Assembly: GCA_963693315.1 (NCBI GenBank)
Contig: OY856187.1
Span: forward strand, 46,952,485-47,016,484
Source of the DNA: Diogma glabrata
Lineage: Eukaryota > Arthropoda > Insecta > Diptera > Cylindrotomidae
DNA: 64,000 nucleotides
Reading direction: 5' to 3'
Shown here: positions 1 through 64,000 of the stretch, piece after piece
How positions within the stretch are numbered: the first letter of the stretch is position 1
How the letters are laid out: every line of letters begins with the position of its first letter
Program-made: the position numbers and the translations under genes
The notes under the pieces: generated by a model
Told to the model about the DNA's origin: nothing
The model's input: only the letters and a program-made list of their open reading frames with translations
Databases searched by the model: none

Positions 1-640
1 ACTCAGAAACCTCCAACTCCAGAGGTATTTTTTTGAAAGAAACTGAATAAAAAGGTTTCAAACATTCTAAATTTATGAAGTTTTTAAAAATATTAGAATC
101 CAAACGGCCGTTATAACAGATCTAAAAAACAGAGTTTTTTCCTAGTATAAAGCTTCTAGTTTCTTAACCATGTGTTGGATTGGGCTGATTTACGAACTTG
201 TCCAAGATATTAATAAAACGCACATTTTTAGAAAAGGTTTTTTGATCTGGCTTTATAAATGCGACCGTGAGAGTGACGGTTGTTTAAAAAAAAAATTTTT
301 TTTGCAAACTTTTTTGTTGGAGCCGCTCACTCAGGAACCTCTAACTGCAGAGGTCTATTTTTAAAACCAATTGATAAAAAAGATTTCAAAAATTCTAAAT
401 TTGTTAAATTTTTTGAAATATTAGTATCCGAACGGCCGTTATAACGGTTTTAAAAAACCGATTTTTTTCAGAAAAAAGCCTCTAGTTTCTTAACCACGTG
501 TCGGATGTTGTTGATTCACGAACTTGTCCAAGATATTAATAGAACACACAAGTACAGAAAATTTTTTTGATCTACCTCAACAAATGCGACCGTGAGAGTG
601 CCGGTCGTTTTCGTTATATCTCATATCGTTTATATATATA
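1..640 (+). repeat. Tandem dimer of a ~325-bp repeat unit
   Basis: Two diverged copies lie head to tail. Landmarks recur at an offset of 324-328 bases: 'actcag/actcagg' at 1 and 329, 'aacggccgttataac' near 103 and 432, 'acttgtccaagatatta' near 196 and 521, and 'gcgaccgtgagagtg' at 261 and 585. The first copy is cut by the window edge, so more units may lie outside. No open frame of note and no family recognised. Confidence 0.8.
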
Positions 641-3330
641 TAAATTTTTTTTTTTTTTGTTTTTTCGTCTCCGCTTATCATATATAGTCGTTTGGCACAA
701 AAATTTTTCCGAAATTCCGAGATGAAGCCCATTGCAATAGGTAGATTTTTACATGAAATCTACCTAAAATGCGGTTTTAAAAATTGATTTACATTTAAAC
801 ACTTTAATATTTTTTACTTTTATACTCTCCTCCTAATACAAGTAATAAAACTCCTCATTTTTAATATTAGTATGTTCATTCACAAAACATTTAATAAGAA
901 AATAGATATCCAACCATGATCTTGCTATAAGCTGGTAAATGTTATAACTCTTCAAAACGCAATTTGCTTATCTAATTGCTAACTAATAAGCTTAAACTCC
1001 TGAAAATCTATTCAGATAATTAAAAATTTAAAGCAAACAGCAAAATTATAAGATTTTCTCATTAAACAATTTTTTTAAATAAAAATCAATTAAGTATTAT
1101 GAATCCTTATCTCATGTTTCCATTAATTAATTATCCTGACGGTTCAAAGAAAAGAATAATTTTGCAAAAAATTAATAAATATTTGGTACAAGCTCATTAA
1201 AGATTGAATTACAAAATTAACATAATATCGATAGTATCTACAAACACAAAAGTGTATTATAATTCGTTGTATAGCTCTCCTTTTAGAACAGTAATTTCCA
1301 TTAATTACTTAAAATATTTCTTAAGAAATAAAGGAAATCAATAAATTGCAGCAGATAAGAGGTCAATAACATTCGTCATATATAAATTAGCAAGCTAATG
1401 CTAGAGTTGTTGTCTTAAGTTCTATCTCTTGAGCATGGCGTTGAGTTTAGGTTCAACGATTGTTTTTCATACTTTTCCAGTATACATTTTCCATGTCTTT
1501 GTACTGCCAAATTTATTTAATAATTTATTTACCACACATATTGATTTCCAAAAAAAATTTTGTTGAATGGTGGAGGCGCCCAGCTTTGTTTGTGTTGAAC
1601 TCATGTAAAATGCTTTTCCAACAGTCATGTAAATCATTATTTAACTAAATAATTGTAAGCTGGTTTTAATTTATCAATCTATTTCCATTTTAATACGATA
1701 TTTATCAAAACAAATTGAAACGTTTACACATTTCCACTACACATGGTGGACTAAAATTATATAGATATATTTTCCATATAAATTTAACTCAACAAGAGTA
1801 TCCCTATGATTTATTTGCCTTCATTTCATTATGCATGCCTTACAAAAATTTTAACATTCATGTGATTGATATCAATTGAAAAGGTAGTTTAAAATGAATT
1901 TTTCAATATTTCTGTTATAAATACAACAAAAGCTTTTGGTATATAAAAGCTCTTTAACACATGTGAAACTAATTGATTTAGTTTTGAATGTTTGTTTTTC
2001 ATGTTTCATTTGTATAATAAATTAAATTTCCACTCTCCCTTTTCTAACTTTTTTCTATAAATCTTTTTTGTTCAGATTTATTACACATTTCTTGTGTAAC
2101 AAGGTAAAACATTTTCGATTAATGTAACGTGTCGGTGTTATTCTGTATGTAAATAATGAATTACTCTAAATTTAAAATGTATTGAATCAGTTGATTACGT
2201 TAGTTTTTGTTATTTTTGCCAAGAATTAATTTTGTAACATTTTTCGTGTATTTCTTTCTCTTTTAAATTTGTTCTATCAAATTTATGTTTACCACAATGG
2301 CAATCAACGAAATTAAACAATGTTACAGCCGAACATACTAATTAACAAAACAATGTTACTATTGAACGGTGGAGGCGCCCATGTTTTTTGTGTTGAAACA
2401 CAATTTCTGTTACTCTATTATAATAATTGTACGTGAAATCCAACTATATCTCGACTAAATCTGGAATCAGTAGCTAAAAGTAAATGCCAATCACTCAAAA
2501 AGGTCCACATGGAAAACACGCTTATAGATCCACTGGGGTAAAAACAATTCAATTACTCAAAGCCCAATTGTTTCTGTTTCGTTATTATTTTTTCTGTTGC
2601 TAAGTCAAAATCATGTAATCTATCAACATCAACAACTTTATCTAAAACTAAATCTGTATTAAAATACAGTTTAAATGATCCAAAAAAGGTCATTAGGTAA
2701 TCCCTTTTTTAAGAAGTATTCTACAATTTTTCTCATACAATTTGGTTTGCAATGGAACAAAATTCAAATTCAACAAATTTTCAAATAAATGGTAATCTAT
2801 CTTGTTCAAAATAAGTTTAATCTAAATTTGTACAAAGAAGAGACAGTAGAATAAACTATTTCTACATGTTTTGGTTAAAGCACTTTATACAATGTAGATT
2901 AATCTTCTTTTCCTTGTGTTATTATGAGAAAACAAAAGTGGAAATAGAGTTTTGTAATAGTTTTTTTTTGCTAACACTGAAATGATGAGATTAGAAAAAA
3001 TCTAAAATTTAAATAGAATATTTTTATGCTAAAACTATTTTTAGTTTGACAATGTTATGAAAATATCAAACAGCTCGAGTTCAACTTTCACACAAACAAA
3101 ATGACCTCAATTGCTTATCTCACTGAAAATAAAAGGAGGTTCTTGGCTTACCTTATAAAAGTCATTTTGCAGATTACTAAAATTAAATCCCCAATCTCAC
3201 ATAACAACAAAAGTAAATTTTTCGTGTCAGTGCGCTGTTGAAAAGAACAACAACAAATATGTTACACAAAAACCATAAGATAAAAGTTAAAAAACAAAAC
3301 CTTAATGTTTTTTTCTTATTTCTTTCCAGA
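641..3330. other. Unique AT-rich non-coding stretch
   Basis: No gene or transposon domain seen. It holds a short perfect hairpin at 739-764 (arms aggtagattt and aaatctacct) and two copies of a GC-rich motif, 1569-1582 and 2368-2381, in otherwise AT-rich DNA. A polypyrimidine tract ending in 'ccag' at about 3311-3330 looks like a 3' splice site. Confidence 0.5.
1565..2401 (+). repeat. Two copies of a 14-bp GC-rich motif 800 bp apart
   Basis: GGTGGAGGCGCCCA occurs exactly at 1569-1582 and 2368-2381. Similarity continues on both sides: 'ttgaa(t/c)' before it, and a T-rich run then 'tgtgttgaa' after it, so each copy is about 36 bp. Function unknown. Confidence 0.6.
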
Positions 3331-3546
3331 TTTCAGAACTAAAATTGTTTTTCTTAATTGTTCGTGATGTGAAGAAAAAACGGAAAAAAAAAAGAAAAAT
3401 CAAACAAAAGACTTTTAAAAGTAGAGAACAAATAAAATAGATGAATGGAGGAATTTTTTAATGGAGCTTTTGATGGAAGCCAAGATAAAAAATAAACGTT
3501 AAGTTTTTTCACTGTGATAAGTGAAAAGAACTTAAATTAATCTAAA

Positions 3547-3651
3547 ATGAAATCGGCAATATTATATCCTTATGGAAATCTACGAACAACAGGATGCTGT
3601 AGAATGCTTCATGCAAAACATCTTGCTTTAACTAGTGCTGTATATACTCTT
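3547..3651 (+). CDS. Candidate host coding exon (35 codons, start ATG, splice donor at end)
   Basis: An ATG at 3547 opens 35 codons that run without a stop into CTT followed by 'gtaagt' at 3652, a consensus 5' splice donor in phase 0. Upstream at about 3311-3330 a long polypyrimidine tract ends in CAG, a plausible acceptor for an exon holding the 5' UTR and start codon. The peptide has a two-cysteine cluster (residues 17-18), a basic patch, then a hydrophobic run that could begin a membrane segment. The surrounding DNA is not repetitive. I do not recognise the family and saw no matching downstream exon, so this could be a chance open frame. Confidence 0.35.
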
Positions 3652-4148
3652 GTAAGTAGACTCAATTTATAATTCATTAATTTTTTTGACATGATTATAA
3701 TTTAAATTGTAAGAAAGTGACACATTTTTGTTGTACGTATATTACAAGCATGAAATTTCTTGTTTCCCAATACAAGATTGTAACAATCTGGGAAGATTAT
3801 TAACAGAATTATTTATGTTGGAATAACGGATTTGAATTTGCGTGTGGTGTATTTTGAAACTGAACATAGACCTTGAAAGACTGCTTTGGGAATAAGAACA
3901 AACCCACACGTTACATACTGAGCAGCAGAAACAACACCTCACCTCAACAACAAAATACTCCATGTACGTCACTAACATTTTTGTTTAACATTAGTCAAAC
4001 ACAAAAAATTGATCAAATTTAAAAAAAAGCACGGTTCTTAATGACAAAAATTTCTGTAAGTATTATTTAATTATTGATACAGAGTGTCGAAAAGAATAAT
4101 TTACATAAGTATTAATATCACAAATAAAGCGCTGTAAAGATGCATAGT
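3652..4148. other. Non-coding stretch between candidate exon and gypsy remnant
   Basis: AT-rich. It would be the start of an intron if the exon at 3547 is real. Short open frames on the minus strand here match nothing I recognise. Confidence 0.4.
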
Positions 4149-7050
4149 TTAACAAGAATTGAAGTTGTAAGGAGCCTTGAATAACATTTGCACTACACTA
4201 AATTTTACGCCGTGGGGACGACTCACCCCTGAGATTCTCAAGCCGGGCAAATCATTTTTATATGATTGCATATCAATTGTAATGTTCTTTACGTGGTAGA
4301 CATCGATCGACTTTCCATGAAGATGATCAATCTCGAAAGATACATTTCCTACCGATCGTTGTATGCTAGTCTTTAGGGCTAACTTTGGGGCTAGTTTGGT
4401 GGTATTGCTTCGAATGGCATCACTTTGAGTAATTTTACGAACGAGCACCATTTTCAGGATTTGAATTGACCGATGTAAAGTTACCGGTTATTTAGTGAAG
4501 GTCGACTTTATGTTGCCCGAACACAATAAAATCAGGTGAGAAACCCGTTGATGAATGTATCAAATTCCTTAATACAGAACACGTTAAAACAAGTTAATGT
4601 TCCATGTTTTGTGGTTGCTTCATATATATGATCGAATTACCGCCAATAGTGTTGCGTGTACACGCTTCGCAGTATTAAACTGTTTTAGTAACCTTTTCCA
4701 ACATCGAGGATAACACATGAAATGTAATCTGCTTCCAATTATCAGAAACCAAATGCTGCCAGGCACAAAATGCGTGGAATGCTTCGTTTTCTTAGGCTTG
4801 GTTAGCACAAACCGACTGTAATGGTCCAAGTATATAACCAGATGGGTATGTCTTAGTAGGGAACGTAGGCATGGCTCAAGAACAAACGTAAAAACAAACG
4901 TTGAAATGGTCGAAAAACTTTACATTCGTTGTTGTATATATGCACTCGTTACATTATATTACATAATTTTTCACGTCTCGCGACAGGGATGGGCAAGCAA
5001 AATGAGGATACAATTAATCAAAAATTTAAACCGTGCCAAGATGGTCGCTGATAAAGCTGATTTGTGAGCGTACTCGAGTAGAATGGCACGCATAGGAATG
5101 GGAACTGACAAATCCATTAGTCTTCTTCGTATTCGAACTGCAGATCAACATTCGTTTTGATATATGTTCCCCATCTGGGTTTCATGTATTTGTAATAGTA
5201 TCTCTTTTGGAAACAATGTGAGCCTATGCTACGTAGTCGGGATCGTTAAAATAATTGCAAGATAGATCATATGTGAAAAGCAACATCTTAGAAAGGTATT
5301 TTCCGACCCTTTACAGTGTTTAATGTTAAAATCAAAATACTTATAGACATGACCGCTGGAAGGCGCCCCATCTCCATGATATACTAATATTTTTGAGCTT
5401 TATAAATCTTGTGGGACATGAAAGTGAAGGTGTGTTCTGATTAATCGTCATCTTTTTGAAATAACACGCTAGCAATGCTTGTTGTACCAGCACCACACTG
5501 TTTATAGAATGGCTAAAAAAAACCAGAGCTTGCGACAAAGGGAGCGTTGATTAACGCTGCTTTCAATTCAAGAAAACTCTTTTGAACTTCAGCGGTTCAC
5601 ACGAATTTTTATTCTTGTTCAACCACACAGTGAGGCTAGCTCCAACAATGCCAACCGGTGGCTCAACGTCAAACTTGTCCTACATGTTTAGGTATTGGAA
5701 GTTCTGCGATGGACTTCACCTTATCTCGATTGACACGCACTCCCCACCGCAAAGCTAAGGTATTCGATTTCATTCAGTAAAATTCTGGAATTTTGTATGT
5801 CAATCGTTAGTCCTGCTTCTCTTTTTCGGGTACAGACATATGAGAGAAGACTGAGATGCTCATCAAAAGAAGAGGAAGTATGGAAGATAAACGAATATTC
5901 GGTCATGCGGATGATGTGGGATTACTGTTCATTGCAGACTTGAATTCCATAGCAATAAATTTATATATGGGTTAATCGGAGACCGTGAATGTGGTTTGAC
6001 CCGTGAAGCTGGGCTCAGAGGATTATTTCATAAGACATTCTTAAGATCTTGTGATGTACTGCGTCTTCCCCAGGTGACTGAGAAAACTATCAATTAGGGG
6101 AATGGATAAGCGTCTTTTCTTGTGACTTCATCAACTTTCCTAGATCGAGACAAAGCCTAGTTTTACAGTTGTTTTTTTAACAATTGCTATAGGAGAGCAC
6201 CAAGAACTTGTGCTTTGTTCTATGATACCGAGATGAAGCATATAATCAAGTTCTTCATAAATAAGCGTTTGAACTGCAAGAGCATAGTGTCTCTGAGAGA
6301 GACACTATGCATACTGTTTGAAGGTTTTAAACATAACTGTTTTTGGTTAGCAGGTTAAATTATATGCTGATTGACTGGAATTTTAAAACTTGCTGTTCTT
6401 ATGATCTCGTTTACCATAACCGGTTGCATACCCAAAATGTACCAAAATCCATCACTAGGTATTATGATTACTGTGAACCGACTAAGAATATTGGTACAAC
6501 CTAACGATTACGACCGAATTCAATCATACTCGAATCGTACCTAATATTCTTTGTTTATTACCACTAGCACATTTGGATGATTGCAAAAATTTAAGAAAGA
6601 ACTCCAAAATCTAACAGGGCAATGTTTGCATCACTATCCAGTAGACCCTTTAAAGCAATTCCCGCTTTCAATACATCAGCATAAGTTCGATAATGCCCTT
6701 CGGTCTCCAAAATTAAAGCAGTAACCTTCAACTATATCTTCTTTAGTTCCTTAAAATACTTCGAGGTTCGACTGACAATTTTAATAGATTTTATGATTAA
6801 TGGAAAGGTAATTGAAGATGTAAGGATGGTGAATTGGGTCAAGAGGAGATTAGTATTTGGTTTGACGGCTTAATAGCTCTGGATCGAGGCTAAAAACTAC
6901 TTCCACCATAGTCGTTCAATAAGGACTCAGCTGTGCTCTTGGAGAGTAAAAAGCTTTTCTCATAGCCAATCGTAGCAAAACACTATCTGGGGAGGTAATG
7001 AGCAATTCATAGAATTGTGACCACTTAATCCACAATTTCAACATCGCATT
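4149..7050 (-). pseudogene. Decayed Ty3/gypsy LTR retrotransposon gag-pol
   Basis: Read on the minus strand, broken frames follow the order of a gypsy gag-pol. A CCHC zinc knuckle of gag lies at 7043-7002 (C-x2-C-x4-H-x4-C, with a stop inside). Next is a retropepsin-like segment near 6650, where the expected D-S/T-G reads DSD. The reverse transcriptase N-terminus is near 6240-6100 (GIIEQSTSSWCSP, then an LGK-type segment). RNase H with its terminal KGSEN motif is near 5300. The integrase zinc-finger and core follow (LDHYSRFVL-like segment near 4820, IRSYI at 4625). The integrase C-terminal barrel is at 4451-4149 (KLAP ... VYHVK). Many stops and frameshifts show long decay. LTRs were not identified, and the gag core upstream of the zinc knuckle is missing or unrecognisable. 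Confidence 0.8.
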
Positions 7051-8810
7051 ATTTTATATGGATTTTATATTCCCAACTGTGTGAACTAGTAGAAAGTAGT
7101 TTAATATGGAGCTCAGTTGATTTTTTTAAAACTTCAGTCTAGTGTGTAACACCATTTACATTATGTATATGATTTAAATTTTGTTGGATTTAGTTCATTT
7201 ACTATCTTAGCGATTGCTTATCGTTATAACAACGGATATAGTTAATAAATTTTTTTCTTAAAACTCATGCTAGCTAATCAGAGTTAATAACATGTCATAA
7301 AAATATTTTTTGCTATCATTAAAATATCAAGCAAATAAAAACAAACAAATTAATGTACAAACAATTTTTGGAACATACATTTTTATTATTCAGTCAATCA
7401 AAACGGATAAAAGTCATATAAGAAAAAAATCTCCTAACGAATCATTTATCTTGTAAATTTTTTTCGAACTTGAAACAATAAATATTTTGTCAGCAAATTT
7501 TCTAAGACAACAAAACGATTTCTTTTAAGAATATTATCCTCGCATTTTCTTTTTTTCAAAAATAAAACATAAATACGAAACATGTACATATATGTGTATG
7601 TATGTGATGGAAAATAAATAGAAAATTGTTTTTCTTTTACATCTTTTTCTAGTTTTGTTACAAACGAATGCACTCCAACAAATCACAATGATGTAACAGA
7701 AAATCTTTTAAATAGCAATTTGTTGTATAAATATAATGGAAGATGAAATGGCAGATTGTGGTAGGATTGAGAACCTCATCATTAAGAATTGTATTGATTA
7801 GATTACTTTCAAAATTTTTCTGTGATGCTGTCTTGAAAATTAAAACAATTAAAATCGCTTTGTGTTAGTTGTTTTTGTTATTAGTTTTTCGGAAGTTCGT
7901 TTCTTATAATCCTGATCTGGATTTAAAGAAAAAACACTTTACTAATCCAATAAAAAAAATATTATCGTTTTAAATCAAGAACTTTAATGTGTAGGAAAAT
8001 AGAAACTCAAACAAAACAATTTCTTTAATTCTCAAAGATTCTATAAAGATATTCTTAAATTTATGATCGATGACCAACTAGAGTTATGCAATAAGAAAAC
8101 AAAACCCATAAACTTGTCTACAAAAACATAAATAAAATTTATGGTCCATTTTTAGAGTTATTTTATATAAAGAAACTTTTCTTTTTACATTGACAAGGGT
8201 TATAAGTTAACATTCCAACATTTATATTGGTAACATCCACTTTCTTGTGTCAAAATAAAAGGGTTCAGAAGTTTAAAACTGAACTGAATGAAAAGTTTTT
8301 ACAACTTTTATAAAGCTTATTACATGGCTTCTGGTTTCAAAAATTAAAGAAGAAAACTTAAAATTAAGATGTTGTCAAAAGGATTTCATTTCATAAGTAA
8401 TAAATGAACACATTAATGTTAGTGAACCGTAATGGCAAGTTTTATGGTTTAATAATTTCTATACAATATTCCATTGCATAAATGTTAAACTACTCAACTC
8501 TAAAAGTATCAATAAAATTAAAACTTTTTCCAGTTTTTAATAATTATATTCATTGAAGTCAGTGAATATTAGTGTTTGTGCATTCAAATAAAAAATTAAG
8601 TTTGTGTTTAAATTCATAAAGGAAAATGGAAAATAATCACAAACAGAAGTTTAATTTTTTGTAAAACAAAATAAGAAAATCGTTTGGAAACTAGAATAAA
8701 TAGTTGAACAATTCTCAGTAAATTTCTATACTGGAGCTTAACATATATTGGTTAACCTAAATATAATTTTGATGTCGATATAGTGATTGTATCGATTTCT
8801 TAGAATGAAC
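7051..8810. other. AT-rich stretch without recognisable genes
   Basis: No protein domain and no clear repeat seen. It may contain the eroded gag core and 5' LTR of the gypsy remnant, but I could not show an LTR pair. Confidence 0.4.
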
Positions 8811-8942
8811 ATAAATGTATATCTTTTTTTTCAGATTGGTTTTTGAGAACAATTAAGCTTAAGTACATATTGGAAATCACTTGAATTTTGCAATTCGAAA
8901 TAACTTTTTCATTTCCTCTAAAATTCCTTTAGAAAAAATTTT

Positions 8943-9016
8943 GTTGTGTTTCGTGTCAGAATTTGAACTACATTCATCAGAGACACATTGTTCAAATTCC
9001 GTGTGTCTTACACAAC
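8943..9016 (-). ncRNA. Hammerhead ribozyme, family A copy 1
   Basis: This 74-nt motif is identical to the three plus-strand copies, here on the minus strand. In order: stem III strand GTTGTGT, cleavage-site A, stem I AGACACA/TGTGTCT with a 14-nt loop, core CTGATGA, stem II with an 8-nt loop, core GAA, and stem III strand ACACAAC. Cleavage is expected after the A that follows GTTGTGT. Confidence 0.88.
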
Positions 9017-9618
9017 TTAGCCAAAGCGGCGATGACGAAACATATTTTAATTTTGATGTTCAGATAATTTCTAAATTGAAACTTGATCATTTTTCATATT
9101 TACTTAAGTTGAATTTTTCATCTATGATTACATATTGAAAATTGTATTTATTTGGTATTCTTTGTATTAAATTTCTAGATATTACGATGTGTGAATTCAT
9201 AGGATGAGAGAATATTCCGTTACATCTAAGTCAACATTCTAATCAACATCCTAAGTCACGAGTGTAAAGTCATTATTGATTGTTGCCAATCAATGCGAAA
9301 CTTAATATCTGACGTAAAGTCAATATGTTGTTATATTTTTGGTTAGGAAATATAGACAACATTAGGGAATTTTTAATTTCAGATTGGTTTTTGAGAACAA
9401 TTAAGCATATTGACTGACGCACAACATATTGACTTTACGTCAGATATTAAGTTTCGCATTGATTGGCAACAATCAATAATGACTTTACACTCGTGACTTA
9501 GGATGTTGATTAGAATGTTGACTTAGATGTTAACGGAATATTCTCTCATCCTATGAATTCACACATCGTAATATCTAGAAATTTAATACAAAGAATACCA
9601 AATAAATACAATTTTCAA

Positions 9619-9649
<31 letters not shown>
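9619..9649. repeat. (ATT)n microsatellite, 3' tail of the CR1-like element
   Basis: About ten ATT units lie at the junction between the element's 3' UTR and the repeat unit it entered. CR1/L2-type elements commonly end in short tandem repeats rather than poly(A). Confidence 0.85.
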
Positions 9650-10168
9650 TATTCATTGTTCTTCTTTACATAATGGTTTACAAGAAAATAAGCAAGCTTA
9701 CAATTAGATACTAAACCTAGATATTTACACAACAAAATAAAATAACTTGCAATCATTATTAAGATTTTATAAAAGACTGCTTCAGAGCTAATAGTTAGCT
9801 ATTTTGAAGCATATAGAACTTCGTTTCTTTTGAGCATGTAGAAGTTAGATATTTGATAAGGGTGCGGTATAATAGCCTAGTTTGCACAAAAATAAATAAA
9901 AATTTAAGAGAAAAAAAAAAAATAAAATGAAAATTCAAAAATATAACAATCCAAACATATAATTTTGGGTTACTATAAATTACATAAAAAAACAAATGTA
10001 TATATATATATATTCAAGATAAAAACAATATAAACCAACGTATGACATCAATCCATCAGAAGCACAATCAAAGGAACTTACCTGAAGCATGAATTTGGCG
10101 AAGCAAAGCGAGAAGTAAAATGATGAGCAAAGGAGAATGAGTATACATAGTTTGCGGAATATTCTTGT

Positions 10169-13129
10169 TCATGTAATGACGCTGAAAATTAACTCCTCAA
10201 CAGTATCAATCTGAGTCATGACCCAATTTTTAACACATCGTAATAATTTGGAAGTAGGGGAAATTTCGTATATATAATCAGGTAGTTTGTTTAGCAAGAG
10301 AGGGGCGGTATACGTAATGAAGTGTCTGAAAAGTTCTTTGTAAGCTCTAGGAACTAAAAACTTCCTTTTCCTCCTAAGACTAAATGGGTTATCTAATCGA
10401 AGTTGGAGGTATCCGCTTCTTAAGAAAAATAATTTGATAACTTTGTAAACATATAAGTTTCTCACAGGGAGAATATCTGCTTTCATAAATATAGGCATAG
10501 ATTTGGCCATTCTATTTTTCCTGTAGATAATTCTGATTGCATGCTTTTGAGCCACCAGAATAGGCTGCAGAGTAGTTTTATATGTGCCTCCCCAGCTGGA
10601 GAGACAGTATTGCATTTTGGATTCAACTAGAGCATGATATACTAGCTTGCATACACCTTCAGGACAATTTTGACGGAGGAGATAGAGTTTGCTGATTGAA
10701 TAGTTCAAATTCTTCTTTAAAACCAAGACGTGTTGTTTCCAATCCAATTTACAATCCAGTGTTACACCAAGATACTTAAAGTGTGATACATTTTCAATTT
10801 TGAAACAATCTCTACAACTTTGCGTACAACTTTGAGCATGATAACGGATACCATGATCAGTCAAAGGTAAGTTACTAGGTTTAAAGGACATCATTTGGGT
10901 TTTTGTGCTCAACACTAGATGATGTGAATCGAACCAGCGTCGAACTAGTGTTAGATCCTTTGTCATGTTGCTTAAGTTGGAAGATATTGAATCACATGCA
11001 TAGGTCATAACTAAGTCATCCGCAAAACCAATCACTTAAGCTATAAATCCAGAAGTAAAGAAAGAGTTGATATAAATCAAGAATAAGAGTGGTCCTAGGA
11101 CAGAACCTTGTGGAACACCAATATTAATTTCAATCGGGTCACCAAAACCATTTTTAACACGTACTCGTTGAACTCTATTTTGAAGGTACGATGAAAACCA
11201 TTTGAGAGCAACGCCTCTGAAACCAGCATGATACATTATTAAGAGGAGAATTTCATGGTTTACAGTATCAAACGCTTTGGAAATATCCAGGAAAAGGCAT
11301 GTGGCCACTAAATTATTGTTTAAAGAAGAATATATTTTCTCTAGGAAGATATTAAGAGCGTCTTCAGTGCTACAATCAGCGGTAAAACCAAATTGTCGCT
11401 TATCTAAAAATTTAGTTTTGATTAAGTAAAGTGATACTCTCCTCTTAACAAGTTTCTCCAGAATTTTTGAGAACGTGCTCAATAATGATATGGGACGGTA
11501 ATTGTTCATATCATTTCTATCTCCTTTTTTGTAGATTGGTACAACAACGGCGGACTTTAGCAATTCCGGGAAAATACCTTGTTCAAAGCTCAGATTGAAG
11601 ATGAAAGTTAAAACATCAGCAATTAGTGGAATAATTTTTTTAATTAGAGCCGGATTCATCCCATCTAATCCAGATGAGTGCTTATTTTTGAGGGTGTATG
11701 CAGTTTTTATGACTTCATCAACCGATGTAGGGATTAAAAAAAATGACTTTAAATTAGATGTAGAGTAAAGTAATGTTTCATCTACTACGGTGTTATCCGA
11801 AATATTTTTGTTAAGAATTTCCAAAGGTATAGACGAAAAGAAAACGTTGAAAGCGTTAGAAATTTCTACATCGTCTGTTAAACTCTTTCCGGTTAGGTCG
11901 TTAATATCATTAATTAAATTATTATTACAACTACTACCAATCAATTCATCAATAAGACGCCATTACGCTTTGACGTCATTTTTTTGCTCATTGAATTTAG
12001 ATAAATAATAATTACGTTTCGTCATTCCAACTCTATTGCGTATCTGCTTACTTAAAACTTTACAATGGTTTTGTAACGTTAGATTATTTGGCTGACGTTT
12101 AGCTTTGTTGCAAAGTTTATTTTTCTTTTGTATTAAAATACATAAATCTTTCGTGATCCACGGTTGCATTTTGTTTTTGGTTTTAGATTTATATGACGGA
12201 GACTCAGACCTACAACAATCTATGATCACTTGAAGCTCATTTATAAATATTTCGTACGATATTGATGGATCGACTTGGCTAAACACATTTGACCAATCAT
12301 ATCTATACAAAAGCAGATTCATGCTATCAAAGTCGTACCTGAACGAATCTTTAGGAGTAGTAACATTGGGATTTAATACAGTTGGAAGAACGAAACGAAT
12401 CATATCATGATCAGTTATGTCGAGCTTTGAAGTTTCACAAACTGGAGATATATCGGCATATTTAGATCTATAAAATAAATGATCCAGACAGGACTTTTCT
12501 CTTGTGGGCCAATTTATTAAGGATGTTAGTCCATAAGAAGACATAGTGAGTAAATAATCATCAACGTTGGGAGAGTTTTCCAGAATATTTATATTGATGT
12601 CACCTAGAAAAACTAAATTTTTGCTTCTAATCTTATTTAGAACAGCGTCAATTTCTGTTAAAAACAATTTTACCGGATGAAAATGGAAACGGTACAGGCA
12701 AAGAAAGGAGTACTTTAGACAATCAAGCTCCAAATCTATCTGAAAACAATCTGCAGATATTAAGTCATATGTTTGAAACTTACTCACATTGATACTGTTG
12801 TGAACATAAACCAGAACCCCGCCCGCCCTATACTCACTGTTACATTTACAAAAAATACTGTAACCATCGATTTTATAGTTATTAGTTTCATCATCTCGAA
12901 TCCAGGTTTCAGTCAAGAAAATTACTGCAGGCAAATCACCAAGAGTTACAAGATTTGCTAATAATAGATTGAAGTTCCTTCTAAGGCTTCTGATGTTTTG
13001 ATGTACCAGGTTAATTTTATCTAGGGATAAATTAAAATTAAAATTAGAATTTGTGGCTACTGGACTTGAATTACTTATGGTATATTGAGGAGAGCTAGTA
13101 TGGTTGTCAATTTGCAGTTGACTTGCCAT
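10169..13129 (-). pseudogene. CR1-like ORF2: APE endonuclease plus reverse transcriptase, two in-frame stops
   Basis: ATG at 13129, 53 nt downstream of the ORF1 stop. One frame of about 986 codons is interrupted only by TAA at 11965-11963 and TAA at 11038-11036; there is no frameshift. The N-terminal 388 codons are the endonuclease, with QNIRSL, LTETW, GGVLVYV, GDININ and TDHDMI. The second part holds reverse transcriptase motifs: a YRPISLLS box, [28 protein letters not shown] and FADD. The second stop falls just before the FADD catalytic motif. The last part carries YLGV and a SSWGG-type thumb segment typical of CR1/Jockey enzymes. As it stands the copy cannot make a full enzyme, but two point changes in about 3 kb mean it is young. 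Confidence 0.85.
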
Positions 13130-13182
13130 GTTTAGTTTTATGTTTATTCTATTTTCTTATATAAAGATAAGAAAAAAATAAT

Positions 13183-14139
13183 TTAATTATTATTTAAGAG
13201 TTGCAAGTCATCTAAATGATTGACCACTATACGAGCTTCTCCATCACCTTTTCTCAGAAAAATTTTTCCATTTCGTGTCCATAAGTATTTAAATTTAGAT
13301 TTCAGCTTGAAGTCTTTTGCCTGATGTAATAAAATCCGATTTGTTTTAGTTAGACATTCATTTAGAAATAGCGGTGTATCTTCTTCAGTATTAAAACCCA
13401 AAAATGATGCTTTTAATTTCTTTTGATTTTTTCCTTTTGTAATCATAATTAGTTGTTTCAAATGATAATTGACAAATTTAACGAAAATTTTACCGGTTTC
13501 AATTTTTTTGTTCTTTAATAGATGTTGTTGTGAAGAAATGCTGGTTTTGTTGTTATGTTTGTTTGGTTTTATTTTGTAGCATTCATCAATGTCATTTTTT
13601 GTTACGTCAACATTTAACTTGGAAAATATATTTATGACGACATCATACGGTGACTCTTCACAGTTTAATGGTATCCCATGAATTTCGATACAGTTTCTTA
13701 GAGATTTTTGTTCAAGATCATCTAACAGCGATTGTAGCTGAAACGTTTTTGATTTTAGACTCTCATTTTCTTCTTTTAGCGATCTCAGTTGTTTTAGAGC
13801 GTCTTCTATTAAATTAAATTTAATTTCTTGTGATTTCGCGTTATTTGTTATTTCAGCTTTTGTATCAAGGAGTTCCGAGCGGAGATCATTGATTTGTTTA
13901 GCAATGGTTTCTAAGGAAACCACATTTGATGTTGTTAAGCAAGATGCACTTTTGACAATATTTTTAGTTTTTGAAGTACAGTTTGCACATTTCCAAGATC
14001 TTCGCTGGTTTTGTAAGAATTCAATATCACTAGGAGTGACATTCACACATTTCAGATGAAATACATCACCACAATCACAGCACACAACCGAAGGTTCACC
14101 ATTACGTATAACTTTCACAGAACACAGTTTACATGACAT
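13183..14139 (-). CDS. CR1-like ORF1 protein: PHD finger, coiled coil, FP25-like RNA-binding domain
   Basis: 318 residues from ATG at 14139, intact. Residues 3-53 form a PHD-type zinc finger: CKLC, CCDCGDVFHLKC, then WKCANC. Residues about 75-145 are rich in heptad leucines and charged residues, likely a coiled coil for multimerisation. From about 148 (NCIEIHGIP) to the end the sequence resembles the Baculo_FP-like domain of many CR1 and Jockey ORF1 proteins, ending in a segment with YLWTRNGKIFLRK. The likely role is binding element RNA in a ribonucleoprotein particle with the ORF2 product. No stop or frameshift, unlike ORF2. Confidence 0.85.
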   Translation of the reverse strand: MSCKLCSVKVIRNGEPSVVCCDCGDVFHLKCVNVTPSDIEFLQNQRRSWKCANCTSKTKNIVKSASCLTTSNVVSLETIAKQINDLRSELLDTKAEITNNAKSQEIKFNLIEDALKQLRSLKEENESLKSKTFQLQSLLDDLEQKSLRNCIEIHGIPLNCEESPYDVVINIFSKLNVDVTKNDIDECYKIKPNKHNNKTSISSQQHLLKNKKIETGKIFVKFVNYHLKQLIMITKGKNQKKLKASFLGFNTEEDTPLFLNECLTKTNRILLHQAKDFKLKSKFKYLWTRNGKIFLRKGDGEARIVVNHLDDLQLLNNN

Positions 14140-14322
14140 TTTTTATATATGTAGATCAAGAAATATGTAGAATGTTAAAGAATGTTTTTACTGCTTAATT
14201 TAGATTTTAGACAAAGAAAAATGAATTTACACCAATTTATAATAAAGTAATACTTTCACCAATTTATAATTATATTTTTAAATTTATTAATTAATTTGTT
14301 GATACAAATTTGCGATCCGCAC

Positions 14323-14370
14323 CCAACAAATGACAAATTGTATATGCCAACAAATGACAAATTGTATATG
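14323..14370. repeat. 24-bp tandem duplication at the CR1 5' junction
   Basis: Two exact copies of a 24-bp segment beginning ccaacaaatg sit where the element's 5' end meets the family A unit. This is probably a by-product of 5' end joining. Confidence 0.75.
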
Positions 14371-14484
14371 TAATCATAGATGAAAAATTCAACTTAAGTA
14401 AATATGAAAAATGATGAAGTTTCAATTTAGAAATTATCTGAACATCAAAATTAAAATATGTTTCGTCATCGCCGCTTTGGCTAA

Positions 14485-14558
14485 GTTGTGTAAGACACAC
14501 GGAATTTGAACAATGTGTCTCTGATGAATGTAGTTCAAATTCTGACACGAAACACAAC
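14485..14558 (+). ncRNA. Hammerhead ribozyme, family A copy 2
   Basis: Same 74-nt motif, 549 bp upstream of the copy at 15034, in the unit directly next to the CR1-like insertion. All core bases and both long stems are intact. Confidence 0.9.
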
Positions 14559-15033
14559 AAAATTTTTTCTAAAGGAATTTTAGAGGAAATGAAAAAGTTA
14601 TTTCGAATTGCAAAATTCAAGTGATTTCCAATATGTACTTAAGCTTAATTGTTCTCAAAAACCAATCTGAAATTAAAAATTCCCTAATGTTGTCTATATT
14701 TCCTAACCAAAAATATAACAACATATTGACTTTACGTCAGATATTAAGTTTCGCATTGATTGGCAACAATCAATAATGACTTTACACTCGTGACTTAGGA
14801 TGTTGATTAGAATGTTGACTTAGATGTTAACGGAATATTCTCTCATCCTATGAATTCACACATCGTAATATCTAGAAATTTAATACAAAGAATACCAAAT
14901 AAATACAATTTTCAATATGTAATCATAGATGAAAAATTCAACTTAAGTAAATATGAAAAATGATGAAGTTTCAATTTAGAAATTATCTGAACATCAAAAT
15001 TAAAATATGTTTCGTCATCGCCGCTTTGGCTAA

Positions 15034-15107
15034 GTTGTGTAAGACACACGGAATTTGAACAATGTGTCTCTGATGAATGTAGTTCAAATTCTGACACGAA
15101 ACACAAC
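15034..15107 (+). ncRNA. Hammerhead ribozyme, family A copy 3 (reference description)
   Basis: Stem III pairs GTTGTGT (15034-15040) with ACACAAC (15101-15107), 7 of 7. The H17 nucleotide is A15041. Stem I pairs AGACACA (15042-15048) with TGTGTCT (15063-15069), 7 of 7. The core is CTGATGA (15070-15076) and GAA (15098-15100), with A15.1 and U16.1 present. Stem II is TGT/ACA, a bulged G, then AG/CT, closed by TTCAAATT (15083-15090); its first pair is an A-C mismatch. Loop I contains AATTTGAA (15052-15059), the exact complement of loop II, so a kissing interaction is possible. Stems I and II are closed and stem III is open, which is type III topology. In a tandem transcript, cleavage would release 549-nt monomers. 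Confidence 0.92.
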
Positions 15108-15582
15108 AAAATTTTTTCTAAAGGAATTTTAGAGGAAATGAAAAAGTTATTTCGAATTGCAAAATTCAAGTGATTTCCAATATGTACTTAAGCTTAATTG
15201 TTCTCAAAAACCAATCTGAAATTAAAAATTCCCTAATGTTGTCTATATTTCCTAACCAAAAATATAACAACATATTGACTTTACGTCAGATATTAAGTTT
15301 CGCATTGATTGGCAACAATCAATAATGACTTTACACTCGTGACTTAGGATGTTGATTAGAATGTTGACTTAGATGTTAACGGAATATTCTCTCATCCTAT
15401 GAATTCACACATCGTAATATCTAGAAATTTAATACAAAGAATACCAAATAAATACAATTTTCAATATGTAATCATAGATGAAAAATTCAACTTAAGTAAA
15501 TATGAAAAATGATGAAGTTTCAATTTAGAAATTATCTGAACATCAAAATTAAAATATGTTTCGTCATCGCCGCTTTGGCTAA

Positions 15583-15656
15583 GTTGTGTAAGACACACGG
15601 AATTTGAACAATGTGTCTCTGATGAATGTAGTTCAAATTCTGACACGAAACACAAC
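15583..15656 (+). ncRNA. Hammerhead ribozyme, family A copy 4
   Basis: Same 74-nt motif at +549 from the copy at 15034, with no difference seen. It is the last full unit before the right-hand flanking direct repeat. Confidence 0.9.
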
Positions 15657-16013
15657 AAAATTTTTTCTAAAGGAATTTTAGAGGAAATGAAAAAGTTATT
15701 TCGAATTGCAAAATTCAAGTGATTTCCAATATGTACTTAAGCTTAATTGTTCTCAAAAACCAATCTGAAATTAAAAATTCCCTAATGTTGTCTATATTTC
15801 CTAACCAAAAATATAACAACATATTGACTTTACGTCAGATATTAAGTTTCGCATTGATTGGCAACAATCAATAATGACTTTACACTCGTGACTTAGGATG
15901 TTGATTAGAATGTTGACTTAGATGTTAACGGAATATTCTCTCATCCTATGAATTCACACATCGTAATATCTAGAAATTTAATACAAAGAATACCAAATAA
16001 ATAAATGTATATC

Positions 16014-16357
16014 CTTCACCAACTAGCTGGAAAACAAGCAATTTTATTTAGTTTGTAATTTTCGAACTATATCTTCACTTGCTATTCCACTTTTTTTATT
16101 CAACAAGTTTTTAAGGTAACAGTTGCTATCGAGTTCATTTTTTTATTGCTTTAACGATAAAATCTATTTTTTTTTGTTAAAATAAAATTTTATAGCATAT
16201 AAATTGGTATTAAATAAGGGTGGTTCATACTTAGATTTCAATCGATAGAAGTGGTATTCAACAAAAAAGAAAAGTAGTGGAAGCAAAATACAACTTTAAG
16301 CTTTAAGAAACTATTATTTGTTAATTTAAAAAAATGTTGAATTTCAATTTAAAACAT
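16014..16357. other. Unique AT-rich DNA between repeats
   Basis: No feature recognised between the right-hand direct repeat of the family A composite and element F copy 1. Confidence 0.4.
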
Positions 16358-17676
16358 ATGAAGGGGCTGAAATCTCACAGCTCTGAGATATCAAGACTTC
16401 GGTCTGGTTAAGGATTTTGATATAGTTTTTGCCAAAAAACTTTTATGAGGACATTGTTTTTAGTTTTGGGCAGCGATGCATATCAAACATAAACACTTTT
16501 TGTTAAAGTACAAGTATTTTTTTATCCCTGTTTAGAAATTTTTCCCAAAAAAAACAAGAAATATTAATACTTTTCCCGAAAATTATAACAGATCATAAAT
16601 TAATATAACTTAGTGAAAAGATAATACAGCAAACTACTCAAAAACCTCTCCATTTAGTGTTTCAAAAAAATATTATAAAATCAAAAATTCATATTTCTTT
16701 CAAAATTTCAAAAATATTCTAAAACTTTTTTCAAAATTATAAAATATTCCAAAATTTTTTATTCAAAAATTTAAACTTTTTCAAAATTCTAAAAATATTG
16801 CAAGAATTATAATAAAATCAATAACTGAAAACTTTTTCAAAATTCTAAAAATATTTCAATAATTGTAACAAAATCGAAAATACAAATTTTTTTCATAACT
16901 CAAAAAATATTACAAAACCATAAATTGAAACTTTTTCCAAATCAAAAATTCAAAAAACTTTTTCCAAAATTCCAAAAATATTTCAAAAATTATAATAAAA
17001 TCAAAAATTAAAACTTTTTAAAACTCTAAAATTAAACCTAAAATTCTTACAAAATCAAAAATACAAACTTTTTTCGAAATTCCAAAAATATTGCAAAAAT
17101 TATACCAAAATCAAAAATTCCATGTTCATTTTCATGTGCAATAACATTTCATGTCAAACAAATTAATTATTTCATTTTTTCCCAAAAAATTGAGTAAAAA
17201 AATGAAAATCAATCTTATGACACACTTGACAACAATTTGTTGACGAACTTATGATGCAATAATCTACATTTTGGTCTCACATACCAATCCCGACATCAAG
17301 ATTTCTCCAAATTCAATGTTCCTACTCGTAATCACTTAAAATGAAAATTTTTTAGGCATAAAATATGTAAATTTTCTTGTTTTGACACACTCGACTATTT
17401 TTTGACACACTTCCAGGACAGCGTTTGAACACATCGTCCTTTCGGCTCTTTCCATTGAGTATACGTATTTTTAGAAACAAAAATTTTTGAAATCCCTGCA
17501 GCCGTTTTCTAGATTTCGTCGATTGTGACGACCGGCAGAGTGACAGACATTTTTATTTTTTTTGCTTTTTAAGAATCAGTAGATCCTAAAACGTCGAGAA
17601 ATGCCAAAAAAGTGGGGGTAATAATTTCACTTTTTGCTCATGAGTGTCATACTTAGGTCTTTCGGACCGAAGTAAT
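16358..17676. mobile_element. Element F, copy 1
   Basis: Starts 'ggggctgaaatctcacagc', then 'gacttcggtctgg', a stretch of degenerate 'caaaaatattccaaaaatt'-type tandem sequence (about 16640-17130), a conserved interior (near 17280-17600, with 'cctactcgtaatcactt' and a GC-rich 'gacgaccggcag' segment), and ends 'tctttcggaccgaagtaat'. The inner and outer boundaries share ttcggtc in inverted orientation. No protein is encoded. Related copies are at 25220-27580 and 31603-36246. It is probably a non-autonomous DNA element; superfamily not determined. Confidence 0.65.
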
Positions 17677-17750
17677 TGATCTTTAAAAAAGTTTGTATTA
17701 AAAAATTAGAACAAAATTTTTTTTGAATTAATAATAGAAAATGTGTCTGG

Positions 17751-18030
17751 TATTTAGGGATAACGTGAGACCTCACATACCAATAGGAGTGACATATCAC
17801 TATACATGGTGATATATTAGGGGTGCTGGCAGATGAAAAATATTCAGACAACCGTAGCACCCCCAATCATTGTTATGGAATATTCCCTGATGATGTGACG
17901 CTATTGCTTCCTCGATAAAATGAATCTGCATATAACTTTTTATCTGGTCTTTAATCGTTAATTCGTTGAGGAAAAAAGGCTTAACGTTATCGAGCAATAT
18001 GCTGCTAGTTGGACTATTGGTACTCCAAAG
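17751..18030 (+). repeat. Diverged copy of the Jockey-like element 5' region
   Basis: It shares 'cgtgaga.ctcacatacca', 'ggggtgctggc.gatgaa' and a 'ggactattgg' end with 39680-40030 and with the 5' region of the element at 46209. No matching ORF follows, so this is an isolated 5' fragment or a derived short element. Confidence 0.55.
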
Positions 18031-18241
18031 ATAGTTATGTTGTTGCCAATTGTATTTTATTTTTATATCCTTTATCGTACCACCAAATATTGGATGTTAC
18101 TTTTTTTTACGTGATTCATTCTGTAAAACATATTGTGACGATTATGGAATACGATAGAACACAAGACAATAGAACATCTTTCGAGAACAATGCTCTTTAG
18201 AGAAAATAGTTCTAAAAAAGAAATATAAAAATCAAACAGAT

Positions 18242-18320
18242 AACAACGATAACAACGTTATTGACGTTAAAGATAACAACGTATACGTATACGTACATAT
18301 TACGTTAAACATAACAACGT
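18242..18320. repeat. Short degenerate tandem repeat of 'ataacaacgt'
   Basis: About five imperfect copies of ataacaacgt, with a gtatacgtatac palindrome inside. No function assigned. Confidence 0.55.
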
Positions 18321-20047
18321 AACCAAAGTAAACACATAATAGGAAGTTTGATCCTATAAGAATTGGTAAATTTAAACAAATTGAAAAGAATAGATTTCAC
18401 ACCTATGTGTCAATATTTGAAGATCGTGTTATTATATTTCCGTTGATAAAAAAAGGGTTTGTGTTCTAGAATATTATAGCACTATTGAGGCTATTTCAAA
18501 TAGTGTATATAAGAGGTGTTGTTCGAGGATAAAAGTAGTATAAATTGTCAGCGATAGAAATCGTTTAAAAATTTAGCAGTGATATAGGCGAGTTGAAATT
18601 AACAGTGTTATAAGTAGAAATTATTGTAAGTGATATTGTGAAAAATTGTAGGAAATCCAAAAAACATTTAAGGAAATTGCTATTCGAAAGTATTGTTAAA
18701 CTTAAAAGTTTCTTTTATTTTGAATGTCGAATTTTTTCTTCTTTTCTTTACTACTACATCTTTTTTTTATTACTTGCATGAGAAATTTCAATTTACTCAA
18801 AAACCCAAGACAAAAGTTATTTTTCTCAGCTATGGTTACTAATAACACTAGTTTACAAGAAAAATCTCCCGAAATAAAACCCAACTTTTCTTATAGATTT
18901 GGACTTCCTGAACACGAATATCATATTCATTTTTTTTGGTTAGCTCTTGTTTTTGAGATATTCACGAAAAACCAAATTTTTTGGTGATCAAAAATGTTGT
19001 TTCGGTTTTTGGATCTCATATTTTACAAAACAAACAAATTAAATATATTAATAAAACAAGTGCATAGTAAATATGCCAACAAACATTTTGAGCTATATTT
19101 TGTAAAAATCCGTTAAGGATTCTGGAAGTTACAGTCGAAAAAAGTTGAAAAAATACGAAAAACTCACGTTTTTTTTTAAATTTTCGATTTTCAACACCAT
19201 AAATTTTGAACAAATAAAGACACTAATTTTTTTTAATTTCTTGGAGCCTATAGTAGCTTCAATTTTCTTTCTTTTACGCTAAAAGATACGAATATTGGTG
19301 CAGTTTGCACCAAGTTATTCAAGTTTTCCCAAAAAAAGTCATAACGCAAAATTTGGAAAAAATAGTTTTTTACTTAATTTATTGTGCCATAATTTCATAA
19401 ATAATAATTTTAAATGTTCAGTCGTTCCCAAACATCAGTCAAGAATTATTTTAAAATAGTAAAGTATAATTTCTATTTTTGTTTTCGAAGTTAGGAATTG
19501 GATCGATATGAGACGTATATAGAAAAATATAAACAAAAAGATAATGAAATGTGAGGAGAGGCAAATCATCATAACATCAGAACTATTTAAGTTAGTTCAA
19601 GCACCATAAAGTTAAGCCCCTATTTATGTCTATTAATACATGTAAGGTTTGTTTCTTTTCTGTTTTTGGTTTTTTGATAATGTAAATTTTTTTCTATCGC
19701 CGCCCACCTTGTGTTACTCCTTACGTTTGTGATCATTTTAAGTTTAATTTAAGAAAGCAATTACTTCTCCTTTTTAATAGTTTTTCGGTTTTTTCAACTT
19801 TTGTTTAATTAGTTTAATTTCTTTTTAAGTAGATAGTTGTCGTATGATTAGTTGCAAATATAATCTCTCTGAGGATAAATTTAATTCCAAACATTCAAGT
19901 GAAAATATTAATTAAAAACGAAAAAATATTACCAATATAAATTTTAAATAGTGTATTGTTTTTAAAAATCAAGATTGATAGACTGATAGACAGCTATAAG
20001 CAAAACAACATAAATTGTTAGTAAAGTGTAAGGTCAAGTTCATTTAA

Positions 20048-20176
20048 ATGGCGTCGTCAAGAAGTTTCAAGTGTAAAAATAGCCCTAATTCATTTTGTTT
20101 TATTTGTGGAAGTAACATAATACATACGGCTAAAAGAGTCACCCCATATATAAGAACTGCCTATCTTCATTACTAA
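20048..20176 (+). CDS. Short open frame resembling a captured zinc-finger N-terminus
   Basis: 42 codons from ATG to TAA. The peptide has FKCKNSPNSFCFICG followed by a basic stretch and AYLHY. C-x8-C-x2-C spacing with N-S-P and F-C-F-I-C-G resembles the N-terminal zinc-binding motif of a large family of uncharacterised invertebrate proteins (FCYxCGxxT ... KKAYxxYFG). It stops where that family would continue with its second half. Located in the middle of a transposon, it may be a captured gene fragment. Expression is unknown, and 42 codons is little evidence. Confidence 0.35.
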   Translation: MASSRSFKCKNSPNSFCFICGSNIIHTAKRVTPYIRTAYLHY

Positions 20177-20690
20177 CTGATATTTTCCAACTCCTAGAAT
20201 AAATCCGAGGCGGGAAGAGCTAGATCATGTCAAAAAACTTCACAAAAAAATCTCAATTTCGAGAAAAACCATATAAAAATTAAATACATCTTTTGTCCAA
20301 AAAAGACATTTCATAATCAACTAACTGATATTTGTCAACTCCTAAAATAAGTTCGAGGTGTGAGGAAGAGATCAGAAGCTAGATCATGTTAAAAAATTTC
20401 ACAAAAAAATCTCAATTTCGAGAAAAATCATATAAAAATAAAATACAACTTTTGTAAAAAAAGACATTTCATAATCAACTAACTGATATTTTCCAACTCC
20501 TAAAATAAGTCCGAGGTGGAAGGAGCTAGATCATGTCAAAAAATTTCACAAAAAAAATCTCAATTTCGAGAAAAATCATATACAAATAAAATACAACTTT
20601 TGTCAAAAAAAGACATTTCATAATCAACTAACTGATATTTTCCAACTCCTAAAATAATCCCGAAGTAGGAGGAGTTAGATCTAATACGAA
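20170..20690. repeat. Four ~150-bp tandem units inside the transposon
   Basis: Each unit runs 'actgatattt(t/g)ccaactccta', 'gagctagatcatgt', 'tctcaatttcgag', 'aaagacatttcataatca'. The last unit is truncated. Duplicated at 23010-23530. Confidence 0.75.
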
Positions 20691-22887
20691 AACAACCTAT
20701 ATATAAATCAATTATGTTGCAGAGCTTAATTTATTCTTATAGTTAATTTTTTTTTCCAAATTTTGAGTTTTGACTTTCTTTGGGAAAACTTGAATAACTT
20801 GGTGCAAACTGCACCAATATTCGTATCTTTTAGCTTAAAAGAAAGAAAATAGAAGCTTCTATAGGCTTCAAGAAATTAAAAAAAATTACTGTCTTTATTT
20901 GTTCAAAATTTATGGTGTTGAAAATGGAAAAATTTAAAAAAAACGTGAATTTTTCTTAACGGATTTTTACAAAATATAACTCAAAATGTTTGTTGGCATA
21001 TTTACTATGCATTTGTTTTATTATTATATTTAATTTGTTTGTTTTGTAAAATATGAGATCTAAAGACCGAAACAACATTTTTGATCACCGAAAAAATTGG
21101 TTTGTCGTGAATATCTCAAAAACAAGAGCTAACAAAAAAAAATGAATATGATATTCGTGTTTAGAAGGTCCAAATCCATAAGAAAAGTTGGGTTTTATTC
21201 AGGGAGACAAAAAAAGTTCAAAATTTGTAAACTAGTGTAATTATTCCACACACCTAATAATAAGTATTTTAGCATCTTCGTAAATAATGAAAATATAATT
21301 TTTGTTCGTTTGTTAACTGAGTTCATCTTTGAATTTATTTAGTTTCTTCCTAAAATAATAATAATAAATTAAAAACTAATAAGCATTTTGATTTTATTTT
21401 AATAATAATAAATAATGAATGAATGCAAAAACGTCTTTGCAACTATCGGTTAGTTTATTTGAAATTTTAATTCGTGTTAAACAGAATTCTGTTGAAATTT
21501 AGTTTAGTTGTGAGTCGTAGACTAAAAAAATTCTAAATTTGGCTCAACAATATTGAATAGATTTTCAATTTCATGTCAAAAATAAATAAGAACTATATTT
21601 TTTAATGCAAAGCATATGTGATTTTTATATAGTTTTCAGCAAATTCATTGAAAATAAATTTCTAACTAAGCAGCCCTGAATAATAAATATCCAATACGCA
21701 ATCCAATGATAATGATAAACAATGTTTCGCCAAATCAAAATTTGTATTTATTCACCATTTGCTTATTAATTGACATTTTATTTTGTGAATAATAAAGAGT
21801 TTTAGTGCATTTTTTATTTTTTGGTGATCAAAAATGTTGTTTCGGTTTTTGGATCTCATATTTTACAAAACAAACAAATTAAATATATTAATAAAACAAG
21901 TGCATAGTAAATATGCCAACAAACATTTTGAGCTATATTTTGTAAAAATCCGTTAAGGATTCTGGAAGTTACAGTCGAAAAAAGTTGAAAAAATACGAAA
22001 AACTCACGTTTTTTTTTAAATTTTCGATTTTCAACACCATAAATTTTGAACAAATAAAGACACTAATTTTTTTTAATTTCTTGGAGCCTATAGTAGCTTC
22101 AATTTTCTTTCTTTTACGCTAAAAGATACGAATATTGGTGCAGTTTGCACCAAGTTATTCAAGTTTTCCCAAAAAAAGTCATAACGCAAAATTTGGAAAA
22201 AATAGTTTTTTACTTAATTTATTGTGCCATAATTTCATAAATAATAATTTTAAATGTTCAGTCGTTCCCAAACATCAGTCAAGAATTATTTTAAAATAGT
22301 AAAGTATAATTTCTATTTTTGTTTTCGAAGTTAGGAATTGGATCGATATGAGACGTATATAGAAAAATATAAACAAAAAGATAATGAAATGTGAGGAGAG
22401 GCAAATCATCATAACATCAGAACTATTTAAGTTAGTTCAAGCACCATAAAGTTAAGCCCCTATTTATGTCTATTAATACATGTAAGGTTTGTTTCTTTTC
22501 TGTTTTTGGTTTTTTGATAATGTAAATTTTTTTCTATCGCCGCCCACCTTGTGTTACTCCTTACGTTTGTGATCATTTTAAGTTTAATTTAAGAAAGCAA
22601 TTACTTCTCCTTTTTAATAGTTTTTCGGTTTTTTCAACTTTTGTTTAATTAGTTTAATTTCTTTTTAAGTAGATAGTTGTCGTATGATTAGTTGCAAATA
22701 TAATCTCTCTGAGGATAAATTTAATTCCAAACATTCAAGTGAAAATATTAATTAAAAACGAAAAAATATTACCAATATAAATTTTAAATAGTGTATTGTT
22801 TTTAAAAATCAAGATTGATAGACTGATAGACAGCTATAAGCAAAACAACATAAATTGTTAGTAAAGTGTAAGGTCAAGTTCATTTAA

Positions 22888-23016
22888 ATGGCGTCGTCAA
22901 GAAGTTTCAAGTGTAAAAATAGCCCTAATTCATTTTGTTTTATTTGTGGAAGTAACATAATACATACGGCTAAAAGAGTCACCCCATATATAAGAACTGC
23001 CTATCTTCATTACTAA
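22888..23016 (+). CDS. Second copy of the zinc-finger-like short frame
   Basis: Identical to the frame at 20048 through the 2.84-kb tandem duplication. Same reservations apply. Confidence 0.33.
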   Translation: MASSRSFKCKNSPNSFCFICGSNIIHTAKRVTPYIRTAYLHY

Positions 23017-24656
23017 CTGATATTTTCCAACTCCTAGAATAAATCCGAGGCGGGAAGAGCTAGATCATGTCAAAAAACTTCACAAAAAAATCTCAATTTC
23101 GAGAAAAACCATATAAAAATTAAATACATCTTTTGTCCAAAAAAGACATTTCATAATCAACTAACTGATATTTGTCAACTCCTAAAATAAGTTCGAGGTG
23201 TGAGGAAGAGATCAGAAGCTAGATCATGTTAAAAAATTTCACAAAAAAATCTCAATTTCGAGAAAAATCATATAAAAATAAAATACAACTTTTGTAAAAA
23301 AAAGACATTTCATAATCAACTAACTGATATTTTCCAACTCCTAAAATAAGTCCGAGGTGGAAGGAGCTAGATCATGTCAAAAAATTTCACAAAAAAAATC
23401 TCAATTTCGAGAAAAATCATATACAAATAAAATACAACTTTTGTCAAAAAAAGACATTTCATAATCAACTAACTGATATTTTCCAACTCCTAAAATAATC
23501 CCGAAGTAGGAGGAGTTAGATCTAATACGAAAACAACCTATATATAAATCAATTATGTTGCAGAGCTTAATTTATTCTTATAGTTAATTTTTTTTTCCAA
23601 ATTTTGAGTTTTGACTTTCTTTGGGAAAACTTGAATAACTTGGTGCAAACTGCACCAATATTCGTATCTTTTAGCTTAAAAGAAAGAAAATAGAAGCTTC
23701 TATAGGCTTCAAGAAATTAAAAAAAATTAGTGTCTTTATTTGTTCAAAATTTATGGTGTTGAAAATGGAAAAATTTAAAAAAAACGTGAATTTTTCTTAA
23801 CGGATTTTTACAAAATATAACTCAAAATGTTTGTTGGCATATTTACTATGCATTTGTTTTATTATTATATTTAATTTGTTTGTTTTGTAAAATATGAGAT
23901 CTAAAGACCGAAACAACATTTTTGATCACCGAAAAAATTGGTTTGTCGTGAATATCTCAAAAACAAGAGCTAACAAAAAAAAATGAATATGATATTCGTG
24001 TTTAGAAGGTCCAAATCCATAAGAAAAGTTGGGTTTTATTCAGGGAGACAAAAAAAGTTCAAAATTTGTAAACTAGTGTAATTATTCCACACACCTAATA
24101 ATAAGTATTTTAGCATCTTCGTAAATAATGAAAATATAATTTTTGTTCGTTTGTTAACTGAGTTCATCTTTGAATTTATTTAGTTTCTTCCTAAAATAAT
24201 AATAATAAATTAAAAACTAATAAGCATTTTGATTTTATTTTAATAATAATAAATAATGAATGAATGCAAAAACGTCTTTGCAACTATCGGTTAGTTTATT
24301 TGAAATTTTAATTCGTGTTAAACAGAATTCTGTTGAAATTTAGTTTAGTTGTGAGTCGTAGACTAAAAAAATTCTAAATTTGGCTCAACAATATTGAATA
24401 GATTTTCAATTTCATGTCAAAAATAAATAAGAACTATATTTTTTAATGCAAAGCATATGTGATTTTTATATAGTTTTCAGCAAATTCATTGAAAATAAAT
24501 TTCTAACTAAGCAGCCCTGAATAATAAATATCCAATACGCAATCCAATGATAATGATAAACAATGTTTCGCCAAATCAAAATTTGTATTTATTCACCATT
24601 TGCTTATTAATTGACATTTTATTTTGTGAATAATAAAGAGTTTTAGTGCATTTTTT

Positions 24657-25219
24657 ATATCAAGTAGTAAAAAAAAATAGTATATAAACCTCGGTGAAAA
24701 AAACTTCGTTTCTCGCGAATTAATATTCACCTCAATGTAGAAAATTTACTTTATCACCTCGATATATAATGTACTATTATTAAATAAAAAAAGCTAGTTC
24801 TAATTTTTATGCTTCACTCACAAAACAATTCACTTTTGAATAAAATTTAATTAAAATAGCATTTATATTTGATTAGACTTTCTGTTTTATTTGTTTTTGT
24901 TAACAAATAGTACTTTTTTATAATTAAAATAGTAATTATACAAGACCATAACATTTTCTTTTATTGTAAAATGACAACTTTTATGTCTTTTATAAAATGT
25001 CACAATCTTTTACACTTAAAAGAGTTATAAAATAAAATTTTGGCGTTCGAATAGCGATTTCTGTTATTTGATCTTTTATTTTGAAAGATTAAAAAATTCA
25101 TATAAAAAAAATAAAAGATAAAAGAATAACAGAATAAAAGTTTTGTAATGAATTGGGCCAATTATTATTCCTACTACCCAACACATATTATTAAAAACAT
25201 AAAAAATTAAATGAAAAAT
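24657..25219. other. AT-rich DNA without recognised feature
   Basis: Between the tandem duplication and element F copy 2. No open frame worth calling. Confidence 0.4.
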
Positions 25220-27580
25220 ATGAGATATCAAAATTTCGGTCTGGGTTAAGGATTTCGATATAGTTTTCGGCAAAAAACTTTTATGAGGACATTGTTTTTA
25301 GTTTTGGTCAGCGATGAATAACAAACATAACTCTTTGTTAAAGTACAAGTATTTTTTATATCTGTTTAAAAATTTATTACAAAACTAACACGAAACATCA
25401 ATACGTTGCCGGAAAATTATAATCAAAATTTCAAAAATATTGTTAAATTAAGTAAAATCAAACTTTTTCAAAATTCCAAAAATATTCCAAAAGTTAGAAT
25501 AAAATCAAATTTTTAAACTTTTCAAAAATTCTTAAAACTTTATTCTTTTCCAAAATTCTAAAAATATTGCAAAAATTATTACAAAATCAAAAATTGAGAA
25601 TTTTTTCAAAATTCCAAAAATTATAATAAAATCAAAAATTAAAAATTTTTCAAAAGTCTTAAAATATTTCAAAAATTCTTACAAAATCAAAAATTGAAAC
25701 TTTTTCCAAAATCCTAAAAATATTGCAAAAATTATAACAAAATCAAAAATACAAACTTTTTCAAAATTCCAAAAATATTTCAAAATCTATAACAGATTCA
25801 AAAATTTCCATGTCCAATTTCATTACTTCGGTCTGAAAGACCTAAGTATTACATTCATGAGCTCAAAGTGAAATTCTTACCCCCACTTTTTTTGACATTT
25901 CTCGACGTTTTAGGACCTCCTGATTCTAAAAAAGCAAAAAAAAAAAAAATGTATGTCTGTCTGTCGGCCGGCCGGCCGGCCGTCATTACCTACGCTGCAG
26001 GGAAAACCACTGGAGGGATTTCAAAAATTTTTTTTTCTAAAAATAGGTATACTCAAGGGACAGGTCCGAAAGGACGCTGTGTTCGATAACTGTACCGGAA
26101 GTGTGTCAAAAAAATCATTATGTGTGTCAAAACAAGGAAATTTGCATATTTTTGGCTTAAAAAACGTTCATTTTAAGTGATTACGAGTAGGAACATTGAA
26201 TTTGGAGAAATCTTGATGGTCGGGATTGGTATGTGAGATCAAAAACTAGATTATTGCATTATAAGTTTGTCAAAAAAAAGTTGTCAAGTGTGTCAAAAGA
26301 AAGATTTTTATTTATTTTTTTACCTAATTTTTTGGAAAAAAAATATAAAATTAATTGTTTGTTTGAAATGAAGTTTTATTATTATTATTGAGAATTATGG
26401 CATTATAAGTTTGTCAAAAAAGTGTTGTCAAGTGTGTCAAAAGAAAGATTTTTATTTTTTTTAACCCAATTTTTTGGAAATAAAATTGTTTGTTTAAAAT
26501 GAAATTTTATTATTATTATTGAGAATTATGGCATTATAAGTTTGTCAACAAAATGTTGTCAAGTGTGTCAAAAGATTTTTATTTAGTTTTTTACCCAATT
26601 TTTTGGAAAAAAAATAAATTGTTTGTTTGAAATGAAATTTTATTATTATTATTGAGAATTATGGCATTATAAGTTTGTCAAAAAATGTTGTCAAGTGTGT
26701 CAAAAGAAAGGTTTTTATTTATTTTTTACCCAATTTTTTTAGAAAAAAATAAAATTAATAGTTCGTATGACATGATATTTTATTATTATTATAGAGAATT
26801 ATGGCATTATAAGTTTGTCAAAAAATAATGTCAAGTGTGTCAAAAAATGATTTCATTTAATTTTTTAGCCAATATTTTGGGAAAAAAAATGTAGCTGTTT
26901 TTATGACGTAAATGTAATTTAAAATGAAATTGGACATGGAAATTTTTGAATTTGTTGTAGTTTTTGAAATATTTTTGGAATTTTGAAAAAGTTTGTATTT
27001 TTGATTTTGTAATAATTTTTGCAATATTTTTAGAATTTCGGCAAAAGTTTTAATTTTTGATTTTGTAAGAATTTTTGAAATATTTTTAGAATTTTGAAAA
27101 ATTTTTAATTTTTGATATTATTATAATTTTTGGAATTTTGAAAAAAGTTTTAATTTTTGATTTTGTAATAATTTTTGCAATATTTTTAGAATTTTGGAAA
27201 AGTTCGAATTTTTAAGAATTTTTGGCATATCATCAGAATTTAGAAAAAGTTTAAATATTTGATATCATTCTAATTTTTAGAATATTTTTGGAATTTTGAA
27301 AAAGTTTGATTTTATTTAATTTAACAATATTTTTGGAATTTTGATTATAATTATCCGGCAACGTATTGATGTTTCGTGTTACTTTTGTAATAAATTTTTA
27401 AACAGAGTCTATCTCTGAATACTTGTACTTTAACAAAGAGTTATGTTTGATATTCATCGCTGCCCAAAACTAAAAACCATGTCCTCATAAAAGTTTTGTT
27501 GCCGAAAACCATATCAAAATCCTTAACCCAGACCGAAGTCTTGATATCTCAGAGCTTGAGATTTCAGCCCCTCCATATTT
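25220..27580. mobile_element. Element F, copy 2, with both inverted arms
   Basis: The left arm (25220-25820) begins 'gagatatcaaaatttcggtctgggtt' in broken form, and the right arm (about 26930-27580) is its inverse, ending 'ctcagagcttgag' and 'cagcccctccatat'. The interior begins 'acttcggtctgaaagacc' (25826) and continues through 'ccccactttttttgac', a ggcc-rich run (25969-25982) and 'gattacgagtagg'. A five-unit minisatellite separates the interior from the right arm. This copy shows the full architecture: arm, interior, minisatellite, inverted arm. Confidence 0.7.
26252..26880. repeat. Minisatellite, five units of ~131-140 bp
   Basis: Units begin 'gagaattatggcattataag' at 26390, 26521, 26654 and 26794, with a partial unit from 26252. 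Each contains 'gttgtcaagtgtgtcaaaag' and an 'acccaattttttgg' segment. Copy 1 of element F has only about one unit here (inverted, near 17150-17260), so unit number varies between copies. Confidence 0.8.
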
Positions 27581-28353
27581 TATATCTCGATTTGTCATCA
27601 CTTCATTTCTGAAATCAAAATGAACGAAAGAATCACAATGAAGGTTGTATGAATTGAAGATTATTCAATTTTGTCCTATAAATTTCTTATTATTTTACAA
27701 AAATAAATTTAAACCAATATGAAACAAGGCAAACAAAATATTTTAAAAACATATAAGAATTTTTTGAAGTCACTAAGACTAATTATTAAAAGTGCCCGTT
27801 TGTTTTTAGTGTTTGTTTTCATTGCGTGCAAAAAAAGAAAAACATCAATTTAATATTACGAAAGTATTATATCATAAAAAGTTAAATCAAACCACCCATT
27901 TTAAATTCTATTCGATTCCATTCTTTTGTTTCCTAATTAAGTGATAATAATTAAACAAATTTCGCTTTACTGACGTAAAACATGAGACTGTGTGTGCATA
28001 TACGTGCTAAGGTGTTCTACGACATGTTTACGATATGGTGCACATCATGTGCATGATGTAATGCATACATACATTTTTACCCAAATGATTTAGTCTCTCA
28101 AATCTGTAAAAAAGAAGATTTAAATTCAACGCATGCCTCCATGTTGTAATAGTAATGTTTAATTAATAATTATTTTAGTCATGAATAAAATAATCAAATA
28201 ATATTATTTGTAATAATATTTTCAATTTAGCGAATATTTATTTGATAACAAATAAATTGTTTATTTTCAAGATTGAACAATTTCATTTTTCATAACTTTG
28301 AAAATATATTTATTTATGAAATAATAAAAGATTGCATAAATAAATATAGGTAT
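27581..28353. other. AT-rich DNA without recognised gene
   Basis: Contains a short run of alternating 'gcatatacg/tgcacatcatgtgcatg' palindromic sequence near 28000-28070. Nothing else seen. Confidence 0.4.
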
Positions 28354-29133
28354 GAGCAATTTCATGCAAGTTCAGCAAATTTTTGGGAAATTTTGACTTG
28401 ACCCCTTTTAATTTTGATTATTTTTTGTTTATAGATAGTCTTTTATAAATAAAAATACAAGTTGTCTTAGAATTCTTTTTTTCGACCAGGGGTCTTCACA
28501 GGGTGCCCCTCAATTTTTTGCTATTTTGTGATGTGAGTGCATTTTGATGAGCGATTGTAGAAAAACTACTCAATCGATTTTCATAAATGATATGTCTTTG
28601 AATAGGTATTAGAACAAAGTTTTTAAAAATGTACACTGTTAATTTTTTGAAATAATTTTTAACGGTGTAACATAAGAACAAAACAGTGTAATTGAAGAAA
28701 AGATGGCGCTAAGCCCTTTTTTTTTTAAAACTCAATTGAAGCTTATTTTATATCTAACAACTTGTGAAAGTTTAGTACTAGTGATATTTTTTGTTTTAAA
28801 GACAAAATTCGTTGTGCATGTCGGGAATCAGTTTTTTTGTTCTGAAGGAAAATTATAAAAATGGCGTTATAAACTAAGAGATTTTTTTTTATGTTAAATA
28901 TCAAATATTTTATTGTTGAATGATCTTTTTAAAATATTATAAAAATTATATATGTACAATAAAGAAAATATGAGCAATTTCAGCATAAATCCACAAAAGC
29001 GCTTATTGCTATGTACATTAAATGAAGCTTATAGGAGTTTAAAAATATGTTTCCCGTTGTGAAAATAGGATTTACTAAATTCACGTCTCTTTGACCACAA
29101 TAATGTATAAAATTATCCCAAGGAGTTCATAAT

Positions 29134-30525
29134 GTGTGCGTGTGCACCATACATCAAAATATGAAACTAATGATTCAACACTCTAAGATATCTTGGATTA
29201 CTGATTCTGCTTTCCAGAATTATAAAACATTAATTGACTTTGTTTCATGTGGTGAATTAACAGAAGATTGTCATACTTTGAAGTGCAATGAATGTTCAAA
29301 AAAACTTCAACAACTGGAAGAAAGATTACTGAATGAATTTGACGTTAAAGGAATCCTTCAAGTCAAATATCAACAATGGATTACCACTGATCGATGCAAT
29401 TTGGATACTTTAATAGAAACTGTAGAAGAATTTATGAAAAAATTTGTTTACCGTTTACAAATTTTGATACCACACAACTTTATAGCAAAACAGCAATCTA
29501 CATTCATTGAGGAAAAAAAAATTTAGAAGCAGGAGAGTGCTTCGTTCAAGGGGATTTTTCTGAAAACTACGGCTTCATAATTCAGAATGCGGTTCAAGGC
29601 TATTATTATAATAATTCACAAGCTACTATTCATCCATTTGTCATTTATTGCTGCAAGTGAATATCAGTGAATATCAAAAGTGCTGCAAGTGAATATATAC
29701 AGCACCGAAGTTTTATACTCATTTCGGATATAAACGATCACAACAGTACTACAGTCCATCTTTTCATTACAAAACTTATTGAATTCATTAGAACGCATAT
29801 AAATTCTAATATTAGGAATAGTAGATTCTTGAATGAGCTTAGAATGAAGGTAATTCTTCACGAGGATGAAGTTTTCCGAAACGAGCGTAGCGAGTGGAGG
29901 GAATCATCCGAGTGAAGAATTGCCATCATCCTAAGCGAATATCAAGATGCTATTTTATCTACGACTGTAAAATATTTCGTTTAATTTCCAGTTTTCATCC
30001 AAAATTTGTATCGCCATATTGAAATAAAAACATCAAAGATAGCGAAAAACAAAACAAGTTTGTTGTTTAATTTGTTAGGGGAATATTTTAAAGAATTTTA
30101 ATCAAATGCACTAGTTGTGGAATGAATACAATTACAAAGGAAGACATATGCATGGAATTTATAACACCGACGGGGCACCTTCTCAATACAAAAATAAACA
30201 TAACCTAATTACCTTATGCCATCATAAAAAAGACTTTGAGGTTGATGCAGAATGGCATTTTCATGCTACCAGCCATAGCAAGGGACCTTGCGATGGGATT
30301 GTTGGTACACTGAAGCGTGCTGCACACCGTTACAGTATGAGGAGCAGAAATATTATTGATACACCAAAAAAACTTTTCGAATGGGCTTTAAAATGGGATC
30401 TACCATGATCTTTGGATACGCCGATAAAAATGAATATCAATTAACAAAAGAAAAATTACAAAATCGATATAAAAATGCGATTACTATAAGTGGAACTCAA
30501 AAATTTCATTCTTTTGTACCATAAA
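29134..30525 (+). pseudogene. Transposase-like gene, broken, family not assigned
   Basis: Segments in order: CVCTIHQN and C..C cysteine motifs (29134-29526); in another frame GECFVQGDFSENYGF (about 29533-29577) and NNSQATIHPFVIY; then SDINDHNST and a helix-like stretch (29667-29815); then TDGAPSQYKNK, a WHFHATSHSKGPCDG segment and TPKKLFEWA (30115-30408); and finally, after a frameshift near 30405, a C-terminus ending ISGTQKFHSFVP before TAA at about 30525. The spaced acidic motifs (GDFSENY, TDGAPSQYKN, CDG) could be an RNase H-like DDE/D catalytic triad; that is inference. I have an impression of similar uncharacterised proteins in insects and cnidarians but cannot name the superfamily. At least two frameshifts and a ~340-bp insertion break the copy. 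Confidence 0.6.
29817..30160. mobile_element. Short insertion with internal palindrome, copy 1
   Basis: Inserted in the transposase gene. 'agtagattcttg...gaagg(t/c)aattcttcac' (29818-29860) and its inverse (29912-29958) flank a loop with 'acgagcgtagcgagtgg'. A related copy lies at 36311-36745. Confidence 0.6.
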
Positions 30526-33299
30526 TACTAAGACAATAGACGCAAAAATGTTTTCCAACTCAAAAGAAACTTTTGAATGTAAAATAAGTTAATAAATTTT
30601 AATAACTGTATTTATTTTCTTTAACCTACATATATAGTTTGTATGGTATTTTAAAAAGTTTATTCAATAATAAAATATTTGTAATTTAATATTAAAATAC
30701 AATCTTTTACTTTATGATTCCACAATAACATAATACGAACATAATGCCAAAAGTTCCTAAATAGATTTAGTTATTTATACGGCTTTTTTGTTTGCAGTCG
30801 AGACTGTCAAATTATTTTTTATAAGAGTGACAAGTGATTACTAAAAGTGATAAATAAACATTTCATTTTTTTATGCCATCTAATACAAAGAAAATAATTG
30901 CAGAAGTGTTTTCCTATTCAAAAGAAACTTCTGTTTGTAAAATAAGTAAATCATTCTTAACAATTGTATTTATTTTATTTATTGTACTACATATATAATT
31001 TTTATAATATTTTAAAAAGTTCATTCAACTGATTCCCGACAGTCATATGCACAACGAATTTTATCTTTAAAACAAAAAATATAGCTAGTACTAAACTTTC
31101 ACAAGTTGTTAGATATAAAATAAGCTTCAATTTAGTTAAAAAAAAGGTGTAGCGCCATCTTTTCTTCAATTACACCGTTCTTTTCTTATGTTACACCATT
31201 AAAAGTTATTTCAAAAAATTAACAGTGTACATTTTTAAAAACTTTGTTCCAATACCTATTCAACGACATATCATTTATGAAAATCGATTGAGTAGTTTTT
31301 CTACAATCGCTCATCAAAATGCACTCACATCACAAAATAACAAAAATTGAGGGGCACCCTGTGAAGACCCCTGGTTGAAAAAAAGAATTCTAAGAGAACT
31401 TGTATTTTTTATTTATGAAAGACTATCTATAAACAAAAATAGTTAAAATTAAAAGGGGTCAAGTCAAAACGATGTTGAATCTTCGTGAAATTGCTCGTAT
31501 ATGTATATAGTTCAATAATTTGTCTTTCACAAATTTTTGTTTGTTTTGTTTATATGTGCAACAATATTAAATTTTTGTTTTGTTTTGAATTGATGAGGAA
31601 AATATGGAGGGGCTGAAATCTCACAGCTCTGAGATATCAAGACTTCGGTCTGGGTTAAGGAATTTGATATAGTTTTCGGCAAAAACCTTTTATGAGGACA
31701 TGGTTTTTAGTTTTGGTCAGCGATGTATATCAAACATAACTTTTTGTTAAAGTACATGTATATTTTATCTGTTTAGACATGTATTACAAAACTGACACGA
31801 AACATCAATACATTGTCGGCAAATTATAACAGCAAATTAACATAATTTTGTGAAAAGATTATACAATCAGCAAACTACCCAAAACCCTCTCCATTTAGCG
31901 TTTGGAGAAAATATTTCAAAATCACACATTCATATTTCTTTCAAAATTCCAAAAATAGTCGAGGAAAATTAGGTTTTAACTTCTAAGTCCTCAGGGACAG
32001 CTCCGATTTTGATGATTTTTTTTTAAATGTGTGTTTTTATATATTATTTGAAATCAGAAACATTACATTGTGCGCAATTAAATATTTATATTGTTTAAAT
32101 AATAAAAACATAATTTATGGAGAGAAAAAATTTTGTCACGGTATTTTTTAACTTTTAAATAGTATAATTCAAAAAATTTGTTTTGTTTTCTTTTTTAATT
32201 TTTAAAAGCTTTAAATTATACGAATATTGTAAGAAAAAAATTGTAAATAATTATAAATTATTTTGTATTTATTTTACATTTAAATATGAAAATATATAAT
32301 TCTAAATTCAGAAAGTGTAAACTATAAATTCAGGAAATTCGATCATTTTAATTCGATGATTAAAGGGCAGAGAAGTCCCCATATAATGAATAAGCATATC
32401 CATAATCCCACAAAAAAAATAAAGTCCTATTTTCATATAATTTAAATTATATGAGTTGAACATGTATGATTCATAGTAACATAACTCTCTCAATTTTAAA
32501 GTTACAACTTCCATTAAAAACTCGATTTATAGGTTCTTTCAAAGCTATAAGATGATATATATTCCAACATGCCTAAACCCTTCACCTTCAAATTGTTAAG
32601 GGTTGAACGACTCGAAAGGAGTGATCCGTGCACTATAATGCAAACTTGAAACAGTTATATCTTTGGTATTTTTTATCCCACAGAAAATAAAATAAAACCA
32701 ATTTTTGGTTAAGAAAAAACCTACGTTTTTGAGAATTTTTTAACGTATATTTGTTAGTTTTAGAGTTATTTTGAACAGGAGGTACCTTCTTAGGAAATTT
32801 GAAAATTCATTTTTCATTATTATCAAACTTTTTTCGGAAAATACGTATTCTAATCTAGCAAAGCTTCTGGATCACATAGGTAACACTAAAAAACAGCTAG
32901 TTGAAAAGGGGCTATGGCCTATGGTCAAAATAAATTCTATTAGGAATCACCGAAATTTTAACGCTGAGTTTCTATTTTGAATTCGAGATGCCCGCATCAT
33001 AGATTGGTTTTTTTTAATGTAAACGACTTGAACTAGTATCGAGTTTGATGGCTTATAATAATAAAACTTTTAGTTTTTAATGTATTTAATTTTTTATGAA
33101 ATAAACTTTTATTGTAGAACTTCAAATAATATATTTAGAAAAAAATCAAATAATTTAATTTTTAATTTAGATGTCTGAACACTCAGATTGTTTGACTCGA
33201 TATAAAATTATTTTTAATATATTTATTAATATGAAAATTTATTTCTTGTTTTTATTTTAAAATTCAAGTTATCAGCTGATTTAATTAATTTCTATTATT

Positions 33300-34070
33300 T
33301 CTGGATTTAACCCAGATATTATTGATAAAATATTAAATCGAAATTCAAAAAGAATAAACAATCATAGATCTATAAACAATTTGAACACTAATACAGATTT
33401 AAAATATATTTCTATAAATTACACAAATTCACTTCTCAACATAATAACTAATCAATTTAAAAAATACAAATTTAAAATTTCTTTCAAAACAAATAACAAT
33501 CTGTATAAAAATTTCAAATTCAAAGAAAAACCTAAATTAGAAGAATGCTCTGGCATATATCAAATAAATTGTGATTCCTGTGATAAATTTTATAATGGCC
33601 AAACAGGTAGAAAATTTATAAAAAGATTTTCGGAACATCTATTTTTGCTCAACATCTAATCGACGAAAATCATACATATACAAGTTTCGAAAATAATTTA
33701 AAAGTTTTACATTTTTGTAACAAAGGCCCTCTCATGGATTCAATGGAAGAGTTTGAAATATATAAAGCTATCAAGAAGTCACCATTTCTAATTTTAAATG
33801 AACAACTTTCATTTAGTTCTAATATTTTATACAATTTAATTATAAATTAATACCTTTCTTTATTCTTTTGTTCTTGCCATATTTTATAGTTTTAAATTTT
33901 CTCATTTTTGATTTGAATTTTTTATGTTTAATATAGTATACATATTTTTAGAAACAAATTAAAATTTTTAGATTATAATGTCATATATATAAATTCTTTC
34001 ATTGATGATGGATATTTATATCCGAAACGCGTCTGAAATTTATATTTTTAATAAAAGTTGTTAGAAAAAT
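33300..34070 (+). pseudogene. Penelope-like element, 3' part: GIY-YIG endonuclease, C-terminus and tail
   Basis: The frame from about 33310 to 33659 contains SGIYQINCDSCDKFYNGQTG followed by RKFIKRFSEH, a GIY-YIG nuclease domain with the PLE-specific CDxC insertion (CDSC). A frameshift at about 33648 moves the frame, after which AQHLIDENHTY, a LMDSMEEFEIYKAI segment and the C-terminus run to TAA at 33850. The reverse transcriptase part is absent, as in a 5'-truncated insertion. The 3' tail carries a hammerhead-like motif at 33997-34038. PLE proteins combine a telomerase-related reverse transcriptase with this GIY-YIG nuclease. Confidence 0.8.
33997..34038 (+). ncRNA. Hammerhead-like motif in PLE tail 1
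   Basis: Stem I TTTCA (33997-34001)/TGAAA (34034-34038); core TTGATGA (34002-34008, C3 replaced by T); stem II GGATAT/ATATCC (34010-34023); GAA (34024-34026); stem III strand ACGCGT (34027-34032), a palindrome; then C34033 as the cleavage position. With stem III self-complementary, the fold works best as a dimer. Hammerheads with very short stem III are known in PLEs. Confidence 0.6.
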
Positions 34071-35496
34071 TATATTACTTTTAATTATTAAATTTAATAG
34101 TTTATTAACTCTATTATTTTGTTTAGTTTAATACTTCAGGTATGCGTAACCTTTCTTTTGGAATATTTAATCTTAAAATTTAAATTCGAAACTGAAAGGA
34201 ACGCTACACTAGTGCCCATTTTAAACGTCTTTCCAATCATTACAAAAAAGTATGAAAGTTTTGTCCGAAAAATGCATTACTTTTCCGTTATTTTACGTTG
34301 AATTCTTCGAAGCAAGTCGTTAAAAAAATGTCTCGTCATTGAACCATAACTTGCTTCATTTTGGATCTACAACCCTCATAAAAACAACAATCTCTTGGTT
34401 TTTTTAAGTTTCATTTTTGTTGATTACCAAATTTTTGAGAGAATGCTAAGTTTAAGAGTTATTTTCGAAAAACTATCAAAAACCATGCGTTTTTCAACGA
34501 ACAATATAACTTTTCAATCGCAAATAACTCGAAAAATATCGATCTATCGAAAAAACCTTATACAACATTCTATACTTCAAATGTGTCCTTTTATCTATTT
34601 TTGGGGTTACTTTGAGTGAAAACTATTCCGCCCTCGAGAAGGGGTGGAATCCACCCCAGGATATAAGGGCACATCAGCGCTATGCCACTTTCGTTCCTTG
34701 AGCCATTCCTAAACTACTCACCAAATTTCATGTTAATCGGACAAGGTTCAAAGAATTCGGAGCGGAAAACGTGTCTGTTCGTAAAACTCAGCAAAGTCTT
34801 TATATTAATGACAAATGTATATACAGAAGTTAGACATAGCGTGTACATATTTTGCTACTCTTATAATACCATATTTTTATGTTATTATTAAATGAAATTT
34901 CTATAAATTTGAACATAACAATTCTTTTATTGCATAAATTTTGTTAAAAAAATAATTTGTTCATAAATTTTGTTTATATTGTTTAAACAACATAAATATT
35001 TAATTGCGCACATTGTAATGTTTCTGATTTCAAATAAAATATAAAAACACACATTTAAAAAAAAAATCATCAAAATCGGAGCTGTCCCTGAGGACTTAGA
35101 AGTTTTACGGATTTTGAAGCTAATTTTCCTCGACTAAAATATTGTAATAATTAAATAAAATTAAAAATTCGAACTTTTTTCAAACAAATTTCTAAAAATA
35201 TTTCAAAAATTATTACAAAATCAAAGATTAAAACTTTTTTCAAAAATTCTAAAAATATTGCGAAAATTGTAAAAAAATCAAAAATTGTAACTTTTTCCAA
35301 AATTATAAAAATTATAATGAAATCAAAAATTTAAGAATTTTCAAAATTCTAAAAATATTCCAAAAATTCTTACAAAATCAAAAATTGAAACTTTTTTTAA
35401 AACATATATAAAATTCAAAAGTTCTTTTTTTTTTCAAAATTCTAAAAATATTCCAAAAATTAGAATAAAATCAAATATTTAAACTGTTTCTAAATT

Positions 35497-35748
35497 AAAT
35501 TTTTAATTGTTGATGAACTACTTAAAGTGTTAATCTAATGAACATTTTTTGATTAAAAGACTTCTTATACACTTTAATAATATTTTATTTTTCTAAATAT
35601 ATTTTCTGTCTCTAAGAGACCTTCTTCAGAGAATGAATTCTGATTTCTATTATATAAACTAAACTCTTACATTGGTCTTTTTATACCTATCTATTTGTAT
35701 TTAAAAGTATGAATTTTTATTTTTGAATGGGTTTTTCTTAATAAGGGT
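35497..35748 (-). mobile_element. 252-bp PLE-type tail insertion with 12-bp target-site duplication
   Basis: tgtttctaaatt occurs at 35485-35496 and 35749-35760, directly flanking the insert; joining the flanks restores normal element F sequence. The insert reads on the minus strand and carries a hammerhead-like motif, so I take it as the 3' end of a Penelope-like element or a single ribozyme unit. No coding sequence. Confidence 0.65.
35591..35633 (-). ncRNA. Hammerhead-like motif in the 252-bp insert
   Basis: On the minus strand: stem I TTCT (35633-35630)/AGAA (35594-35591); core CTGAAGA (35629-35623); stem II GTCTC-TTA-GAGAC (35620-35608); GAA (35606-35604); palindromic stem III AATATATT (35603-35596); T35595 at the cleavage position. 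Two extra bases between CTGAAGA and stem II make it less regular than the other motifs. Confidence 0.45.
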
Positions 35749-36310
35749 TGTTTCTAAATTCTAATAATATTCCAAATATTCTTACAAATTCAAAAATTCT
35801 ATTTGTTTCCAAAATTCTGAAAATATTAAACTTATAACAAAATCAAATCAATCAAATTATAACTTTAAAGATTTCTCCCAAATTCAATGTTCCTACTCGT
35901 AATCACTTAAAATGAACGTTTTTTAAGCATAAAATATGCAAATTTCCTTGTTGACGATTTTTTGACTTGACGATTTTTTGACACACTTTTGGGACAGTTA
36001 TCGAACACGTCGTCCTTTCATTTCTTACCATTGAGTCTATTTTTAGAAACCAAAATTTTTAAAATCGCTTCAGCCGTTTTCTAGATTTCGTCGGTTGTGA
36101 CGGCCGGCCGGCAGACAGACATACATTTTTTTTTGCTTTTTTAGCATCAGTAGGTCCTAAAACGTCGAGAAATGCCAAAAAGTGGGGGTAAGAATTTCAC
36201 ATTTAGCTCATGAATGTAATACTTAGGTCTTTCAAACCGAAGTAATATGTATTTCAATTTTATTAGGAAATAAACTGACCTCAAGTTTTATGTATGTTTA
36301 CATAATATCG

Positions 36311-36785
36311 ATAAATAGTAGATTCTTGTATGAGCTTAGAATGAAGGCAATTCTTCACGAGGATGAAGTTTCCCGGAACGAGCGTAGCGAGTGGAAGGAA
36401 TCATCCGAGTGAAGAATTGCCTTCATCCTAAGTGAATACAAGATACTATTTTATCCACGACTACAATTATTTCAAATAATTTCATTCAAGTTTTCCTGTA
36501 AAAGTTTATATCGCCATATTGAATGAAATAAAAAACAAAACAAAACATGTTTGTTTATTTTAGATTTTATATATGTATTGTTCTTGTTTTAACTAGTTTA
36601 TATTACTATACCAACAAATCAAGTTTTTAATTTGTTAGGGGAATTTTTAATAAATAAAGTGTAATGAAATAAATAAAGAAGAATTTCATACATAAAAAGG
36701 AATGAATACAATTACAATGAAAGATATACGCGTGGAAAGTATATATTCTTTAGTAGTCGTGGATAAAATAATATCTTATATTACT
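36311..36785. mobile_element. Short insertion with internal palindrome, copy 2
   Basis: Related to 29817-30160. Palindrome arms lie at 36317-36358 and 36410-36450, with loop 'acgagcgtagcgagtgg'. Similarity to copy 1 resumes at 'ggaatgaatacaattacaa' near 36701. A segment at 36753-36785 is an inverted repeat of 36434-36468. Confidence 0.6.
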
Positions 36786-36961
36786 GGGATGTGTTTAGAA
36801 ATTTTGAGAAACAAGAAAGCAAGGTTAGGTATATATATTAAGGTAATGTAGTTATATATCTTGAGTTATATTCTAAAATTTATTTTTGAAGGCTTTAAGT
36901 TACATTTCACAAAAGTTATAAGATGTATATTTAAAAAAGAAAGAACAATTGAGATATATTA

Positions 36962-37197
36962 TACCGCATTCACAGCGACATAGCAAATTAGTAGATAGTA
37001 AATTATAATTTGCATTTTGGCATATTTAATATGAGTTTAAAACGTAGATTGTAATGTGAATCGTAAGTATTTGAATCGTTTGTAATGGTAGTAAGCCTAG
37101 ATATCAAATTAGTTGCAAAATTTTAAAATAAAAAGTGTTTACAGCACAGATTTAAATTAAATCTACTAACTTGCTATGTCGCTGTGAATGCGGTATA
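36962..37197. mobile_element. MITE, ~236 bp, with terminal inverted repeats
   Basis: TACCGCATTCACAGCGACAT at the left pairs with ATGTCGCTGTGAATGCGGTA at the right, and the pairing extends inward to 'tagtagat/atctacta'. Flanking TA on both sides fits a TA target-site duplication. No coding capacity. Confidence 0.8.
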
Positions 37198-39675
37198 AGA
37201 AGATAAATTGACAAAAAACACGCCTTTTATTAATGAAAATTGATGAGATGTTTTTAACATAAAACAACTTAAAGGCCATTTTGTCTAGCTGAGGAATAAT
37301 CTTCTTTGGTTATCCGTTTTTATGTTGAAAACATCTCATGGTTGCAGAAACGACAAAAATTACCAGAGGATTAAGCGTAACCAATTTAATGATTGGTACT
37401 ATGCAGAATTTTGTGCACGGGAATTTTGTAACATACACAATTAATGGACATCCATATATTTTTTTCCAAATTGTTTTACGAGTCATAAATTTTAAACTCT
37501 GTAATAGTATATTACATACCTAGCGCTGTAAATAGCATTTTACATGCGAGGGAAAATATTGCGCACGAGACGCGTAACGGCGAGTGCAGTTCCTTCATAG
37601 CATGGAAAATAGTTTGCAGCTCGAGGTTTGTTATATACTTTTTCTATGACTTTGTTTTAATGCCCAAACGCGTATAATTACTTGAAAAAATGAATAACTA
37701 ATTATAAACTAAATGCAAATATTTTATAAATTGTGGTAGGCTTTGCATTATTCTGTGTCAAAATGAATTGAAATATTTAATTTTAAAAAATCAAATTTTT
37801 CTTTAATTAAAAGTTTTTCTTTTAATTAAAAGTGTTAGGTAATATAAAAATACATTACGTAAAACTTTTTTTCTCATTGCGTTACACTTTTTGTAATAAT
37901 CAATTTACATGTCACATGGTTCATGGATAATAGTGTGATGTAATTGATAATTTACTATGATAAGAGTAGAAAAAGTTAATTACAGTTACATGTCGATTAA
38001 ATTAAAAAATTTAATGAGTGTTGAAGATGACAGCAGGTGCTCAATTGCAGTCCCTGGAAATGTGAGGTATAGGTTTTTCGAACGTGAACATCTTTTTGAG
38101 AGTAAAACTTTCTTGAATCTCCCCTTGTTTGATCACACCTTAAGGGTGAAGAATGTGGCTTTTCAAACCAGATTTAAATGTTCAAATACTGAGCAAGTAA
38201 GTTTAACTTCTATCTTAGGTCATTTGTGTTAGCTCTATGTTTAGACCGACTGCAGAAACGTAATGTAACGATGGTCAATAATTAGCTCGTTTTTCTTTCT
38301 AACCTCAATACCTCACCAAGCCTTTGTGAATTTGTATACAGTTAAACCGAATCATGTTTCACATACAACAAATTTTAAGCTATTGAAAAACAATGGCCTG
38401 GATAATACCAAATCTTTCCAAGATAGCTTGTATGGAGATCGATAAAACATCCATGTAGAGAACAAGTTTTGAATGTTCATTAAAAAAATATATAACACGA
38501 GTTAACTGTTCCAGATAAAATGGACTAAGCTTAATTTTTTAATTTTCTATCTAAGATTGCTTCTTGTGGTGGATGAAATTTGACAATTTGGATAAGGCTT
38601 CATATTAAAAAAACGACAACTTTTGGTAGAAAAAAAAAAATCAACAAACTAATCGAATTATTTACCACATTTACTGAATTGTACTAAATTTTATGGATAT
38701 CTGAGGGTATCAAATCCGTTCCACTGAGGACTCAAACCCGACGTTTTAGGGTAGAAATCAACGTCAGCACAAATATACAAAGCCAGAAAATATGTTGTAT
38801 AGCCAGTCAATCCGGTCAATCTGACACGAGTTCCACTTCCAACAGATTATGGAAGGTTTAGTTTAGGTGCCAGATCCCTTCTGTTTGAAAATGACTACTT
38901 TCTGTTTGAAAATGAAATAAATATTCACACCAGAATAATGGAAATTTGATATTGGTTCTAACGGGTTTGGTTTAATCTAGATTGCTTTATTTTAGTGGTT
39001 TTCACTCCATTATGAACGTGATATTGAATGGGGAAGATAGCCAATTTAATTTCTCATACAAAATAATTCCACATACATCAATGATGCATTCGCATTTTTC
39101 AGTTTAATGTTGAATAAAAAAATGATAAGCTACAGGATAATTGGTTAAACTACAGCTGTATGTACGCATGAATTAGAAATTGGTATGCGGTAATAGTTTA
39201 ACTTGTTGATCGCAGAAAGAGTAAGGTATTATTAAAATTTTGATACGGTTTCACATAATCGCAATGAAATACACAACCAAATTGTACTCAACCATACAGT
39301 ATTTCAAAAACTAAAATCATCGTTAAATTGTTTCCAAATAAACGAGTTTCATTCTTTTTCTTAAAAACAAAAATTTTAAATAAAAAATGTAAAATAATGA
39401 CGTAGAGTATTTAGGATTTTTCGAGTTTTCTTTGGAAATACATTTTGGATTTACATACCACAAATTATCGGGAAATGAAGTAAAATTATATTCCTTTTGC
39501 AAAATGAAAATTAATTTAAATTAGACTGTGATAATGTAAATAGTTTAAGTAGAATGTGATTATGTTAAGTGAATTTAATAGTAAACGAAAAGTTGTGTCA
39601 TGAACATTAAATCGTGTAAATAGAAATAACATTCTTTTTTAATTGTGAATAAGCATCAGTTTTTGTTGATTTGTA
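37198..39675. other. Long stretch without recognised gene
   Basis: Mostly unique AT-rich DNA. A slightly GC-richer patch at 37520-37630 and an open frame at 37957-38232 were examined and not recognised; the latter runs into 'gtaagt' at 38196 but gives no familiar domain. Confidence 0.4.
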
Positions 39676-39679
39676 TTTT

Positions 39680-40190
39680 TGATCTACGGGCGTGACATCC
39701 ACGTGTGTTTCAGTCGTTAATATTGACATACGAGTTAATGTCAGCTATTACATATCACTGGCAATAGCAGTGAGTTATCAGTCTAACCAAGGTTATCCCT
39801 TAGGTATCTTAGGGGTGCTGGTGGATGAACTTTATTTATAGTCAAGAATAGCACCATAAATTTCAAAGTTATAGAATATTCGTTGATGGCACGCTATTAC
39901 TTTCTCGAAAAAACAAACCTTCATATAACTCAATATCCGGTCTTTAATCATTGAGGACGACAGTGCGTCATTTGATCAAGTAATATGCCACTAAATGGAT
40001 TATTGGAAGCTAAATTTTAGTTTTGTTTGTTCACATGATAGTATTTATTTTTAATTATATACATTCTTTAAAAAAAATATAAAAATTCAAAAATTTTTGT
40101 TTATAAACACTTTAGAACGCGGAATTAAATAGTTTTTATGAGTTTTTATGACACATGTTGTAATTCCCTAAAATGTGTCTCTCACTTGAA
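39680..40190 (+). mobile_element. Short derivative of the Jockey-like element (5' region plus possible 3' tail)
   Basis: It begins 'tgatctacggg' exactly like the element at 46209 and follows its 5' region ('gacatacgagtta', 'tcttaggggtgctgg', 'ggattattgg'). Near 40150 'gacacatgttgtaattcc' resembles the 3' tail seen at 51682 ('gacacataatgtaattcc'). If both matches hold, the coding region has been deleted, giving a SINE-like non-autonomous derivative. Confidence 0.5.
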
Positions 40191-40270
40191 TTAATTTCAA
40201 TTCAACATTTTTTATGGTCGAGTTTCACTTGAAGACTCAACTTAATAGATTAGTTTGAAATGGGTGATCA

Positions 40271-40394
40271 GCAGCCAAATTCTGTAACTGTGAAGTGGTT
40301 TGAAGTGAAGTTGAAGTGGTTTGAAGTTTTTTAATGTAAGGAAATGAAGAAATTTTTAACACTTCACCGCTTCACAGTTACAGAATTTGGCTGC
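40271..40394. mobile_element. Palindromic MITE, 124 bp
   Basis: GCAGCCAAATTCTGTAACTG (from 40271) pairs with CAGTTACAGAATTTGGCTGC (ending 40394); pairing continues inward through 'tgaagtggt'. The short centre has 'gaagtggtttgaagt' repeats. Confidence 0.8.
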
Positions 40395-40489
40395 AGGTCA
40401 TAGTTTTTCCAATTCATCAACTATATTATCGTTAATGGTGTTAACAACTGATAATGGTGTTAACAACTAAGCTACTTAATATCATCAAA

Positions 40490-40802
40490 AAATATGAAAT
40501 AAAATACATTGTTTTTTTTGTTGTCATAGTTATAAGATTTGTTTAAAAAAAAAATCATAAATATTTTGTTCAAAGGTTCTTGTTCAACATATTTTTATTT
40601 CAAAAGTTATAAAAATTTTAATTTTGATTTAGATTAAACAAATTTTTTTAAATGTTTTGATTGCGTCGAAAAAAATAGTTTATGATGCTAGGACGAAAAC
40701 CATTTTGGAGTTAATATGAGTACAAATCTCGTAAGTCGATTCGTAAGCTCCACATAGTCCAAAAACCGTAGATTTTCGTCCTAACATTATAATGTACTAT
40801 TA
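40490..40802. mobile_element. Foldback element S, copy 1
   Basis: The 5' half includes 'tgttgtcatagttata' and 'aaaggttcttgttcaac'. The 3' half (40676-40802) is a long imperfect hairpin with 'gctaggacgaaaaccattttgga' in broken form opposite 'gtccaaaaaccgtagattttcg'. Copies 2 and 3 are at 40803-41095 and 50981-51320. Confidence 0.65.
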
Positions 40803-41095
40803 TCAAAGCAACCTTTCAGTTCCATATTTCATAATCCAATCAAAATATTTGTTGTCATAGTTATACAGTTTGTTCGATTGAAAAAACAAATATTTTAGTC
40901 CAAGGTTACTTCTTAAAGGTTAAACAACTTTTTTAAATATTTTGTATGTGGCGAATAACAAATAGTACATGACGCACGGACGTAAACTATTTTGGACTAA
41001 ATTTGGATGTAAATCTAGACCAGCGCCTCGATTCGCAAACTCCACATACGTCCAAAATGCTTAGCACCATAATCTACTATTTTTTATTTTCCTAT
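40803..41095. mobile_element. Foldback element S, copy 2, in tandem with copy 1
   Basis: 'caaagcaacctttcagttcc', then 'tgttgtcatagttata', then a hairpin with 'ggacgtaaactattttggac' opposite 'gtccaaaatgcttag'. It sits directly after copy 1, so the pair is a tandem dimer. Confidence 0.65.
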
Positions 41096-42960
41096 CCACA
41101 GAGTAAAAGTGTAGACAATTTGTTATTATTAATTACAGAATACCACATAGTGGCGGTACGTTCTTGTGGACCTTTCTTAAATCAACAAAACTTAATGAAT
41201 TTGTCCTTCAAATGAAGCATTAAACTTAAAATTTTCAAGAGATAAATATAAAAGTCATAAAAATATAATCAAATTAAACAATTTAAAAATAATTCATCTA
41301 AACCAAACCGTTCGTCTTACCATAAAATTAACTTTATGTTAAAAATTAAAAAAAAAAAAATCCAGTGTAATAAAAGTCTTAAATTTTCTTTAGATCTATC
41401 TAAAAGTTTATGTTCACATTTTAGTCTGTGCATAAAATAATTAAATCAAAATCAACATTTACAAAAAATCTTTTAAACTTACACCAAAATTTCCACAATT
41501 TTCTTTTTCGTTAAATTCATTAGTTTTTAAATTAATTAAAATTGCATGGTAAAGTTTTTATATACTTTTATGAAAAATTTCAAAAATAAATTCTTTGCTT
41601 TAGTTATTGTAGGGAAATAATTTCTTTTGAATTTTCTTTATTGCAAGTTTTTTTCTTGTGGTTGTCATGCTTTTAAATACTTCAAATTAAAAGCTTCTAT
41701 TTTTGAGCTTTGAAAACATTTTCAACCCTGCGAATATATATAAAAATTCAAATTATTTCTTAAGTATTTTTTAAATGCTCGTTCTTTTGCCAATTATGAA
41801 ATGAGTGCCATGCATAAATCAGATAAACATAATTAGTTGGTAAACATTACGATTCAAAATACTTATATTCTTCATGTGCATAACTGTTAACACAAGGGTT
41901 ATTTAAAATTTGTTGTTAAAGACTATTTATTTAATGGTTGAGAAAAAAAATGTGTTACTCAAAGTCGGTTAGAAAATGTTAATGCATATAATTATTCAAA
42001 GTGTAATTTGCAATTACCACAAAACATATAGCAATAACTTTATAGTTGAAGAAGTAATATTAGATGAAAATACATCAACTAGAATGTAAGCAAGCAATCA
42101 CAAAAAACAAAATATATGAAAATAAAATGAAAAAGTTTGAGAAATTAAGTTCAAATTGTGCTCACGTACGAATGGTAAATATCAAATAGAGACATTTGAA
42201 AGCAAAGGAAATGAAATTTTCAGTATTTAAAATTTGCTTCAATATAGAAGTTAGTTTCATTTTATAGCGACGTTTTTTCTTGGTAAGTCGATTTATTCTT
42301 ATTTGTAATCATAAGACAAAAATATAATAAAAAAGATTGTATAGCTTGTTGTACTTCAATCATACCTTCTTTTAAAATCAAATCCAATCTCATTTGACAC
42401 AGAGATATGTTAGAATATTGCAAATTTTGAAAATTTCTCTTTTGACAGTGAACTTTTTTTAAAAAAACAAATCACTTGAAATAACAATTATAAATCCAAG
42501 ATTAAATGAGCAAGAAGATGGGAACTCATATTTTTTGCATTATTTTCATGACAAATCAAAAACATTAGTCGATGTCAAGTTGAAATAATAAGTTGTGCCT
42601 GTTTTCTTAGATGATACATTTTGTCAAACGTTGTGGAGTGCGGATATCTATCTTTTCCTGTTGAACAATTGATTACTCATTAAAATAAAAGTGAAGTGAG
42701 GTGATAGTGATATTTACTATTACCAGGCGGTAGACAGGTAAACATTTTTCCTTATATTGCTTTGACATTATTCCTTTGTTTATTGCTTTGTTATTATTTT
42801 AAAGTATAAATTTGTTTTGTATTGGTAACAAGAAATGTAAAATTCCGTTTTCGTTATTAATAAGAATTTTGAATCTAACACTTTATGTGTAGAGTTCAAT
42901 TTTGTTAGTATCTTTTGTGTTCTCATTTTTTGCTTTTCCCTTATCGTTCAACTGTTGCAT
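41096..42960. other. AT-rich stretch without recognised feature
   Basis: No domain or repeat family seen; only short low-complexity runs. Confidence 0.4.
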
Positions 42961-42989
42961 GAAACCTGGTATCGTGTTTTTGAGATAGA

Positions 42990-45900
42990 GATACCCAGTT
43001 TTTTTTGTACTGTTTAGTGCTGAAATTTAGGCGTGGCCGGATTTCAGTATCTATACCTGCAATGGCAAAGGTATAGATCTGAAGTCTAGGTCTCAACAAA
43101 ATGTCAGCAGAGTGAACCAACAGCTTAGCATTCCTTCACCAACATAAGAGGTCTCAATTCGAATCTAAACTAATTCGAATCACTACATCGAAAAAAATAA
43201 ACCTGACATATTTTTTCTTACCGAAATAATTGTCAGTGGCAAAGCATCGAAATTGGAACTCGATAAATACCGGATGCCTAGTTACGAATTGGCACATTCC
43301 TTTTATAACAAGCATGGTGTCTGTGTATATGTTCGAAATTCACTTTCATGCATGAGAATTAAGGCTTACGAGTTGAACTCTAAGCACCATAATTCTCTAG
43401 CACTGAAGATCTCAGGTGTTGATGAAACTATGTTTATAATAGGATTATACAGACCCTTAAATTACCCCCCCCCCCCCAGGATGTCCAATTTTCGATCGAA
43501 TATCGGCTAATCTAGACAAGATTACCACGGACTACCCCAAAGCAAGATTGGCCATTCTTGGGGACTTTAATATTCATAATAAAGTATGGCTTAAGTATTC
43601 ATCGCGCACTGACGACGTAGGAAGGCAAGCCGAACTGATACTCGCAGATTATCACGGTTTGACGCAAATGATAAAGTGTCCCACTAGAATCCCAGATAAT
43701 TCACATCATAACAAAAATTTGCTAGATCTAATTTTTACAAACGAACCATTTGCTGCGAAGACAAAAGATGAACAACCCCTCGGAACATCGGACCATTTAC
43801 TAATATCAGCAATAGTGCAATTTACATCACCGCCACAAATTAAAGCAAATCCTCGTCGTTTTTGGAATTATAAACGCGCTGACTGGGAGGGACTGAGAAA
43901 CTTTTATGATGAAACACCTTGAAAAACTATTTGTTGTGTTGATCAAGATCCTAGCACATCAGCACTAAGAGTTTCTGAAGTCATAAAAGACGGAATGCGG
44001 CAGTTTATTCCAAATCGGTAAATCACTCCTACAACTGAGCCTTGGTTCACTCGGGATGTTGATGAGGCAGTGAGGAATAAATGCAAAGCATTTAAAACGT
44101 ATAACTCAATTAAAACACCTGAAACCCAAAGCGCGTATAAGAAAGCCAGAAAAATTAGTAAAGACAAAATAGACTTGGACAAAGATGCGTTTATCCAGAA
44201 GGAAGCAAAGAAATTCGCCCATCTGGCTCATGGAGAACCCATCTGGCTCACGTAGTTTCTTTCAGGCAGTTAAATCAGTACAGAGTAATTTTGCTCGATC
44301 CTCTATCCCAACATTAGTTTTGAACGACATTCCCATAAGCGACTCGAAAGAGAAAGCGGATCTTTTGGGTCGAATTTTCGCAGAAAACTCAAACATAATC
44401 GCACCTCTCCATTCTCCCACACTTATTTCCCCAGTTGTAACGCATATGAAACCAATTATTTTTCGTTGCAATATTGTACGGAAAATGCTTCTTTCTATCA
44501 ATATCAACAAATCTGCTGGGCCCGACGATATTTCACCCCTCATTCTTAAAAATTTTGCTAGGTAAATAGCTCCAATTTTAACAAAAATTTTCTATTTATC
44601 TTATAAAACTGGAATATTTCCCGATTCTTGGAAGCTGGCCAGCGTTCAACCCATATCAAAGAAAGTCAGTAAGAACGACCCTAACAATTATAGACCAATT
44701 TCAATTCTGTCGGTTTTGGCTAAAATATTTGAAAAATATGTTAACTGCAATTTAATAGATTATTTGGAAATGTTGCGAATTATTAATGATAAGTAGTATA
44801 GTTTTCGTAGAAGTCATGCAACAGGTGATCTGTTAGCCTATGTGTCCCATCTCTGGAACAAATCGCTGGAAAATCATGGTGAAACATTCAGTATTTCACT
44901 TGACATTTCTAGAGCATTTGATAAAGTGTGGCATAAAAATCTCATAGCTAAATTAAAATCTTATCGCATAGACCATCTTACTGTCTCATGGATTCATAGT
45001 TTTCTTACAAGTCGCCAATTTCATGTTAATTTAAATGGTATCACATCCAATATTTTCACAACCAATGCTGGGGTTCCCCAAGGTTCTGCACTCTCACCAA
45101 CCTTGTTTCTTCTATTCATTAAAGTCTTACTTATTCCCACAGTGCACCCAATCCATAGTTTTGTTGATGACCGCATATTGCATGCATCATATGCATCTCC
45201 TAAATTTCGATCTCATACTGCAGTTACCACTGATAGAGAGCTGCTTAATTGATTCTATCAACAAAGACCTTGATCATATAATGGAATAGGATGATGGTAA
45301 TTTTGTTTCATTTAATCCAACCAAAACAAAACTATGCCGTCTTTCACGAATAGAGCGACATAAAAATTTCCCTATTAAGCTAAACCATGAGGAATTGCGT
45401 GAGGTTGAATCAGTTAGACTTCTTGGAGTGAATATTCGAAATAACCTGAAATGGAATAAACAGGTGTTCAACCTCGCCAAATCTGCAATGCAAAAATTAG
45501 GATTCTTGATTCGGTATAAAAAATATTTCAATTCCGATCAAATTTTGCTAATCTTCAAGACCTTTATTCGTCCATGTATGGAATACTGCTGTTATGTTTG
45601 GGGAGGTGCTTGTCAGTCAACAATAAAATGTCTAGACTCTGTACAGGGAAAAGCAATACGGTTGATTGGTAATACTGAGCTAACGGACCAGCTTGATTCT
45701 TTCCAGCACAGAAGAAATGTGGTTGAATTGTCAATCTACTATAAATACCACTTTAGCGAATTCTCCTCTAAGGAAATTCAAAACATCCTTCCATCGTGTG
45801 CGCAATTTAATCGGCGAACAAGAACTTCAGAGTCATCCCACCCATTTGCTGTCCAAATACCTCGTTGTAGAACTATGTCCTTTCAGAACGATTATTTTAA

Positions 45901-46081
45901 AAGAGTGGCCAAATTGTGGAAGTCAATGCTCTCCTCAGGCATTTAAAGAAAATGTCCATCTTCATTTAAAACAATTAGTATAGTTATCCCTATATCCTCA
46001 TTCCTTCCATTTTCCTCATGTCCTTCCTTTATAGTTGACATTTAGTGTGCTAAACATGTCTAACTAATTAATAAAAAAAAA
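42990..46081 (+). pseudogene. Jockey-like non-LTR retrotransposon, decayed (endonuclease and reverse transcriptase)
   Basis: The endonuclease runs from about 43190 (KPDIFFLTE-like segment, GVCVYV at about 43316) through GDFNIHNKVW (from 43560), a NLLDLIFTNEPF segment and GTSDHLLIS. Reverse transcriptase follows: NKSAGPDDISPLIL near 44505, NYRPISILSVLAK near 44687, SISLDISRAFDKVWH, AGVPQGSALSPTLF, then FVDD at about 45160 in place of the catalytic FADD. The C-terminal domain (45395-45946) has LLGV and a RPCMEYCCYVWGG segment. Frames break at a C13 run (43465-43477), at 43922, at TAG 44563-44565, near 44795 and near 45250. It ends in a short 3' UTR and poly(A) at 46070-46081. It is closely related to the element at 46209 but much older. 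Confidence 0.82.
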
Positions 46082-46139
46082 ACTTGAGGTAATTCTAATA
46101 ATAATGTTTTTTATGGTCGATGCAATCCATTTTTACTAT

Positions 46140-46190
46140 TCATATAGTAATGCAGGAGGGATCGATTACACGCAGGAGGGATCGATTTTG
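46140..46190 (+). repeat. Tandem pair of 'gcaggagggatcgatt'
   Basis: Two copies near 46152 and 46172, just upstream of the Jockey-like element start. Possibly promoter-like or simply target DNA. Confidence 0.5.
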
Positions 46191-46208
46191 ATCGATTATG
46201 ATCAATGT

Positions 46209-46709
46209 TGATCTACGGGTCTGACTGCCCTGCGTACTCCAGTCCCTGCCATTGACATATGAGTTAGCGTGAGATATCACATACCACTGGCAATGGCAGG
46301 AGATGTCATTAGCCAAGATGATATCTTAGGGTGCTGGCGGACGAACTTTCATTAGTCAACGGCAGCACTTCCAGTCTTAGCTGGGCAGCGTTCCGTAGCG
46401 GTACCGCTCATTAGCTCTTCCGAGGAATCGAACCAACACGTAGTTATGTGTGGGCTTTGTGCCTCGATTAAGGTGGTGGGCGGTGCGTCTGGGGTGCGCT
46501 GCATCAGCTGGATTATTGGCATTTAGTTTTGTTTTGTTTTCTGCAAATTTCTCACAATTTGTTTTTCACTTATTATTTTGTTATTATTTCTTCATCTTAT
46601 CATGAAATATTGGCATATGTCATATTTTGTAGTATGATAGGATTTTTTACTTAGTTATGCATTTTAAAATAAAACACAAAAAAATAAAAATAAACATTTT
46701 GATATATAT
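46209..46709 (+). other. GC-rich 5' untranslated region of the Jockey-like element
   Basis: Begins 'tgatctacggg' and is clearly GC-richer than its surroundings up to about 46520, then AT-rich to the ATG at 46710. Related sequences occur alone at 39680 and 17751. It contains 'gtagcggtac' and other inverted segments that may fold. It probably carries the internal promoter, as in other Jockey elements; that is inference. No ORF1 is present here. Confidence 0.6.
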
Positions 46710-49700
46710 ATGGCAGTACAACCGAAAAAAAATAAGTCTGCAAGTGGTAAAGCAAATTTGCGCAATCCACCCGCCCATAAAGCGGCATGTCCACGGAATT
46801 TGCAGGGACAAAACATATATGAATCAATAAAAAATTTTAAAATACATGTTCAAAACATCTGCGGATTGAACGCTAACCATGACCACGTGCAACATCATCT
46901 TGAGCACGACAAACCGAACATTCTATTCCTTACAGAAACACAAGTTTCTGAAAATTTTCTCTTTATAGAATCGCTTAATTCCAAATATAGGCTCGAATCA
47001 GCTTTCAAACTCCATCAGGGCGTATGCGCATTCATTCATGAGAGTGTTGCGTACACGCGCTTTCCAAATTTTGAACTACACGGTGACGGCTTCAATACAA
47101 TGGTTTTAAAGATTTGTCTTCCAGAAATGACTTTTTTTACAATAGCTTTATACCGGTCCCCCAACAAACGTAACCCAAACTTTTTTAATATACTGACAAA
47201 AATTATGGACGAGATTAGAGCAAAGTCCCCTAATTGTGAAGTTATCGTTACCGGTGACTTCAACGTCCACAACAAATCATAGTTGGAATTCTCCAAATCG
47301 ACCGACGATGTTGACAATAGTGGAAAACTGGCAGAAATTTTTGCCGCGTCTCAGGGCCTATTCCAAATTGTTAAAAACCCGACTTTCACTCCCCGTAATG
47401 GCGGTGATAATAGTTTTCTACTAGATCTCTATCTTACCACAATGCCAGATATTACGAGTGTCGATGTTGCGAAAGGTAGTATTGGAAATTCTGATCATTA
47501 TTTAATCTCATCAGTTATCAAAACTGATTTACTTAAAACTACAGCTCCCAAACCCCGTAAAATATTTCACTACTCAAAAATGGATAAGAGTGGTCTTCAA
47601 AATTTTTTCCATGGTTTCCCTTTCGACCGTCATTGTTTTTACACTGACAATGTAAATGTTTCTGCTCAAAACTTTACAGAAACCATCCAATTTGCTATAA
47701 ATAAATTTGTCCCTTTCTCCATAGTAAAACCCAAACAAAAATACTTGTATTCGAAAGCTGCCAAAACGGCACTTAGAAACAAACGTAGATCATTTAATAT
47801 TTGGATTCATAACAAAACTCCCACTAATCGATCCCAATATCTAAAGGCCAACAAAATATCTAATCAGATTATCTCAAACGAAAAGTCCGAAATTGACAGA
47901 GCGAAAGCCTCAAAACTTACGTCTATGTCTGTTTCTGACAAGAGTTTCTACAGTGCCATTAATTCTTTAAATTCTGGTACAAAATTTTCTATTCCCCCTA
48001 TTATTGATGGTGATTTAATCGTCAATGATCCCGCAAGAAAAGCTAACTTGTTCGCCGAACGCTTTGCTCTGAACTCCACTGTTTTGGAAACTCCTAAAGA
48101 AATACCCCAAATCCAGTCTTCAGGAGTTAATATGAATGAACTTCACTTCAAACCCAAAATAGTCGCTAAACTTTTAAAGGGGTTAAACATCAACAAAGCA
48201 TCAGGAATGGACAATATTCCACCCATTATTTTAAAAACCTTTTCCAAAGAACTTGCACCAACTATAACTAAAATATTCTACCAATCCTACAAATCTGGTA
48301 TATTTCCCTCGTGCTGGAAGTTGGCAAATGTCCAGCCCGTCCCCAAAAAGGGACCAAAATCCGAAATCTCAAATTATAGGCCAATAGCTTTACTATCAGT
48401 CCTATCCAAAGTCTATGAGCATTATATTAATACACATATTTCAAAATTTCTGGAAGAAAATCATTTAATATCCGACAGCCAATACGGTTTTCGAAACAAA
48501 AGATCAACTACCGCTCTATTAAACTATGTAGCGCATTGTTGGAACAGCATGCTTGATAAAGGTGGTGAAACATACGTTATCGCTTTAGACATCTCCAAGG
48601 CATTCGATCGAGTCTGGCATGCCAACTTAATCAACAAGCTCGTTGCGTACGGTTTTCATCCCAATGTTGTGAAGCTGATTCAAAATTTTCTATCCGACCG
48701 ATACATTTCGGTAACCTTAGACGGATATTCTTCTGAGTCTAAACTAATTAACGCTGGTGTACCCCAAGGCTCAGTATTGTCCCCAACCCTATTTTTGATT
48801 TATATCAACGAATTGTTGAAAATCACCAGCAACCCAATAAATAGTTTTGCAGATGATAGTACTCTGCACAAGTCGTTCGAGCCCCTTCCTTCAAAAGGTA
48901 AAATGCACGAACGAATTAATCCTGCCCGGAGAGACGCTGCCATACACGTGAACAAAGACCTGAATAAAGTCGCCGACTGGGGTGACCAAAACCTTGTCAA
49001 TTTCAACTCCACCAAAACACAGCTGTTGATTGTTTCCAGATTAAAGACCGAGTTCCCCAAAGATATTTTATTTAGTATGTGTGATGAACCAATAGGTGAA
49101 TGTAAAAACATTCGTTTATTGGGTGTCACAGTTTCAAATGACCTACTCTGGAACAATCATGTAATGGCGATGGCAAAAAGCGCGTCTAAAAAACTCGGCC
49201 TCCTAAATAGATGCAAAAAATTTTTCACTCCATACCAATTGCTCCATGTTTATAAGTCCTATATTCGTCCCTGTATGGAGTACTGCTGTCAAATTTGGGG
49301 TGCTGCCTCTGTTTCCAACTTGGCCCTCTTGGACTCTGTTCAAAAGCGAGCTATACGAATTGTAGGTGATCGAACTTTGACATCAAAACTTGATTCCCTA
49401 CAACATCGTCGCACTGTTGCTGACCTCGTTGTTTTTTACAAATATCGTCATCAGCAGTGCTCAGATGAAATCAGCGGCATCATGCCTCAAACTTATTCTT
49501 ACCCCCGTTCCACTCGACAATCGGCTGCCGCAACCAGTGAAACGGTAAAGATCCCGCGCTGTCATACTGGCAGATCGCAGAGAGACTTCTTTGTCCGAAC
49601 TGCGTACAAATGGAATAGTTTGCCGGAACACTTAGTCTCAGGTGGCTTCAACCCGCAGATGTTTAAAAAAAGCGTTAATCTACACCTCAGAACGCCAGTT

Positions 49701-49733
49701 GTTGTGGGACCCAGGTCTAGACCTAGGTCTTAA
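46710..49733 (+). pseudogene. Jockey-like ORF2 (endonuclease and reverse transcriptase), single nonsense codon
   Basis: One frame of 1007 codons from ATG 46710 to 49733, interrupted only by TAG at 47280-47282, where relatives have tryptophan after GDFNVHNKS. The endonuclease has VQNICGLNAN, FLTETQVS, GVCAFIHESV, GDFNVHN and GNSDHYLISS. Reverse transcriptase has a NYRPIALLSVLSKVYEHY box, [39 protein letters not shown] and SFADDSTLH with the catalytic aspartates intact. The C-terminal domain has RLLGV and a YIRPCMEYCCQIWG segment. No ORF1 precedes it, so the element is single-ORF or has lost ORF1. The 3' end is about 60 bp with a stem-like 'tgtgttgttgtgacaca' and a long A-tract ending near 49811. 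It is one substitution from an open ORF2, so a recent insertion. Confidence 0.85.
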
Positions 49734-49928
49734 AAGGTATTTATGTGTTGTTGTGACACATATTCTAAACCCTATTACACAACACATTTTCTTAAAAAAA
49801 AAAAAAAAAAAATATAATAAGGAAACCAAATATGATAAACTATTTTAAAATTATTATTGAAAAGAAAATTGCTTTTTTGTAAAAGTCAGGAAAGGTATAA
49901 CATTTGTTGTAATGTATCAATGTTTACA

Positions 49929-50095
49929 TTCAACAACCGCCGGGACCATTGACTCATCTTTTGATTATTGTATCGTTTTGTTATTGATATTCAACCTCCG
50001 GAACCATTGGCGCAACTTTTAAATTATTGTATTGTATTATTACTCATATTCAACAATCGGCGGGACCATTGGCGCAACGATTGGGGTTGGCGTCA
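49929..50095. repeat. Three ~60-bp tandem units
   Basis: Units start with 'ttcaac' at 49929, 49990 and 50049, followed by '(a/c)(a/t)(c/t)cg(c/g)cgg(g/a)accattg' and 'ttattgta'. Just downstream of the Jockey-like poly(A). Confidence 0.75.
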
Positions 50096-50980
50096 TATTG
50101 TATTAATTTATAGTTTATTCATTATGATTGGATAAATTACCGAGGAATGAAGAGTTGGGTCAATGACGAATAATGGGGTGAGAGAAACTTTATTATTTTT
50201 TAATGTAGTAATCGTAGTTGAAGTAGTGTGTTTGTGGTTGTCTTGGTTTCTCTGAATTTTGGGGTCGTCAGAGTCCCTTTTCCTAACTTATTTGAATCTG
50301 TTTCCTAACTTGTATTTCTGTTCTTATTTATATTTGCATTTGGCTGAGAAAGGGCATATTCGAATTTACAGATTGAAGTTGGAAATAAAAAATCTCAAGG
50401 CATGCAATGCCTTTAAAGTTCCTGATAGTGATTCCAATATCACGAATACACAGTGTTACAATGTTATTTAAGTTAAATTTGGTTAGAATAGCCATCTTGA
50501 ACAACAGAGATAGCACAAGCAGTTCGTAGCCATTTGAAGAAAATACATTTTCTATCTACGTTTCCAAACCAAATCTAAAATCTTTTTTAGATAATTATAT
50601 TATGTTAGAGGAGAAAAACTACAACAACAAATAATTTGGAACGTATTATACCGGATGGTTTGACACAAATTTGACCCATTGAACATTTGGCTAGTCCAAC
50701 ATTTTCTTTAAATATAGGTTTTCGAACATAAAAAAATTCTCGAGATATATTATTATATCTAGATGTAAGGTTTTTAAACGCAGCATAAGCTTAAAAATGA
50801 TAACTTTTTTATTCTCCTACATATTAAAGTATTACTTTATTACTGTGATTTGCGGCTTTAAAGTATCACTTTTCAATTATTTATTTTGTTTTCATAGCTA
50901 TGTCCAAAAAAGTAAAACACATTTGTATTTGTTTAAATTCTATGAAAAATAAAATTTTTTTATCAAAGCAACCCTCAAAT
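50096..50980. other. Stretch without recognised gene
   Basis: Mixed-composition DNA; open frames on both strands near 50260-50516 were not recognised. Confidence 0.4.
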
Positions 50981-51320
50981 TCAAAATTTCATTATCCAAT
51001 TAAAATAGTTGTCATCATTTGTTGTGATAGCTACACAATAATTTGGAAAAAATAATAAATATTTTGTCAAAGGTTACTTGTTCCACATGTGTTTATTTTA
51101 AAATTTATGAAAATTTATAATTTTAATTTAGAATAAACAACGTTTCTTAAAATATTTTGCTTGCGGCGAATAAAAAATAGTGTATGATGCATGGACGTAA
51201 GCTATTTTGGACTTAATGTGGGTGCAAATCTCGGCTAGCGCCTTGATTTGCAAACTCCACATCCGTCCAAAATCTTTAGTTTTACGTCCTATGATACTGT
51301 ACTATGTACTATTTTAATGA
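50981..51320. mobile_element. Foldback element S, copy 3
   Basis: 'caaagcaaccctcaaattc' opens it as in copy 2. The hairpin (51175-51315) pairs 'ggacgtaagctattttggac' with 'gtccaaaatctttagtttta' and continues through 'gtgggtgcaaatc/gatttgcaaactccac' to a ggctagcgcc centre. This is the best-preserved hairpin of the three. Confidence 0.7.
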
Positions 51321-51640
51321 ATGAATAAATAAAAACAAAACACATATAAGGAACTTTTTTATTGATAAGAAGAATGAATACAATGTGTTTACTTTTTTTA
51401 GAACTGTCAGAATGATTACCTAGGTACTAGGATTGAGATTTTCTAGTAATGCGGTAGGTGTTCTTCATAGTGTTCCTCAAATACTTTTTCCTCTTATTTT
51501 ATTTTAATTTTTTCCATCTTATCATAAAATATTACTCTATGTCCGATTTTATCATATATTAAAATATATTTGTAATAATAGATATGTAATCTATTCTCAG
51601 AGAAACACAAAAGAATTGCGTCCATCTTTAGAACATATTT

Positions 51641-51730
51641 TGTTGTGAGACATAGATCTTAAAAGGTTTTTATGTGTTGTTGTGACACATAATGTAATTC
51701 CAACTATACTACACATTTTATTAAAAAAAT
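51641..51730 (+). mobile_element. 5'-truncated 3' tail of the Jockey-like family
   Basis: 'gatcttaaaaggtttttatg', then 'tgttgttgtgacacata', then 'actacacattttattaaaaaaa' match the 3' end of the element at 49733-49811. Only about 90 bp is present; a very short insertion next to the R1-like remnant. Confidence 0.7.
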
Positions 51731-51734
51731 TAAT

Positions 51735-52560
51735 GCTTTGTATAGTCTTGGCATCGCCAAGCATTTCTGTATTTCACTACAGCAGCGCCTCCAGAAATCA
51801 TTTTTGCTTTTTTCAACTCATAGTTGTAAGTAATAAGGATTCGCAGTCCATTTTGTCCTATTTTTCTTTGCGCTCCTGGCTAGTTACCTGGAGGGTCTTT
51901 ATCCCACCATGGTGACTTTCATTTAACCTTCAGTCTACTGAGAACACATTACTCAATAGCGGGCTCACTAAAAGAATCTGTCAGCGTGAATATCAATTTA
52001 TCTACATCACGCGTAAATTCTGGCTTTGAATTACTGCTGGCAAGGAGTCACTCAGAATACTTTTAAAGTTGTTCCAGTTTGTCCAAATTCGGTTTTTAAA
52101 GCTAGAGTTTTTGGAAGAGCCAATGTGTAATTCAAATTGCAAATATTGATGATCGTTCCTTAAACAAAGTTCAGTAAAGTCCTCTGTTTGACATGAAGTC
52201 AGAGGAAAAGTGACATCCAATACCTTTTTATGTAACAGGTTAAAAATGTGAATTTATTACCTACATTACAGATAGATAAATTTGTGCTAGGAATAAAATC
52301 AAAATGTGAGTCACCTCTTTCATTGAAGTCACTGATACTCCAGATCGTATCATGTGAGTTTGAATCACACCCAAGGACAAGTCAGGGTTTTTACTTATGG
52401 GCAGCTGTATGCAAATTACTTACCCTATCAGTGATCAAAACCCTGTCAAATGGTAAATGTGACTGATAACCACCTCCATATGTTGCCGTAACATCCGATT
52501 CATCACTTGAGTTAGAATAATAATATTAAGAAAGTTCGCAGAAACTGTCAGAAATATGTC
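51735..52560 (-). pseudogene. R1-like non-LTR retrotransposon remnant (endonuclease to linker)
   Basis: On the minus strand a segment reading GCDSNSHDTIWSISDFNERG (about 52370-52310) is the R1-type endonuclease box, followed by NLSICNVGN, CLRNDHQYLQFEL (near 52150), and then the linker with SPWWDKD and YNYELKKAKMISGGA (about 51910-51780). Several stops and frameshifts. The reverse transcriptase part is missing, cut where the Jockey-like tail sits at 51730. R1-clade elements often target rRNA genes, but no rDNA is seen here. Confidence 0.72.
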
Positions 52561-54985
52561 GACTATTGCGGTTACCACCGAATCCTTAGATGAACCTTGT
52601 TTGATTTTTTGAAAAACTTAATTTGATAGATTGAACCCGAGAATAGTGAAGAAAAACACAAATACATCTACGAATAGAGTCACGTTGCGTAAACTAGGCA
52701 AATTACACCTGAGGGTCTCGAGATGTTCCGGCCCATTTGTTGATCATTTAGCTAGATCTACCCCACATCTTGATCATTAGTTTGAACCCAACATAAGAGC
52801 GAAAAAAATAAAATCATACAAACGAAAATATTTGCTAAACATGCTGGCATTTCTAAACCTGTTGTTTCACAAAACTCAAAATTCAGCAAGAGGGATATTT
52901 TGTTTGCCTACTTGTGTCTCTATTCAGTTCATTTTTGACGCATTTGAACTGTTTGTTTGAGTGATTTTATCACTAGTACATAATAAACTAATTACGTTAG
53001 TGTTGTCTACCTTTACCTCATACCTCGTAAATTAAAAACTGTGTATAAGTACGCATTTTCAATTTTGTATAACTTAAGCTATTTTAATTTAATTTCATTC
53101 TTTTCATTTTAATTTAGTTCTTCTCTAATACATATACGTTCTACTTTAGCTGACACTCAAAAGGTATCGTATCATTTATTAGCACTTATTATTATTCAAT
53201 AGACGAGTAAATAAAAAACTAAATTTATTATGTATACAAGAAAATACACTCCTCTACAAAAACCAAAAGAAGGTAAATAGGATGATAGCAAAAGGTGAGC
53301 TTTTTAACATAAAGAAAAAATCATGTTTGAATGGGGGTGAACTCAAACACATGTGAGTACATTTCAAGTAGGTTTGTTTGCCAGAAACTCACACGTTGTA
53401 AAATAAATACAATTTCGGTTAAAAATCGATACGTTAACTGAATATTTATGCTTGCGTTATTTCTTTTTCATTCATGACTTTTTTCACGTTAAATATAAGT
53501 AAACATATTTCATTTTATATTTTGACGTTTCCAATTATTTATTTATTTTTTTGGTTTAACATTTTTTATTATGTGCTGCAAATATATTTCCATTATATCA
53601 AATACATTGCTCAGTCTTAAATTATACTCGTATAGCAGTTTTGTTTTAATTTTTAATGATAACACGTGTACACGACATGAGTAAACAAGTCTCCCAGAAT
53701 CCCTTTTCTAATTAATAACAATAAGTCGTAATTTTATTCATAGTTTTTGTTTGAAATTAGATTTTTCAAATGCAAATAATTACAATTTTCTGTAAAAAAA
53801 AATGAAACGAGAGAGAAACTTTTCTTTACAGCAAACAATAATATCTCTACTCGAGATATCCAAGAAAACTTTCAATACTTTAACAATAGCAAATTTATGG
53901 CTTCAAAATTTTATATAAGTTGAACAAACAATTTGAAATTATAAACTTTATAGAAAATTAATTTTTTCTTTCACATTAAAGTAGTAAACAGCAGAGTAGT
54001 TTCTTGCTTTTCTTATGCTATTAATTTTAAAAAAATATTAAATTTATAACTTTCCACAACAATTGTGAATATTGAACAATATTGAAGTAATATGCTGGTA
54101 AATTACTGCATTTTTATGGATTTACTTTTTCAATTATCCATACTTGAATTGAGTTTAACGAAGTTATAAGAACAGACAATATGTTAAAATTAATCTTGTT
54201 GCTGGACATCGTATTCCTAAAAAAATAAAAAAAATGATTAGATTTTGGCGCGTCTCGACCAATAATTTTACACTTATTCATAAGACATAAGACATTTTTA
54301 GACATAATAAAAATATAATGGTTGTACTACATCTTCTAAAGCGATGATAGTGATGTTCTCAGTGTTTAATTCTTGACTTCTGAAAGCATCAACGGAGGTA
54401 AACAAGATCATGTTCCATGTTTCAATCTGACAGTTTAGACTGTCTATTACTTTCGAAATTCACATCATTTTTGCTATGTTTTTTGCAAATGTGATGTTTT
54501 TCGACTGAACGATTGAATTTTTAGCTAGAAAAAAGCAACACTTTTACCGGAAAGAAAACATCACATTTCACCAGGGTCGGGTTTAAAAAACTTTTATATC
54601 TCATTCACAGTCCATACGCGTGGTCGGCGCACGTTAGTTCTGTGCAGATATTGGATAATATTTACATATCCGCTACAGTACAAAATCAGTATAAATGAGG
54701 CAAAAATATATGTTTAGAGTGACAGGAGTTTATATAGAATTTTTTATATGACTTTTAAGTAAATTGAAGGCGTGAGTCACCTATAAAATTAAATTAAAAG
54801 GATATGCCTCATCTGCTCTACAAAGACATCTTCAAATAACTTAGGCTTGAGCGCTTGCTAAGATTTCTTAGATCTTTGTGACCTTTGTGACTAGAATATT
54901 GAAGAAATCCTTCTAATTTCCGAAAAAATCGTTCGTCAATTGCTAGGGACAGTAAAAACCTTGCTTAACACAAGACTGAAATTAT
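52561..54985. other. AT-rich stretch, no recognised gene
   Basis: A short imperfect hairpin occurs at about 54488-54572 (aaatgtgatgttttt opposite aaaacatcacattt). No repeats shared with other parts of the window were noticed. Confidence 0.4.
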
Positions 54986-54989
54986 GTAA

Positions 54990-55145
54990 GGGCTCAGATC
55001 TGGGCCGGATACCGCTTTTCCTACCACTGAACCACTGATAGGTTCCGGATCAGGCACCCTGAAAAGGTCCGGATCAGTAATGTAACGCCTCAAACTATCC
55101 AAACCGGATCAGGCAGCTCTACTAGAACCGGACCAGTGTAGTGGA
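54990..55145. repeat. GC-richer cluster of CCGGATCAG-type motifs
   Basis: Variants of ccggatcagg occur four times (near 55046, 55069, 55103 and 55128, the last as ccggaccag) within about 100 bp, in a patch much richer in GC than the flanks. Function unknown. Confidence 0.55.
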
Positions 55146-55270
55146 TCTATACCAAAGTCACTACATATCGCGTACCAACGCCATTCATACAAGTTACAAT
55201 GTAACTCACCATTCGAATCCAATCAATATTTTAAACAAACATTCAATATCTAAATTAACTTTAATCAAGA

Positions 55271-55312
55271 GACGCGGTAGTGTCTTGCGCGCCATGTTTT
55301 GAAAGACACTAC
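55271..55312. other. Small hairpin
   Basis: gtagtgtctt pairs perfectly with aagacactac around a loop containing gcgcgcc. Confidence 0.55.
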
Positions 55313-56861
55313 TAGTATATATACTGTGCACCGAATAGGTTTTAAAGGTTAAAATTTTCATTTCGAATAATTTGCATTTTTTCTACAACTGTATTCAAAG
55401 TTATCAATAAAAGTATATCTTATTTAACTATATGTTTCTCATTAGTAAAAAAAAAGTCAGCATTCATGCTTTTTTCTGAAAGTTTATAAAATCAAAATTT
55501 TGCTTTCCCAAACTTTTAGTAAAATTAAAATGTTTTTACAAATTTTTATACCACGTTGGTAGCATTGATATGAATGTAGTAATTTAGTATCATTTTGGCG
55601 AATTTTCAAAAACCAACCAAATGTACAGAATTGAAAAACACAAAATTATGCGAATTGAAATTTATTATCCCTTAATATTGGTAATATTTAACAACAGTTA
55701 AAAAACTTAAACACGAACCCAGATTAGTTTGCAAACATATAGTTGTTTTCGATAAAAATATTTGTTAGAAAACCCATCAAATGTTTTATTAATATATTAA
55801 ATGGAAGTTGGTAATTATAAAGGTATTAGAAAAAAGAATATATTTAGAATATGCTTTCAGTAAAAAGACCTATTATTGATGTGCTAAGAAAACGATGTTG
55901 TGAAAACATGTATTTGGTCTATTATGTAAATTTGTTATCTGAGAGAACCCAACAAATGTTATATCGATAATAAATTTTAATTTTTATTTCATTTTATTTT
56001 AGAACGTTGGTAGTTATTTTGAAGTAATGAGATTAAAAAATAATTTAGTAGGCTTTAAAATTTTGTGTTTTTAAGCTTTATGAGATATAAAGAAAAGAAT
56101 TTGAGAAAATTTTATTATTATTTTAAGGGTTCCGTACTTTGAAAAAATAGAACAAAACCCTTATGGTGAGGACTTGATTGTTTATTATCCATTATTCACA
56201 ACGACTTTCTCACTGAAAATGAAAATATATGTATTTACGTATATTTATGTGGTAAGATAAGGCGAAAATGACAAATATGTGCCGATTTCGAGACTGAGGT
56301 GATATATAACCGTAAAAACTGAAATTTTTTAAAACTTTCAGTCAATCATAGACTATAAAATTTATGGAAGACACCAATGGTACTTGGCTGAACATAATCA
56401 AGAATTTTTTAAAAAATTGTTTAATTGCGAAACACTTAATTTCACATCTTTTTTCGCACAATGTTTTGTTTATTATTTATTTAGAGTAAATAACAATCGA
56501 TTTAAGCTTTTATGCTATCGTCAAGAACTTTTATAAAATTGTTATGTTAATTTTTTAAAATTATTAGTCAAAGACTATAGTTTTTATGTGTGTGTTTCCG
56601 TTGTATGTAATAATTTTATTAATTTTCGAATGCATTGCTTTAGACTTATTTTCGAATATTTCTTTTACTTTTTCATGAGTTGTTCATGTCATGAGTTGAG
56701 ACCTGTTTACATAAAAACGATACTTTTATTTTTTAAAATATTGCACCTAGGTCCTAGATTGATAAAAAATCGAGAGTAAAGTTCTCTGTAGAAAACATTT
56801 TATATGGAAAATAATAATTTGATTCTCCCATATTATATTATAACTTTACAAAAAACAGTCA
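55313..56861. other. AT-rich stretch, no recognised feature
   Basis: No domain or repeat seen. Confidence 0.4.
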
Positions 56862-57992
56862 AATCGTCGCAAAAACAACCAAAAGGCTGTAAAAAAGCCG
56901 CGCCATGTTTTTCTTTAGCTTGAAACTATTATTTTAACTATAACAAATAAATTCTTGTATCTTATTCTTTACAAAAACTTCTCAAATCATAAAGCACTAG
57001 TTATAAAATTTCTTAATGGCATTTTGTTTTCTAAACATCTAGCTATATTATATAATTTAAGTAATACTCTAGAACTACATATCATAATTCTAAAATATAT
57101 AATAAATATGCACATATATTAAAATTTATTTAAGCAGAGGAAATACAATTTATTTTTTTTTTCTATAAAAAACCGCTCACTTTCACTTACATATTTCTTG
57201 AACAAAAACCTTGGTGCGACCTTTTCTTAATATGACAATAAAGCCAACCGCATAGTGACTATGGTTGACTCATAATAAACATTATATTGAAATAACCATT
57301 GATTAAATAGCAATCTTAAATGAATATCAATGAATGTTAAAATTCAGTACGAAAAGAAATTTATTGATAATGTTATTTCATAGTCATCGTTATATTGTTA
57401 TAGTTGCCATTTGCTAGATATTCTTACAGCAAATCATGTCTTATATAAAATTAAGCATACCGTAATAATATAAAGGGAATTTCAAATAGATTACTATACT
57501 TTAGGAAAATTGTAGAAAATATGATACTGACTTAATTAATATAATTAGAAGTCCACTGTTGAATTCATCGGCTTTTCACAGTCGTCTGAAAATAGACCTT
57601 AGGAATGATATTATTAAATTAATTGAGAAAAGGTCGCGCCAAGGTTTTTGTTCAAGAAATATGTAAGTGAAAGTGAGCGGTTTTTTATAGAAAAAAAAAA
57701 TAAATTATATTTCCTCTGCTTAAATAAATTTTAATATATGTGCATATTTATTATATATTTTAGAATTATGATATGTAGTTCTAGAGTATTACTTAAATTA
57801 TATAATATAGCTAGATGTTTAGAAAACAAAATGCCATTAAGAAATTTTATAACTAGTGCTTTATGATTTGAGAAGTTTTTGTAAAGAATAAGATACAAGA
57901 ATTTAATTTGTTATAGTTAAAATAATAGTTTCAAGCTAAGGAAAAACATGGCGCGGCTTTTTTACAGCCTTTTGGTTGTTTTTGCGACGATT
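56862..57992. mobile_element. Non-autonomous element with ~370-bp near-perfect inverted repeats
   Basis: The left arm (56862-57231) starts AATCGTCGCAAAAACAACC, and the right arm (57619-57992) ends with its exact inverse. Pairing runs through 'ggctgtaaaaaagccgcgcc', 'gcacatatattaaaattta' and 'aaaaccgctcactttcac' to 'ggtgcgacc/ggtcgcgcc' at the inner edge, with only a few mismatches. The 390-bp centre is unique and non-coding. A transcript would form a very long hairpin. Confidence 0.82.
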
Positions 57993-58897
57993 AAACTTAC
58001 TACAATGTAAGTTACGAAGCATCTTAGTAAATCAAAAATCCAATCAACATTTTTTTCAAACAAACAACCCAAGTATTCAATCTATCCCAGATCCATGATT
58101 CAATCAATATCCTATCTAAACAAACAATTTAAATATCTCATTCTATATAAAATTCAAATCTAAACATTCTTAATTGAAAATAGCTACAATGTAACACAAA
58201 CCCTAAAATTTTCCACCAGAAAAGATGGCGCTGTTGAGGGTACTCTCACTTTTCAAAGATAGCACTGTTGAGGGTACTCTCACTTTTACCACTTTTTTTT
58301 TCCAGAAAAATTTTTTAATTAATTCGTAATCTAAAACGAAAGTTTCCCAGTTACATAATTTCTTGTTTTAAAAATAAAATTCTTACAAAATTTTAATTTC
58401 CGGTTTTTCAATTTTTTGTTTTTTAAAAAATGCAATTAAAACTAAAACCGCCTGAATTCTTGTTTTATAAAAATTTAATTATTTTGAGGATACAAGTTAA
58501 GTATTTGAGGGTGTGGGTGCTTTTTTACATAATTCACTTTTTCTCCCATTTCTACCTGTCCGAAATTAATTATAAATGAATGTACCTGAAATATATTAAA
58601 ACTGATGCTGAGAAGTAAATAGTGAGAAAAATTATGTGAAATAAAATGCATGTTGTATAGAATTCATATAATAATTAACTTTTTATTTTTATTCCAAGTT
58701 GTGTAATAAAAACAATATACATTTATTAATAATATAAAATAATATAAAAGAAATTAAAAATATAAAATAAATTTACATTGCATATTAACGGCTTATCTGA
58801 AAAATCCTAGTTTTAGCTGAATTAGAATATATTTTTGTGAGTAATGTTTTTTCATCTTTGGGTATGAACGCATGAAATGATTGTGTATGTTTTAAAG
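57993..58897. other. Non-coding stretch with a short tandem duplication
   Basis: At 58223-58287 a ~33-bp segment ending 'gttgagggtactctcactttt' is present twice in tandem, preceded by 'aagatggcgct'. Otherwise AT-rich and without recognised gene. Confidence 0.5.
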
Positions 58898-59010
58898 TTA
58901 CAGCCTCTCCTCTCCGTATTTTGCTTCTAGCCGTGACTTCATTTCTGTATAATAATTTTTACTGGTATACGCAAAATTTATTGTTGATTTTGTTGCCCAT
59001 TCATAAAGAT
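58898..59010 (-). pseudogene. C-terminal fragment of the transposase family found at 29134-30525
   Basis: On the minus strand a frame ending at 58898 reads NIIQTPLDLYEWATKS, then INFAYTSKNYYTEMKSRL. This parallels NIIDTPKKLFEWA and the following C-terminal frame (YADKNEYQLTKEKLQNRY) in the transposon at 28354. It abuts the Penelope-like fragment. Confidence 0.45.
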
Positions 59011-59172
59011 CCAAAGGGGTTTGAATAATATTCTTGTAAAACAAACAAACTATAACTTCCAAACTTCCAAACTTCCGAACGATCCAAAATCCAGATATGC
59101 CCAACATTTAAAAATAGAAAAACACAAATACACCAATATCAACATAAATTTAACCATTTTTTTAAACGGCGT

Positions 59173-62100
59173 TCATGCTCCGTGTAGGAGCGTTGCCAGG
59201 CTAATCAGCTTCGAATATTCACCACGGTCATCCGCAACAGCGACATAATTACCATGGCAGCCGATTTTTTTAAGGTCGTTTATTACGTCAGTCTCCCATT
59301 GTAGTCGTGGTCTACCTCGCGGTCGCCCATTCCCTGGGGTACTAACGTACATTTTTCTAATCATTCCAGACTGTGAATCGGCTCGTAGAACATGCCCAAA
59401 CCAAGCAATCCTATTAGAACGGATACAACCTATTATATCAGGACCCTCAAGAAGGTCTCTGATCTCAAAGTTATATCGGGTTCTATACTCTCCATCGTCT
59501 GTCTTAAGTGGACCAAAAATGTAGCGTAGGATCTTACGCTCAAATACAGATAAATGCGATTCGTCATTTTGTGTAAGGGTCCACGTTTGTGACCCATACA
59601 TCACAACCGGTCTAATCAATGTCTTGTATAACTTGAGCTTGGTTTTAGTTGATACATACGGAGATCCAAGGAGAGGTTTGATTGAGAAGAAAGTTCGATT
59701 ACCTGCAGCGATTCGAGCTTTTATATCTGTAAGTATGCTGTTGTTTGAGTCAAGCATTGATCCCAAATATTTAAAAGATTCAACTCCCTCAATTCGTTCA
59801 TCGCCGCACATCAAATCTTTCTTCTCAGACTCTCTTGAAACATTCATATGTTTGGTTTTATTGTAGTTAATTTGAAGACCAATTTTTCTAGCTCCACTCT
59901 CAAGCGACTTAAAAGTCTCACTCATAACAGCTTCACTTCGGCCGAGGATGACAACATCATCAGCGTATGCAATCATCTGTACTGAGTTTATTGACAAGAT
60001 ATTGTTGTTAGTCGGCAGTTTCTTTTGACGGCACACATATTCCAAGGCTAAATTAAAAAGTATAGGAGAGATAGCATCACCTTGTCTTAATCCGGAGTCG
60101 ACTTTAAAAAACCTTGATATTTCGTTCTCTACTCGTACACAGCATTGAGAGTTCTGTACTGTCATTTTGCATAGTGATACCAGTTTACCAGGAATTCCCA
60201 TTGACACCAAGGCAGACCATAGAGTCTCTCGTTCGAGAGAGTTGTAGGCCTGTCTGAAATCAATGAAGAGTTGGTGCACTGGTATGTTGAACTCTCGGCA
60301 CTTTTCCAAAATCATCCTTATCGAGAAAAGTGCATCGGTGGTACCTCGGCCCCGCCGGAAGCCACACTGATATTCTCCAAACAGTTGTTCAGCAAAAGGA
60401 TTGATTTTGGACAGCAAAATGTAAGAAAAGATCTTATATGCTGTGCAGAGTAGAGCGATTCCTCTGTAGTTTGCACATTGTAGGCGATTACCTTTTTTAT
60501 GGATTGGTATCAGCATAGCTGTGTTCCAGTCCTGTGGCATGGCTTCAGTCCTCCATATCATTTGAACAAGTTCAAACAATCTTAAGGATAGAGTTTCACC
60601 ACCATGTACAATCATTTCGGATGTTATATCGTCGATACCAGGTGCTCTATTGCATTTTAATTTTGACAGCGCCGCATCGAATTCCTCTTTGGTGGGTTCG
60701 TCTACATGTACCTTTGACGCACGAATAAACTTAGCTCGTCGCCCGACTTGTTTCTGGTCACTTAAGTTGAGAAGATTCTCAAAATAAGCGGCCCAAGTGT
60801 CTAAAATATTTTTAAGGTCTACTTGTAGCTCCCCATCTTCGTTTTGAATAGCAGTCGATCTAGTTTGAGGGCCCTTCTTTAAGGTTTTAACTTGTTGAAA
60901 GAAGTTACGCGATTGATGTTCCTTATTGAAGCTTTCAATCTCCTCACACTTTCTCTTCCACCATTCTCTCTTCGTTCGTCTACATAACTTTGTAACGGCT
61001 TGTTTTGCCAGTTTATAGTTCTCCTTCGTGGACCTGGTGTTGCGTCCTTGCAGACATTTCAGATAGCAATCTCTTTTGTATTGAATAGCGTCAAGACATG
61101 CTTGATCCATCCATGGCTTCTGGGAGTGGTTTTGTGGTCGTCCAAGCATTCCCTCAGCAGCGCTTAAAACAGCATCTTTGAGCAAATACCATGACTTATC
61201 GACGTCTCCATTAATGGTTTCTGATTTCTCTAATGTTTCGGCAATATGGTTTTGATATTTTTCTTCTGTTTCTGCATTCTTTAGTGATGAGATGTTAAAT
61301 CGTTTCCGTTGATTGAATTTCGGAATGCTTGGGTTTGGGAAGTGGAACCTTATCGTTGCACATACAAGGAAGTGATCACTTCCAATGTATGCACCTCTAA
61401 AGGATCGCACATCCAGAACACTCGAAAAGAAACGTGCTGTAACTAGCACGTGATCAATTTGATTTCGAGTGTTTCCATTTGGTGAGACCCATGTCTGCTT
61501 ATGAATCGATCGGTGCGGAAAGAAAGTACTGGCAATTCTCAAATTATTTGATAATGCAAACTCAGTCATTCTCTTACCATTATCATTCGACTTCAAATGC
61601 AGACTGTTGGGGCCCACCACATTTCCATAAGAGATATCTCTTCCAACCTGCCCATTAAAGTCACCAAGAACCATAGTGAAGTCGCGTGTTGGTGTTTGTT
61701 TCATAACCTCTTCCAGCGCTATGTAGAAATTATCCTTCTCGTCGACGGTCTTAGCTTCAGTAGGTGCATGCACGGCAATAAGAGAAATATTGTTATATGT
61801 ACCACGTACACGTAGGTAGCAAATCCTCTCACTGACCGGGATGAATTTCATCACGGCTTCTTGTATGCGTGCACCAACAAGAAAGCCAGTTCCAAATTCT
61901 CTTCGAGAAGGATGACCACTACAGTATAGAGAGTGACTATCCAAATCTTGTTTTCCGATTATTGGCTGTCTAATTTCTTGCAGAGCTATGATATCTATCC
62001 CATAACTCTCAGCCTCTGTTTCTAGACTTATAAGAGCATCAGGAGCGTTCAGGCTGCGCACGTTCCACGTTCCGATTCGGTAGTCTGGTCCTTTTTCACG

Positions 62101-62256
62101 TCCAGGTAAAATTCTGTTTTTGTCCGGGTCTGTTTTTCTTTTCTGATTTCCAAATTTAACAAATAATTTCTTTTCCGGGGTTAGGGTGTTAACCTTAGGC
62201 CCAACCCAAATTGTCGTGAATGGGTCCGTTCTGCATCTTAAGGTTACCAGAAACAA
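59173..62256 (-). CDS. RTE endonuclease-reverse transcriptase polyprotein
   Basis: 1027 codons with no stop. The APE-type endonuclease covers about residues 60-305: GTWNVRSL, ALQEIRQP, GTGFLV, VLGDFNGQVG, NQIDHVLV and GSDHFLV. Reverse transcriptase covers about 540-820: a IPIHKKG...NYRGIALL box, CGFRRGRGTTDALF, FIDFRQAYNSLER, GLRQGDAISPILFNLALE and IAYADDVVILG with both catalytic aspartates; then FKYLGSMLD, and a C-terminal domain with IAWFGHVLRAD and GRPRGRPRLQW. The frame opens after TAA at 62271-62269, but no in-frame ATG precedes the endonuclease; the first codons include TTG at 62256, and the only nearby ATG (62236) is in another frame. Either the start has been lost by a small indel or initiation is non-AUG. 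Otherwise it looks functional and recently inserted. Confidence 0.88.
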   Translation of the reverse strand: MFLVTLRCRTDPFTTIWVGPKVNTLTPEKKLFVKFGNQKRKTDPDKNRILPGREKGPDYRIGTWNVRSLNAPDALISLETEAESYGIDIIALQEIRQPIIGKQDLDSHSLYCSGHPSRREFGTGFLVGARIQEAVMKFIPVSERICYLRVRGTYNNISLIAVHAPTEAKTVDEKDNFYIALEEVMKQTPTRDFTMVLGDFNGQVGRDISYGNVVGPNSLHLKSNDNGKRMTEFALSNNLRIASTFFPHRSIHKQTWVSPNGNTRNQIDHVLVTARFFSSVLDVRSFRGAYIGSDHFLVCATIRFHFPNPSIPKFNQRKRFNISSLKNAETEEKYQNHIAETLEKSETINGDVDKSWYLLKDAVLSAAEGMLGRPQNHSQKPWMDQACLDAIQYKRDCYLKCLQGRNTRSTKENYKLAKQAVTKLCRRTKREWWKRKCEEIESFNKEHQSRNFFQQVKTLKKGPQTRSTAIQNEDGELQVDLKNILDTWAAYFENLLNLSDQKQVGRRAKFIRASKVHVDEPTKEEFDAALSKLKCNRAPGIDDITSEMIVHGGETLSLRLFELVQMIWRTEAMPQDWNTAMLIPIHKKGNRLQCANYRGIALLCTAYKIFSYILLSKINPFAEQLFGEYQCGFRRGRGTTDALFSIRMILEKCREFNIPVHQLFIDFRQAYNSLERETLWSALVSMGIPGKLVSLCKMTVQNSQCCVRVENEISRFFKVDSGLRQGDAISPILFNLALEYVCRQKKLPTNNNILSINSVQMIAYADDVVILGRSEAVMSETFKSLESGARKIGLQINYNKTKHMNVSRESEKKDLMCGDERIEGVESFKYLGSMLDSNNSILTDIKARIAAGNRTFFSIKPLLGSPYVSTKTKLKLYKTLIRPVVMYGSQTWTLTQNDESHLSVFERKILRYIFGPLKTDDGEYRTRYNFEIRDLLEGPDIIGCIRSNRIAWFGHVLRADSQSGMIRKMYVSTPGNGRPRGRPRLQWETDVINDLKKIGCHGNYVAVADDRGEYSKLISLATLLHGA

Positions 62257-62399
62257 CCTTTGACAAGTTTATATAGTGAGCCGCTTGATCCAAGACAGAC
62301 GCCCGCTTCAAGCCGCCCCTAACATGGAGAACAGACGCTTGAGAACATTGGTTTTAAGGCGCCAATTCGCCATGATGTACCATGATTGACTAAGCAGTT

Positions 62400-62490
62400 T
62401 TTACCCTGCTTATCTCCGGTACACCAACCTAATTCTGTCAGCATTAACCAGGCAGCACGGCGTGGACGTCGAATTTCGGATTTCGCTACC
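62400..62490 (-). ncRNA. Possible HDV-like ribozyme at the RTE 5' end
   Basis: The minus strand starts exactly with GGTAGC (62490-62485), which can pair with GCTGCC (62456-62451) as P1 with one G-U. Just before the latter, ACG-TCCACGC-CGT (62469-62457) forms a 3-bp P3 with an L3 loop close to the UCCUCGC loop of HDV. P2 (TCCG 62480-62477 with CGGA 62418-62415) and P4 are only suggestive. HDV-like ribozymes at the 5' ends of RTE and R2 elements are established. Confidence 0.45.
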
Positions 62491-62699
62491 TTTTCAATTT
62501 AACCATATTACATAAAAAAAGAAAAGGACAACATCTAGATAGATTGGAAGAAATAGAAATATATAAACATAAAAACAATAAAAACATTTTAAATGATAAA
62601 ATCAACACTAAAACTAACAAAATATATGACATAATAATAAAAAATAGCAGTTGAAATAGTATATAAGTTATAGTTTAAGCAAACTGTAATAATAATTTA

Positions 62700-62735
62700 A
62701 GAACTGAGGATGACGTAAGTCGAAATCGATATTCT
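62700..62735 (+). ncRNA. Hammerhead-like motif in PLE tail 2
   Basis: Stem I AGAA (62700-62703)/TTCT (62732-62735); core CTGAGGA (62704-62710, position 7 variable); stem II GAC-GTAA-GTC (62712-62721); GAA (62722-62724); palindromic stem III ATCGAT (62725-62730); A62731 at the cleavage position. Same architecture as the motif at 33997 with different bases in the stems. Confidence 0.58.
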
Positions 62736-62908
62736 ATAAAATAAAAAAGAAAATTCAAATTGTTACTATAAAGAAGTATATTATTCTTAATAAAATAAAA
62801 AATTAAAAATAGACAGTAAAAAGTATATTTTTAAATATTGCATTTTAATTTTAAAAAATTATGGTGCAAATTATGAAACTTTTTTGCAATCCATACAATT
62901 TTTGACCG

Positions 62909-62984
62909 ATCTAGTTTCGAACCAATGAGAAAATTTTAAGCTTTAAAAAAGTTTACCATTCTCATCAGGGCTAGCCGACTAGAT
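62909..62984 (-). ncRNA. Hammerhead ribozyme, family B
   Basis: On the minus strand: stem III strand ATCTAGT (62984-62978); C62977 at the cleavage position (AGUC site); GGCTAGCC (62976-62969), self-complementary, as stem I; core CTGATGA (62968-62962); stem II closed by GAAT/GTTC with a long inner hairpin; GAA (62918-62916); ACTAGAT (62915-62909), a perfect 7-bp partner for stem III. Stem I as a hairpin would have a two-base loop, so dimer pairing is more likely. A15.1 and U16.1 are present. Confidence 0.72.
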
Positions 62985-63691
62985 AAACTACCAAAAATGT
63001 CAACGCTAAATATAAACCATAAATTAGGTTACAACTCTAGCGAAGTATAAAAAACAAAAAATTTTTACATAAACATATATATAAAAGATTCAGGTTTAGT
63101 CAGTTAGTTTCTCTAGTGATCACTGTTTGTTTATACTCTAGACATACTAGTATTGAATAACAAACTCGTATCGGCGAGAAGAAGATGACTAATATTCACT
63201 TGATTGACACATAATCAACAATTAACTCGTAATATATTTGTGATATAACATTACACCGATGGAAAATCTCCCATCAAGAATAATATAAGAACTGAATCTA
63301 AAAAATTATGGTGCAAATTATGAAACTTTTTTGCAATCTATACTTCCATACATCCATAATTTTTTAGATTCAGTTCTTATATTATTCTTGATGGGAGATT
63401 TTCCATCGGAGTGATGTTATATCACAAATAATTTACTGAACTAATTGTTGATTATGTGTCAATACACACAAGTGAAGACTAGTCATCTTCTTCTCGCCGA
63501 TACGAGTTTGTTATTCAATACTAGTATGTCTAGAGTATAACAAAACAGTGATCACTAGAGAAAATAATTGACTAAACCTGAATCTTTTAAATATATTTTT
63601 ATGTAATTTGTTTGTTTTTTTTTATACTTTGCTAGAGCTGTTGTAACCTAATTTTTGGTTTATATTTAGCGTTGACATATGTTGGTAGTTT

Positions 63692-63760
63692 ATCTAGTCG
63701 GCTAGCCCTGATGAGAATGATAAACTTTTTTAAAGTTTAAAACTTTCTCATTGGTTGGAA
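63692..63760 (+). pseudogene. Broken family B hammerhead
   Basis: ATCTAGT, C, GGCTAGCC and CTGATGA are identical to the intact copy (63692-63714), but after 'ggttg' the GAA is followed by 'gtttcataatt' instead of ACTAGAT. Comparison with the left unit shows ~35 bases deleted, removing the 3' strand of stem III. Confidence 0.65.
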
Positions 63761-64000
63761 GTTTCATAATTTGCACCATAATTTTTTAGATTCAGTTCTT
63801 ACACAAGAATGTTATTGTTTATTTTTGGCGGTCGTTGGATTTGATTTTAATAAAAAACAAAAACAAAATAGTAGTAGCATTAGATGGGTTATTTAAAACG
63901 ATATTTATGATATTTTTTAGCTCTCATTTAGTCAATAACGGATTTGATCTCTCTTGTTCAATAAAGGTTAAAGTGGATCGAATGTTCGTTAAAATTTTAA

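Follow-up and report, generated by a model that had tools for sequence, protein, structure and literature searches.

Organization of the repeat locus

The window, that is, the whole 64,000-nucleotide stretch of Diogma glabrata DNA analysed here, contains an array of a 549-bp repeat arranged as two arms of opposite orientation, which we name E1 and E2 after the sites at which they end (Table 1). It was formed by retroposition, is flanked by a target-site duplication (TSD), has two recurring 3' ends and a head-to-head junction, and is interrupted by a LINE. The three plus-strand units are identical over their shared length, and the end of the E1 arm is followed, on the minus strand, by a run of 8 A. 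The LINE ends in a (TAA)n tail; its ORF1 begins in a PHD-like manner, and its second reading frame is broken by stops; RVT_1 was matched above the Pfam cut-off and PHD just below it. Further non-LTR retrotransposon-like reading frames are present in the window, as are two tandem-repeat arrays with periods of 148-159 bp and the same consensus start, about 2.8 kb apart.

Each frame of the 549-bp unit carries 9-18 stops, and the longest open stretch is 92 codons. An endless ORF, as found in some viroid-like agents, was rejected because of these stops, and no delta-antigen-like ORF was found in the unit. As a 549-nt circle the unit folds to -111.7 kcal/mol, whereas 60 dinucleotide shuffles average -85.1 (sd 5.4).

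Table 1. Features of the repeat locus and of other places mentioned in the text. Positions are those of the window unless a contig or locus of the assembly is named.
Feature	Position	Strand	Remarks
TSD, left copy	8811-8823		ATAAATGTATATC
E1 arm	8824-9409	-	586 bp of repeat; 3' end after unit position 312
Hammerhead motif copy 4	8943-9016	-	motif scan; within inverted arm
Head-to-head junction	9410-9420		11 bp matching neither arm
E2 arm, part one	9421-9619	+	unit 351-549, ahead of LINE
LINE	9620-14367 (ends ±2 bp)	-	later insertion into E2 arm, not part of the putative retrozyme
E2 arm, part two	14368-16003	+	3' end at unit position 538
E2 arm units	14368-14916, 14917-15465, 15466-16003	+	last unit partial
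Hammerhead motif copy 1	14485-14558	+	motif scan
Copy 1, stem III	14485-14491/14552-14558	+
Copy 1, H17	14492	+	A; predicted cut 14492/14493
Copy 1, stem I	14493-14499/14514-14520	+	loop I 14500-14513
Copy 1, CUGAUGA	14521-14527	+
Copy 1, A·C mismatch	14528/14548	+	followed by stem II 14529-14531/14545-14547
Copy 1, loop II	14532-14544	+	GAA 14549-14551
Hammerhead motif copy 2	15034-15107	+	motif scan; predicted cut 15041/15042
Hammerhead motif copy 3	15583-15656	+	motif scan
TSD, right copy	16001-16013		overlaps final bases of array
Tandem-repeat arrays	20172-20681, 23012-23522
Penelope-like remnant	33285-34038		GIY-YIG-like fragment 33285-33656, by eye
Type I hammerhead-like motif	33997-34038		in Penelope-like remnant
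Non-LTR retrotransposon-like frame	43169-45946
Non-LTR retrotransposon-like frame	46668-49733		long open frame 47283-49733, 816 aa, RVT_1
Non-LTR retrotransposon-like frame	59173-62268		long open frame, 1031 aa, endonuclease domain at start
Second repeat family	C2:427725-429952, C790:49318-49992, C3:5110495-5112146, C1:323783081-323783618		assembly G000
Second repeat family, decayed copy	L071 3940-4001 and L072 1-160
Full-length COX1	C5:20072602-20091844, C1:340085418-340103998, C1:82445132-82446469		large contigs, assembly G000; also in mitochondrial contig C1788

A type III hammerhead motif in the repeat unit

The first-pass annotation of this DNA described three plus-strand hammerhead motifs at an exact spacing of 549 bp and an inverted fourth at 8943-9016, with a complete core, a type III topology, two perfect stems of 7 bp (I and III) and a closed stem II. 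A motif scan of both strands of the 64 kb (stems of at least 4 bp, and three of the first four stem II pairs) recovered these four motifs and nothing else, as did a scan with stems of at least 4 bp in which stem II was not demanded. The four copies are identical 74-nt sequences, the plus-strand trio being spaced by 549, and all have the type III helix order. Each carries CUGAUGA and GAAA, the invariant core bases C3, U4, G5, A6, G8 and A9 and G12, A13 and A14, the pair A15.1-U16.1, an A at H17, perfect stems I and III of 7 bp each and a loop I of 14 nt. The presence of a type III hammerhead-like motif in each full 549-bp unit is thereby supported, but stem II is not closed as described: its base is an A10.1·C11.1 mismatch, followed by 3 bp (U-A, G-C, U-A). 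Hammerheads with a stem II of only one or two pairs have been reported, and U·U at 10.1-11.1 is tolerated and supports more cleavage than other mismatches (PMC3088659); since U·U is the best mismatch, A·C at this position should be worse.

The motif had also been called very unlikely by chance, and at the level of the window this holds. Among 4000 first-order Markov sequences of 64 kb, the core with both stems of at least 7 bp, stem II not being demanded, occurred 5 times, a rate of 0.00125 per window. Calculated by hand, the chance for one given 549-bp unit is about 1e-5. For the whole 1.33-Gb genome, the same rate predicts about 26 chance occurrences (0.00125 x ~20,750). A covariance-model search, which the first-pass annotation had named as a test capable of refuting the motif, gave no Rfam hammerhead match above threshold. 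No hammerhead family was matched across the whole window at the Rfam cut-off, none was among the matches up to E 10 in a permissive search of 14349-15000, and RF00008 and RF00163 detected nothing in the whole genome. Because the control genomes were silent as well, the hammerhead models may be blind to this variant.

The minimum-energy fold of the motif (-22.3 kcal/mol) is a hairpin other than the hammerhead, for which the nested fold gives -10.2 kcal/mol, or -12.2 with a 5-bp stem II. This hairpin retains stem III and pairs loop I to loop II, the two loops being perfectly complementary over 10 nt (duplex of 12 pairs, -14.7 kcal/mol). Within the hammerhead, this loop pairing could be a kissing contact; a stem I-II pseudoknot is reported in about 40% of hammerheads (PMC3088659). 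The weak stem II together with the 10-nt loop complementarity suggests a ribozyme that is held by a kissing-loop contact or is dependent on a protein, and for one Penelope hammerhead cleavage is reported to depend on the presence of its protein (PMC11167929). Self-cleavage of the present motif is a prediction.

At 30 sampled genomic places there are 108 full copies of the motif; CUGAUGA and CGAAAC are preserved in 105 of them, and 84 are identical. Substitutions per 1000 cells amount to 3.1 within the motif versus 4.6 outside it, and variants common to at least two places are found at 3 of 74 motif sites and 15 of 475 other sites. Conservation of the motif, as judged by comparing these copies, appears at most slight, and the sampled copies are too alike for covariation in the stems. 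An exact 26-mer of the motif was absent from viral and prokaryote contigs, phage records gave short chance matches alone (in 7 records), and a very lenient BLAST search returned mostly AT-rich noise. The hammerhead reading is favoured by the presence of the motif in each full unit, the window-level chance estimate and the intact core sequences of the sampled copies, and is weakened by the base of stem II, the Rfam searches, the minimum-energy fold and the only slight conservation.

Genome-wide distribution and target-site duplications

A 35-nt core stretch, searched with up to 3 mismatches, has 917 + 852 = 1,769 matches in the 1.33-Gb assembly, and its reversed control has 0. COX2 from a mitochondrial contig of the assembly has its best named match in a crane fly (Cylindrotoma, 88% identity over 95%); further crane flies and lower Diptera make up most of the named matches that follow, an Anopheles and a Dytiscus also being among these, and the host is therefore likely related to crane flies. 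The 549-bp repeat is the unit of a retroelement family that is dispersed through this genome and has no long reading frames. Both flanks are available at 27 mapped loci, namely the window locus, L012 and L031-L055; L008, L027 and L028, each of which is cut at an edge, were mapped as well. The mapped loci are the best-scoring ones (40 of 815 candidates were scored and 30 of these 40 places examined), so long arrays are over-represented among them. TSDs of 11-16 bp are present at 18 of the 27 loci, with a pooled AT content of 0.845 versus 0.70 in the window. L037, L047 and L048 have 8-bp direct repeats only, L038 has a displaced 14-bp one, and no TSD was found at L031, L034, L039, L040 or L046. 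A second sample, consisting of the first 100 listed core matches in order of position (all exact, on one contig), falls into 33 clusters. Eleven of these are two-stranded, and 11/11 run minus-then-plus, that is, head to head; one comprises 12 minus and 12 plus units. Four of the 11 (L031-L034) are already among the 15 mapped head-to-head loci described below, and 7 are new.

The genome also contains a second high-copy tandem family with a spacing of 515-517 bp and head-to-head pairs (1773 candidates, of which 40 were scored; Table 1). It is related to the 549-bp unit, with 69% over unit ~382-596 in a decayed copy at L071/L072. An altered but paired stem I was predicted from that copy, and pattern tests found no intact form of it. 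The decayed form occurs solely at the decayed place, and the upstream stretch is therefore private to that place; a covariation test with the second family gave no support. As a separate observation, full-length COX1 occurs in large contigs of this assembly as well as in the mitochondrial contig (Table 1), which reflects either recent nuclear mitochondrial insertions or assembly joins.

Ends and junctions of the arms

The outer 3' ends of the arms cluster at two unit positions: E1 at about 308 (range 301-314, ACCAATCTGAAAT) and E2 at about 537 (range 530-543, ATACCAAATAAAT). The short site sequences are ACCAATCTG for E1 and ATACCAA for E2; the two sites are about 229 nt apart, and ACCA precedes both. 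The exact start is open to a shift because of A/T identity at the ends, and at L051 and one L031 end the alignment extends to 548-549 through chance agreement of flank letters. Fifteen of the 27 mapped loci have the head-to-head (inverted) arrangement, and 13 of these 15 combine one E1 end with one E2 end, the exceptions being L031, with two E2 ends, and L034, with E1 and an end at 459. Nine of the 12 single-arm loci end at E2 and three at E1. Taking the E2 share of all arms (24/41), the binomial P for at least 13 mixed loci among the 14 with E1/E2 ends is 6.4e-4.

Of the 43 arms at the same 27 loci, 39 continue through the ribozyme cut site and 37 extend beyond one unit; unit positions 124-128 showed neither insertions nor deletions. 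The templates were thus uncut at the ribozyme site, being either circles or uncleaved multimers. No pile-up of ends at the cut was found in the 30 places, where a single one of 47 arm 5' ends lies within 115-137; RNA ends at the ribozyme cut were rejected on this ground. Seven of the 47 5' ends fall at 273-279 and nine at 505-527, shortly upstream of E1 and E2, respectively (under uniform positions, clusters of this kind have P 0.0007 for a width of 7 nt and P 0.016 for one of 23 nt). This clustering could also stem from pause sites or AT microhomology.

The arms overlap by 1-4 bp at 9 of the 15 head-to-head junctions and by 12 bp at L033, while 1-22 extra bases are present at the other five (the window, L034, L046, L049 and L053). 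A master inverted copy that was recopied as such was rejected, as the inner junctions differ between sampled loci.

Penelope-like elements

In Penelope-like elements, both target strands are cut and extended from two internal start sites, the targets are AT-rich, and head-to-head copies with TSDs are formed (PMC11167929, PMC3846280). The two start sites described in PMC11167929 lie 30-40 bp apart, are alike for the two strands and are without homology to the cut DNA. These elements have been proposed as movers of animal retrozymes, as a strong candidate on the indirect grounds of shared hammerheads, tandem copies and co-occurrence (PMC7229834).

The window itself contains a Penelope-like remnant (Table 1), whose type I hammerhead-like motif has U at C3, a form that recurs in related copies. 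Pfam assigned no family to the GIY-YIG-like fragment at 33285-33656, for which there are 11,152 candidate genomic places, 150 of them scored. A longer relative, a 474-aa frame in L071, matches RVT_1 and then, below the Pfam cut-off (16.6 bits, E 0.0096), GIY-YIG, which is the Penelope order. A regular expression allowing C or U at C3 found a type I hammerhead-like motif downstream at 10 of 12 Penelope-like loci. L071 also contains a near-perfect 2.9-kb head-to-head palindrome of a Penelope-like copy (536-3410), which abuts a run of N and may be either a real inversion or an assembly artefact; no conclusion here is based on it. No E1/E2-like 3' ends were found in the one subfamily represented by the 12 loci: 10 end at or near AATTGATTAACT-like sequence and 2 inside the ORF. 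Because the ends of this subfamily are unlike E1 and E2, we assign no partner enzyme from it.

Origin of the arrays

On balance we lean towards an animal retrozyme whose hammerhead is an unusual, type III one and whose integration follows a Penelope-type route. Tandem transcripts would be cut by the predicted hammerhead and may close into 549-nt circles. A Penelope-type endonuclease/reverse transcriptase would cut both strands of an AT-rich target, and each target 3' end would prime at an internal site of the RNA, E1 serving one of them and E2 the other; from the recurring genomic 3' ends we infer that reverse transcription starts at these two sites. It would then pass at least one unit, either round a circle or along an uncleaved multimer, and the two cDNA arms would be joined head to head.

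A more specific version, which we put forward tentatively, is that one hammerhead-born RNA circle serves both target ends in a bilateral target-primed integration in which the arms meet head to head. The staggered 3' ends would prime at E1 and E2 of the same circle, and two enzyme subunits would run round it in rolling-circle reverse transcription. Their stops would cluster just past the priming sites, and two tandem cDNA arms would result. Stops in these positions are what a circle occupied at both sites should produce, but a linear RNA with a pause site in each unit would produce them too. The main template of Penelope elements is unprocessed RNA (PMC11167929), which speaks against the need for a circle. 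If true, this version would mean that an animal has a viroid-like circle, equipped with a type III ribozyme, from which integration is primed bilaterally at the target.

Other origins were weighed against this retrozyme. Head-to-head inserts are also made by L1-type twin priming, though these carry a single tail and have a single internal site, which varies. Here a LINE would copy a linear multimer, and a second, internal priming would create a 5' inversion, with no circle or Penelope enzyme involved. The length of the TSDs, the head-to-head arms, the LINEs present in the window, the junction overlaps (1-4 bp at 9 of 15, and 12 bp at one more) and the 8 A that follow the window E1 end all fit such an event. 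We nevertheless hold it to be unlikely, in that both outer ends recur at fixed sites, E1 being paired with E2, the ends inspected lack a long poly(A) (the A run at L036 is internal, before E2 sequence), and the 5' ends of the E2 arms do not lie beside the E1 site, where a template common to both arms would put them. An ordinary satellite, amplified as DNA by unequal crossing-over and inverted duplication with no RNA stage, could account for the identity of neighbouring units and for the array of 12 minus and 12 plus units. That origin is very improbable given that the arrays are small, dispersed and associated with TSDs, that their 3' ends recur at two positions and that their junctions vary from locus to locus.

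The retroelement may also be as described while its hammerhead is a chance motif or dead relic and its RNA never self-cleaved. The mismatch at the base of stem II, the lack of an Rfam match, the competing fold, the roughly 26 such motifs expected genome-wide, the absence of a pile-up of ends at the cut site and the at most slight conservation all point this way. The chance of about 1e-5 for one given 549-bp unit argues against it, as does the tie of hammerheads to tandem repeats and Penelope-like elements in animals (PMC7229834, PMC7761336), and we regard it as rather unlikely.

It is an open question in the field by which enzyme, and from which form of RNA, animal retrozymes are mobilised. 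The insertion scars themselves, with two internal ends, both strands apparently primed and head-to-head arms, point to Penelope-type integration and supply exact sites for testing it. The retrozyme favoured here would place the type III hammerhead in an animal retroelement of high copy number, whereas this ribozyme is known mainly from plant circles and from certain insect and HDV-like RNAs.

Comparison with known systems

Our literature search, in which subscription journals were thinly covered, brought up neither a tandem retrozyme of type III from an animal nor any head-to-head arrays of retrozymes. The first-pass annotation had stated that animal hammerheads are mostly type I, which agrees with PMC7229834 for those in repeats: animal retrozymes there have type I hammerheads and RNAs of 170-400 nt. 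Like these non-LTR retrozymes, the 549-bp repeat forms dispersed, tandem, AT-rich and non-coding hammerhead arrays, with TSDs longer than 4 bp at 18 of 27 loci and apparently no LTR. It differs in its type III hammerhead and its length of 549 nt; head-to-head arms with two recurring ends are not mentioned for animal retrozymes in the accessible text of that source.

With plant LTR retrozymes (PMC7229834, PMC7761336) the repeat shares the type III hammerhead and a distance of several hundred nucleotides between ribozymes. Unlike them, it has no LTR dimer, is AT-rich and leaves other integration scars, its TSDs being 11-16 bp long rather than 4 bp. Type III motifs in animals have been described in HDV-like RNAs and as genomic motifs of termites and dipterans, with further dipteran work announced (PMC7936874). 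Those hammerheads resemble the present one in the type III order within an insect genome and in loop I-II pairing, but have a longer stem II, a bulged helix I and an extra hairpin. The termite motifs are isolated ones. The 549-bp repeat has no delta-antigen-like ORF. The pDo500 repeat of Dolichopoda cave crickets is likewise an insect repeat of about 500 bp with a hammerhead in each unit, and is described as satellite DNA that makes up about 5% of one genome (PMC2837043).

Penelope-like elements share with the 549-bp repeat the head-to-head copies, the two internal starts, the AT-rich targets, the TSD and a hammerhead. The repeat is non-coding and its hammerhead is type III, whereas theirs is type I. 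The TSDs of 11-16 bp found here compare with 8-10 bp reported for Penelope-like elements, and the putative start sites, about 229 nt apart with one per strand, compare with sites 30-40 bp apart that are alike for the two strands in Penelope (PMC11167929).
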